This document shows, one piece after another, positions 1 through 64,000 of a stretch of DNA of 64,000 bases. Within the stretch, counting starts at the first letter, position 1, and the number at the start of each line of letters is the position of its first letter. The notes under the pieces were generated by a model that saw nothing but the letters and a program-made list of their open reading frames with translations, did not search any database and was not told the origin of the DNA. A program made the translations under genes and the position numbers. The DNA lies in contig NC_092680.1 in NCBI RefSeq assembly GCF_964355755.1, positions 20,375,001-20,439,000 of the forward strand, given 5' to 3'. This DNA comes from Antedon mediterranea. Its lineage: Eukaryota > Echinodermata > Crinoidea > Comatulida > Antedonidae.

Positions 1-2668
1 CTAGTACCTGGTGCGGTTAAGTAGGTCTAGGCTAGGCCGCGTTTACCTGAGAATGTCAGTGAAGAGTATGTTGGACCTAGGCCTAGCTTTATCATCTGAT
101 AGCTAGTATGTTAGGTTTGTTGATTGGCTAGGCGAAGTTTGTCAATTATAAATGACCACCCGGGGCCTTCATAATCATTCATAATCATATATTTTTGTTA
201 AATCCACCTTTTTAACGAAACGAAAGACATCTTCGATTGTTGTTGACAAACACAATGCTGTGCAGGGAAGCGTAACCAACAAAAATAAAATAGCGTTTTC
301 ATGGGATTTCAGGACCCCATGTTAATTAAAAAATCATAACACTTATGAATTGAGGGTCGTATGAGAAAACAATGTTATTGTAAAATGATTTTGATTCGTT
401 CTCTTGTTTATTTCTGTTTATTTGTGTGATAAAGTCACTAAAAGATGATACTGTTATAATGGCTTTTTCATATTCTTATGCTCATATCATTTTTCATGAT
501 ATAGACATTATGCGCAGCATATTACCAACAGAAATAACATAATGTGTCTTAGTCAAGTACATTTTTGGAGAACAAATATTAATACTTTTAAATCATTCTT
601 TAACGAACAGTTGTACAGTATGGATATAGGCCTAGTATGGATATTTCAAATTTAAGTAATCTATGTTTAGGAAATTAAAACAAATTTTCTTTGTCTAGGC
701 CTTAAAACTATAATACATTTTTGAATAAGAATTTCAGTAATTTACAGAATATACCAAATTCCTAAAACATCTTTATTTAAACAAAATTCAATCTACTGTA
801 TTATTCCTAAGTTTAAAACTGAATATTGTTATATTTTGGAATAAATTGTGGAACGTGTAAAAATAAATCCATATTTGCTATTAATAAAAATATGAAAGCC
901 GTTAACAAATTATTAACAAAATACTAATATTCTATCTTACAGTAGTATAAATTCCTATAATTCATTTTTGTTGGCCTTTTCTATATCATTGTCTGGTTTT
1001 ATTCATATCATTTCATGGTTGACCAACGACGTTCTCGGTTCTGTTGTGTTGATCTTATCTCACGATCTGATCTCTATTGTTGCAAATTGAATTAACGTTG
1101 TTGTCTGCAAAAATACCCCGCAGTTGGATATGTTCAACTGCAGCCTACATGTTTTGTATTGTTCTTGGGTGCTTGGGAAATTGTGAAACAGTGAATGCTG
1201 TGATATGAATCACCGGGAAAAAGAATACATTTAGATTTGTATGCATAGAGAATATTTCAAATTGTTTGCTCAACCTACAGTCAATCATTAGACCATGACA
1301 TTAGGAACATACATTCATTTAAATTGCTACAATGTGTATTCCTTTCTCAAAACAAGGGATATGGGTCATTTTCACAGACAGACAGACCGAGTGTGTTTGC
1401 ATCATTGGCAAAACTCTGGTCATGTTAATATCACATTACCAATTGGCCTGTCATAATAATTAATACAGTACAAAACGATTACCTGTACAAAAAAACTGAA
1501 CTATTACAGAATATAATGAATTTGTTTCAAGTAAATATAGTGGTACAAATGAGGCATCCAGCTGTTGTAAAGAAATTGGTCTAAAACGAATTTTTAGCTC
1601 CAAAAATAGCTTTATAACTTTATAGCCAAGATTTCAAATCTACCCCAGCTCAATTTTCATCGGTCGTTTGTTTTAGGTGGAGAGAGAGGAAAAGTTTTAA
1701 AAGCTGTATCACACTTTATTTTACCCAAGACAAATACATGGGTGTAATTATCCCATTTGATTCAGATTTCGATTATCAAAAAACGCCGACAGGAATGAAT
1801 TAACTCGGGCTCTTAATAAGGACTAGGCCTAGTCCAGTTTAATTTTACTGGGCAAGTGGGACTGCCATGTTTTAGCGCATTTGATTCAGATTTTCATTAT
1901 CAAAAATTGAAAAAAAAGTAAATTATGTCGGGGCTCTTAATAAGGACTAGGCCTAGCCCAGTTTAGTTTTACTTGGCAAGTGGGACTGTCATGTTTTAGC
2001 GCATTTGATTCAGATTTCCATTATCAAAAAGTGAATTAAGTCGGGGCTCTTAATAAGGCCTAGCCCAGTTTAGTTTTACTGGGCAAGTGGGACTGCCATG
2101 TTTTAGCACACTAACTCTATCCACACCATTTTGTTGCTAACAAGACATATGATGACTAATGATAAAGTGTGTGGAATTCTGTTTATTGTTGAACTAGTCT
2201 GGCTTTTGTTTTTCCTTTCTATGAATTTGTTGAAGGTGAAGGCCAATCGTTGTTCTGACATTATTTTTTCCCCTAAATTAAATTTTGTAATACAATACTT
2301 AGAATTACAATTAACTTTTCCATTTAAAATATAAACAATTGAAATATTAACAACAAAATAATAAAAACATTTCAAATGTCTTTCCTATTTCTATTTTGTT
2401 GACTACTACAGTAGCTATTTATCATGGTATAATTATGCAGGTGATTTCCAGTATATTATTTCCTGTACAAAGTAAATAGTACAATGGTATCACAGTCTAT
2501 ACAGTAGTATTATTACTAGTATAGTATACTATTATTACTGTATTTTCTAGAATTTACTGAACATTTGTTTAAAACATAGAAAATTTCAGAATGAGTGTGT
2601 AGTTGTATTCTTCTTGTACTATATGTTCCAAACTATTTTAATAAATATATATATTTTTTTTTTTTCAG
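1..2668. other. 5' flank / upstream non-coding region
   Basis: I see no convincing coding exon here. The stretch is AT-rich, with scattered AGGCCTA palindromes and the 1756-2105 tandem repeat listed separately. It ends in a pyrimidine tract and CAG at 2666-2668, which looks like the acceptor of a 5' UTR intron of the downstream + strand gene. Any promoter and untranslated first exon of that gene would lie here or beyond the window edge. I could not place them. Confidence 0.5.
1756..2105. repeat. tandem repeat, three units of about 105-125 bp
   Basis: Three successive copies share TTTGATTCAGATTT, ATTATCAAAAA, GGGCTCTTAATAAGG, the AGGCCTAG palindrome, CAGTTTA-TTTTACT and GGCAAGTGGGACTG-CATGTTTTAGC. 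The copies begin near 1758, 1880 and 2002. The third has a short deletion around ACTAGGCCTAG. It is non-coding and sits just upstream of the AKAP7-like gene. Confidence 0.85.
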
Positions 2669-3124
2669 GTCACATGACCATTGGAGTGATGTCATTGATC
2701 AGCTAGTGTGTGCCACACCTACTAATGTTACAGACTGATATAAGCCAGGTGATTCTGTCTCCATTTTCAAACCGCTTTTTACCTCTTTTTACCTCTTTTT
2801 AGTTTTTTCCATCGTCAAGTTCTTATGCCTAGAAACTATAACAATTACTATGGCAACTACTACAATGGCCGCCAGCAGCAACAGCGACGAAACTGGCGAG
2901 GTCGTTATGAAGACGGCGATCTTGAATGGGACAATTATGATTTGGGAAGTGGAGGACAACGCAACGTAAAAGACAAACGTTACCATAATCGTAACAATCC
3001 GAATCATTTTCACCGCTACTCCAACTTCCCGTCGTCGACTGACTCGGAATTGGAATGGGATGATTATGATCTACGACAGAAACAAGAAGAGTGCTTAGAA
3101 GGGCTGGAGTCAATATTACCTTTG
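2669..3124 (+). CDS. probable first coding exon of the AKAP7-like gene
   Basis: A long pyrimidine tract and CAG end at 2668, followed by about 155 nt of possible 5' UTR and an ATG at 2825. The frame encodes an Asn/Tyr/Arg/Gln-rich segment with a repeated motif (DLEWDNYDL, then SELEWDDYDL about 45 residues later). Its composition matches the start of the exon at 9468 (Arg/Tyr/Asn-rich). A GT at 3125 ends the exon in phase 0, which fits the phase-0 acceptor at 9467, but the site is a weak donor (TTG|GTTCGA). Extra exons in the 6.3-kb intron are possible. After 3124 the frame turns hydrophobic and looks non-coding. Membership of this gene is inference from phase, strand and composition. Confidence 0.5.
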
Positions 3125-6100
3125 GTTCGACATTTTTCTTTTGCATTTTTGCACCTTGTTCAACTGTTTTTTCTACGATCCACTGTTATCAGTAACAAAA
3201 AAATACTAATAAACTCATCAATAACACTAATAAGAGCAATATAATATTTTCACTGCTGTACAGTATAATACAAATAATAATAGTGTGACTCCTCAATGTG
3301 TTAATAATAATACTTTCTTGTACTTCTGGGGTCAACAAGGTCCCTTTCAAACACATTACAAACCCATAATTCAACTACTAATTACAAACAATGTGATACT
3401 GTTGGCAGTTCTTGTGGTTTGAGTTTATTGCTATGTAACAATTAACATAATTTTCAGTTTTATTTTATGTTACTTTGTAGTGCATGTATTGTTGGAAAAA
3501 ATTGAAACCTTTTAAAATTATTTCTTCAGGTAGTAGATGTTTAGATACAGATAAGAGAAATCATTTCCAACTAATTGCATTTACAGCAGTTACCATAAAA
3601 CATTATTATTTTAGTATCTGTAATAAAAATACTAAATTCTAATGTTATTATAATGTAAATGTTTTTAAATGATGAAAATATCTGCTTATGTACTGTAGTC
3701 GATAATTAGAATTGGAAGTCCAATTAATGAGTTTTCCTTTGAAATAAGGTAGGAAATTAAATTGAATTTGTTGATGTTGGTAGTTTTTGTCCATACTCCA
3801 CTGTTGGCAAACATCCAAAAATAGTTTAAATGACCTTTGACCTTCCTAATAAAACGTCCTCTTGGGTATAAATTATAGAAATTAATTTTTTTTTAAACAA
3901 AGAAGGTACTGTAACTCAAGGCTGTTTTTAGTATTTACCGAAAATAGATCAACAATTTTCTTTTTTTAACTTCTAAAACATGATTGTAAACAGATTAGAT
4001 TGAACTAGAAACAACAGGTTTCTAAAATGAAACCATTTAAGATGATATTAAACAAATGTATTTAGTTAAAAACATAGTTACTTAGACACTGTTAATTAAT
4101 GCAAAAGGTTGATTGTTAATGTTACTTCTTTTTTTCTGGTGTATGTTTGGATATTTTCATATTCTGGAGCTTTCGGTTTATGACAGCTGGCGACCCAACT
4201 GGGTCAGGTCAATCGATGTGTCGTGGGTCGGCTTCTAAACCTAGAAACGATCAAACTGTTAGGAGAGCGGGAGTGAAGAAACGCATAGCAAAATCCACGC
4301 ATGCGCACAGGGAATTAACATTTGGTTATTGTTCGTTGCCAATTGAATAGATCTACAGTATATTTATAGGCTCCTCATACAGCTCCATGTCTCTTATCTT
4401 CAAGTTCTAATATAAAGCAAAGTCAATCTCAAAAGTTTTTGTAATTTGTTGTAAATGTTTTTATTTCCATTCTTGTCATGCATCTTTGGACAGTGAGGTT
4501 TGTTGGGCAGAAGGCTAAGCTGTAATTGAATAAATTACCACAAACTATATTGAATGTCCCCTGAACCTTTTATGATTTAATACCTTATTCCTTTCTTCTT
4601 CTCTTGGGATTAAGTGAAATGCTTGTTCTTTCTTTGTTGAAATAGGAAAAGGAAAAGTGTGGTTAAAATGCTGATTAGTTTTAAAAAATAAAATAAGTTT
4701 TTCATGGTTTGGAAGTCTTACATTTTTGAAAAATTTTTTATCGATGTTATAACCTGGACTTTTAAATCTTTCTGTTATAAATCTGCTTTAACCAAGCTTT
4801 TGAATTTCGCCTCACATTAGTCTGAGATGCAATTTCTCAAAATGTATTTTTCCCCTAAAAAATGTAAAATTTTAAAATCAGAAAATTGTTTTTTTTTTAA
4901 TTTTTAGATCCAGTTTTTGGCCAAATGAAAAAAAAAAATTATTACGTGACTTAAAATTGCATTTCAAAACATTTTTTAAGGGATACAATAATATATCTTT
5001 AACATTTAATGTTTTATTTATGTCATCTTTAACTTATTTCATTTTTTTCTTTTCTTTTAATTTTCCCTCTTATTACTGGATCTTCCTTGCATGGCAGGCT
5101 TTACTAAGGTAACATTATCATGTTGATCCATGTAGCATTGTGTTTCCAAGGTAACATCCGTGTACACCCAATGTATACTGTTAAAAAGTAATGCCTCTAT
5201 GTTGTGCTGTATGCCTTGCATTTAAAATGTTTATTTTTAATATTTATTTTCATTAAAACAAATTCAACATTTTTTTTTTCATTTTCCAAACACACTTATC
5301 AATCAAAACATGTTCATTGATATAATAATTGTGTCCCTTTAGAAGGAATAATTATGTGATTGGTTTTGTTAAATTGTTTATATATTATTATTTATTATAT
5401 GATTTATATCATAATTTGTTGTTGTTGCTGTCCAGTGTATGTTTCTTATTGTTTCTGCCCAGACTTTCCTGTGTCTTATGTGTTTTGTTTCTCATCTAGT
5501 ATGTCTTTGCACTACTGTATTTTTTCTTGTTTCTGTTAAAATTCTGAAATGTATTCGTTTTTGTTGTTTCTGTCTTGTTGTGTCTTAAATGTGTTAATTT
5601 TCTTTCTGGTTGTTTTTATCTTGTTTCTTGGTGTTTCTATCTTTTGTCTTAAATGTGTTCCATTATTGTTTCTTGTTGTTTGTCAGGTGATTTTTCTTTT
5701 CTTTTTCGTTTTTGTTTCTTTGTTTTTTGTTTGCAGCATTCTTGACAATGTTGTAGCTGTAACCTGTCAGTAATGCATGTTTTCATATACTATTCTTCTA
5801 TTTTAGTTCACAACCTCTGTTTACAGTTATTTTCCGTGACTCTGCAAGAATTCATGATACTTTGACCCTAAACCACTCACCACCACATTGTACTTTACTT
5901 TAATAAGATGCATGTGATTTTCATTTATATTTCCCTCTGTTTATTCTCTCGTCTATCTTTAATTTAAGAATTTTCTAAACTTTTAAGAGTACCTCTTTCA
6001 ACACAAACATAATATAACACATAAAGAAACCTATTGGTTTTTTGTCTTTATTATCAATTAGTAATAACAGTCTTTATCTAGGTCTAACTAATGGAACTTT

Positions 6101-9100
6101 TCAGGCACTCAATTTGGCAAAAACTATGTGAGACGGACTAGGGGAAAAGCATAACCCCCTTCTACTGTATTTTATCCAAATTTAATTACTAATTTAATTA
6201 CGGTATTCATTCCTTGGTTTCCTAATAATATGTCTAATTTATTTTTCTACTATAAAAGTAAAAGATAAGATAGTATTGTTCAATTTTGTTTATTTTATAG
6301 GGATGATCTTGGTATTGTTTTGTGAGGTTCGATATACTTTATTTAGGGATCTTATTGAAAATGTGTAAACAAGTGTCTAGGCCTACTGAACATGATGCAT
6401 TTCAAACTCTCTGATTTTCAACATTGCAAATTACTCAAAAATACTTTTGACTACTATACATTTTTTTTTATTTCTAAATGCTAGACATTAATTTATACAT
6501 TTTAAAATTAAGAGATGCTTACTATATTATATAACTTGAAATGAAATAAAATTTAATGACAAAAAAGATTCAGAACCATCATGGAACCATTCTCAAAAAC
6601 AACTAAGTAAAATTAACAACTAAATAAAATAAAATACAAAGCACAAAAGGGTGAGAGGAAATACTTATAAACATTTTAAGGTATTTGATTTAATCCAATG
6701 TTAAAGGGAAAAAATAAAATGCTATTTATTTATAAACTCAAAAAGACAATGTTTGTACAGAAGTTCAATAAATATAAAGTTTATATCTATAATGATGTTG
6801 TATATCATTGAACAGTCTGATTTAAATATTGTAATAGATTGTTATCATTACACTCTTGGGGATCTAATCTTGGAGTCTGATCTACTCTTGACTATTTCCC
6901 CAACCCTGGATGCGTTAGTCAGACCACTCAAATGCACCAGTTAAATATGATGCACCATTTAAATAATGATGACATCTGTCTGTTGTAGAAGACAGTTAAT
7001 GCTGGCCTCCAGCCAGACTGTCTGTCAGTGTACCATGGTAGGAAAAAAATCACCTAATTTCTTCATTTTAACATTGAATTTTTTCCCAACTAAAAGACTA
7101 ATATTTAAAATTGAAAATATACCGGATATAATGATGTATATACTTTCATAAAAAAAAAATTTGGTTCATTTCTGAAAAACGTCTTTACAATTTTGTAATT
7201 ATATCAGCTGCTGCTTTTACATATTTTTTTTGAGAGCTTTTCATACTTACGCACCGAATTGTTTAAGGTGATGTCGTGAATAATGTTGCTGAACTTTTGA
7301 CAGCATAGTAGAATTAAAAGATAAACTTGAGTTTTATGACAACATTTTTGGCAAACATGTTTCGTTGTTACGCCGAACAACATCATCAGTGCAATGACAT
7401 TTGATCTTAGACGTTCTAGCTATGAATATATATATTTGTTTTTTCCCCTTTGCATTACTATGTTTGATCTTATTGGAGTGGTGTAACTTTATTTTAAATG
7501 TCAGTAAAATTTTTGTGACCTAATGGACACAGTAGGTAGATATGTGTAGGAAAAATGCCAACGATGCATCGACTATGGTAATTCAGTATTAGTTCTAGAG
7601 ACAGTCAATCAGTTGTTAAAAGTGATGATATCCATTCGGTCGTGTTTTGGGACAGTATGGTACAAATTATGACTATAGAAATGCTTTAATGTAGAATGTC
7701 AATCAATGACAGGGAGTAGGAATGCTAGTTGACCATACCCAGTAATGTTTTGATCATTTAGGAAGTGATCATGTACAGTACCATTAAATGGTTTATGTTG
7801 AAAACGAAACTAAAACTGGCATGCACAATGTTTGTAGCAAATATAATTAACTAATAGTTGAATGAACTGTAAATTTGCTTTATTTTTACAGCAAAACTAT
7901 CTCAACCAGTTTAGAATGGAATACAATAGACAGATGTTTTGCCCTACTCTGACGTAATTTGTACTTTATACTAAGTACAGTGAGAATACTAAGGCTAGTA
8001 ATCTGGAGCTTGTGGGTTCGAGTTCCACCCGAGACAATTACTCGACAAACAGCCTGATGCAAACCTACTCTACAGTAGTTACAAATAATTAATTATAGTC
8101 TACCGTATGCTATAATATAAGAGAGAACGTTTGTACGTCTTTTCCTAAAATACAAATTCTTGTGAATTGTACTGGGAAGGTTTTAAACAACATTTTAAAA
8201 ATACCTGTGCTGATAACCGCTTTGTGGCAGATAACTTTTCTATTTAAGATATGAAATATATCTCAACCTGAGAAAATAATACGATAGACTTTAAGTAGTA
8301 ATTATGATCTATGAGAGAAAGAGAGTTTGTATGTTTGTTCTTACAAATTCTTGTGAATTGTACTGAGAAGGTTTTAAAAAACATTTTAAAAATACCTGTG
8401 CTGGTAACCGCTTTGTGGCAGGTATCTACTACTGTACAGTAATCAATAGAAAACATTACCAGTATATTAATTATCTATAAAGCTTTGATATTAGAAGTAG
8501 CTGGTGTAGAAATCATGACCAATGACTGTAGTTTCATATTTTATCATTTCTTTCTGGAGTGTTATTTACAGGTGCTTAAAATATTTTGTTGATTACTGTA
8601 CTTAACATACTGTAGAATGCTGAAATATTGTGTTTGATTTTACACTAGGTAACTGTAGTAGGCAACTCATTAGAAATTTACTATACTGTAGGGTAGATTT
8701 GTGGCACATTTTCTTGTTCACTAGTAGTAGTATGTTAAATTGTGATTCTGGGTTCAAGCCAATTTTGTATTTTAGTTCAAGCAAGATCTTGTGTTTTTCT
8801 GCAGTATATAACCTTATCACATTTCTCTGCTCAGGTTGTTGTTGTTGCTCTCTCCCTCTCTTTAAAATGTTATGGTGACATTGTATTCTTTAGTCTCTCT
8901 CTATCTATCCTTCTCTTCAACATCCAGCTCTAAACAGATTGTTGCTAACTTAATTTAACATAATTGTTTGGTTATTAATTGATCTTGTGGATTCATTATT
9001 TGATAAATAAAATAAAAATAATACTATTAATAAAATAAAAATATTTGATTACAATAAAATACAACATTATTGCCCAATAAAATGATGGAAATCATATTGC

Positions 9101-12100
9101 TCATTGAAAAGCATGTGTTGTGTGGTATCATTTTACGCATGATGCATGAAAAATTTAAAAAAATAGACAACAACCATTAATTGACATAAACCTGTATGTA
9201 ACAATTCGAAAAAATAAATGCACTAGTAACAGTATGTTTTTTTTAAAATAAATATATTTATTGTTGAAACATGGACAGGTTACATTTTTTGTGCAATGCA
9301 AGATGAACACAGATCAATTATAAGCACCTGTCCACACCACTTCAAATGTTAATTATTAACCAACCATTAGATTTGATCCCAGCAAGTTTATAAAGTTTCA
9401 ACATGTGGTTTACCAATGCGGGATAATTACACTGTTTTTCATTTTTTATATTTTTGTATCTTCACAGCTAAACGAATTAAATAAAGCTCCACGATTTCAT
9501 GGAAATTTCAACTCAAGGGGTCGTTACAACAGATCATATGGACGCTATCATGATGATATACGAATGCGTCGTTTTAAAATTAATCAGGACTATTTTGTCT
9601 TAAACGGATATTCAAGTCTTTCACATAACTGGGAAAATAATCGTGGAAATAAGCATTATAATAATAATAGACGGAATGGTTATGACCGACATAATGGTTA
9701 CGACAGATACGGATATAAGCGAGATGGAGGTCGTCCTGACCAGAAATTCTACAGTGCACGGGATCGTATAGGTCGTCCATCAAATTTGCCGATTGATGAT
9801 TGGTTAATGAGCAACACGTTTAGTCTGATGCAAAACAAGCGACGTTTAAAGGATGTTAATTTATATACGTTATCGCCGCAAGATTTAGAACCGTATGACT
9901 CTTCGCAAAATGGATCTGTAGCCGATCTTAGTGATTTAGGCTTGTGTAAGTGTAGATTTGGAAATAATGCTTTTAACAACTATCAAACCACGCAAATACA
10001 TGTTAGAAATAGATTGTGTGATCAGTACAATCCGCGCCCTTCATCGCCTGATAATTACCACTGCGATTGCTATCAACTTTGCAATAATCTCAATTCGCAT
10101 CATCCATTTTGTGGCGAATGCCAAGATAGGTATAATTTAATCAGAAATAATCCTCATAGCATTGCGTATCTTCAACATATACAACAGTACAGTTTGTACT
10201 GGGAAAAAGATTCTGATAACGACAAGATGTTTGGGTTCAAAAAACGTCGTAAGAAGGAGGGCCTCGATAAACTTTCACCCGAGGCATTCGGCCCACAGCA
10301 AGGCAATGTTAAGTATAGGGGCGGTAGTTGTAGTAGTAGTGTTGTTAGTAGAGATTCTTATGAAGACGATACTGATATATGTACTTGTGTGCAATTAGAT
10401 CATAACTTACATACTGTTGAATTTCATTCTAACACTTCTCACAAAACTCTCTGTCACCACTGTTATGGGAAACAGGATAACAAAGTTGATGTAGATCTAG
10501 AACTAACCAACAGCTTTTGTAAGGGTGGTTCTGGAAGTAGTCCAGATTTCTTGGGTGCATCTCAAGGTGATCATCTGGTTTTGGGTTCTTCCGGTGACCC
10601 TGCTTCCTTGGTGTCGGAAACTGCTGATAGGTGTCTTCGTCAACGACCGGAATCGTTTTATTCGACTTGCACTATATCAGGTAGAAAGCTTAATTCACAT
10701 TGCTTGCTTGCTTCCGATTCTAACATCGCAAAGTACGATACCATTCATAATATCACTTCTTCAAACATTAATACTGGTGGAGGTTCATTTCATTTTTCAC
10801 TTAATAATAGACCTTTAACACCACCAGAGCATGACTCAACTAATGCATCTATCTTTACTAGTAGATATACCGATGATGGAAATGATTCTAAAGCAAAATC
10901 TGATTCAGCAACAGAAACTAACAAACCTGACTTTACAGTCAAAAGTACAGTCAGAACCGACGTTAATGAATCAAAGGAAAGTCTGATTGATTGTGACGAT
11001 AACTTCGAAACTAGTATGGACACGCGTTCTGATGACGCTAACATATTTGAAGTGAAAGATATTGATGTCTCCGATTGCCTTATGATAAATGCTTCAAACG
11101 ACTTTGCCTGTCAGGCTACCAAAGAACCTAATATATTGGTTACTAATTTAAAGGACAGTCATTCAGTTACTGAGGAACTAATACTACTAACCAATAATAC
11201 AGGAGTGCACACAACTAAACATGATACTAAGCATGCTTGCTTGACTACCAGTGAGATTAGCATAGAAAATAAGGTTGCACCTGACTCATTCACTAAACCA
11301 TGTATTGAGCACGCACCTACATTCCAGTCGTCTGCCACTGGTTCTTTGCAGACATCCATTTTAGGGCCTAGCTTCTTTTCAGATGATGACCTAGGATTGG
11401 ATCTGTCGGTTGGCAGAAGTGCTGATGGTGATGACGATACAGTCAGTTTGACTAGTGTCGCAAGTTTAGCTGATGGTACGTTTTTAGCATGCATATTTTT
11501 TTTTGTGTCTATTTTATCCATCTCCAGTCCTCAAAATCAGCTTATCAACTTTTCATTTGATTGCCGTTCTCAACCTTTTATCAATTGCTTTATCAACTTT
11601 TTACCAATTAGCTTTAAGCTCTGTCTACACTATCAAACTAGTTTGCCAAAAAGTGTGATGAACCCAAATATGGTAGTGATATGCCCAGATATCATGTCCA
11701 TATATGGGCACATCACATTTTTTTGTCGCATAAAGTTTGATAGTGTAGACATAGTTTTACACTAAACTTTTCATTGATTGGCCTATTTGACTCAAAAGCC
11801 CAGACCAGAATATAGTAAAAGTTTCTTTATATTTAAACCATTATTGTTCCAGCTTCTACAACGCCTCTATTTGCCAACTTTACATCATCTAATGATTTAA
11901 AGGGTTATTTTAAAATTCAACTTTTAGATAATGGGTTAGGAAAGAAAGCAAAGGCAAAGAAAGCCAAGAAGAGGAAGCGAAAGGGTGGAGAAAAAGGATG
12001 TGAAGCCACGGAGAATGACGATGGAAATAAAAACAAAAAAGTTGCACCAAATTTTTTCGTGGCAGTACAAGTTTCAAATCCAAAGGTTAGATAGTTTTTG

Positions 12101-15100
12101 AAATTTAAATAAATGAGATAAAATAATTTTAGCGGTGCTGTATAAACTGGGGTGTGCATTAGTTTGAATTTATTCTGGTTTATTGAACAAAAAAAGTACA
12201 AAACTTAGTGGCGTTAATTTACATCAATTAAATTTAATAAGTAGACAAATTAAGATATAGTATACCAGTATATAACATATAGCAATAACAGTGGTCTCAA
12301 TCCTTGGTTGGTAAGGCCTGCTTAAAATCCTGCAAATACTATCTGCTGTCTGTTTTCTATCTAGCATTATACCTTTGCTAAAATATCTAAATCTTGAATC
12401 TTTTCACCCTGTCTGTTTATATATACATTTATATAGTTTTTTTGTTTCAATATTCTCAATTTGTGATTTGACATAGTTACCAATGCTATTTTTCTTTTCT
12501 TTACTTCTGTCTAGATCCAACGATCTCTGCGGCAAGTGCAGAATCACGTTCTAAACTTTGATGAGAAATTAAAGGATGCAATGATACCGTTACCCACAAT
12601 GCATCTCACCATCATGGTCATGCATCTTGGGAATGAAGAAGAAATTGAAAAGTGAGTGATATCAGTGATGATATTATGGCACTAGAATATTTTTTTTTTG
12701 GCCAATATAAACAAAGTTGCAACTTTTCAGAATAAGACATTTCTTAATAATTTGTTTCATTGATCAGGGCCAAAAAAGCACTGGAAGCATCCCACAAAGA
12801 GTTATCTGTGAAATTTGGTGAGGAGAAGTTACTGATCCACTTTCAAGGCTTAAGTCATTTCAACAATCAAGTTATGTTTGCCCGTATCTTAGACGATGAC
12901 AGTACAATCGAGGTCTTGTATAATATTGCAGGTAGGTTTAACTGAATACAATATTATATTACCTAAATATAAGAGGCACAGTAACACATGGTATTGTAGC
13001 TTAGTTAATAATAGCCTATAGGTTAATCACAGATACAAAAGTACTACAGGATTGTATTTAATACTTTTTAGTTATACAATTATAATATAATTTGTAAAAT
13101 GTATACATTCATTCATTAAATTATTTTCCTTATAAAAGTTCAAATATTTCAAAATAATGTATACAGTAAGATTTGGAGAGTTTAACAAAGAAATTGTACA
13201 AACTTTGTCGTACAAGAATTGAAACAACTATAATTTATTTCTAATTTCTAGAAACTGTCGAAAGATGTTTTAAAGAACATGGTATATCGTCAACTGGTGA
13301 GCGGGGTTTCAAACCCCACCTCACCGTAATGAAACTCTCTCGTGCTCCAAGTCTGCGGAAGAAAGGTGTACGACGCATAAAGTCGGAGGTTTATAAGGAG
13401 CATAGTAATAAATATTTTGGAGCACAGGTTATGAGAGGTCTTCAACTGTGCTCGATTACTAAACCAAAGACAGGAGACGGCTACTATGCCAAGCTTCAAG
13501 AATTCTATTTTGGAACATATGGTAATTATAAGGTTTTTAGGCACGTTGCCAAAAATTAGCAATAGCAATTTTTGTTTGGACAGAGTCCAGGATAAAAACA
13601 AAGAAACTAAAAACCAGTGTGGATGTAAAAAGTCACTTATTTTATTAAATGACAAAACAAATTAATTCTTTTTTTTGTTGTCCTGATATGCATGTGGTAA
13701 TTAATTCAGGTGAGAAATGTGTAAAAAAGATACCTGGTATTTGGGAGAGGATTTGTTTTTAGCATAAATTTTTGTCGGGCTTGAGAACCTAATATTATTA
13801 ACTAAGTTTACTATACTACAGATTAGAAATATATTTCAAGAATAAAGAAAATTGGTTCCTTAATAACTTCACAAATAAAAATAAAGAAAACAGTTTTAAC
13901 ATTTTAACATGGGTTGAAATATCAACATGCCCCTTCTGTGGCAATATTTGCCAAATAATTCACTCAATTTCTGAGTGCTTTCATTTGTTTGTTAGCACGA
14001 TAGCGCCTACAAATTTCAAGTTATCAATCTGAATTTTTTTGGTGTAAATTGATACTTACAGAACATGGCTATTGAAATTCAAGGAAATCAGTTCATCAAT
14101 AACTTTATTTTTTTAACACGGGCAAAATATCAACATGCGCCCTCTGCTTCACTCAGTTTCTGAGTGCTTTCACTGTTATTATCGTTTCATGCAGTGTTTA
14201 GTCATATATATTTGTATTGAGAGAGATCAATTGTATTTTTTGTCTCATAATATGGGTAATATAAATACTAATGTTTGAAATTTAGGAGAGTTGGAAGAAG
14301 AAGATGATGGAGTGGACTTGATTGGAGATCCAGTGATTGAATCAGCCAGTAATAACCAAGACTTAAATCCACTGAATGAACTTATTCAAGATCTTAAAGA
14401 ACAGAAAAAGAACACAATATCAACGGTTACTGAGTCAGTCAAAAGTAAGTACCAATACTTGGAACCACTAAATAAACTTATTCAAGATCTTAAGAACACA
14501 ATATCAACAGTTACTGAGTCTGTCAAAAGTAAGTACTAAGACTTAGATCCACTAAATAAACTTATTCAAGATCTTAAAGAACAGAAAAACAACACAATAT
14601 CAACAGTTACTGAGTCTTGTCAATAGTAAGTACCAAGACTTGGAACCACTAAATAAACGTATTCAAGATCTTAAAGAACCGAAAAAAAAACACAATATCA
14701 ACGGTTACTGAGTCTGTCAAAAGTAAGTACCAAGACTTGGAACCACTAAACAAACTTATTCAAGATCTTAAAGAACAGAAAAAGAACACAATATCAATGG
14801 TTACTGAGTCTGTCAAAAGTAAGTACCAAGACTTGGAACCACTAAATAAACTTATTCAAGATCTTAAAGAACAGAAAAAAAACACAATATCAACAGTTAC
14901 TGAGTCTGTCAAAAGTAAGTACCAAGACTTGGAACCACTAAATAAACTTATTCAAGATCTTAAAGAACAGAAAAAGAACACATCAATGGTTACTGAGTCT
15001 GTCAAAAGTAAGTACCAAGACTTGGAACCACTAAATAAACTTATTCAATATCTTAAAGAACAGAAAAAGAACACAATATCAACGGTTACTGAGTCTGTCA

Positions 15101-15584
15101 AAAGTAAGTACCAAGACTTTGAACCATTAAATAAACTTATTCAAGATCTTAAAGAACAGAAAAAAAAACACATCAACGGTTACTGAGTCTGTCAAAACTT
15201 AGTAATGTATTCTTCAAGTAATTGCATTTATTTAGCATTATATTGCATTTAATGAAATTACTTTTTTATTTGTTTTTTTCACTGATATTTTTTCTTTTAA
15301 TATTTGTTATATTTTTTAAATTTAAATAATTTTAACGAATGTCTAATTAGGATACTTAGCATGCTTGAATGTAAATTGAGATACAAAATAATTCATTTTT
15401 TTCAGAAGCTCTTAAAACGTCTGTTAAAGAAGAGGACAGCACAAGTGAATTAGTCTCTGAATCCAGCCTTGACAGAACTGCTGACCTTACAACAAGCTGT
15501 GATGATATTCCTAGTGAGGATCTAATACCACAGGAGCCTAAAGAAATAAACACTTCACCAACAGAGGGCCCTGATAAAATGTAA
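2825..15584 (+). CDS. AKAP7-like protein with 2H phosphoesterase domain (whole gene)
   Basis: Inferred exons are 2825-3124 (tentative), 9468-11475, 11853-12085, 12515-12651, 12768-12931, 13252-13521, 14286-14444 and 15406-15584. All junctions are GT-AG, and phases match throughout (0, 1, 0, 2, 1, 1, 1). The product is about 1150 aa. A long Cys/Ser/Asn-rich N-terminal region comes first, then a lysine-rich NLS-like patch (exon at 11853). Next is a 2H phosphoesterase domain of the AKAP7_NLS type with HLT at 12602 and HLT at 13317, the paired H-x-T motifs of the family. A helical EPLNKLIQDLKEQKK-type unit and an acidic Ser/Thr tail follow. In vertebrates AKAP7 gamma/delta anchors PKA and its 2H domain is a 2',5'-phosphodiesterase. 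I see no clear copy of the vertebrate RII-binding helix. The N-terminal 670 residues are absent from vertebrate AKAP7, so LENG9-like or other 2H relatives are alternatives. Confidence 0.75.
7345..7398 (-). ncRNA. hammerhead-ribozyme-like motif
   Basis: On the minus strand, CTGATGA (7383-7389) is followed by one extra T. A 6-bp stem GTTGTT/AACAAC with a 6-nt loop comes next, then GAAA (7360-7363), ACATGTT as a very short stem III and cleavage-site context, and TGC pairing with the GCA that precedes CTGATGA. This is the layout of a type I hammerhead as found in Penelope-like retroelements. The extra T after CTGATGA departs from the consensus. A second copy of the motif lies near 43122. It may be a decayed or variant ribozyme, or a conserved retroelement terminus that merely resembles one. 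Confidence 0.35.
7991..8035 (+). repeat. tRNA-like (SINE) fragment
   Basis: The sequence contains a B-box-like GGGTTCGAGTTCC within a T-arm-like hairpin GTGG-GTTCGAGTT-CCAC, preceded by an anticodon-arm-like segment. No matching acceptor stem is visible. This is more likely a tRNA-derived SINE remnant than a functional tRNA. Confidence 0.4.
8121..8427. repeat. direct repeat pair (about 113 bp, 192 bp apart)
   Basis: The segments 8121-8233 and 8313-8427 share CAAATTCTTGTGAATTGTAC, GGTTTTAAA-AACATTTTAAAAATACC and TAACCGCTTTGTGGCAG with few differences. Both start near GAGAGAA. They are intronic and non-coding. Confidence 0.8.
9468..11475 (+). CDS. AKAP7-like gene, large exon (669 codons): Cys-rich, Ser/Asn-rich region
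   Basis: The acceptor TTCACAG ends at 9467, and the donor is ATG|GTACGT at 11475/11476 (phase 1). The frame is open upstream of 9468 but has no ATG there, so this is an internal exon. The start of the exon is rich in Arg, Tyr, Asn and Gly. Three Cys clusters follow: CKC near 9947; CDC...C...CGEC between about 10060 and 10119; and CTC...CHHC between about 10380 and 10465. The CxC/CxxC spacing suggests metal binding. The rest is acidic, Ser/Thr/Asp-rich and probably disordered. I recognise no named domain. Beyond 11475 the frame stays open into a MITE, which is intron, not protein. Confidence 0.75.
11616..11757. mobile_element. MITE family 1 copy (AAGCTCTGTCTACACTATC termini)
   Basis: The element is about 142 bp with terminal inverted repeats AAGCTCTGTCTACACTATC and GATAGTGTAGACATAGTTT. 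The interior carries AATATGGTAGTGATATG and TGTCCATATATGGGCACATC. It lies in the intron between the exons ending at 11475 and starting at 11853. Related copies occur at 15739, 27776, 36685, 36953, 51481, 53307 and 58749. Confidence 0.85.
11853..12085 (+). CDS. AKAP7-like gene, exon with NLS-like patch and start of 2H domain
   Basis: The acceptor is TTGTTCCAG (ends 11852) and the donor CCAAAG|GTTAGA. Read in phase 1, it encodes a run of Lys/Arg-rich residues (KKAKAKKAKKRKRKGG) that looks like a nuclear localisation signal. An acidic linker follows, then APNFFVAVQVSNPK, the first strand of the AKAP7-type 2H fold. The frame ends in phase 0. Confidence 0.8.
12515..12651 (+). CDS. AKAP7-like gene, exon with first HxT motif
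   Basis: The acceptor is TCTGTCTAG and the donor AAA|GTGAGT. It encodes IQRSLRQVQNHVLNFDEKLK, continuing to HLTIMVMHL. His-Leu-Thr at 12602-12610 is the first 2H phosphoesterase motif, at the position where vertebrate AKAP7 has a matching H-x-T. It ends in phase 2. Confidence 0.85.
12768..12931 (+). CDS. AKAP7-like gene, 2H domain middle exon
   Basis: The acceptor is TGATCAG (ends 12767) and the donor GCAG|GTAGGT. The product runs KALEASHKELSVKF, then the LIHFQGLSHFNNQVMFARI segment, equivalent to the conserved FQGIGTF-NQV region of AKAP7, then an Asp-rich turn. It ends in phase 1. Confidence 0.85.
13252..13521 (+). CDS. AKAP7-like gene, exon with second HxT motif
   Basis: The acceptor is AATTTCTAG and the donor CATATG|GTAATT. 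It encodes ETVERCFKEHGI, then KPHLTVMKLSRAPSLRKKGV. The second His-Leu-Thr (13317-13325) and the following KLS-x-P-LRKxGV block are diagnostic of the AKAP7 2H domain. The domain closes with LCSITKPKTGDGYYAKL. It ends in phase 1. Reading through the donor meets a stop at 13557. Confidence 0.88.
13835..14175. repeat. imperfect intronic direct duplication
   Basis: Two related segments (about 13850-13986 and 14080-14175) share TCATCAATAACTT-like and AAATATCAACATGC-CC blocks, then CTCA-TTTCTGAGTGCTTTCA. They lie in the intron before the 14286 exon. Confidence 0.55.
14286..14444 (+). CDS. AKAP7-like gene, penultimate exon ending in a donor that is repeated downstream
   Basis: The acceptor is AATTTAG (ends 14285). 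The product begins GELEEEDDGVDLIGDP and ends with a 32-residue helical unit (LNPLNELIQDLKEQKKN...). The donor AAAA|GTAAGT at 14445 is near-perfect and gives phase 1, matching the acceptor at 15405. The unit just before this donor is the founder or a member of the tandem array that follows. Using the second copy's donor (14529) would add 28 codons and keep phase. Confidence 0.75.
14350..15200 (+). repeat. 96-bp coding-like tandem array with a splice donor in every unit
   Basis: About nine units encode a 32-aa motif of type DLEPLNKLIQDLKEQKK plus NTISTVTESVKSKYQ. GTAAG donors sit at 14445, 14529, 14626, 14723, 14819, 14915, 15008 and 15104; spacing is 84, 97, 97, 96, 96, 93 and 96. The last unit has lost it. 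An in-frame TAA follows the second donor (14537-14539), and units 3 and 4 carry 1-bp insertions. Full read-through as protein is therefore unlikely. The array is mostly intronic duplication of an exon end. Confidence 0.9.
15406..15584 (+). CDS. AKAP7-like gene, last coding exon
   Basis: The acceptor is a T-rich tract with TTCAG (ends 15405). Read in phase 1, it encodes ALKTSVKEEDSTSELVSESS and then an acidic Ser/Thr-rich tail to a TAA at 15582-15584. An AATAAA about 32 nt after the stop (15616-15621) is a plausible polyadenylation signal. Confidence 0.75.
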
Positions 15585-15738
15585 AAAAGAAAAAACATCA
15601 TTTAAGAAACAAACAAATAAAGTAGGGACAACATCAACTGGGCGCAACAAAGAATTAATAAATACAAGAAATGTGCTCAACAAAAAAGGTAATATTTACC
15701 GAACGTGAATATTGGCTTTTTTAAGAACCACACTTGTC

Positions 15739-15875
15739 TTAAGCTCTGTCTACACTATCAAATTAATGTGACAAAAAATGGGATGTGACCATGGACACGA
15801 TGATGTCATATCACTACCATATTTAGGCACATCATATTTTCTTCAAACTAGTTTTATAGTGTAGACAGAGCTTTA
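15739..15875. mobile_element. MITE family 1 copy
   Basis: Terminal inverted repeats TTAAGCTCTGTCTACACTAT and ATAGTGTAGACAGAGCTTTAA flank about 95 bp. The interior carries the GACACGATGATGTCATATC and ACTACCATATTTAGGCACATC blocks. The ends read TTAA on both sides, compatible with a TTAA or TA target duplication. No coding capacity. Confidence 0.88.
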
Positions 15876-17293
15876 AACAAAAAATAATTAGTAAAAACAT
15901 CAACTGAAACAACTCAACAATAAAAAGAACATACGAATTGAAAGGTGCTAGCCAGGTTTAGGTTTACTGTAATCATCATTTTGTCGCCTTTCGATGTTGA
16001 TGCTTGTGACCATTTCATTTGAATGAACAATTATCACATTATTATCTCATTTTATAGTATAATTATATTTCTAAATTTAAAAAAATATATTTAACTTACT
16101 TTTATAGTTAATGGGTGAGTAAATAGATCAATCAAATTTTATTTTAAATATCATTTAATTTACCGTAATAGAAATTTTTTTAAACTTTATTAGATAGAAT
16201 TAATATTTTCATTTTTGTTAATTTACGTATACACTAACATTTAAATTGTAATATTATATTTCATCTTAGGTTACTAAATCAGTAGATTAGTTTTGCTGGT
16301 CAAAAAATAACAAAATAATGTATTTGTTTAAAAATGTTTAGGATTATTTTTCATTGGCAATTTGTTTTATGTTGAGGTGTACAATATAAAATTGCAGCAA
16401 TGGTCTTTCAACAAATTGTATTCACACACACAGCAGCGCCCTCTATGCTGATATTCCTCGATATAAACCCTTTTTAATTTGTTTTTTGAGCTAAATCTTA
16501 ATTAACTGGAATCTTCAGTTACATAATTAAGTACAGCGTGAAAAGCTAAAAAAAAATCCATCGGGTAACTTAAAATATTTATTTAACTAACCACAAATTT
16601 GTGCAACTCGTATCGTATCAAAACTTACTAAAATATTTTTATATTGCTTGCACGTCTATATATATTATTAAAGAAAGATTTAGAAAGATTATTATGAATA
16701 ATTTAGAAAAGAAATTGCGTTTTAAATAATTATGAAAAAAGCCTACTAAAATGTAAAATAATTAGAAAAAGTGTGTTGTCGATTCATGATTTGTAAGTAA
16801 TAACTATTTCAGTTCAAACTAAGTTATAAGAATTCAGGATTGTGTTATAGTGGTTCGTTAAAATTTCATGTTCAGGAATCATGTCCCAGATAAAAATAAA
16901 ACATTATAATTATTTTAGCCGATATAGGAAAAGGCGTAATAACGCGAACAAAATCCAAGCTTCTGATGGTGCCTGGCGTAAAAGAATACTAACAGCGTAA
17001 AAAAAAAGAGAATAATTAACTAGAAACTCGAGGAAATACTGGTGTAACGTCTGCGTATAAGAGTATTACATCATAATTAATTTCACTAATGATCGTCGTT
17101 CACTGTTGAACGTAAGCTCTTTAAGAAGAGTTTCTAGATATATTGTAAATAGGATGATTGATGGTTGATAATGATGATATATGGATATCTGCAAGTGCTG
17201 TATGTACAGTATTTAATTGAGAATTATATGCACTGTTTGTTTAGCAGATATTGTCTTCTCCCTGATGTGTTTGTCACGCCGCAAACACGTGTT

Positions 17294-17441
17294 AAGCTTG
17301 GTTGCTACTAGGACGCAGCGCAAACACGTAATTTGACCAATCATAAGCGATGGGGTATTTGAACTGTCGATTGTGATTGGCCAACTCACTTGCGTTTGTG
17401 CTTACCTCCTTGCGTTGAGTCTTAGTGGGAACCAAGCTTTG
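17294..17441. mobile_element. MITE family 2 copy (AAGCTTGGTTNCCACTAGGACG termini)
   Basis: It begins AAGCTTGGTTGCTACTAGGA and ends TTAGTGGGAACCAAGCTT in inverted orientation, with GACCAATCATAAGCGA / TCGATTGTGATTGGCCAAC inside. Other full or partial copies lie at 35404, 37826/39383 and 62310. Confidence 0.85.
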
Positions 17442-18339
17442 GGAAGATGCTAGTACTGTAGCTAAGTTCCCATCATGTTTGTCATGTTTGAAATAATGTT
17501 ATTACCACACCTACAGTGTAGTACTATTAACGCCATTATCTCTTCACATTAGACGAACTATAGAGTTTATAAATGTTAATTTATTTTATTCACAAAATAT
17601 GTCTGGCCTTCAGTCACTCGTCCAGCTCACTCTTTACAACTTTCTTTGCTGCAAATTCACTATTTCCATACTGTTCTGTATTTTAATATTTTAGAGTATC
17701 ATTACAGTAGTTAATAATTTAAGAAACTAATATTAATAATAATTTCTTTCTGTGTATGATGACGCACCTTGTTAACTTAAAAATAAACATCTTAAAATCG
17801 TTGCTGGTTTTACCAAAATCGAGCAGAAAACTCAAATAATTTAGCCAAACAGGCCTAATATTTTTGTTGGGCGTAATTTATTGACAGAGAATTATTAAAT
17901 AAATTGTATGTATAGGGTTTCTTTAACTATGCAATATTATGTTAAATTTCCACTATAGTTTACAACTCAACTCGCGGTCAAAATATGCTAAAGATGCTTT
18001 TGAAAGTGCATACATTTAGTTTTGTTAACAAATTTTGATTTATTTTACCAACTCTAAAATAATGTTTATATCAATTATACTTTATTTATCAGTTTTATAT
18101 TTACAGTATATATTTAATTTTTATTCCAGCAACTAAGTTGCTAAGAGGGTTATAAATTAGTCAGATTTTGATTAAAAAGTATTGACATAAAAGATTACAT
18201 TGTACTAATTGAAAATGAACCACAACACAACCACTCATACAATTCACTCATTTATTAATGGGTCCTTGAAATTATATTGAAAAAACAGGCTTACCAAGAA
18301 ACCATCCCCACCATGCTACTAGGTTCCTGAAAGGTGCAC

Positions 18340-18640
18340 TTATACTTTGAAATATGAAATTGATTATTATGGCTCTATAAGATGATACAAAGCAATATAT
18401 GAGGATATATAGCCATAATATCGCATAATAATGAAAATTTTCGAAAAAAAATCCCTGTACTAAAGTACATGGATTTTTCCCTTAAAACGGCAAAATTTCG
18501 ACCCCTTTATTTTTCGACAAAACTGGTTGTTATGGCTCTATAAGATGATACAAAGCAATATATACAGATATATAGCCATATTATTGCATAATTATTGAAT
18601 TTTAAAAAGGCAATTTTTTGAAAAAATCCCTGTACTATAG
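18340..18640. repeat. diverged relative of the satellite at its left border
   Basis: Two copies of a segment containing ATGGCTCTATAAGATGATAC and a foldback ATATATAGCCATAATA occur, with CCCTGTACTA-like and CCCTTTTATTTTTCGACA blocks shared with the main array. A third relative lies beyond the right border (26250-26430). Confidence 0.75.
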
Positions 18641-21600
18641 TACAGGGAAATTTTATAATCGCAGGGACGAATAATGGGTTCTGCGCATGTCAATTGTGCT
18701 ATAGTAACCAGTTTTGACATAAATGGTTACTATTGCATAATAAACATGCGCAGAGATGAATAATGGGTTCTGCGCATGTCAATTGTGCTATAGTAACCAG
18801 TTTTATCGAAAAATTAAAAGGTCGACAATTGACCATTTTTAAAAAAAATCCCTGTACTATAGTACAGGGAAATTTTCGAAAAATGGTCGATTTTAGACCC
18901 TTTTATTTTTTGACATAAATGGTTACTATTGCATAATAAACATGCGCAGAGACTAATAATGTGTTCTGCGCATGTCAATTGTGCTATAGTAACCAGTTTT
19001 ATCGAAAAATTAAAAGGTCGAAAATTGAGCATTTTTTTTTAAAATCCCTGTACTATAGTACAGGGAAATTTTCGAAAAATGGTCGATTTTAGACCCTTTT
19101 ATTTTTTGACATAAATGGTTACTATAGCATAATAAACATGCGCAGAGGCGAATAATGGGTTCTACGCATGTCAATTGTGCTATAGTAACCAGTTTTATCG
19201 AAAAATAAAAAGGTCGAAAATTTGCCATTTTTTGAAAAAATCCTTGTACAATAGTACAGGAAAATTTTCGAAAAATGGCCGATTTTCGATCCTTTTATTT
19301 TTTGACATAAATGGTTACTATTGCATAATAAACATGCGCAGAGACGAATAATGGGTTCTGCGCATGTCAATTGTGCTATAGTAACCAGTTTTGACATAAA
19401 TGGTTACTATAGCATAATAAACATGCGCAGAGGCGACTAATGGGTTCTGCGCATGTCAATTGTGCTATAGTAACCAGTTTTATCGAAAAATAAAAAGGTC
19501 GAAAAATGGCTATTTTTTGGAAAAAATCCCTGTACTATAGAACAGGTAAATTTTTGAAAAATGGCCGATTTTCGACTCTTTTATTTTTTGACATAAATAG
19601 TTACTATTGCATAATAAACATGCGCAGAGACTAATAATGGGTTCTGCGCATGTCAATTGTGCTACAGTAACCAGTTTTGACATAAATGGTTACTATAGCA
19701 TAATAAACATGCGCAGAGGCGAATAAGGGGTTTTGCGCATGTTAATTGTGCTATAGTAACCAGTTTTATCGAAAAATTAAAAGGTCGAAAATTGACCATT
19801 TTTAAAAAAAATCCCTGTACTATAGTACAGGGAAATTTTCGAAAAATGGTCGATTTTAGACCCTTTTATTTTTTGACATAAATGGTTACTATTGCATAAT
19901 AAACATGCGCAGAGGCGAATAATGGGTTCTACGCATGTCAATTGTGCTATAGTAACCAGTTTTATCGAAAAATAAAAAGGTCGAAAATTTGCCATTTTTT
20001 GAAAAAATCCCTGTACTATAGTACAGGAAAATTTTCGAAAAATGGCCGATTTTCGATCCTTTTATTTTTTGACATAAATGGTCACTATTGCATAATAAAC
20101 ATGCGCAGAGACGAATAATGGGTTCTGCGCATGTCAATTGTGCTATAGTAACCAGTTTTGACATAAATGGTTACTATAGCATAATAAACATGCGCAGAGG
20201 CGACTAATGGGTTCTGCGCATGTCAATTGTGCTATAGTAACCAGTTTTATCGAAAAATAAAAAGGTCGAAAAATAGCAATTTTTTGGAAAAAATCCCTGT
20301 ACTATAGAACAGGTAAATTTTTGAAAAATGGCCGATTTTCGACTCTTTTATTTTTTGACATAAATAGTTACTATAGCATAACAAACATGCGCAGAGGCGA
20401 ATAAGGGGTTTTGCGCATGTTAATTGTGCTATAGTAACCAGTTTTATCGAAAAATAAAAAGGTCGAAAAATGGCTATTTTTTGGAAAAAATCCCTGTACT
20501 ATAGAACAGGGAAATTTTTGAAAAATGGCCGATTTTCGACTCTTTTATTTTTTGACATATATAGTTACTATTGCATAATAAACATGCGCAGAGACTAATA
20601 ATGGGTTCTGCGCATGTCAATTGTGCTACAGTAACCAGTTTTGACATAAATGGTTACTATAGCATAATAAACATGCGCAGAGGCGAATAAGGGGTTTTGC
20701 GCATGTTAATTGTGCTATAGTAACCAGTTTTATCGAAAAATAAAAAGGTCGAAAAATGGCTATTTTTTGGAAAAAATCCCTGTACTATAGTACAGGGAAA
20801 TTTTAGAAAAATGGCCGATTTTCGACCCTTTTATTTTTTGACATAAATGGTTACTATTGCATAATAAACATGCGCAGGAACGTATAATAGGTTCTGCGCA
20901 TGTCAATTGTGCTATAGTAACCAGTTTTGACATAAATAGTTACTATTGCATAATAAACATGCGCAGAGACTAATAATGGGTTCTGCGCATGTCAATTGTG
21001 CTACAGTAACCAGTTTTGACATAAATGGTTACTATAGCATAATAAACATGCGCAGAGGCGAATAAGGGGTTTTGCGCATGTTAATTGTGCTATAGTAACC
21101 AGTTTTATCGAAAAATTAAAAGGTCGAAAATTGACCATTTTTTAAAAAAATCCCTGTACTATAGTACAGGGAAATTTTCGAAAAATGGTCGATTTTAGAC
21201 CCTTTTATTTTTTGACATAAATGGTTACTATTGCATAATAAACATGCGCAGAGGCGAATAATGGGTTCTACGCATGTCAATTGTGCTATAGTAACCAGTT
21301 TTATCGAAAAATAAAAAGGTCGAAAATTTGCCATTTTTTGAAAAAATCCCTGTACTATAGTACAGGAAAATTTTCGAAAAATGGCCGATTTTCGATCCTT
21401 TTATTTTTTGACATAAATGGTCACTATTGCATAATAAACATGCGCAGAGACGAATAATGGGTTCTGCGCATGTCAATTGTGCTATAGTAACCAGTTTTGA
21501 CATAAATGGTTACTATAGCATAATAAACATGCGCAGAGGCGACTAATGGGTTCTGCGCATGTCAATTGTGCTATAGTAACCAGTTTTATCGAAAAATAAA

Positions 21601-24412
21601 AAGGTCGAAAAATAGCAATTTTTTGGAAAAAATCCCTGTACTATAGAACAGGTAAATTTTTGAAAAATGGCCGATTTTCGACTCTTTTATTTTTTGACAT
21701 AAATAGTTACTATAGCATAACAAACATGCGCAGAGGCGAATAAGGGGTTTTGCGCATGTTAATTGTGCTATAGTAACCAGTTTTATCGAAAAATAAAAAG
21801 GTCGAAAAATGGCTATTTTTTGGAAAAAATCCCTGTACTATAGAACAGGGAAATTTTTGAAAAATGGCCGATTTTCGACTCTTTTATTTTTTGACATATA
21901 TAGTTACTATTGCATAATAAACATGCGCAGAGACTAATAATGGGTTCTGCGCATGTCAATTGTGCTACAGTAACCAGTTTTGACATAAATGGTTACTATA
22001 GCATAATAAACATGCGCAGAGGCGAATAAGGGGTTTTGCGCATGTTAATTGTGCTATAGTAACCAGTTTTATCGAAAAATAAAAAGGTCGAAAAATGGCT
22101 ATTTTTTGGAAAAAATCCCTGTACTATAGTACAGGGAAATTTTAGAAAAATGGCCGATTTTCGACCCTTTTATTTTTTGACATAAATGGTTACTATTGCA
22201 TAATAAACATGCGCAGGAACGTATAATAGGTTCTGCGCATGTCAATTGTGCTATAGTAACCAGTTTTGACATAAATAGTTACTATTGCATAATAAACATG
22301 CGCAGAGACTAATAATGGGTTCTGCGCATGTCAATTGTGCTACAGTAACCAGTTTTGACATAAATGGTTACTATAGCATAATAAACATGCGCAGAGGCGA
22401 ATAATGGGTTCTACGCATGTCAATTGTGCTATAGTAACCAGTTTTATCGAAAAATAAAAAGGTCGAAAATCGGCCATTTTTTGAAAAAATCCCTGTACTA
22501 TAGTACAGGAAAATTTTCGAAAAATGGCCGATTTTCGACCCTTTTATTTTTTGACATAAATGGTTACTATTGCATAATAAACATGCGCAGAGACGAATAA
22601 TGGGTTCTGCGCATGTCAATTGTGCTATAGTAACCAGTTTTGACATAAATGGTTACTATAGCATAATAAACATGCGCAGAGGCGAATAAGGGGTTTTGCG
22701 CATGTTAATTGTGCTATAGTAACCAGTTTTATCGAAAAATAAAAAGGTCGAAAAATGGCTATTTTTTGGAAAAAATCCCTGTACTATAGTACAGGGAAAT
22801 TTTAGAAAAATGGCCGATTTTCGACTCTTTTATTTTTTGACATAAATAGTTACTATTGCATAATAAACATGCGCAGAGACTAATAATGGGTTCTGCGCAT
22901 GTCAATTGTGCTACAGTAACCAGTTTTGACATAAATGGTTACTATAGCATAATAAACATGCGCAGAGGCGAATAATGGGTTCTACGCATGTCAATTGTGC
23001 TATAGTAACCAGTTTTATCGAAAAATAAAAAGGTCGAAAATTTGCCATTAATTTGGAAAAAATCCCTGTACTATAGTACAGGGAAATTTTTGAAAAATGG
23101 CCGATTTTCGACCCTTTTATTTTTTGACATAAATGGTTACTATTGCATAATAAACATGCGCAGGAACGAATAATAGGTTCTGCGCATGTCAATTGTGCTA
23201 TAGTAACCAGTTTTGACATAAATAGTTACTATTGCATAATAAACATGCGCAGAGACTAATAATGGGTTCTGCGCATGTCAATTGTGCTACAGTAACCAGT
23301 TTTTACATAAATGGTTACTATAGCATAATAAACATGCGCAGAGGCGAATAATGGGTTCTACGCATGTCAATTGTGCTACAGTAACCAGTTTTGACATAAA
23401 TGGTTACTATAGCATAATAAACATGCGCAGAGGCGAATAATGGGTTCTACGCATGTCAATTGTGCTATAGTAACCAGTTTTATCGAAAAATTAAAAGGTC
23501 GAAAATTTGCCATTTTTTGAAAAAATCCCTGTACTATAGTACAGGAAAATTTTCGAAAAATGGCCGATTTTCGACCCTTTTATTTTTTGACATAAATGGT
23601 TACTATTGCATAATAAACATGCGCAGAGACGAATAATGGGTTCTGCGCATGTCAATTGTGCTATAGTAACCAGTTTTGACATAAATGGTTACTATAGCAT
23701 AATAAACATGCGCAGAGGCGACTAATGGGTTCTGCGCATGTCAATTGTGCTATAGTAACCATTTTTATCGAAAAATAAAAAGGTCGAAAAATGGCTATTT
23801 TTTGGAAAAAAATCCCTGTACTATAGAACAGGGAAATTTTTGAAAAATGGCCGATTTTCGACTCTTTTATTTTTTGACATAAATAGTTACTATTGCATAA
23901 TAAACATGCGCAGAGACTAATAATGGGTTCTGCGCATGTCAATTGTGCTACAGTAACCAGTTTTGACATAAATGGTTACTATAGCATAATAAACATGCGC
24001 AGAGGCGAATAATGGGTTCTGCGCATGTCAATTGTGCTATAGTAGCCAGTTTTATCGAAAAATAAAAAGGTCTAAAAATTGCCATTTTTGGAAAAATCCC
24101 TGTACTATAGTACAGGGAAATTTTTGAAAAATGGCCGATTTTCGACCCTTTTATTTTTTGACATAAATGGTTACTATTGCATAATAAACATGCGCAGGAA
24201 CGAATAATAGGTTCTGCGCATGTCAATTGTGCTATAGTAACCAGTTTTGACATAAATGGTTACTCTAGCATAATAAACATGCGCACAGGCGAATAATGGG
24301 TTCTGCGCATGTCAATTGTGCTATAGTAACCAGTTTTATCGAAAAATAAAAAGGTCGAAAATTTGCCATTTTTTGAAAAATCCCTTTACTAGGCCTACAG
24401 GAAAAATTTTTT
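18600..24412. repeat. satellite array of two alternating palindromic modules
   Basis: Module A (about 89 bp) begins TTTGACATAAATGGTTACTA and contains ACATGCGCAGA...TCTGCGCATGT and GGTTACTAT...ATAGTAACC inverted repeats. Module B (about 109 bp) is a foldback centred on CCCTGTACTATAGTACAGGG, with GGTCGAAAA...TTTTCGACC and AAAAATAAAAAGG...CCTTTTATTTTT arms. The order is AB (198 bp) with occasional AA (89 bp) steps. I count about 22 B modules. A 1339-bp higher-order block (19589-20927) is repeated almost exactly at 20928-22266. Short open frames on the minus strand are products of the repeat and not genes. Confidence 0.93.
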
Positions 24413-24870
24413 TTTTCATGTTTCTTGTATTTTTACTTTACTAATTTTAAGTATTAATTTAAGAGGGAGAATATTCAATAATAATATCATTACGGTATGT
24501 AACCGCTCTACACACAACACAAAAGATTATCGACTTCGGGTTGAGGTGAGCGGGGTTAGAGTTGATTGGGGCAGCGGCGCTAGACACACATAGATAATAA
24601 ATAAAAGAGTACACAATAGTTGGCTTATAGTAGATGTGTTATTATTCTAAATCGTAATACAAATTATACAATATGCGACTTATAATTAAGTATGCTTAAA
24701 GATTTAGATAACAAGTAAAACTTAAGTTTGTTGACAACTGGCAGTGGTCGAGCTTGTCCCCTTTTTGGTGTGGTAAACCCGTTCGAAGTTTGATGCTTAT
24801 ACACTCCACCGATTCCCTCGTCTGGCTGTGGACTTTACACACAGAATCCAACTTGGGCAATCTTCCCTCA

Positions 24871-25457
24871 ACCTGAATTTGTTTAGCAAGGAATAAGTGT
24901 AAATACAACTTCTTTCAGAACGTACAAAAAGTATCAGGGAGGACCTGACTGCTCTCAATAGATTTAGAGTTGAGTTGTGTACTACGATAGCCTTTTTGTT
25001 TTTAATTCCTATAACTACAGAATTCTCTATACAGGTTTCATTCAAGGATAATTTAGGATTAGCTAATAAATCATAGCCTAGTGAGTATATAATGACAGGG
25101 TCTTATTACTACACTCTAACTTACATATAAACATACAATCAATAGGATATAAGGTGGTCAAACATATAGTATATAGTACATATTTACAATATATCAAGTT
25201 GTATCTAAGATAATAAATTCATTGCTGGATTTAACAACAGGCAATGATAAACATAAAAGTAGTATCCTATATGTAGTTAACAAGTACAACTAAAGGACTT
25301 AGCTATGTTACTTACGCTACAAAATAATAAGTTTATGTTAGTTATCTTACCTGAATTTGTTGAGCAAGGAATAAGTGTAAATACAACTTCTTTCAGAACG
25401 TACAAAAAGTATCAGGGAGGACCTGACTGCTCTCAATAGATTTAGAGTTGAGTTGTG
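24871..25457. repeat. pair of near-identical 108-bp direct repeats
   Basis: The segments 24871-24978 and 25349-25457 match almost base for base, from ACCTGAATTTGTT-AGCAAGG to GATTTAGAGTTGAGTTGTG. About 370 bp separates them. On the minus strand the second copy ends CAG|GTAAGA, a strong donor; the first copy continues CAG|GTTGAG. The pair could be short LTR-like ends or a duplicated exon. Confidence 0.85.
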
Positions 25458-25542
25458 ATTTTTCCCAACTTCCCAACTCTGCAGTCTTTTTTATATGTCT
25501 TGGCCTCACCCTGTTGTTCCGAAATACATTCCTGGACCATCT

Positions 25543-25630
25543 TTGACTGGCACACTTTTGTAGCCTGGGTTACCCTTCATCTTCTTAGACTGGCACACTT
25601 TTGTAGCCTGGGTTACCCTTCATCTTCTTA
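25543..25630. repeat. 43-bp tandem duplication
   Basis: GACTGGCACACTTTTGTAGC plus CTGGGTTACCCTTCATCTTC occurs twice head to tail. Confidence 0.9.
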
Positions 25631-25804
25631 CAGGTGTACTGTTCACATTATTATTATTATTATTATTATTTATTGCCAAAAACCGGCCAAAAACCAGTTA
25701 CAAACAAACAAAAACACAGAGCAGGAACCTAAAAGTGAACCTAATCACTATAACAAGAGTTCAGGTTCCGTACTCCCAAAGTACCGTAACAACAATGATA
25801 TATA

Positions 25805-25872
25805 ATAAACTATATAAAAATATTTAATAAACTATATAAAAATATTTAATAAACTATATAAAAATATTTAAA
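25805..25872. repeat. 23-bp tandem repeat, three units
   Basis: AATAAACTATATAAAAATAT followed by TT occurs three times in a row. Confidence 0.9.
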
Positions 25873-26249
25873 AATAAAAAGTCACATAGTCTCTCTCCGG
25901 GGTATTTAATTCTAAATATTCCCAAAATAAAATTAATACTTTTATAATAACTAAACAAGTTTAAGTGAGTATTGAATAAAATCATTATTGACAATTATTC
26001 GTAGGGCAGTACCAAATTATTTTATGTTTAAAACAACAACATTATACAGCTTGCTGTGCAATTAACACCATTGTTGTGCACTTGAATGGGTTTCCTATGA
26101 TAATAGGTGTTAAATTTCATATTTCTAGTTAAAATGTTGAATATCTGAATATACCACACAAGGTGTATCATTCCCTAAATAGCCCAAAAAGCTAAAAAAG
26201 TGATTTTTGAAAAATGTGTCAGTTGAGTCGTTCTTTCATGACATAGCAG

Positions 26250-26430
26250 TATAGTTAAAAAATGGCAAAATTGTGACCCTTTTAATTTATGACAAAATTG
26301 GTTATTATGGCTCTATAAGATGATACAAAGCAATTTATGCGCATATATAGCCATATTGTGGGTATTTTACGACAAAAATCCCTGTACTATTAGTAAATTG
26401 ACATTTTCGAAAAATTTATAACATGCGCAG
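26250..26430. repeat. outlying diverged copy of the satellite family
   Basis: It shares TGGCTCTATAAGATGATACA, GTGACCCTTTTAATTTATGA, ATCCCTGTACTAT and AACATGCGCAGA with the array border at 18.35-18.6 kb, in the same order. It lies about 1.9 kb outside the array. Confidence 0.75.
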
Positions 26431-26635
26431 AATCACATATAATCTGACAAAATGATTCTTCCATTTGACACAGTTAGCCATGCTATTTTATTAGGTCTGT
26501 AAACCCTTTACCAACTACTGTATGTCACTTGTCATTTTATATCTTGATGAAACCAGTTTAATTCTCGTGCGAAAACACCAGACGCTAATATACTGGTCTA
26601 TTTTGTCTTGAGTTATACTATTTTTACTGATACTT

Positions 26636-26790
26636 TTTTTTTAATTTTATTTTTATTTCAACAATATTTTATGAGGGTGGTCCATTCAGCATTAGCTGAT
26701 CATTAGGGACCCTCAAACAATACAAACAGTAAATACAAAATAAACTATAAAAACACAAAATCAACAAAGATATAAAAAATAAATATATAC
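26636..26790 (-). mobile_element. retroposon-like 3' tail (minus orientation)
   Basis: A T-rich stretch is followed by TTTATTTCAACAATATTTTA, GGGTGGTCCATTCAGC, GGGACCCTCA and then an A-rich run. A similar arrangement (TTTATTTCAACTTTAT ... GGGGGCCTC) occurs at 57990-58090. This looks like the reversed 3' end of a LINE or SINE family. The evidence is the recurrence only. Confidence 0.4.
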
Positions 26791-26852
26791 TAATGGTTAG
26801 GGCAACTGCATATCAAGCAGACGGTCCGAGTTCGAGTCTCGGTTGGGGCGAC
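26789..26852 (+). repeat. tRNA-like SINE head / tRNA pseudogene
   Basis: It contains TAATGGTTAGGGCAACTGC (D-arm/A-box-like), CTGC-ATATCAA-GCAG (anticodon-arm-like, 7-nt loop) and CCGAG-TTCGAGT-CTCGG (perfect T arm with B box). The 3' strand TTGGGGC has no partner upstream, so there is no acceptor stem. A functional tRNA is unlikely; a tRNA-derived SINE or 5'-replaced tRNA copy fits. Confidence 0.55.
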
Positions 26853-26960
26853 TTTTTCTCATTCTCACAGATTTCCTCATCTTTATCGTTTCAAATTAAT
26901 TAATTAAATTTCAGTATATCACCGGGCGGTTTAGAATTAATGTTCTTTGCCTGCTGTGTT

Positions 26961-27404
26961 TATATATATATAAATATACAGTAGAAGTTTAGTGGTAGAA
27001 GAAGGTTTAGAACCCCAGACAGAGCAGCAGTAGTCAAGTCTAGAAAGGAAAAGTGAATTGTACAGAAGATTAAGAGAAGATTTGTTTGTAAATTTAGAGG
27101 TACGTTTGAGTACTAATAATATTGTTTACATTGACAACAAAATTAATAATTATTTTATAAGAATAGTTTTCTAATATCTGGCCATCTTCCAGTTTTCGTT
27201 TTAAGATAGCTTAATCTTTCAACTGTTTTATCTATTGAAAAAATATTGTTCATGGAAACATTTAAACAAAATTATAATATTAGTTACGTCATTCCTACGT
27301 CAATTCCCTATTTTCATAAATATTGTTATGGAAATATTATTTCCTTTAATATTTTGATTTAATTCCATTTATTTGTTTTGTGCAAATATATATTTCACAG
27401 ACAG
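26961..27404 (+). promoter_or_regulatory. candidate promoter and 5' UTR exons for the GPCR at 28103
   Basis: TATATATATATAAATATA at 26961-26978 is followed by a purine-rich stretch ending in TAGAG|GTACGT (donor at 27100) and another site CACAGACAG|GTAAGA (donor at 27405). Either could splice to the acceptor GTCTAG ending at 28096, 6 nt before the ATG. The TATA-like run may simply be a dinucleotide repeat. Confidence 0.35.
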
Positions 27405-27629
27405 GTAAGACAACTTTCTTCTTTTCTAATTCAACATTATTAGTTTAAATTAAACAAGGATTTATAGGACCTTGGGTAAAAGTAAGATAGTGACACACAC
27501 ATCAGACATCATCGTTCACAATTCAATCCACATATGAGTGGCGAATTATCCAGCATTTTAATGTGGAGAAATAACTATACTATTTTGTAACAAACTATCT
27601 CGTATTACCTTCCTCAACAACATCGATTT

Positions 27630-27996
27630 AAGGCTTAGTTCACACTAACTCCACAACTTAAGGAAGGCCAGGGTAGCTTGGCGAAGCAAACAGTGCCTTA
27701 GTAGAAGCAGTGGTTGCTCTGTTTAGTGCATTTTGACATCCTCAGAGCGTAGGCCATAGTATAGAAGCAATTTGCATTAAGCTCTGTCTACACTATCAAA
27801 CTTTATGTGACAATAAAATGTGATGTGCTCAGTATATGAACACAATGATGTCATATCACTACGCAGCCCTGTTTAGTGCATTTGGCTACCAATGATTCTT
27901 CTAAGGCAATTTTAGATCGGCTTGCTTCACCAAGCTACCCTTCCTTACGTTATGCTACGTTGTTGAGTTGCGTCCAAGTGGGAACTGAGCCTAAAT
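27630..27996. mobile_element. foldback element with nested MITE fragment
   Basis: The outer arms are inverted: AAGGCTTAGTTCACACTAAC on the left against AAGTGGGAACTGAGCCTAA on the right. Inner matched blocks are TTAAGGAAGG-CAGGGTAGCTTGG against CCAAGCTACCCTTCCTTA, and a CTGTTTAGTGCATTT block next to the centre. A truncated MITE family 1 copy (27776-27865) sits in the middle. The element lies in the presumed 5' UTR intron of the GPCR at 28103. Its termini resemble MITE family 2. Confidence 0.7.
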
Positions 27997-28102
27997 CACC
28001 GCTGTTTATCATAAAACTCCACCACTTTTTGTGCACTTTATAACAGTGGTTATAATTTTAATTTTCATAATTGTCCTCCTTTTTTTATTTGTCTAGTGTA
28101 AA

Positions 28103-29044
28103 ATGAGTAACTTTACCGAGGATGAGAAGAATGTGTTACATGGCCACCTTGCTAATTTGGTGACGCGTTACGCCGTTGGAATAGTAGGAATTCTTGCAAA
28201 TTTACTTGTCGTTCTGGTTTTCATTTTAAAGAAACTTTACAAAAAATCCTCCACACATTTTCTGATTTTGCACCAGTCTTGGGTTGACATGGCTGGTAGT
28301 CTTTTGTTCATCATCTACTATACAATGGATACTCCAGCTGGAGTAGCTGGTGAGATATTCTGTAAATCAAGAGCGATATTTTGGCATCTGCAGTACGCTT
28401 CGACAAATAATTTAGTCCTGGTGACGATTGAGAGATATGTAGCCGTACTGCATTCAAATTTGTACAGGATAAAGTTCAGCAAACGTAAAAGAAAAGGAAT
28501 GATTTTAATCATTCCTCATTTTCTCGCACTTGTGATGTCTTTGTGTTTGGCAATTCCTGCAACTGCTGATAAAGAGAAGCCATGGTTATGTGAAGTTAAT
28601 GTAGATTCCAGAAAATTAGTTGCATATGGTTTAATAGTGTTCCTTGTTTGCTGGGTTATACCAACCACAATCATGGTATACTGTTACGCTCGTATCTTTA
28701 ATACGATTAATGAAAAAGCCAAAACTGAAGTTTCGAGATCTCAACACGATTTAACCAGTTCAGGAGGAAAACAAAATTCAGTAACCACTAAGAACAAAAT
28801 GTACGGTAGAGCTCAACAAAACCTTATTGTCACACTTTGCTGTGTTTTTATCGCATTTATAATTTGCATTACACCAGAGTATGTGTTGTACCTGATATAT
28901 ACGTTATGTGGATGTTTTCAGTTGAACTTAAGTGATGCACATGAGATAACTCTAACACTGATTGCCACAAATCTAAGCGTCAACCCTTTCATTTACGCGT
29001 TTAAGTTTAACGACTTTAGAAAAGAACTGCAGAAGCTTGGTTAA
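28103..29044 (+). CDS. class A (rhodopsin-like) GPCR, ERY family, 313 aa
   Basis: This is a seven-helix receptor for the plasma membrane; the ligand is unknown. An N-glycosylation site NFT lies at residues 3-5. TM1 is about 20-43, with the cytosolic LYKKSSTHFLILHQS segment after it. C87 (TM3) and C163 (ECL2) are the expected disulfide pair. ERY at 110-112 replaces DRY. Pro258 in TM6 lies in ITPEY, and NPFIY at 294-298 is followed by helix-8-like KFNDF. GTCTAG at 28091-28096 is an acceptor 6 nt before the ATG, so the 5' UTR is probably spliced. The tail after NDF is only about 8 residues. Another frame just past 29035 is open to a TAA at 29124-29126 and encodes an acidic Ser/Thr-rich tail (VDVSDSPYTKSTTEDPD), suggesting a frameshift near the C-terminus. 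Closest relatives in the window are at 39576 and 46408. Confidence 0.93.
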   Translation: MSNFTEDEKNVLHGHLANLVTRYAVGIVGILANLLVVLVFILKKLYKKSSTHFLILHQSWVDMAGSLLFIIYYTMDTPAGVAGEIFCKSRAIFWHLQYASTNNLVLVTIERYVAVLHSNLYRIKFSKRKRKGMILIIPHFLALVMSLCLAIPATADKEKPWLCEVNVDSRKLVAYGLIVFLVCWVIPTTIMVYCYARIFNTINEKAKTEVSRSQHDLTSSGGKQNSVTTKNKMYGRAQQNLIVTLCCVFIAFIICITPEYVLYLIYTLCGCFQLNLSDAHEITLTLIATNLSVNPFIYAFKFNDFRKELQKLG

Positions 29045-29126
29045 AGTTGGAGTTGACGTGTCTGATTCCCCCTACACGAAAAGCACAACAGAAGATCCTG
29101 ATACAAACGAACAATTAGATAATTAA

Positions 29127-30960
29127 TTAAAAATTTGAAGTAAAAAATTCGAAAATATTTTCTATCCTAATGGCAAATATGAACTTTGATTTAATTGCAA
29201 TTGCAAATTGTTCATTCATTCAGTTGCAATATTCAGAGACCAACGATCAAGAGAATATCAATATTTCCTATTAAAAATGAGTTTTTATCGTTTAAAATCT
29301 TCAATTATTCATAGGTCTTCATGAGATAAAATTACGTTAATTTAATATTCTTCGAAACAGTTAATGTAAATAATAGCTTAGTACAAAAAAATCTATAGAT
29401 CTTTTATTTTTGCTTGTGTCGTGTATATTAAGCGTAACCTTTTATCCAGTTACATACTGTACTTATTTAGGTTACTTAAATTGATAATAAGGAAGTTGAA
29501 TTCACCAATCTGTTTCTAAGAAATAAAACATTTATGTAGGCCTAGCTGTATGTAGACATGTATATAAAGTTATTAGGTATCTAATCAAGTTTGAACTCTG
29601 AAAGCATCAGAGGTCTACACAGGATGTTTGCATATCAAGAAGATTACATTCCTAAAATCTCCTATCAGTTCGCTTTGGCTGACCCTTCCATCAGGTACAT
29701 CCGATAATGAACCAATTGAAGAAGCTCGAATTTTTTCTTAATTATTTAGGCCTTTTAGTATTGAGTATTATAATGTTCAGAATTTCTGTTTTAATTTAAA
29801 TCTATTAACTTCAAATCTATTATTCCATTGATATAAATGTATATACATTTTGTTCTTCTTTTAATGTATAATTCCTGCATGTTTGTTTATCATTGATAGT
29901 TGTGATAGTTGCATTTCTCGGCCGGCCTCGTGGAGATGAAGAAGACATTTTGTTGTGAACAAGCCTCCGTTTTAAATAAAGATGTTATTATTATTATAAG
30001 CTGGCTGTCGTACTGGATTCAAATTGGTACTGGAGTTTTAGCAAACTATTTTATCTTGTTTGCTAGTGTATGTGTTTTTTTTTCAATTCCATTTTTTTCT
30101 AAATTCACCTGATTTTAATTAGATAATCTATTGATCCAATATTTATACTGCTTTTCTATTTGGTATTAATTACTTATCATTTTATAAATCTTTACATTAT
30201 TCAAGCAAATAATTTAACCAAGAATAAAGAAAAAAACAGTATAAATATATATAATAATAAGCTTATTTTGTGTCTAGTCTGTTATTTAAAATGAATAAAA
30301 ACCTATGTAACATAAGAAAAAATAAAAAATCTATTGGTATATTGTATGCCATCAGACCATAGCAATACTTGCTAAAATAGAATATCAAACAATGCATAAT
30401 ATACAATAGTTATAATAATTATAATTATGCATAATTTGATATTGCTTTTATACCCACTATATGACTGACAACTCAGCACCCACTATTTGATGATTTCGGG
30501 GTTCCATAATTTTCAATAGGCCTTTTAATATTTAAGCACACATTACTAGTGTAACTATAACATATTGGTAATTAGATGTTTACGATATCCTCATTCAATG
30601 TGTCTATGTATTGATTGTAAATAATCGAAACACGAGTTAACGAGGAGTGGTATCACATTTCTTCTTGTATTAACGTGAATCTTGTTGTTCATTTTAATTT
30701 AAGTTAATTTTTCCATATTGACTATGATTTGTCAGTACCGTGTTGTGTTACCACAGCAATTATTGCAAACTATCGATTGCCTTTCTCGATTCATTTTTAA
30801 TTAGACAAATGAAAAACCACAACGAAGCTTAATGTTTATTTTTGAATTTGTCTCTACTCTGCAAAAAAAGTTATTAGTTTACTGTTTGGATTTCTGGTCA
30901 TAAAGGCCTTTGGAAATTGTGGCTAGGTTTGCCTCTCATATTTTATAAAGTTTATGGTTA
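29127..30960. other. intergenic region between GPCR genes
   Basis: Mostly AT-rich. A retroposon-like 3' end at about 29890-29998 ends AATAAAGATG and then (TTA)n. Next to it, 30000-30100 encodes a short hydrophobic stretch resembling a TM1 (GTGVLANYFILFASV) with no continuation. No gene is supported. Confidence 0.45.
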
Positions 30961-31893
30961 ATGTACAATATGAGAGGAGACGGAGTTTACGTGGACTATA
31001 TCAAATCTTTTTCCTTTTCCAAAGACAAAAACTCTTCAGTATTTGATGATCTAAGGGAAAGTTCAGCTGAAATGATTTTGTATCAAATTTTATTCTCTGT
31101 TACCGGAATTGCAGGATTATTTTCTAACGGGTTTGTACTTTTCATATTTTTACGCAACAAACGTTTATTGGACAAGAAAAACGCGTTTATTTTCAATCTT
31201 GCGTTTGTTGACGCGTTGTATGGAGTGTTCCTCATCTGTATGTGTTTTAGTGGTTCTGTTGGTTTTAGAGGTATAACATTTGCTTGTAACATGACAATGT
31301 TGTTATTATCGTGTATTGCATTGGATAGATACATTGCCTTGGTACTGTATCCTCTGACATACCATTCAAAAGTTACATGGAAGCGACTGCGATTATCCAT
31401 ACTTGGCACGTGGATTTCATGCTTTATTTTTACGGTTTGCGAACTTGAAGTTACAAGAATTTCAATAAAAACTGCATTTTTAGCAGGTGCGTTTATTCTT
31501 GTTGCGTCGCAAGTACTGATATTATGTCTCTACGGAACTGTATATGTCGCGATTTTGCAACAAGAGAAAAAAGTAGTCGACCAGAAGTTGCGAAGTCGAT
31601 GCAAACGCGGGAAACAAAGAGCTGCCATTTTTAGCATGCTAGTTGCAAGTTTTATGTTATGCTTTTTACCTCAGATAGTTGCTGTTTTACTGGTGCCCAT
31701 AAAAGGGTCAGAAAGTCTATTTGAAAAGAAATACTCGCAACTGGTAGTACTTTCAACAATACCACCTGGAATTCGTGCTATGCTGGATCCATTTATATAC
31801 TGTAGCAAATTACCTGGTATAAAGGAAACTGCTATGAAACTGATGAAAAAAATTAAAAGAAATCAAATTGAAACTACTTCAACTAATCAGTGA
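30961..31893 (+). CDS. class A GPCR, DRY/DPxxY family, tandem copy 1, 310 aa
   Basis: This is an intronless seven-helix receptor; the ATG is at 30961, with a second in-frame ATG at 30970. The N-terminus is about 38 residues. TM1 contains GLFSNGFVLFIFL. LDRY is at 121-124. ECL2 is very short and has no obvious cysteine, so the usual TM3-ECL2 disulfide is probably absent. TM5 lacks the usual proline and reads VLILCLYGTVYVAI. ICL3 is basic (RSRCKRGKQR). CFLP is at 234-237 in TM6, and DPFIY at 276-280 replaces NPxxY. Short ECL2, no TM5 proline and DPxxY are features of the MECA group (melanocortin, lysolipid, cannabinoid and adenosine receptors). I suggest affinity to that group and no particular ligand. 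Almost identical to the 33524 gene in its first 290 nt. Confidence 0.92.
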   Translation: MYNMRGDGVYVDYIKSFSFSKDKNSSVFDDLRESSAEMILYQILFSVTGIAGLFSNGFVLFIFLRNKRLLDKKNAFIFNLAFVDALYGVFLICMCFSGSVGFRGITFACNMTMLLLSCIALDRYIALVLYPLTYHSKVTWKRLRLSILGTWISCFIFTVCELEVTRISIKTAFLAGAFILVASQVLILCLYGTVYVAILQQEKKVVDQKLRSRCKRGKQRAAIFSMLVASFMLCFLPQIVAVLLVPIKGSESLFEKKYSQLVVLSTIPPGIRAMLDPFIYCSKLPGIKETAMKLMKKIKRNQIETTSTNQ

Positions 31894-33523
31894 ATATTTA
31901 AAATGTACATTTGATGTTATATTGGAAAAAATGGAAATTATGAACACAAACACCAAGCATAAAAACCAAAACGACAGAGGGAGTAATAAGAAGAATTTAT
32001 TCCACGCGGTTAGAACATTTTTTTTATTACATACAATCTTCCGAGAATGAGGAAAAGTTACGAAAAAAATCTGGATTTGGAGGCGGATATCTTCTCACCA
32101 AATCCTTATTAGATTGAAATTTTGGAAGAATTATTATGATTATCAATTTTTCATGCTATGAAGATTACGTCGCTACTCAGCCTTTCATATATTTCTCTAA
32201 ACTCTAACCCCACCCCCTTCCTATCTCCTAATTTGGAAATGTATTTGACTAATTTAAAAATAAACTATAGCATAATTATCATTAAAATTAATTCCTCATT
32301 TGTTGCAGATGCTGTACCAGCAAATTGTTGAGAGAATGGCATACAATATTATTATATTTACATTTAGTTTGTTTAATGAGGTAAATTACACAAAACTAAC
32401 ATGGTGTAACCACTTTAAAACATTTTATTATTTTCTATCCAGCCGTGAATTTCAAAGTTAAAGATGTATTGTCCCTCAAAAACATGAAAAATGAAGATGA
32501 ATAAAATCAGACTTTAAATAGACCATTTTGGAATTATAACAAAGTTAATCACTTCTGTAGAAAAAAACCCTGAAAAAACAATGTTTTAAGTTATCTAATG
32601 ATAAAATAAACGGTTAAATTCAACCAAAAACCCATTGACTGGTAGCCAATTTGACTATTTTTTTGGGTTCAATTTTTTGTAAAAGTGAATAACTATTATA
32701 TGACAGTGAAATATTAAAAAAAATATACTTCAGGGTGACAATACATCTTTAACAATTCGAAACACGTTCATTATGGTTAGAGATTGTTTCCTTAAGGATG
32801 TGATGTTTACATGACATCATGTAGTATAGTAGATTCCTTGTGTCTATTAGTTGTATGTCGTTCCGGTACATTAGGCGTATCCAGAAAGCGGGGCGGGAAA
32901 AAAGTATAACACTAAATTTCAAAAATGCAATGCAGGACATTAATAGCACTTCAGTTTACAATGTTGTGGAAGGATATGAGTATTGTGATTTAGGAAATCT
33001 ATCAATCACATTTCTGTGAATTAATAGACCATGTACAGATCACCTAACCGTCCGTGACGAGTAAGTTTTTATAATTTAGTTTTCAGTTTTCTTTCTCGTC
33101 ATTGTTTGTATTGTTTGTACAATATTTAATACGCGAAAGTGAATCAAAATGTTTGAATATGCAATAGTAGGAAAGCAAAGATTCATATCTGTGCCGTATT
33201 CGATACTCTGATCATGCGCAGAAGTAATAGGTATACAACCACGGGAAAAGGATAATTGGAAAACGTCATGATCAGAATACCGCGTTGAAAGTACATTAGT
33301 GATAAAGAGCTTACTATCTAGATTTGCACTTTCAATCGATTCGCAAATTTTGGATTGATACATTTTAATCGATTGTTTGTGATATGATTTAGAGTACTGA
33401 TAAGTGGAATATTCAGACCTATCTATTTATCAATTAATATATATAGGTGGATGATATCGGACCACTGTGAAAAGTGAACAGTTTGAACATCGTATTTGTT
33501 ATTTTCTTGAAAACTGGTTCGGG
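31894..33523. other. intergenic region between the tandem GPCR pair
   Basis: It holds the MITE family 3 copy at 32457-32753. The remainder is AT-rich with no supported gene. An AT-rich TATA-like stretch (AATTAATATATATAGG, about 33431-33447) lies about 80 nt before the next ATG. Confidence 0.5.
32457..32753. mobile_element. MITE family 3 copy (GTTAAAGATGTATTGTC termini)
   Basis: The element is 297 bp with terminal inverted repeats GTTAAAGATGTATTGTCCCT and AGGGTGACAATACATCTTTA-AC. The interior includes AAAAACATGAAAAATGAAGA and AATCAGACTTTAAATAG. Related copies lie at 40683-40852 and 52121-52320. No coding capacity. Confidence 0.88.
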
Positions 33524-34453
33524 ATGGATCGAGAAAAAGACGGAGTTTACGTGGATTATGTCAAATCTTTTTCATTTTCCAAAGACAAAAACTCTTCAGT
33601 ATTTGATGATCTAAGGGAAAGCCCAGCTGAAATGATTTTATATCAAATTTTATTCTCTGTTACCGGAATTGCAGGATTATTTTCTAACGGGTTTGTACTT
33701 TTCATATTTTTACGCAACAAACGTTTATTGGACAAGAAAAACGCGTTTATTTTCAATCTTGCGTTTGTTGACGCGTTGTATGGAGTGTTCCTCATCTGTA
33801 TGTGTTTTAGTGGTTCTGTCGGTTTTTGGGGTCTGACTATTATTTGTAACATGACAATGTTGTTATTATCGTGTATTGCGTTGGATAGATACATTGCCTT
33901 GGTATTGTGGCCTTTAAAATACCATTCAAAAGTTACCTGGAAGCGGTTACGATACACCTTGATCTTTCTTTGGATTTCATGCATTATTTTTACTGTTTCT
34001 GAACTCCTTGTTACTGGCGTATCCGTCATCATTGGTTTTATATCAGGTGCGTTTATTCTTCTTGCGTCGCAACTAATGATGTTGAGTCTCTACGGAACTG
34101 TATATGTCGCGATATCACTACAAGAGAAAAAAATGGTTGATATGAAATTACGAAGTCGTTGCAAACGTGGAAAACGCAGAGCTGCAATTTTCGCTACCGT
34201 AGTTGCAAGTTTTATGTTGTGCTTTTTACCGCAGGTTGTTGCAGTCTTATTGGTGCCCATAATGGGAGAAGAACTAATATTCGAACATAAATGGTATGCT
34301 CAGCTAGTAGTCATTTCAACAATCCCACCTGGAATTCGCGCCATATTAGACCCATTTTTATACTGCAGTCGATTACCTGGTCTAAAAGAAACATCAATAA
34401 CATTATTGCAACAAATTAGAAGCAGGCAAACAGAATCTAGTTCGGCTGCATGA
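33524..34453 (+). CDS. class A GPCR, DRY/DPxxY family, tandem copy 2, 309 aa
   Basis: Paralogue of the gene at 30961, same strand, 2.6 kb downstream. The open frame extends upstream to 33467 without an ATG; the first ATG is at 33524, matching the paralogue's start (MDREKDGVYVDY). It has LDRY, the short ECL2, a basic ICL3 (RSRCKRGKRR), CFLP in TM6 and DPFLYC in TM7. The C-tail is short and Ser-rich. From the shared GACGGAGTTTACGTG to about 33822 the nucleotide sequence is nearly identical to copy 1. Beyond that, TM3-TM7 differ much more. That pattern suggests gene conversion of the 5' part or selection for divergence of the 3' part. Confidence 0.92.
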   Translation: MDREKDGVYVDYVKSFSFSKDKNSSVFDDLRESPAEMILYQILFSVTGIAGLFSNGFVLFIFLRNKRLLDKKNAFIFNLAFVDALYGVFLICMCFSGSVGFWGLTIICNMTMLLLSCIALDRYIALVLWPLKYHSKVTWKRLRYTLIFLWISCIIFTVSELLVTGVSVIIGFISGAFILLASQLMMLSLYGTVYVAISLQEKKMVDMKLRSRCKRGKRRAAIFATVVASFMLCFLPQVVAVLLVPIMGEELIFEHKWYAQLVVISTIPPGIRAILDPFLYCSRLPGLKETSITLLQQIRSRQTESSSAA

Positions 34454-35403
34454 TGCTTGCTGATAATAAACTTAAATTTGGTTTGATCAGATTTTGGTTA
34501 GGCCTAAAGGATCATGTTATGTCGGAACAGCAATTATTACCAAGAAATAAATATATAATAATATAAATATTAGGCCTATAAAGTGTAACTATTGAGTCTT
34601 GAATAAGAATAACTATTAAAAAAAATATCAAGATTTACATTGGACTCACTTAGGACTCTGTAATCTGTAAACAATGAATTGAAAAATACAGTGTGTAAAT
34701 AAAATAATTAATATTGCTTTTTCTTGGCGGCATGATTTTAGATTAACAGTCATAAACTCGCTCTTTAATATTAATGTTCAAATATTGATTGCGCATTGTC
34801 TGATTGTGATTATCATAACGTAGCCTGATTGGTAAAGGCATGACATAAAATATTATGAAGTAAGCCCCTAATGTTACTAGGGTAAAGTCGATTAGTTCCT
34901 TTAACGTTCGAATTACATTCCGCCGTTACGAACGGTTGATGGTAGAGCTATCAAAACAGGCTATAACAGCGGTGCCGTACGCCTAGTTGATTGATATAAT
35001 ACAACTTATGGTTTCTTTCAAAAGTGATCAAATCGCTTTATTTGCAACAAGGAAGGGGAACTATTTGCCGGTCCAGTAATAATTGATAACGACTAGAGAT
35101 TTATTCTTTTCAAATCACTTTATTGTATCCTATTATAACATAATATTAAATAACATCCGTGTACACTAAATAAGTCTTGTTTTTCCCCAATTACGTCCTT
35201 CTGTAAGTACAATGGAAAACACTTCAATGCATGAACAATTCCTGCTATTGGTCGGCTTCAGATTATGACATCATCACACAATGTTCCTACTAATACCAAA
35301 GCATCATGAAAACATAATTTTTTGAAGAAATGTAAACTGCCACTGAAGGTGCAATGGAGAGAAATTCAACAACCATATTAAGTTCGATACCGTAAGTACT
35401 ACT

Positions 35404-35510
35404 CTAAACAAATTCTACGAACTATCGCGTCGTGATTGGTCAAAATACTTGCGTTACGCTTGCATTGCGCGTGCATTGCGTTGCGTCCTAGTTTTAACAA
35501 AGCTTTATCG
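35404..35510. mobile_element. MITE family 2, right-half copy
   Basis: CGTGATTGGTCAAAATACTT, TTGCGTTACGCTTGCATTGC and GCATTGCGTTGCGTCCTAG end in AACAAAGCTTTA. This matches the right arm of family 2, with a degenerate terminus. Confidence 0.65.
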
Positions 35511-36684
35511 ATGGTGTTACGTATGTACATGTTTTTTTAAATCAAAGATTGTGCGATTTGATGTGATTATTTGCAAAATTTTGTTCCGAGATAGGAATAA
35601 AACCCAGAAAAGCAGTGTTTTTTAAAGATAGGCCTAGTCATGTTTTATTTTAGTGCAATCATATGTAAGGGCCACATTAATAATCGGTACAGATTGTTTT
35701 TTTTTAATACTTATTCAATAATATTTTCTAATGAGTGAGATAAAAATGTCTTCTTTAAACTGCCTTGTAAGGAAAGCATTGCTTTACATATACAGATACG
35801 TTTTTGCAGAATGTTGTAGTTATAAGGGCTTCCTAATTATAATAATAATAAAACTTATATTTATTTATATATTTCGCAAATTCAATACATATAAAAATAA
35901 CATGGAGTATCAAATATATAAAATAGCAACATAGTAAGATTAATGTGGAATTGAAAAGAAGTCATAATCATATTATTAGATGGCATTGAATTGGAGATTT
36001 ACAAATATAAAAGGTATTCTAGTATTAAAAATGTATAATGAAGTGAAATGTATTCGAATACGATGAATAGAACTTCAAAGAGCTGAATACCGAAGTATAC
36101 CAAAACATGGTATACTAATAGTTTGTCTACCTTGAATGGGTTCCGATTTGAGTTACTAACCCGGATGAAAGTTCGAAGTGGTATACATTATTGTATTGTT
36201 GTGAGGTTTAACTAATGATAAACTTATCATCCTAATGACACGACGTCTAAATTAAAAAAGTTTAATCAAAAACATATTCTTGGTTGCTCCAGACACAAAT
36301 AATCGAATGGCTCTCATGGTTGATGTTCTCGTGCACTTATAAACACAGTTCGATTGTTCTAATGTAAAACATGTTTTTAATAGTAATAGGAGTTTCATGT
36401 TAACAGAGTCATCTAAATTGAAATACTTTATAGCAACGAAGACGTTATCTCAAGTATGACACATAAACACATTAGGTACATTTCACATTATATGTTGTCT
36501 ACAGCACAATTATTAAATCAACATTAATGTAACTATAATCACGTGCAATGGAAATTACAAACTTACTCAATTAAAATTCCACATGGAAAATATATATTTT
36601 TTTCTTTAAATAATTGAACATATGAACAAATAAATGTGACGTATTTTTTTTCTTTTTATCTTTATTGTATTTCGAGTGTTTTTA

Positions 36685-36793
36685 TATACTGTGATGCGAC
36701 CATATATGGACATGATGATATCATATAACTGCCATATTTGGGCATATCACACTTTTTAGTCAAACTAGTTTGATAGTGAAAACAGTTTTTAGT
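36685..36793. mobile_element. MITE family 1, degenerate copy
   Basis: GTGATGCGACCATATATGGA, CATGATGATATCATATAACT, GCCATATTTGGGCATATCAC and CAAACTAGTTTGATAGTG match the family interior and right end. The left terminus is lost. Confidence 0.7.
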
Positions 36794-36952
36794 TTAGTTT
36801 TGTGTCATGTTTTTGTTTTCGGTTTGCGATTGACGTGAGATATTAAATTAATATTTGTACCTGTTTCCAGAACATAAACTACGAAAGATACTTATTCTAA
36901 TGGAATCGACAAAATAACCAAAAGTACAATATTGGTGTAAAACGTAAATTAG

Positions 36953-37193
36953 AGCCCCGTCTACACTGTCAAAACTTTATTTTTTGTCACTTTATGTGCA
37001 CATATATATATGGACATGGCGATATCATATCACTACCATATTTGAGCATATCACTACCATATTTGAGCATATCACTACCATAGTTGAGCATATCACTACC
37101 ATATTTGAGCATATCACTACCATATTTGAGCATATCACTACCATATTTGAGCATATCCCTACCATAGTTTGATAGTGAAGACAGAGCTTTATG
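36953..37193. mobile_element. MITE family 1 copy with internal 21-bp expansion
   Basis: The left end is AGAGCCCCGTCTACACTGTC and the right end GTTTGATAGTGAAGACAGAG-CTTTA. The interior motif ATATCACTACCATATTTGAG-C is repeated seven times head to tail (about 37027-37170), where other copies have one or two. Open frames across this stretch are repeats and not protein genes. Confidence 0.85.
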
Positions 37194-37825
37194 GAGCTTG
37201 TGGGAATAGGCTTTATGAACATGTATACGACGATGTCTATAACTGGGATTAGTGCCACCATAGGCAGCAATCATCTGTCCATGTTACTACCAAGTATTTT
37301 TCTGCTGCCTTTAAAATTAAAAATATCTTTAACATAGATTTCCCACCATTTATACAAATTACGTAATAACTAAAAGTATTTACATATATAATCATTAAGT
37401 TGAATATTTAGATAACGACTTGCTTCTCAACCTTTCGTGTAGATGATATTTTAGGGACTATCCGACCAAATGTCTTATGATAATATCAACAGTGGTGGTG
37501 CTGTTGTCCAAAGGTTAATCTAGGAAAAACAATTAAGGCTGAAATTGATCATTTTGGCAGCTACTTCTATCAAATTACCGCAAGTAAACATGAATGTAGG
37601 CAAAATCGTTGCTTCGTAACGTAATAGGCCTACGTAGTTATAATAGATGGAAATAAATTCGAAATAGTGAACGTTGGTGTATGCTGCTTAGCGCGATTAT
37701 GAAGTATGCCAGAATTGTACACGTATACGTTATTGCGTTGCGTCTTAAGATTGGTTCCCACTAGGACGTAACGCAAGGACGTAAACGCAACGCAAGCGTG
37801 TTGCTTTGTGATTGGTCAACTCACA

Positions 37826-37918
37826 CTAAAGCGTGGTTCCCACTACCGACGCAACACAAGGACGTAACGCAACGCAAGTGAATTGACCAATCACAAGCGA
37901 TAGCTTATTCGCTTGTGA
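37826..37918. mobile_element. MITE family 2, left arm interrupted by a retrotransposon
   Basis: AAAGCGTGGTTCCCACTACC, GACGCAACACAAGGACGTAA and AATTGACCAATCACAAGCGA end in CGCTTGTGATTG. The partner right arm lies at 39383-39447, beyond the reverse-transcriptase frame. A further partial left arm precedes it at 37740-37810. Confidence 0.75.
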
Positions 37919-37919
37919 T

Positions 37920-39226
37920 TGCTAACTGTCTATAACTTCGCTCATATCGCAAAGATTATAGAGAGAGTGGTTCAGGAACAAATCATTTCTTTTCTTAGTT
38001 TGTTTGATTTGATTAACATTGATCAATTTGCCTTTTTGAAAAACCATTCTACTGTAACATGCTTGCACAGAGTAGTAGATGATTGGTTAGAAAGTTTTAA
38101 TGACTCAGAGGTCGTCGGCGCTTGTTTCTTAGATATATCCAAGTGCTTTGACACGATAGATCACTCAATTTTGTTATTTAAGCTTTACAAATATGGTTTC
38201 CATGAAAATGTTGTTTACTGGTTTAGTAATTACTTAAAAAACAGAAAACAGTTTGTATACTGTAACAATAACAAATCTACACTTAAAGAAATCAATATTG
38301 GTGTTCCACAAGGAAGTGTCCTGGGACCCATCTTGTTTCTCATTTTCATAAATGATATTTCGCAGTCCATAGTAAATGGAACTTGCAGCGTTTTTGCTGA
38401 TGATGTTGTGGTTTACACCTCAGGTGATACTGCTAGGATAGTAAATGATTCATTACAAATAATTATTGATAACATTGGTAAATGGTATGATGACAACCAC
38501 CTCTCTATAAATACTGAAAAAACAAAGGTTATGTTACTAAGAAACAATCATACAGCTGACAGTAATGATTTAAATATACAAATTGGAACCAGTAAATTAG
38601 AACAAGTTGATAGTATAAGGTATCTGGGAGTCGTAATCGATGAAATGTTAACTTGGAAACAAAATACTCAATGTATTAGTAAAAATATTGGATATAAAAT
38701 AACAATGCTAGGTAAAATGGCTAGTAGTTTAAGTAAACCGTTACTTGAAACTCTATATATAAGTACAATTCAGCCTTGTAGTGATTATGCTATAACAGTC
38801 TGGGGAAATACGACAGAGTTAAACAAAAATATTTTAAAGCGACATCAAAAAAGAGCTGCTCGAATTGTAACTAACAACTTCGATTATATTAATGTAAGGG
38901 GTGACAACCTCATCCAGAACCTATCGTGGCAAACTCTTGAAGAGAAACGAGATTTCTCCCTAGAATGTCTAATGTATAAACGTGTTTACGGCCTTGCACA
39001 AATTAGATTAGTAAATGAAATTGAATTGATTCGCGATATTCACACCCACTTAACACGTGGAGTAGAAAATTTGAATGTAACAATACCTAAATACACCCTT
39101 AGTAAAATGAATTCGTCCTTTAAAGTTGCAGGCGCAAAAATATGGAACAATTTACCAATTAATATTAAATCGGCACCAACAATTACGTCCTTTAAGGCTA
39201 GATACAAATCTCATTTCTTTTCATAA
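37920..39226 (+). pseudogene. LINE reverse transcriptase, N-terminally truncated, 434 residues
   Basis: The frame is uninterrupted but has no initiation codon of its own. RT motifs are visible in order: IAKIIERVVQEQ, FLDISKCFDTIDHSILL (motif A), NIGVPQGSVLGPILFLIFIN (motif B), FADDVVVY (catalytic motif C, ADD), then SIRYLGVVID and the C-terminal KRAARIV and LIQNLSWQTLEEKRDFSLEC regions typical of CR1/L2/Jockey-like elements. The endonuclease and ORF1 are missing. The intact frame suggests a fairly recent insertion. Assignment to a clade needs a phylogeny; CR1- or Jockey-like is my best estimate. Confidence 0.88.
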
Positions 39227-39380
39227 AAAAAAAAAAAAAAAAACTGACATGTATTATATTTAATTAAGTTTCTCTTTTGTATATTTTGATTAAGACAGGA
39301 CCACAATGTAAAACAGATACACTGTTATCTGATTGTTTTATCCTGTATAAATATATTATTTATTATTATTATTATTATTG
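37920..39380 (+). mobile_element. 5'-truncated non-LTR retrotransposon (LINE)
   Basis: The copy consists of the C-terminal part of the pol frame (37920-39226), an A-run after the stop, about 130 nt of 3' UTR and a terminal (ATT)n repeat at about 39355-39380. It starts inside the RT domain, as expected from incomplete reverse transcription. It interrupts a MITE family 2 copy, with TGTGATTG on the left and TGTCATTG on the right as a possible imperfect target-site duplication. Confidence 0.85.
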
Positions 39381-39382
39381 TC

Positions 39383-39447
39383 ATTGGTTAAAACGCTTGC
39401 GTTGCGTTTACGTCCTTGCGTTACGTTCTAGTGGGAACCAAGCTTTA
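39383..39447. mobile_element. MITE family 2, right arm after the retrotransposon
   Basis: ATTGGTTAAAACGCTTGCGT, TGCGTTTACGTCCTTGCGTT and ACGTTCTAGTGGGAACCAAG-CTTT complete the left arm at 37826-37918. A further partial end follows to about 39510 (ACATTAGTGGGAACCAAG). Confidence 0.75.
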
Positions 39448-39575
39448 CGTTGCGTTACGACCTTGTGTTGCGTCTCTGAGTGTGAACCAAACATTAGTGG
39501 GAACCAAGGTTACTTCAACTGCGCACGTAGTTGTCACAATATTAACATTTTTTTTCACATTTATTGTTTTCTAGA

Positions 39576-40580
39576 ATGACTACCTTAACACCGAATGATG
39601 ACAGTAAAGATACGGAGCATTTTGCCTTAATATCGATACGTTATATAGTTGGTCTTCTGGGTATCTTTGCAAACGTCTTTGTCCTTCTGATGTTCGTATG
39701 GGCAAAATTATACAAGAAATCGTTCACCCATTTGCTTCTGCTACATCAGTCAGCGATTGACGTCATTGCAAGCTGTCTATTCCTTGTTTATTACACTAAC
39801 GATGCTCCTGTCGGCACACCCGGTACAGTATTCTGCAAAACGCGTTCCATCTTCTGGTTATTTGCGTTCGCGTCAACTTACAACCTGGTAATTGTCACTA
39901 TTGAACGATATATTGCTGTAGTGCATCCTACAACTTATAGAGAACGGATCCACGGAAAAACCAACTGCCGATTCCTGATACTTCCACACATCGTCGGACT
40001 GGCAATTGCGGCTCATCTCGCAGTAATTGGTCAGACAAACAATGAAGGCAAGTGTGTGTTTGAATATTACATATCATCGTTGGCGTCGGGGTTGTTTATT
40101 TTTATCATTTCTTGGCTGATACCATCTGCAATTATGGTTTTCTGCTATACGTATATTCTAAGAGGTCTTTCCCAAAGAGTAAAACGTAGCGGTGGTGCGG
40201 AATCGTCACCAGGACGCGGTGGAAATGCTTTATACGCCGCGCAACGTAGCCTCACGTATACACTACTATTCGTTGCTATAGCCTTTCTTCTATGTTGGAC
40301 TCCCAATTATATCTTATATCTTTCTTATACAATTTGTAAGTGTTTTGAATTTAACTCTTCTATCGCGCACGAGATTACGGTAATCCTAGATGCTGTTAAT
40401 CTTATGATTAATCCAGTTATTTATGCTTTCAAGTTTAATGACTTTAAAATCACTGTTAAAAAGTTTTACAAAACATATTCTGGCAAGTGTTGTGATGAAG
40501 ACGAAGAGAAAAAACGTGCTGAAACCGTGACAGGAACGTCGGCTTCCATTACCGGTAATACTTCTTTATCCTCTAATTAA
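39576..40580 (+). CDS. class A GPCR, ERY family, 334 aa
   Basis: Seven-helix plasma-membrane receptor with unknown ligand. TTTTCTAG ends at 39574, one base before the ATG codon's preceding A. The four in-frame codons upstream are therefore intron, and the ATG at 39576 is the start. TM1 is about 20-43 and LLHQSAID starts TM2. C87 and C160 form the expected disulfide. ERY is at 110-112 after STYNLVIVTI. The 200-218 loop is Gly/Ser-rich and basic. CWTP is at 240-243 and NPVIY at 279-283, then KFNDF. The C-tail is about 45 residues with a CC pair (possible palmitoylation) and Ser/Thr-rich end. No N-glycosylation sequon occurs in the short N-terminus. The nested LINE/MITE complex lies immediately upstream. 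Confidence 0.94.
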   Translation: MTTLTPNDDSKDTEHFALISIRYIVGLLGIFANVFVLLMFVWAKLYKKSFTHLLLLHQSAIDVIASCLFLVYYTNDAPVGTPGTVFCKTRSIFWLFAFASTYNLVIVTIERYIAVVHPTTYRERIHGKTNCRFLILPHIVGLAIAAHLAVIGQTNNEGKCVFEYYISSLASGLFIFIISWLIPSAIMVFCYTYILRGLSQRVKRSGGAESSPGRGGNALYAAQRSLTYTLLFVAIAFLLCWTPNYILYLSYTICKCFEFNSSIAHEITVILDAVNLMINPVIYAFKFNDFKITVKKFYKTYSGKCCDEDEEKKRAETVTGTSASITGNTSLSSN

Positions 40581-40682
40581 AAACATTAATAATGTTATCA
40601 TTTAAGAAATACTTGATTGATGCATTTCTTATTTATTTATATTTGGCATTTTATAATGTTTAATGTTTGCATTAACGAAATA

Positions 40683-40852
40683 TTCAAGATGTACTGTCCC
40701 CCAAAAACATGAAAAATTAAGATAAATAAATCAGAATTTTAATAGGCCATTTTGTATTCTTTAATTTGCACTTATTTTTAACGTGACATTAAAATGGCAT
40801 ATTAAAAAAATGTGGAAACAAAGCTTGTAGGGGGACAATATATCTTTAACAG
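40683..40852. mobile_element. MITE family 3 copy
   Basis: TTCAAGATGTACTGTCCCCC on the left and GGGGGACAATATATCTTTAA on the right are inverted. The interior AAAAACATGAAAAATTAAGA matches the 32457 copy. It begins about 100 bp past the stop codon of the GPCR at 39576. Confidence 0.85.
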
Positions 40853-43117
40853 CAAGAAAATAAAAGTAACAAATATAGAACAACTATATATATAAATACT
40901 ATTATTAGGATATTAGTAATACCATTTTTTCTCCCTTGACCTTGCGCAATATTCAGTTATGATACTTTATATATATATATATATTTAAATAAATTCGTCT
41001 TGTTTCATAACCATTTTTAGTTTCAGTTCGAAAATAAATCATCGAAAATATGTTTGTCTATGTTTGACCTGTTTTACTAGTGTTTGCTCAATAAATTAAT
41101 ATAAGAAGTATGCACAGTCCCTTGTTATTATTATGACTTGAAAACCATTCGTAGAAATGTATACGTTTTTTCTCCTTGCAACTTTGAATAATTTTTATTC
41201 CTCATATTGCTATGTTGTCAGTGTTGATGACCGATGGATGTTAATTTTAAAGTCATTTTAAATTTGCCTTTAGTTACGATTTTATTCAACAAAATCTAAG
41301 CTTGACTACTCACACTTCTTATGTAGGTCGCAACCAAAATGCGCTCTTCCTATGGACCTACGTGTAACCTGTATTTTAACGTATACTACGAAAAAAAACC
41401 TACATTTTTATTCTCCCATTTCTAAATAAATGAATGTATATTTTTCCCTATTATAATCACAAATGCATTAATGAGCATAGACCTATACACATAATTTATA
41501 TTGCTGTTTATCCTATCAATTTCTCATATTTAGTCAATCGCCCTCTAACGTTCCAGATAAAATATTGCACAATAAAAAACAGAAACATAAAAGCTAATTG
41601 TAGTGAGAAACGACTATGACGTATATTGTTGTTCAAAGATCTGATTGAATGTATACTGTCATGGAAATCCAATACAAATGGAGAAATACATAATTATGAT
41701 ATAGCATGTATTAGTACTTTCTGTATAATTCAAATACATATACAATACATTTAAATAAAGATTACACTACAATGCATAGCAGCTTTGAAAATATTAAAAT
41801 AATTTTAATAAGTTGCATATTTAATTTACTGTCATATTTTATTCAACTTTTTAACATAATAAATTGCACAAACTATCAGCATGAATGAAAAGGTTCTTAA
41901 TCTCTGCACCATCTCCTGTAGTCCCAAATCAATGTTTTAGGCCTATGAATGCTGTGCATTACACATTGAGAAAATAGTAACTATATTGCTAACTAGTATC
42001 GCGTTTATACAAACATAATCTCCTATTAGATTTGATATTATCTAAAAAATAAATGAAAATTTTTTACGGTCAACAAAAATGTTTTCCTCTAGGCATTTTA
42101 AGTTTTCCCAAACGAGTGTTAAAATAACAAGGAAATAAACATGAGATAATATCTGATTTTCTTTTAAAATTCAAGAATGCGGAAGTTAAAAGTATCACAG
42201 TACAATTGTGACAGTAGGTAGGTGTGTTTTTATAAAAAGCGTCAATTTCCGGGACTTAATGTCCTAAACTGCGTGAGGCCAATTGTGACTCAATTATCAC
42301 AAAATCCTGTTTAACTAACAAATGAAGGAAACAGTGGTGACAGGAAAGGAAGAAAATGTCAACAAGATCCGGGAACAAATTAGAAAACCATCTTAAAGTT
42401 TCCCCCATAAAATAAAACAGGAAAGAGTGAAAAATTAAGAAAGGGAAGTAAATAAACGTACAGTATTATAAGTGTGTTCTACAAATAGTCCATCAGTTAC
42501 ACGAGCAGATTCGATGGTTTAATTGCCCAATCCAATACAAACTGTCAAACGGATGATTGTGGTAATGATCGACACACGTACGTATTGATATTATTAATAA
42601 CTCTGTAAACGAGGCGAATGTTACTGTAAAATGTGATGGCGCTATTGAGTTACTTTATGCAGGGCTCAGACTCTAGGCGCTTAAATTAGATTGATTACGT
42701 AATGTAACAGTCCGTGTTCCAATCATCCATTGTTGGTCCCGGTGGATCAGACCAAAGTGCGAATGAATTTAGCTTGATGTCGTCATTCGTTATACTTACT
42801 GTATTGAGATCTCTCTTATCTGGACGGCATAAAACAAATTCATTTTGTTCAGCTCTAAATTAAGATTTAGTGCCATGCTCTACTACACACATTCCCATAC
42901 ACTGATATTCAAAAGAAATTAAATCTAAAAATACACACACCATAAGAATAATTAGGCCTAAAACTGGGTATTTAAAATCAGTAAATTTTCCATGTACAAT
43001 TAATTGGATATTTTTTCCCCTGAGTTTATATTCGATATTGGTATTGAAAGAAATACATAAGTTAGGATGACTATAACGATGCATTTAATAAAAAGGCGAA
43101 TTGCCTTAAAATGTGAA

Positions 43118-43155
43118 TGTGACATGTTTCGAGAAACTATTCTCATCATCAGAAC
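43118..43155 (-). ncRNA. hammerhead-ribozyme-like motif, second copy
   Basis: On the minus strand CTGATGA is followed by T, a perfect stem GAGAA/TTCTC with TAGT loop, GAAA, then ACATGTC. The layout and the extra T are the same as at 7345-7398, but the hairpin sequence differs, which is covariation-like. The closing stem I is weak here. Confidence 0.3.
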
Positions 43156-43699
43156 AGTAAACAACGCCTATAATTGGATGAACTCTGTCGGTATATTCAT
43201 GGTATAAGGGCACAGCTGAATCAATTCAAACAACATGGACCAATTTCGAGTAATTTGTTCCTTCGTAATGTATTAATTCATACGCGATATTGGTCAACAG
43301 GTCACCGGTACTGGTCAACACGTCATAAACACGAGTGCGTGGTATATTCCTGTTCCGAATTTGGGAATATGGTCGACGAGTCATCATGATGGTTAGATCT
43401 TATCGATGACGATGTCGATCAATCGATTAGGTTTTCTCAAGGCCTTTAATTTATTGATGTCGTTACAAAGGCACTTGCAGTTAATTATATGAGCATGATT
43501 TTGAATTGATGAGGAATATTTAAAGAATTATTTTAATTAACAAGGAAAGAGTGAAATGTCCTCTCTTTCCACAAAGTTGGCTTAAAAATGAGTTTATCGT
43601 AGCTTTGACGATTTACCAATATCAGGAAGTATTGACCTAATTACCTAAATTACACGTTTGGTGTTTGGTAAATTATATATAACAGTACTGCCACTATAC

Positions 43700-44035
43700 T
43701 ATGAGAGATGGCTAATATCCGTTAGTCTCAAAGCACTACAAAATAATAGACCACATCCCTTGACAATGCACTTGGAAAGGCCACATCCCTCGACGTAAGC
43801 ACTACGAAATATAACCACACCCTTGGACGAAGCACTGCGAAATATAAGACCACACCCTTCGACGAAGCACTGCCAAATGTAAGACCACACCCATTGTCAA
43901 AGCACTTGAAAAGACCACATCCCTCGATGTAAGCACTACGAAATATATGACCACACCCCTCGACGAAGCACTACGAAATATAAGACCACACCCTTCGACG
44001 AAGCACTACGAAATACAACCAAACCCCTCGCCGTC
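43700..44035. repeat. minisatellite, unit about 35 bp, roughly nine copies
   Basis: Copies of GACGAAGCACTACGAAATAT followed by AAGACCACACCCTTC, with variants, are arranged head to tail. Confidence 0.9.
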
Positions 44036-45207
44036 GATGTATACAGTCTAAACTAAAGCGTATTGGTGATAGTCGAAAGTTACTCAGTAGACTTATGGGT
44101 TTAATAAAAGGTGAACGAACTCCTAGGAAAGTAAAGTAGGTCTTATCCAATTGATCTGCAATTGATAATTTATGTATTACCTAATCTAAAAATAAAGCCA
44201 GGAATGCTCTATCAAAATAGTGAAACAGTTTGTTGTTTGAAAAAAGTTCTTACGGGACTCACTATAATCTACTTACAACGAGAATTATTTTGATTTAAAT
44301 TAGAAGATACAAGATAATTTATTGCCACAATAAAAATACACAAAAACCTTTTAACTTTTTTTAAACAATAGAAGTAAACATCTATATAGTAAGTTTGAAT
44401 TTACGCTTATATAAGGTCTGTTGATTAGCAACACATTTGGAATTCGTTACCACTTTTTTTTATAGAGACGGAGAAATATCCTTTATCTTAAACAAACAAA
44501 TAATATACGACAAAAATCCAACTAGATCTAATTGGTATAATCGTAATGAACACAAATGTTTATTTTTGTTTTACGAAAATCAAAGATCAATTTATCTTAT
44601 TATTTTGCCATGTAATGTTTACTTTTAATTACGGAGACGATTTTGCTTCAATCAATTTGAAACAGAAATTGTTATGTAAAGAACAATCGAAAGTCGAGTT
44701 ATCAGTTTACAATATTGATTTTGAATGTTATAACTTGTACGATCCTATCAACTAAACATTTCCTCAATTTTGTACCGTTCTGACAATCAAAATCAAAACA
44801 AGAAATAGTAATAATCATAATATTTATTTGACCATCTTTAACAGAATAGAAAGTAGGCAACAATCGAAGGAACAGATTTTGCACTAGATCTACAGTATAC
44901 AGTACCTTACCAAATACCTTACTAAAAAAGGTAATATTTTGCCTTATAAAACAAAAATATAAACAAGAAGTTTAGAAAATACAAAATATGAAACATAAAA
45001 ATTAATTTACGAATATAATCAGAGAAGACTTCCCTGATATAACGAATGAAATCTTGGAACATATTTTGGAAAATGGATTTGATGGTTTTGTATCAACCAT
45101 CTAAGATGAAATACATAATTGGAATTAGTGTTTTCTTCTCATTTTGAATAGTTTATCATCAATCATTTAATTGGTAATAAAAAGGTTCTTCTTAAAATAG
45201 TATTTAT

Positions 45208-45465
45208 GTTGAATTTATTTGGATGGTTTCTATTCTTCAACTACTAGTTACATGGTGATGACTGATGTTATTAAATGTGGTGATGAGTTTTATTTTGAAT
45301 TTATTTGGATGCTTTCTATTCTTCGACTACTAGTTACATGGTGATGACTGATGTTATTAAATGTGGTGATGAGTTTTATTTTGAATTTATTTGGATGCTT
45401 TCTATTCTTCGACTACTAGTTACATGGCGATGACTGATGTTATTAAATGTGGTGATGAGTTTTGA
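45208..45465. repeat. 86-bp tandem repeat, three copies
   Basis: The unit includes TTGAATTTATTTGGATG, CTACTAGTTACATGG and GATGACTGATGTTATTAAAT. CTACTAG recurs at 45241, 45327 and 45413. Confidence 0.92.
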
Positions 45466-46407
45466 TATTCCTTGTATTAGCAGAACATTTGACTTATGAT
45501 TATAAGACATATATTAATAGTATAATATAAGATTAGGCTTATATATGTTAAAATACTAAACAAACAACACGCCTACATTATATACATTCAGTAGGCCTAA
45601 ACGTGTAGAAACACGTGACTCAATGATGACTAGTCAACAAAAATATAGTACGCTACGTGCACTGCGGCACATTTGGGAATTTAACTGATAATTATTCATC
45701 GATGTACCTTTATCGACAAATGAAAAAAAAAAAATCATAAAATAAACATAGACCATAGGCCTGCCCACTGACCTATATTTTCAATACTTTATCTCATAAA
45801 ATTCTAAAATGAATATTCCTAAAACAGATGATATCGTAATGGAGTTACAACCGATTTTTGTACGGTAAATCTCTAGAGACAATAAATCGTATGAGAATCG
45901 ATTGGTTGTTAACCATGTTTTTACAAATTACTTTCAATGGACATTACGCTCTGCTGCACAGTCGGGATGAGAGATAATTTAAAGAGTATAGGCCTAATAT
46001 AAAATAATTGATTTAAGATATTTTGTTTGTGGTAACCGTGTATATTATTTCCATTTGTTGAAAAAAAATTAAATTGTTATTGATTTGGATATGTTTTGTC
46101 TATACTTGTAGCATCATGTTAAGCCTACTTAATTTAATAATAGTCTTAGTTGTGGTTATAACAATGGATTAGTAATAATTATTTTACAATCGTATGGTTA
46201 AATATTAAATACAACAATGAGGACCGGTGGTATAAATAACGTCAGTGGCTGGAACACGGAAAAGTCGTGTATTGCACCTTCGGCTCACGGCAGTAAAAAC
46301 AACTAGACACTGGTCCACCACACATCAGGGGACGCGATTATTTTACCCTGGTAAAAACTCTTTGCATGCTTGTTTTTTATGCATAAAGTTGGTTTCTTCA
46401 GAATGTT

Positions 46408-47403
46408 TTATAGTGTTGAACTCATAGGCGTCTGTGTTAACTCGGCATCGTCGCCTTTCCCCATTATTTTCAGAACATCAATTTTAAGTTGTTTCATCCC
46501 ACGTTTGAAATCGTAAAATGTAAATGCGTATATGACTGGATTGATGGATAAGTTCATCGTGTTCAAAACAATTGATATTTCATAGATTATTATTATGTCA
46601 CTGAGTTCAAAACAAGCACAAATTATGTAGACAAAGAAGATGATCTTATTAGGAGTGACGGTTATGAAGAACGCTAGACCGACAAAACATATCGTGTAAA
46701 TAAGACTTCGCTGGGCTCTCCGTAGCCAGTTACGTGGTTGTTTATTTGTTACGCTAGATTTACTGATCGATTCAACATTTTGAGAGGCCCTCGTTGGAGT
46801 TTGTCGTCTTCGTAAAGATATTAAAATCCGTACGTAACAAAACATCATCACAAAAACCGGAAATAAATACTGAGTGATAAAAAAGAAAACGCCCCAGAAT
46901 GCCGTGTCGTAAGCATAGGCACATTCACCGGTATTTTCGTCATATGTAGCGTAAAAGAACAGTTCCATACCGGTGACAAAACCGATAATATACGGTAACA
47001 ATAACAAAAATCTTCCTCTTTTATCATGAAAATGAAGGCGAAAAAACTTGGGGTGCAGCACCGCAAAGTATCGTTCCATTGTTATTATCACTAAGTTGTA
47101 AGTCGATGTGTAAGTGACGCACCAAAAAAGGTTGAGCGCTTTACAAAACGGCACCCCTGCATCTGATGGAACGGGATAAGTAAAAAACGACAACATAAGC
47201 ACACAGGCAAACAGGTCTATGACAGATTGCTGAACAATCAGCAAATGTGTTAGTGTTTTCTTGTAGATATTGTTATATATCAAAACGAATAAAACAAATG
47301 CATTAGCTAGTATTCCGATACCGCAGATAATAAAACGAATTGCGATCAGAAGCTGCGGATCCATCGGTTCGTCGTTCGACATTGTTTGGTTGTTGTCATC
47401 CAT
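46408..47403 (-). CDS. class A GPCR, ERY family, 331 aa
   Basis: Seven-helix plasma-membrane receptor. ATG at 47403 with NQT sequon at residues 5-7. TM1 is about 20-43, and LIVQQSVIDL opens TM2. C87 and C161 form the expected disulfide. ERY is at 110-112 after STYNLVIITM. ICL3 is basic and Ser-rich (195-232). TM6 has TVTPNK (P251). NPVIY is at 288-292, followed by TFYDFK where relatives have KFNDF. The C-tail is about 30 residues with TPMSSTL at the end. A possible acceptor TTATAAG lies 7 nt before the ATG on the coding strand, but with a weak pyrimidine tract. Ligand unknown; most similar by eye to the 39576 and 55793 genes. Confidence 0.93.
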   Translation of the reverse strand: MDDNNQTMSNDEPMDPQLLIAIRFIICGIGILANAFVLFVLIYNNIYKKTLTHLLIVQQSVIDLFACVLMLSFFTYPVPSDAGVPFCKALNLFWCVTYTSTYNLVIITMERYFAVLHPKFFRLHFHDKRGRFLLLLPYIIGFVTGMELFFYATYDENTGECAYAYDTAFWGVFFFITQYLFPVFVMMFCYVRILISLRRRQTPTRASQNVESISKSSVTNKQPRNWLRRAQRSLIYTICFVGLAFFITVTPNKIIFFVYIICACFELSDIIIIYEISIVLNTMNLSINPVIYAFTFYDFKRGMKQLKIDVLKIMGKGDDAELTQTPMSSTL

Positions 47404-50400
47404 ATTTAATCTTATAACAAAATATAAGAGAACATTATGTTAATCAACGAGTGACAATATACAAACATCCCCTGGCAATAACCTGGCAGGCAATATTACT
47501 AAGCAATAACTAAGTGTTATACTTGTGGTTAGCTAATATCATAACGACGTATGTACAAATCAATTGAAACTATGTAATTAGATACGGGATACGTCATCAT
47601 AATGTTATCATTAAACTTTTAATTAAAATACTACAATGAGGATGCGGGAAGGGGAGGATGCCTATAACCATCAAATGCAGGCATATAATTATCAGGCCTA
47701 TAAATTTAAATTACTACCAGTAATACCAGATCGTTATGCCCAACTCTTTGCTCAGTCTACTAACTAAAAATCTTTACTATTAATCTAAACTTTAGAAATG
47801 TATTGGAGGTTGCAAATCGCATGATTTGAGAACCGGGAATTCTCCCCTTTTCAATTGACAAACGAGGTAATGTGTGAATTATGTAAGTGACTAGAACTTT
47901 AAAGAAAATCTCGAAAGATTTGGATTTGCCATCAACTAAAAAACCATGAAAAGTAAAAATCATCATGTGAGTAATTTTAATTTAATTTTTGGATAGTCAT
48001 GTATGTAATATTTACTTTATATATTATTATATTTTAAACAATGGCAAATTAACATTTCCTTTAATTGTTTATATTGAAAGCCAATAGCTACAAAACAATG
48101 GGACACTCAATACATGTCCAACACCGGATCAAATTGAAAAACTATTTCCGATTTTGGGATTTTTTGTTTCATTTTTACAAGATACTTAATTTTTTATTTA
48201 GGTACGTGTATACACATTGTCCATTTTATTATTAGGGAAATGATTTCTCTGGTGTAAACAGGTGGTTTTGTACTAGACGGGTAACGTAAATAATGAGGCC
48301 TACATTTCTTTCTCTCTTACTGTGGGCCCCTCCGAAAACGAACCCATTCTACAATACTAGCGGCTTTCTAATGACACCCGTCACTTATTTTAAGCCTAAT
48401 TACTTACCGTATTATTAATCAATTATTATTATTATACAATTGCTAATAACTGAGCTAGTACTTACATTTATAATGCTGTAGTTCAACACAACTTAAAGTC
48501 TCTTGTTTTAGACACAACGTTTATGAAAATATGTAGTATAGGAATGATGAGTACACAATTGGTTCGTGTTTATAAGTAACCAAACCTGGGAAAGTTCCCG
48601 GAAGCAATCAACAATAAATATGTCAGTGTTATGATTGCTTCACAGGTCAAATACCACCGGTGCCTCAATAGTGTGTAGGTATTAACTTTTATACAAATCA
48701 CCTGGCACGATCATTTTGATTTTCAGATTATAAATTGGTGATTATGATTGATGTGTTGTGTTCTAAAAATGTAACAGGTCAGAATTAATTAGTAACGCCC
48801 TCTAGGTTCTTAAATCAATCAATTTGTCACTTTTTATATTTAGGCCTCGTAAAAAAATTGTTGATCGATTTTCTATATAAATAGTTTTGAAATGGGACTT
48901 TCCCAAAATGTTGGCATTTTAGTTCACCGGCAAGCTAGTTTTCATGTGACCTTAATTAGGTCGTTTTTTTTAAAGACATTTTTGTAATGTTGAATTAGTT
49001 TAAGAAATCAAGTATTCCTGCAAGCAAACTGGTCCTATATCGTATGTTACAAACATATGTTTTATGCTAATAAGGCTCAACATAATTATGAGATCTACTG
49101 TTTATTTATTTATTTTATTCGTTCAAAACCACAATCCGTGTTGATTTAAAAATAAAAAAATAATATATTGAAACATACAGTATGTTAAACAATAAATCTA
49201 ATACAGACCAGCCTCATCTGTGACAATCTAAATACTATAAATAATAATGATAACCTTCAAAAAGTTAAGATAGTGTAAATATATTGTTAAAAATATGCCA
49301 ACACAAAAGATTCTTTAATTACTTTAACAATAGAGTTGTTGTTAAGTTGGGGGTGGGTTGTAATGTTGCCGAAATTTGAAATATTTCGAATACAAAAGAT
49401 CAGAGAAGTTAAGCACCTCATTTTAGTTAGACCGTGGATACACCACTATAATGATATATGCAGCTGCAAATATTGTAATTAAAAGAAAAAGTTTTGTTAA
49501 GGAAGTTCGGGTATATCTTATCTTGTCAGTGTTAATGACTTGATTAAATAATTAGGATAGTTAATTAATTATCTATTAAGAGGAAATAAATACATTTATT
49601 CTAGATTATTACAACGTTAATGGTTTTATAAGAAAATAAATTAATATTTAATTGAGTCATTGTTTAACATTGATAACTGACTTTTATTAATGAGATTGTG
49701 GCCAAATATCGTGAAGATAAGATACTTCTTAATTGTCATGATGACTTCAAACATTCAAACAAGCGAGCATGGCATTTGTTTGCTTGGTGTTTAACATAAC
49801 AGAACACACAACTGAAATTACTGAAACTAATTAGACTATTAAACTTATCATTTAATGTCAGTTGTATTGTATTATAATATTACATTAATCAAGTGCATTG
49901 TAAACGAACATTTTATTGATGAAGAAATAAAAGTCGGTGAACCAATACATAAAAAAAAAATCTTATCTTTGAAACATGAAGAGTTTGATACATGGATTTG
50001 CATTGGAATTAATTATTGTTTTCTATTGTTTTGTTTTATTGTTACTTTCAAGGTCTACAGTAGAATTACAATTCTTGAAACCACGATAGGATAAAACCAT
50101 AATTAAAAGATGTAATTAATCTAAGTTCATATTAAACAGATTTAAGAATATTGTAGATCTTGCTTAAGGGGGTAGTGGATGGGTGCTTTATTGTTTTCTT
50201 ACTTTACTTATTTTAATTGCAATATTGCTTTTGTTTAAATGTGTTTTTTTGTATGTATAAAAGATGTGAAAAAAAAAATAATAATGTTGCACACTGTTAC
50301 CTCCCCAGGAATATAATTTTGATAGATAGCCAGGCCTATTCAGAATTATGCTAACGATGTTCTCTTGGTCTCTTAGGCCTACAGTTTGCGTGGTGGGATG

Positions 50401-51480
50401 AAATCGTACAAATGTGAACTGAGAGAATGGTACAAATCTGACGTCACGCTACTTATTATTTATTTCATAATTTCCGCCGTTCTGATTATTTCCTTTTATC
50501 CTGGTTTGGTGTAGGTTTTATAACCTCTATATTGACCAAACCCGTGATTCCACCAGGTCAGCGTTCAGTGTGTAATTTCCTTTTCGTTACCTCTTGACCA
50601 ACAATACGCTCCCTCTATCACAAGGCAGCGAGGTAGGCCTACAGGCTATATTTTATATCAAAATTATTAGGACAATCACAAATAGCTAGTTTCACATCCG
50701 GGAGTTGAACTTTGTTTCATTTTATTTCGTCAATTTAAAAAAATGATAAAACAATACAAATAAACATAGCAAAACCCATGACGATGACAGGATTAAATAA
50801 AAACAAACTTAATTTCTGTACAAATTTTCTCCGGATGGATTTTAAAGTCCAGTGACCGTTCAGAAACCACAATAACAGAGATCATACCGATTGAAACATT
50901 AACGATTCGTTCAATAAAAAAAATCTTATAGTAAAAAAGTTGGATGAGAGATGGATGTGAAACTTTTTGTATTTACAATTGTATTATATTTATAATTGTA
51001 TTGTATTTGGCCGAAACAAATTATAACTCTCAAATGGACTACTACAAGGCACCATTCGGTTTTTAGGTCTTCCCCCATGGTAGCTAGTTGAAATCATACC
51101 AACTGTTTTGGCAGTAAGAACTAGGCCTATATTTTGAAAATAAGCAGAACTATTTTGTTTTCGCATAGTACTACGGTACACAACGTCATTAGTTCACGAT
51201 GAGGCATACGTGATACAACAATCGTAAGACTCTATAAAAGAGTCGTTGTACTTCTGTCAGGAACCAAATAAAATTGTGATACCAATTAATGTGTTTGTAT
51301 TTAAATAACTGATTTGCTGATCATCGATCCGGTTGTTACAAGCAGTGCAGTTGGGCACACAGATTTTCGAAGAAAAAATATATATATTTTTCAAAAAAAA
51401 ATAATAAATAAATTTGCAGTGGAGAACAGAACAGTTATTTAGCAGATTTAAATAAATATATATTTTTAAAGTAAAAGAGT

Positions 51481-51647
51481 AAAACTCTGTCTACACCATC
51501 AAACTAGTTTAGCAAAACAAGTGTAATGTGCCCAAATATGGTAGTGATATTCATAAATATGGTAGTGATATGACATCATCATGTCCATATATGGACATAT
51601 CACATTGTTTTTGTCACATAAAGTTGTATAATGTAGACAGAGCTTTA
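51481..51647. mobile_element. MITE family 1 copy
   Basis: AAACTCTGTCTACACCATCA and ATAATGTAGACAGAGCTTTA are the termini. The interior has two AAATATGGTAGTGATAT blocks and a TGTCCATATATGGACATATC palindrome. Confidence 0.85.
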
Positions 51648-52120
51648 GACTTGGCGTCCCACTTACACTCAACGCAATCAATTTCAATCAATCAATTTAT
51701 TTGGAAATTGCACCTTTACATCGATGGCACACACAGGAAGTGGTGCATCCATATTGAACACAATTAACATAAAATGACGGATACGGATACTTAAGCTAAT
51801 TTGAATTAAAATTAGTACTATATACTGTAGCAATATTTGTCTGACATGAGTTGATACATTTTAGTTAAATATATTTATATATATATATACATAAAGAGGA
51901 AGTAGTAACAAAAATATTTGTTGATGAGGATATTAAAATTATCATGATAGTTAATATTGAAATGGTTTCATATACAATGTCTTAAGAGGTTGTGTACAAC
52001 AACAACCTAAACCGGTAAAGGTCACGCAGTATTATTAAATGTTTTTTTTATAGGAATCATACAGCTAACTTCACTTTTACTTACTTACTAAAACAATATT
52101 GATTTCAGGAAATCATAATT

Positions 52121-52320
52121 TTTAAAGAAGTATTGTCAGTATAAAATCAGACTTTGAATAGGTTATTTTATAGTTTTGTTCAAGTTATTCACTTCTGTAG
52201 AAAAATACCAAGAAAAATTATTATTTCACTTATAAAAAGTCATTTTAACCAAAAACTAAAATGACATATTCAACAACAAATGAAAAAATAACATTTTCAG
52301 GGGGTACATTATATCTTTAA
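52121..52320. mobile_element. MITE family 3 copy, diverged
   Basis: TTTAAAGAAGTATTGTCAGT and GGGGGTACATTATATCTTTA termini are inverted. AAATCAGACTTTGAATAGG and CACTTCTGTAGAAAAA match the 32457 copy. Confidence 0.78.
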
Positions 52321-53306
52321 ATGTTAATTTCCTGAAATAAATAGTATCATTTATTTAGTAAAATTAAAACTAAGCTAATGTAAATTCAAATAAAAATAAT
52401 GACGTAATGTAATGAAAGTGGGTCGATAATAAGAAATAATAAAAAATTTTAAAAAAATTTGAAGATATAGGCTTTAGCACCTTTATCTTCAGCTAATAAG
52501 AATACTAAAGATTAATCGCGAGAAATGTTTGGAACTTTGTAGGGCATTTAAAAATATTTCAGGCCTTTTTTGGAAATCGTTCGCAATTATTGTTTTTCCA
52601 GGTTTTCGAGTTTTTATGTTAGTGAAAGTTCACGATACACAAAGTTAAAAGATAAACTGAACTTATGAACTTTTGCAAGAGTTATTATTGATAAAATGTG
52701 ACGTCACAATAATACGCTGACCTAGCTGGAAAGACTGAGATTATAAAATCACTTGATATCCTCCTCAATTATTGTGATGCAAAGTTATCAATCATACACG
52801 AAATGGTATGGTCTGTCGTGTTTGTTTTAATTTACTATGGATCAGTGGCTAAATCATATCAATAATTGTTTATTACCTTACATAATGCTATGACACGTGA
52901 CCTACTCACATACGAAAACCACTAAATTGATGTGAACTCGTAAACATGACATTACAATTTGTTTTGTTTTTTTTGCCTATTTTTTATTCTTATCAGCTGA
53001 GCTTAATCATCTTCATAAGTGGTTCATTAATTAACCATGCAGGGCCAAGTACAACTTTACTATGGGTAATAATACAAAATCACATGACACCTGCTGGTAC
53101 TAAAAACTAAACAAAACCAATGGAAATAGGCCTAAGTTGTTTTTTTTTAACTTTCTTATTCCTCGATTCATTCTATTAATATTTTTATCTTGTGCTTTTT
53201 CTATGTTATGTTTGTCTTTTTGAGTGAACCGAATAAAACTGAACTGAACTAAAATGCTGAACATTCGTATCAACTAACAATAGAACAACATTATCTTATC
53301 AATAAA

Positions 53307-53360
53307 TGGCCACATCACATTTTAATCACGTAGAGTTTGATTGTGTAGACAGAGCTTAAG
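53307..53360. mobile_element. MITE family 1, right-end fragment
   Basis: GGCCACATCACATTTTAATC followed by GTTTGATTGTGTAGACAGAG-CTTAAG matches the right end of the family only. Confidence 0.7.
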
Positions 53361-53429
53361 ACACATTGTGAATTATATCAACACCTAAACAACATGGGTC
53401 CGGTAGACGTGGCCTAGCTAGCTGGCCTA

Positions 53430-53472
53430 GGCCTAGACATTGTAGATTAGCCTAATCTACAATGTCTAGGCC
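53430..53472. repeat. perfect palindrome, 20-bp arms, 3-nt loop
   Basis: The left arm GGCCTAGACATTGTAGATTA (53430-53449) and right arm TAATCTACAATGTCTAGGCC (53453-53472) are exact complements around GCC. It would form a strong hairpin. It is not part of the MITE families above. Confidence 0.95.
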
Positions 53473-54773
53473 ATAGCGATACGCAGATTAACTCGCGAGA
53501 GAACTAGAAACTGATTTTCCAAATTACCTCACTTTCTTGTATTATTAATTTATCAAAATCATTCCAACGATTTAAAGCTAATTTAAGTTCTTAATTGTTA
53601 TTGTTTGTCTAAATTAAAAATTATCCCTCTATAAAAAAAAAGCTTGTTTGTTTATATGCCAATCAAAATGTAGGTGGCGCTATTGAATTTTCGCAATAAC
53701 ATGAACGTGCATTAATTATCCATTAGGCTACACAGGGCGATTTTCACAGACGAGCGGTAACGGAAACCTCGTAGAATGTCCCATTTATGATTTAGGTAGA
53801 ACGAATACCGAATGACATGCTATGCGTAACTAACCAATCGAATTTTAATGATACATTGCCTATGCAATCCTATGTGTTTTTAAATCTAACAACTTTACCG
53901 AAAACCATATTTTGACACCTTACCGCCATGAACAGTACAATTGTTCGTAATTCATCATTTTGTTTCGTATTTGATTATAATAAGTTAAACAGAATCACAT
54001 TTACATAATATGTACATTCAAAGACTGTAACAATTAGGTCTACTTATGAAACACATTAGACAATAATTACTTAAATATACATTTTTAACTAACCAAGTAC
54101 GTTTTTATTCCCTTTTTTCTTTTTGTAATTCTGTTACACGTAGCCTATTTCAATAATCAATAATACAGAAATCAAGATCGCAATCTCTACATACTTCTTG
54201 TATTAGTGGTGAGCAATAGCGTCGATAAGCGGATTGAAAGGGACTAAGACGGAAGGTCAGACAAAATATCATGCATTTAGCCGATTGCTCTAATTGCCGT
54301 TATCTTTGAATTTGTATAATGGATATACATCTGATAATGGTGAAATTCAGATAAGGAAGAGTAAACACAAACATAAAAGTGTAATTTTACGGTGAGCATG
54401 TGGGGATGGTATCCATTATCTTATTAAGAAAATATTAAATTTGAACCTCATCCTGAAAAATATAGGCCTATAATCCGTACATTTAATGTTAGCAGGAGAG
54501 CAACAAAATGTTATAGCGTATATATCAAAATCGGAAATGGTTCTAAATGGTTGAGGATTACTTGACACTTAAGGTATTATTTAACTTTAAAATGATCAAA
54601 TTTTTATCTTAGACCCAGGAAAAAGAGGTTTATGTAGTTAGGCGTTTCCAAACATAATTGCGGCTAACTATGAACATTTCAGAGGACATGTTTCATCATA
54701 TATAAGCCAAAAAAGTATATATCCATAAACTGTTACTTCATTGGCAACGAACGTAATACAACCGCAATGCTAT

Positions 54774-55065
54774 TTTTTATCAACATTTGAACACGTTCAC
54801 AGAACACTGTGCTTATTTTTATCAACAATTGAACGCGTGCACAGAACACGGTGCTTTCTTTTTAAAATCAACATTTGAACGCGTGCACAGAACACGGTGC
54901 TTTCTTTTTAAAATCAACATTTGAACGCGTGTACAGAACATGGTGCTTTTTTTTATCAACATTTGAACGCGTGCACAGAACATTGTGCTTTTTACATCAA
55001 CATTTGAACGCGTGCACAGAACACGTGTGCTAGCATTTCATCAGCGTTTGAACGCACGTTGCACC
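54774..55065. repeat. minisatellite, unit about 47 bp, six to seven copies
   Basis: The unit contains ATCAACATTTGAACGCGTGC followed by ACAGAACACGGTGCTTTC and a T/A-rich spacer. The ends are diverged (AACACGTTCACAG on the left, AACGCACGTTGCACC on the right). Confidence 0.92.
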
Positions 55066-55792
55066 TCTTACTGCTATATTACCACTCAATTGTATAGTTG
55101 CCTTCTGCATTAAAATTTTAATTCGTAAGTCAACTGCTTATTAGTGTTCCTAGTACTCAAAGTTATCTAAACTTCCTAGTTGGTCATGTCGATTATTCCT
55201 TTAACAGTTGATGTATTGTTCCGGATAAATTCCATTTTAAAAATGTCAGGAACCTTTAAAGTCGGAGGAAGTTGTACATAAAAACCACACAACAATTATA
55301 ATATGCGATATCATATGCAGTTATCACACATAGTTTCATTTACCTCAGCACATTACTTAATTCATTCCACGAACATGATTTGCCATGCCACACAAAAGTG
55401 TGATGCAACGGATGTCAGAGCTCTTTACTAGATGGCTTGAGGATGCTGCACGATGGTGGATCTAACATAAACATTAACAAATGTTCTTGTTGTTTATAAC
55501 CAACAATCAACATGTGACTATAATTTAAACTTTTTTGGCGATTTCCTGCCAATATTCATGTTTCAGTAAAACATCGGTGCTTGAACTTACCAGTGTTCAA
55601 GCATTTAGTAATTCGTAAAAATTGTTTGTAATTTGCCTTAGAAAATGACTGATTTTAATTGCAAAGCATCTTCCAAACAACATATGGAACAGGTCATAAT
55701 GTGTCGATGATTAAACATACCCATACGATACCATACTGAATAACAAGATTATTAATCCTATGTGATATATAAATTAAATGTAAAAGTAAACA

Positions 55793-56788
55793 TTAGCTAA
55801 CGGCTATAATAGACACAACTTGTGAAGGTCTATTATCAAGGTTTGTATTATCAGAGACCTTTGAACAGGATACAGATCGTGTATGCCATTTCTTACTAAA
55901 CATCTTCTCCTTAATTTCACGTTTCATTTTACGCATACCACGTTGGAACTCTTTAAAGTTGAAGCAGTATATAAACGGATTTATACAAAGATTTGAAGTG
56001 TTCATCAATACTGTTACTTCATGAATTGTAACCTTACTGAACGCAAAACAGTCACAGATACAGTACACTAGATACAATACGAAATTAGGTGTGACAGTTA
56101 CTAGAAAAGCGACGGATACAAGAACAAGTGTATACAGTAGATTCCTTTGAATACGAGAGCCATCCCTTTCTCTTCCAACCTCTTTCTGTTTTCGTCGCAG
56201 ATTTAATAATATACAAGTATAACAATAACTCATAATGGAAACTGGAATCAGCCAATACATGGTAAACAATAATACTCCAGAAATTATTCTTGTACTCTTT
56301 TCTCCGTTATAGTTATACATACATTCACCGGGATGTTCATCATCTGCTTCTGCAAATATTGCCAATTGGAGAGAAGAAAGCAACCCGAGACAATGTGGTA
56401 TCGAAAGTGGAATCTTTCTCCGAAGAGAAACTTTTCTTGCTCTATACAACAGTGGATGTAGAACTGCAATATATCGTTCAAATGTAACCATTACTAAGTT
56501 ATATGTAGATGTAGACGACATATACCAAAATATGACTCTAGCTTTGCAGAAAAATGTAGCGTTGTTCGTAGACGGAGCATCGTTGTTGTAAAAGCCAAGA
56601 AACAGACAGCATCCTAGGAAATCAACAACTGATTGGTGAAGTAACAGTGTGTGAGTAAGAGATTTTTTGAAGATGTTGTTGTAAATCATAACAATTATAA
56701 CAAGTAAATTTGCTACAATGCCCACACTGCATATTATACAACGAGCAGCTATTAATCCGGTGGAATCCGTGTATGTTGAATTCAACAT
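55793..56788 (-). CDS. class A GPCR, ERY family, 331 aa
   Basis: Seven-helix plasma-membrane receptor. The frame is open for 20 codons beyond 56788 but has no ATG there; the ATG at 56788 (MLNSTYTDSTG) aligns with the starts of the 61385 and 63371 loci and carries an NST sequon. C81 and C156 (GEC) form the expected disulfide. ERY is at 104-106 after STYNLVMVTF. TM5 has WLIPVSIM, and TM6 has TVTPNF (P234). NPFIY is at 270-274, then NFKEF. The C-tail is about 50 residues, basic then Ser/Asn-rich, longer than in its relatives. A TATA-like AGTATATAAAC on the coding strand (56897-56908) would start transcription only about 80 nt before the ATG, so this copy may lack the 5' UTR intron inferred for others. 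Confidence 0.93.
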   Translation of the reverse strand: MLNSTYTDSTGLIAARCIICSVGIVANLLVIIVMIYNNIFKKSLTHTLLLHQSVVDFLGCCLFLGFYNNDAPSTNNATFFCKARVIFWYMSSTSTYNLVMVTFERYIAVLHPLLYRARKVSLRRKIPLSIPHCLGLLSSLQLAIFAEADDEHPGECMYNYNGEKSTRIISGVLLFTMYWLIPVSIMSYCYTCILLNLRRKQKEVGRERDGSRIQRNLLYTLVLVSVAFLVTVTPNFVLYLVYCICDCFAFSKVTIHEVTVLMNTSNLCINPFIYCFNFKEFQRGMRKMKREIKEKMFSKKWHTRSVSCSKVSDNTNLDNRPSQVVSIIAVS

Positions 56789-56896
56789 CTTACTAACCTT
56801 CTTCAATTGTGCTGTCTGAACAACTATCTTAACAACTACTGTCTTCAAATATATTCACACAATTGAGCTAAGTATTAATCTAGTATGAGACCCAAA

Positions 56897-56910
56897 CGTT
56901 TATATACTAT
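56897..56910 (-). promoter_or_regulatory. candidate TATA box for the GPCR at 56788
   Basis: On the minus strand ATAGTATATAAACG lies about 110 nt upstream of the ATG, a sensible distance for a short unspliced 5' UTR. No other core element is identified. Confidence 0.4.
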
Positions 56911-57429
56911 CGGTGCCTCTCGGAAGTACACTGTCTAGTTTCCTTAGGGTTTTCTGATAAAACTTCCCTTCCAGGTAAATAAGACATGACATGGTGCAGG
57001 AAACAATAGCTTGGCTTTATCTGCAATGACGGAACTCACGGAAAATGGCTCGAACAAATTATAAACATTATCAGCTTAATCACCTACTGAGACCGAAATA
57101 CATTGTTGATGGAATGTTTGGGGCAACAACACTTCCTAATCCGAACAATCTCATACGCGCACTTAAATATAATGCTAAGATCACGGTAAAAACTCCAGCA
57201 TGATCAATTATTAAATCTATTCGCATTTTAGTAGTTGTCCATATTTGATTTTACTTAAATTAGAAGAACACGAAAATTTGCAGTAATGAATGGTAATTAC
57301 CGTAAAGGGTATTTCAATTTATTTATATTAGAATCCACATAGAAAATTACACATTGTTAAAGTTAAATTAAATCAATATTTATTATACTTAGAAAAAAAA
57401 TAGTTCAAATTAATCTGTCTTTAGATATA

Positions 57430-57760
57430 AAAAAAAAAACAATACCAACAAATGTCTACAAATACAAAATTAAGTGCAAAAAATACAATTTCCAAAAGAA
57501 GATGTGGACAAAAATATAAAAATATATATTAAAGCAACAATTGAAAAAGGCTGGGGCATAATGAATGCAATTTGTAAAAATGTACTATTGGTATAACAAA
57601 AAATACCAAATGGCTAAAACAAACACAATTAAGTTGAAAAAAAAATAGAATTTAAAAAAATCATACGGAAAAATATAAAAATATATATTAAAAGCACAAT
57701 TGAAAAAAACCCCTATTGAATGCATTTTTGTAAAAACTACTATTAGTATAAAAATATGAT
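57430..57760. repeat. imperfect A-rich direct duplication, about 170 bp units
   Basis: Blocks AAAATATAAAAATATATATT-AAA, GCAACAATTGAAAAA / GCACAATTGAAAAA, GAATGCA-TTTGTAAAAA and CTATT-GTATAA occur in the same order twice. Confidence 0.65.
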
Positions 57761-57989
57761 TTATAATTTATATAAATTTAAACATAGTAGGCCTATGGTA
57801 TAAAAAACAGACAGCATCTTCTATAGAAGGTGAGCAGACAGTCCAACAACAAAATGCAAAGATACTAAAAAATTCCTTTAAAATAAAAAATAAAATTACC
57901 TTTGAGCTGCGAGAAATTAGTACCGTAACATTGCGTAATTCGTCTACCATGTGGTTGGTCTCAGACGAATAAACTTTTTGTTTTGTTCT

Positions 57990-58090
57990 ATTTTTATTTC
58001 AACTTTATTTATAGAGATTAACCCTTTCAGCTTGAACTATTAATGTCAGTCTCAGGGGGCCTCTTATATTCAAATAAAATAAAAGAACAT
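57990..58090 (-). mobile_element. retroposon-like 3' tail (minus orientation)
   Basis: TTTATTTCAACTTTATTTAT, then a CCCTTTCAGC block and GGGGGCCTCTTATATTCAAA followed by A-rich DNA, resembles the arrangement at 26636-26790. Confidence 0.35.
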
Positions 58091-58748
58091 TACGATAAAA
58101 TAAATATTTATAATAAATATTTAATAATTATTTACGAAAATAGGCTATAAAATATATAGTATACAATTTAGTTTATAACACAGGCCTAAGTGTTGAAAAT
58201 ATATAATTTCAGTCTATATATATGAACTTTATTTAGACACGAGACTGATTACAAAAATTACAGCAGAATCCCCTTCATCTGACACCTCTATTTAGGGTAC
58301 ACCATACCGGTACTTCCCGTGTAAACGGAAACCCTTATCGAAGTGTATAATTTATGGGGATTCTACTGTAATACATAATAAATAGATTTAAATGTTGATT
58401 GCAAGCATGCATTTGTAATATTTGTGCTCAGAAAAAACTGTTTGTTATGAATATGAGTATTATATAACATTTAAATAACAATAATAATTCATTGTTTGCA
58501 AATATTAATATACTGATATTACTGATTCAAAGAAGAATGTATGCACTTGGGCTTTGGTGTATGTAACCCTTTACTGGGTGAGATCCATCATGTTATCGTT
58601 TATCTTTTCCTTTGTAAACATAGATTGAGGAAATAAAATAAATTCATTTTACTTTTTTTTAATACAGTAAGCGAGCAGCGTTTTTTGTAAGAAATATTTC
58701 TTGTTTATTTTACAGTTTATTTCCTCCATGGTACTTCCTTCTTTATTA

Positions 58749-58876
58749 ACTCTGTCGACACTATCAAATTAACTTGACAAACAAAGTGTGATGTGCCCAA
58801 ATATGGTAGTAATATGACATCATCATGTCCATATATGGGCACATCACATATTTTTGATAGCGTAGAAAGAGATACA
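58749..58876. mobile_element. MITE family 1 copy, diverged right end
   Basis: AACTCTGTCGACACTATCAA and TTTTTGATAGCGTAGAAAGA are the termini. The interior GCCCAAATATGGTAGTAATA and TGTCCATATATGGGCACATC matches the other copies closely. Confidence 0.82.
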
Positions 58877-58877
58877 C

Positions 58878-58914
58878 TTTAATCAGGGAAGAGTTTAACT
58901 CTTCCCTGATTAAA
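58878..58914. repeat. near-perfect palindrome, 18-bp arms, 1-nt centre
   Basis: TTTAATCAGGGAAGAGTT and AACTCTTCCCTGATTAAA are exact complements around a single T. It abuts the right end of the MITE at 58749. It could form a cruciform or act as a dyad binding site. Confidence 0.95.
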
Positions 58915-60490
58915 TCTTGCTTGGTTGATTATTCTAAACACGCAGTTGTAAATCCAATATTCACATTTAGTTTGATTTTTTTTTTTAATTTTGGGCATGA
59001 AAACAAAATCAAACGAAATACAGAACATTTGAAAGTGAACTGTAGGAATAATTTTTCTCAATATTTATTTGGCCAGATTGATTACGATTAAAGGGGGACT
59101 CTGGGATTAAAATTACTTTTAAATATCGTTTATTTACTACATAAAAAGTATTATAATTATATAGGCATGTTAAAATGATAAGAAATAACGAGAAAGCAAA
59201 AAACAATACATTTCAGGGTAAATTCATAGAAATTCTGTTTTTAGCTTAGGAGCGGCCCTTTAGCTTTTTACTTATTAATATTCATGAGCATCCCAAACGT
59301 CAACCGACCCATGTGCGATCGTCAGGAATTCCTCTCTTGTTACTCTCGATTTACATGACAGAAACAACTCCAGGATACTACAACAAAATAGTATTAATAT
59401 TCAGTGTTTTTATTTCTAACAATTCCAGTGATCCAAACAACAGAAACAATCACAAGATATCATTCATTATGGTCACTTCACTAGAATTTAGAATCTTGCA
59501 TTACAATGATATGAAAAATACCAAATTTAATATCTATTTCCATAACACAACATTCATATGAATGTACTAAACTTTGAACACGATAAGCCATCCAATAGGA
59601 AAAAGCTGTCTAATAATTGAAGAGATTATTAATTCATTGATAACCATAAAGGTAATTAGTTAATTTAAAAAATAAATAAAAAATAGAGAAATCATTGGTG
59701 ACTGGCGTTGCCACAAATGAACAACTAAGCAATTCATTCAATGTAATACATAAATATATAAAGTTAACTACTCACAGTATCGGAAAAAATTCACATCCTA
59801 AAGAAATAGAACGAAAACATGTCTTACAGTACTTCCACAACAGCTAAAATTCCTCTGCCAAAACAACGTACACACAGCCAATTCAATGTAATTCTTCACC
59901 TGATATGCAAATTCGCACGAATACCTGTGGACAATAGTGTAATGCAAGACGACACAATGCGCCACCAAAGATGCTTTAATTAAAGAAACTTTCCAATTCA
60001 TCACAATCAATATAAGGAAATGAAAATAAAAGTTTAAAATTTAAATGTTTTAATTTCAAAGATATTGCTCCTATCCAGAGATTAAATATAGCCAAAAATT
60101 AAATATAACATGTGGAAATAAGGGTATAAAGAAATAAATTTAGGTGTGGAGATAATTCCATCAACACAGATAACACATCAAATCCAATAAATCAGTTTAT
60201 TTTATTGTTTTATTTTATTGCAAAAAGAAAATTGTGCAAAGATAAAGATTATAACCATATATAGTAACACTTGAATTGTCTTAAAATAAAATTCTTGATT
60301 ACTTCAAATCAACTAAGATGACGATTTTAGGTAAATTATTGAAATATTACATTGAATTCTCAATTAAATTATGTTTTAGTATAATATAAAATTATAGAAA
60401 ATCTTTGACACCATCAACTTCATTCTGCCATCAATAAATCGAAAGTTATGCTAACATAAATTCAATTGCTTATCGAAATTCTACACCTAT

Positions 60491-61385
60491 TTATATGGTC
60501 GCAGAACTGTACTTTTCTAACCTGGTCATTTCCACATCTGTTTTAGGTTGCTCCTCCTTTTTTCGTCGAAAAAGCTGCAAAATGTCTCGCTTTAACTTCA
60601 GAATCCCTACTTGAAAGTCATTGAACTTGAAACTATAAATAAATGGGTTGATGCATAGGTTCATTGTATTCAGGAGAACCGTTACCTCATGAATAGTAAC
60701 TTCACTAAATTCAAAACAATTACAAATGCAATAGGTAAGATAAAGCACAAAATTAGGTGTTACGGTTACCAAGAATGCAACACAGACAATCACCAAGGTA
60801 ACCAGTAAGTTCCTCTGCGCTTTGTGAAGAGCGCCGCCATCATCCACAGGTTTTTTGCGTACGGCCATAATGATTTTGGTGTAACAATATCCCATAATGC
60901 TTGCTGGAACTGTAATTATACTGACATTCTCCATGATGTTCCGGTTTAGCTTCGGCAAGAAAAAGGAGTTGAAGTGACGAGATGGCTCCCAGTATGTGAC
61001 TGGCTACAAGCGGTACAGCACGCCTTCCTCCTAGCTGCCGCGTACGATACACCATGGGATGGATTACCGCTATGTACCGTTCAACAGTAAGCATGACCAA
61101 GTTGTATATTGAAGTTGCTGACATGTACCAAAACAAAACTCTGAATTTACAGAAAACAGTAGCGGATTTTCCGATAGGAGCATCGTTATTATAGAATCCA
61201 AGAAACAGACAACATCCACTAAAGTCGACAATTGATTGGTGTAGAATCAACATGTGAGAGAGTGAATTCCTGAATAGTTTATTGTAAATGAAAACCACAA
61301 CAACAAGTAAATTTGCAACGATACCAACACTACATACCAAGGCACGAGATATTATCAAACCTGTATGATCGGTTGAGTTTGACAT
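60491..61385 (-). pseudogene. class A GPCR, ERY family, broken by a deletion in TM5
   Basis: The copy starts at ATG 61385 (MSNSTDHTGL, NST sequon), preceded on the coding strand by the acceptor TATATTGCAG ending 6 nt upstream. TM1 to ECL2 are intact with ERY and GEC. At about 60911 the reading frame shifts: after YNY the receptor continues only in another frame, at VPASIMGYCYTKI. Compared with the intact neighbour at 62442, about 56 nt covering the ECL2/TM5 start are missing. The second part (TM5 end to tail, with TVTPNF, NPFIY and SFKFNDF) is uninterrupted to the stop at 60491. A recent null allele, or an assembly error, would look the same. Closest relative: 62442. Confidence 0.85.
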
Positions 61386-62441
61386 GTTGTTCTGCAATAT
61401 AAAAACCACTTCTTTTTAAGGCACAGCAAATGTATATTGATATAACCATGATTTGTGACATTACTTAACAATTACAAGTGATGTTTTCCTTCAAAACGTA
61501 ATACACTTGATATCCTATACCAAATTCTAGACAATACATTGGTTCCAGCAACCTTTCATTCTGGCTACAAAAGCTATTTTGTTATTTAAACTATTTTAAC
61601 TATACAAATATTCATAACAATAACATGATTTTTATAAAACATACTGAGGAAACGAATATTTTTATTTCCGCAATGAAAGTACAAGACCCTATCAATATTC
61701 AATTTATGGATTGATACATTTTTCGACGGATAGACTTAACCAAACATTATACTTAGTAGAGAGTGAAATAACCTACATATCTTTAATAGATATATTACAG
61801 AACAATGTACTTACTTACAATATACTGGTTGGATCTGTGTTATTAACAGAGGTATGTTCCCCATAACATTCCCGACACCAAATGCCATAAAGGTTATACA
61901 CAATTCTTTGAGGAAGTCGTTACCGTAACTGTATACACCAATAATAGGTCTAACACAATGCAACGCCTTTTTTAAATACATTTATCATGGTTATCATATC
62001 ATTATTATTAAAGGATTAAAACGCAAAATAGTAATTACCGTCTTCTTTGATGATAAAATTACTAATTGTTAGTCTATCAAAATAATCGAAAAATATATAC
62101 TACCTATATATAATTATAACAATTAAAACTGTTAATGTTTGTACATTAGTAGTAAATTTGTTAGTTTAATATATTTACATAGCAGTCATAAACCAAAACT
62201 TCTATGTACTTCTTCCTACACTATACTTGTTTGTCGACATTTTTATCTTGCAGCATAGACCCAATGTATACAATATTTTACTTTAAAGAATTGCTTAAAA
62301 AGTGAACAACGCAAGTGAGCCCTCTGGGGGCGTAAACGCAACAAAAGTAATTTGACCAATCACAAGCGATGCGATTTTCGTTCGTTTTTATTGGTCATCA
62401 CTTTGTAAATACGTATCAAACTAGAAAGCTTAATTCATTGA
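61386..62441. other. presumed 5' UTR intron and spacer between two minus-strand GPCR copies
   Basis: On the minus strand the acceptor of the broken GPCR lies at 61392-61394. A possible donor (ATT|GTAAGT) lies near 61808-61813. A MITE family 2 remnant is at 62310-62400. No protein gene is supported. Confidence 0.4.
62310..62400. mobile_element. MITE family 2, internal fragment
   Basis: AACGCAAGTGAGCCCTCTGG, CGTAAACGCAACAAAAGTAA, TTTGACCAATCACAAGCGAT and TTTTTATTGGTCATCA match the family interior. The termini are missing. Confidence 0.6.
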
Positions 62442-63371
62442 CTAGGTCTCAGAGCTTTTCCCTACACTCGTCATTTCTGATTCTAAGTTATCTTTACGAA
62501 TGTAAAAACAAATGTTACGTTTCAATTTAATAATACCTACTTGGAAATCATTAAACTTGATACTGTAGATAAACGGATTGATACAAAGATTAATGGTATA
62601 AAATAAAACTGTCACTTCGTGCAAAGTAATTTCACTAAATTCGAAACAGTTGCAGATACAGTAGATGAGATAAAGTACAAGATTAGGTGTAATTGTAATC
62701 AGAAATGCCACACAGACAAAGATCAGCGTAGAGAGGAGATTTGTCTGCGTCCTTTGAACAACGCCACCATCGTCAACACTTCGTCTACGTACTCTCTTGT
62801 ATATCTGAGCGTAGCAATAACCCATAATGCTTACTGGAATCAGCCAATTGGCGGTAAAATGAAAAATTCCTGAAAAAATTTGAATTCCTTTTGTACCATA
62901 ATTGTACTTGCATTCGCCAGGATTTTCCAGCTTAGCTTCGGCAAGAAAGACAAGTTGAAGCGATGCTAGTGCGCCCAACACGTGGCTAGCTACCAGCGGT
63001 ATTGCCCTTCTTCTTCCGAGGTGCCGAGTGTGGTAAAATATCGGGTAGATTACCGCTATATACCGTTCGACTGTCAGCATAACCAAGTTGTATATCGAAG
63101 TGGAAGACATGTACCAGAAAATATACCTCGATTTACAGAAAGCAGTAGCACCTTTTCCGATAGGAGCATCGTTGTTATAGAAACCAAGAAACAGACAACA
63201 TCCACTAAAGTCGACAATTGATTGGTGTAGAATCAACATGTGATATAGAGACTTTCGGAACAGGCGATTGTACAAGAAAACCACAATTACAAGTAAATTT
63301 GCAACGATACCAACACTGCACGCCAACATACGAGATACTATCAAGCCTGTATGATCAGTTGAGTTTATCAT
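62442..63371 (-). CDS. class A GPCR, ERY family, 309 aa
   Basis: Intact neighbour and closest relative of the broken copy at 60491-61385. TTATTGCAG on the coding strand ends 6 nt before the ATG at 63371 (MINSTDHTGL), so the 5' UTR is spliced and upstream in-frame codons are intron. NST sequon at residues 3-5. C79 and C154 (GEC) form the expected disulfide. ERY is at 102-104 after SIYNLVMLTV. TM5 has NWLIPVSIMGYCY; TM6 has TITPN (P229). NPFIY is at 265-269, then KFNDF. The C-tail is short. Ligand unknown. Confidence 0.94.
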   Translation of the reverse strand: MINSTDHTGLIVSRMLACSVGIVANLLVIVVFLYNRLFRKSLYHMLILHQSIVDFSGCCLFLGFYNNDAPIGKGATAFCKSRYIFWYMSSTSIYNLVMLTVERYIAVIYPIFYHTRHLGRRRAIPLVASHVLGALASLQLVFLAEAKLENPGECKYNYGTKGIQIFSGIFHFTANWLIPVSIMGYCYAQIYKRVRRRSVDDGGVVQRTQTNLLSTLIFVCVAFLITITPNLVLYLIYCICNCFEFSEITLHEVTVLFYTINLCINPFIYSIKFNDFQVGIIKLKRNICFYIRKDNLESEMTSVGKSSET

Positions 63372-63553
63372 CTTATTCTGCAATAATAACGTAAATAGAA
63401 CGATATGAGAGATTGAACACGTTGCAAGCTAACTCTCTTTTAAATTAGTAAAATAATCGACTAATATCAAGTGTTTAATTATAGAGAATAACAATACATC
63501 TAAACAGATCTAAATTAGAATTTAGAATGATTTGTGTGATCACATTGTCTTAC

Positions 63554-63640
63554 CGTGGTTTATCTTCGTACTCGCGCCTGTAGATGTTGTTACCAGCAAA
63601 TTAATTGTCCTGTTAACATTCTAAAAAACACATACCAACT
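63554..63640 (-). other. candidate 5' UTR exon of the GPCR at 62442
   Basis: On the minus strand a donor CCACG|GTAAGA lies at 63553/63554, 176 nt before the acceptor at 63377/63378. The exon's upstream limit is not determined. No TATA box is evident. Confidence 0.4.
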
Positions 63641-64000
63641 GAAAGTTCCGACAATTAATCATTATTTTAACACATCAGATTAGATAATTACTGTGTCACT
63701 TTCAATGGATAACAAAAAAATCACGTCAATCAAAGCCAACTCCAATTATTTTCACTTTTGACTGTTTTATTCTTATCTTAGCATTCAGTCAGAATATTAA
63801 CATAATTCAAGTGACTGTACTTGTATTTTTATGTTTACTTATTCAGGTCTAAGCCATTTATAGTAAAGTAATAATAGTGTACAAAAATAATAACTCAGAA
63901 ACTTAAACGAAATACCAAATGCAGGAACCGACAGATGGCGCTGTTTAACATATCGGCTCGATAAAACCAATACGCATGGTATGTCTGTATAAATATTTAC

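Follow-up and report, generated by a model that had tools for sequence, protein, structure and literature searches.

Why does one exon end carry eight consecutive splice donors, and what could the gene make of them? In the window, by which we mean the whole 64,000-nucleotide stretch of Antedon mediterranea DNA that was analysed, the end of the penultimate exon of an AKAP7-like gene is repeated in tandem together with its donor. The array is probably a minisatellite seeded at the exon-intron boundary, in which donor 1 most likely dominates, donor 2 would be a minor site that adds 28 aa and donors 3-8 would be nonproductive.

The AKAP7-like gene

The window holds the 3' part of the gene, and this part is intact. 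Seven exons between 9468 and 15584 on the forward strand join into a single open frame of 1049 aa that ends with TAA, and all splice phases fit. The chain starts with a large upstream coding exon (9468-11475), which is in phase with the next exons and encodes an N-terminal extension of about 670 aa. Four short exons of 137-270 nt follow (11853-12085, 12515-12651, 12768-12931 and 13252-13521); the last three of them encode the AKAP7_NLS domain, and the exon at 13252 ends in phase 1. The penultimate exon with donor 1 (14286-14444, 159 nt) continues in frame to the last coding exon (15406-15584), whose stop codon TAA at 15582-15584 has an AATAAA 32 nt downstream. The Pfam domain AKAP7_NLS (2'5' RNA ligase-like) was matched by residues 735-932 with an E value of 4.3e-41 over profile positions 1-206 of 208, and AKAP18 structures matched the protein at E 3e-40. 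The initial annotation had called the gene AKAP7-like, and the seven exons, their single frame with fitting phases and the domain match bear this out.

The RI/RII-binding helix PF10470 gave no Pfam match in the last exon, and this PKA-binding helix has been reported from vertebrates only (PMC3508976). For these two reasons we use the name AKAP7-like and do not speak of an AKAP in the strict sense. A PKA-anchoring helix split by the intron (TESVK/KALK) was considered and rejected: the alignment of the last exon to the vertebrate RI/RII-binding helix of AKAP7/18 did no better than shuffled sequence, 40% of the shuffles equalling it, and nothing stood out in the motif score.

Within the window, an Arg/Tyr/Asn-rich open frame at 2829-3244 begins with MPRNYNNYYGNYYNG and is similar in composition to the first part of the 9468 exon; it may be the first exon of the AKAP7-like gene. 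An intronless 495-aa ORF at C1:633050-633634 combines a complete AKAP7_NLS domain with a CCCH-type motif; we read it as a LENG9-like gene and not as a retrocopy of the gene in the window. A split gene on C7 with an AKAP7_NLS match is perhaps an ASCC1-like candidate. A genome search with the protein sequence of joined exons 6 and 7, made for a retrocopy that would serve as a record of splicing, matched this locus only.

Structure of the array

The array extends from 14349 to 15197 on the forward strand and consists of nine units. Tandem Repeats Finder (TRF) gave a period of 96 with 93% matches, and the unit alignment agrees with the earlier claim of an exon-end tandem duplication. Each unit of about 96 bp corresponds to the last 89 nt of the exon and the first 7 nt of the intron, and unit 1 is formed by the last 96 bases of the penultimate exon. 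Between the successive units stand eight near-identical GTAAGTA donors. Donor 1 (14445-14451) and donor 2 (14529-14535) both join 15406 in frame, and the GTAAG sites of donors 3-8 start at 14626, 14723, 14819, 14915, 15008 and 15104 (span 14626-15110). The eight consecutive donors that had been described are thus all present. That each unit has a donor of its own holds for these eight intact heptamers and fails at the distal end, where CTTAGTA is found at 15198.

The units are less uniform than the 96 bp and 32 aa that had been ascribed to every one of them. From donor 1 to donor 8 the GTAAG sites are spaced by 84, 97, 97, 96, 96, 93 and 96 bp. Measured from donor to donor, unit 2 has lost 12 bp in frame (84 bp), units 3 and 4 have gained one (97 bp), unit 7 has lost three (93 bp) and unit 9, which runs from donor 8 up to the decayed site at the distal end, has a net loss of two (94 bp). 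Three of the eight downstream copies (units 3, 4 and 9) are therefore frameshifted, and unit 3 also contains a stop. With at most one mismatch, AAAAGTAAGTAC occurs eight times inside the array and once, with a mismatch, in the rest of the 64 kb; shuffled sequences contained it 1.13 times on average and never more than 4 times.

In the 354-Mb genome the array is found at one locus only. We considered and rejected the idea that arrays with donors are a speciality of this genome: three AGTAAGT words spaced by 85-111 bp were found 747 + 1526 times, as against 750 + 939 times for the reversed pattern. Since the AGTAAGT-triplet matches listed were mostly simple short-period minisatellites, the mere recurrence of a donor-like word is nothing special. 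The array also does not appear to consist of regulated tandem duplicated exons of the Dscam type, in which every copy has an acceptor and a donor and the copies are mutually exclusive. Only the donor recurs in each unit, and the acceptor at 15405 is the one that fits the frame.

In units 4-8 an open stretch of 177 aa (14653-15183) runs through the donors. Single-sequence AlphaFold2 modelled it as nearly all helix with a mean pLDDT of 83, and this model is what sustains the earlier description of the repeat as a helical segment. Pfam searches with the repeat ORF gave scattered matches, mostly below the cut-off, which we treated as coiled or helical noise. The open stretch would fit a coding repeat that is in frame in other alleles and translated there as one long exon, the present allele being a broken copy. 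We regard this as highly improbable: there is a stop after donor 2, three units are frameshifted, the changes between units look neutral, and the perfect donor at each unit boundary would be spliced. Even less credible is an assembly artefact. Some of the 1-bp differences, in units 4 and 9, fall within runs of A, where sequencing errors are common, yet 20 substitutions and several indels tell the units apart, and the array measures only 850 bp within a chromosome-scale contig.

Relation to known boundary repeats

In human CBS, a 31-bp VNTR with 16-21 copies, c.1444_1467+7(16_21), lies across the boundary of exon 13 and intron 13, and its unit consists of 24 exon bases and 7 intron bases (PMC2630376). 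The AKAP7-like array resembles it in that each unit combines the exon end with the first seven intron bases and so has its own donor, and in that units differ by single substitutions. The CBS repeat belongs to an unrelated gene and is polymorphic and linked to CBS activity, which is lower with more repeats (PMC5188458). Whereas its unit is 31 bp long, that of the AKAP7-like array has 96 bp in nine copies and includes more of the exon, and the frame is preserved through unit 2.

Human ABCA7 has a 25-bp VNTR whose units each start at the donor of exon 18 (PMC5954066). As in the AKAP7-like gene, the GT of the donor starts each unit, and splicing from the second donor leaves one unit in the transcript. 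The ABCA7 repeat differs in that its unit is intronic, its copy number is 12-427 and retaining a unit causes a frameshift; its main length effect is skipping of the next exon, which increases in longer arrays (PMC5954066).

Two other kinds of event are related. A known tandem duplication across a splice junction likewise left two competing sites, but it added one extra copy only and lies at an exon start. In intron gain by tandem duplication, as in potato RdRp (PMC4974935) and Drosophila (PMC2891723), the duplication also supplies splice signals and exon copies become intron; there a new intron arises, whereas the AKAP7-like intron gains extra donors only.

With nine units crossing the boundary and eight intact donors, the array has the make-up of an exon-intron boundary minisatellite of the CBS/ABCA7 type, and on sequence grounds it appears to be the same kind of repeat as in CBS, with a longer exon part. 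A repeating donor phased to a protein repeat had been called unusual. As a statement on frequency this is justified, but as one on kind it goes too far, given the precedents in CBS and ABCA7.

Products and predicted use of the donors

Recomputed phases fit the earlier statement that donors 1 and 2 are both in phase 1 with the acceptor at 15405. The product of donor 1 reads TESVK-KALKTSVKEED across the junction, and donor 2 adds SKYQYLEPLNKLIQDLKNTISTVTESVK (28 aa) with the frame kept. If donor 2 is not used, the reading frame meets an in-frame TAA at 14537-14539, so that donors 3-8 all terminate with SVKSKY and leave 86-564 nt between the stop and the last junction downstream; intron retention terminates at the same codon. 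This TAA and the +1 shifts of units 3 and 4 limit longer isoforms, as had been proposed. A stop more than 50-55 nt upstream of the last junction usually triggers nonsense-mediated decay, and by this rule the products of donors 3-8 are predicted targets.

In our reading, donor 1 with its 159-nt exon would serve most transcripts, donor 2 would be used occasionally and add its 28 aa in frame, and transcripts that use donors 3-8 or retain the intron would run into the TAA and hence be decayed or give a C-terminally truncated product. By analogy with ABCA7, where the canonical site is the first donor and about 2% of transcripts retain one repeat unit by using the donor after it (PMC5954066), donor 1 most likely dominates in the AKAP7-like gene as well. 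The rules of splice-site pairing would also allow intron-proximal donors to win, and we count this against the dominance of donor 1. Such donors are disfavoured because they need exons of up to 818 nt, while the four short exons further upstream measure 137-270 nt.

If the intron-proximal donors nevertheless took a large share of the transcripts, splicing would feed decay and the length of the array would lower the output of the gene. The stops 86-564 nt before the last junction agree with such a sink, as does the lower activity of CBS with longer repeats (PMC5188458). We consider it unlikely, since donor 8 would require an exon of 818 nt and leave an intron of 302 nt, and since ABCA7 uses its first donor despite the 12 to 427 copies that follow (PMC5954066). 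Very doubtful, too, is a length-dependent dial in which the two phase-matched donors give one- or two-segment proteins, the other six feed decay and the copy number sets both ratio and output.

Tests for selection

According to the initial annotation, the protein could contain the helix once or twice depending on the choice of donor. Donors 1 and 2 alone are capable of this, and functional use finds no support in the sequence. A selected generator of isoforms, regulating the ratio of proteins with one helical segment to those with two, would fit the common phase of the two donors, the open unit 2 with its in-frame deletion of 12 bp and the predicted helicity of the repeat. However, units 5-8 are open as well although they lie beyond any in-frame transcript and cannot be translated; the open unit 2 is therefore uninformative.

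Units 2-9 contain 20 substitutions in about 750 bases. None falls within the 56 donor bases, an outcome with a likelihood of 22% at the array's own rate, and when the decayed distal donor is included there are two changes in 63 bases. In coding terms, 5 of the 14 distinct changes are synonymous where 24% would be expected (p 0.22), a near neutral ratio. Three of the eight downstream copies are frameshifted and the distal, presumably ancestral, donor has decayed. The array thus shows no sign of selection; the counts behind this null result are small and compatible with weak selection. As the changes between units look neutral and the array exists at one locus only, we hold a selected isoform generator to be quite unlikely. 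Nor is there a basis for the view that decoy donors tune splicing, given that the donor heptamers vary like the rest of the unit, that the coding changes look neutral and that frameshifts are tolerated.

Origin of the array

The boundary-seeded minisatellite probably started from one tandem duplication across the exon-intron boundary, comprising 89 exon bases and the first 7 intron bases. It would have joined base +7 of the intron at the real donor (AAAA/GTAAGTA) to a point in the exon some 89 bases 5' of the donor, and because of this joining every copy would have received an exon end and an intact donor. The homology of unit 1 to the others starts at AGTAA, or AGTAATAACC, in the exon (14349), and this AGTAATAACC aligns with AGTAAGTACC at each later unit boundary. 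As the later units each start with GTAAGTA while the homology begins at the exon AGTAA, the seven intron bases seem to have travelled with the unit. The breakpoint would then lie at an imperfect homology between AGTAATAACC of the exon and AGTAAGTA of the donor; the exon sequence joined would be CCAAGACTT, and the partial match GTAA..A may have assisted the joining. We infer the exact joining point from this homology, inside which there are two mismatches.

Unequal exchange or slippage would subsequently have expanded the array to nine units, with the downstream copies now mostly within the intron; this order of events is likewise read from the units. Unit 3 may be closest to unit 1, with which it has ATCC at position 20 in common. 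In a relative that lacks the array, the intron is predicted to start with GTAAGTAATG. At the place predicted for the ancestral donor, the distal end reads TCAAAA followed by CTTAGTAATG, and we infer that CTTAGTA (15198-15204, forward strand) is this donor, now dead, from a seven-base match of 5/7 to GTAAGTA, a level that is reached or exceeded by 1.9% of the 7-mers of the window.

Other features of the window

A cluster of single-exon rhodopsin-family GPCR genes occupies 28097-63428. Examples are 28097-29044, 30949-31893, 33455-34453 and 39546-40580 on the forward strand and 46408-47439, 55793-56854 and 62442-63428 on the reverse strand, and the four genes of the cluster that were tested all matched 7tm_1. 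One copy at 60491-61415 (reverse strand) is split between two frames. Inside the cluster, a reverse transcriptase ORF of 435 aa (37919-39226; RVT_1, E 4.5e-32) is likely a fragment of a non-LTR retrotransposon.

A large composite tandem array at 18712-24391 has periods of 89, 196 and 285 bp and inverted-repeat-like unit ends (GGTTACTAT...ATAGTAACC); possibly it is a tandemly multiplied MITE. A repeated sequence with the motifs CTCTGTCTACACTATCAAA and CATATCACTACCATATTTG was found at 11600-11760, 15740-15890, 37026-37172 and 51513-51572 and is probably an interspersed element, part of which is expanded at 37026 as a 21-bp tandem repeat.

Implications

The breakpoint suggests a simple origin for an array of this kind, namely the imperfect pairing of a donor-like exon sequence with the real donor. 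An exon-end repeat of the CBS type has here arisen independently in an unrelated gene. With its eight near-identical donors in front of one acceptor, the AKAP7-like gene offers a natural series for measuring the effect of position alone on donor choice.
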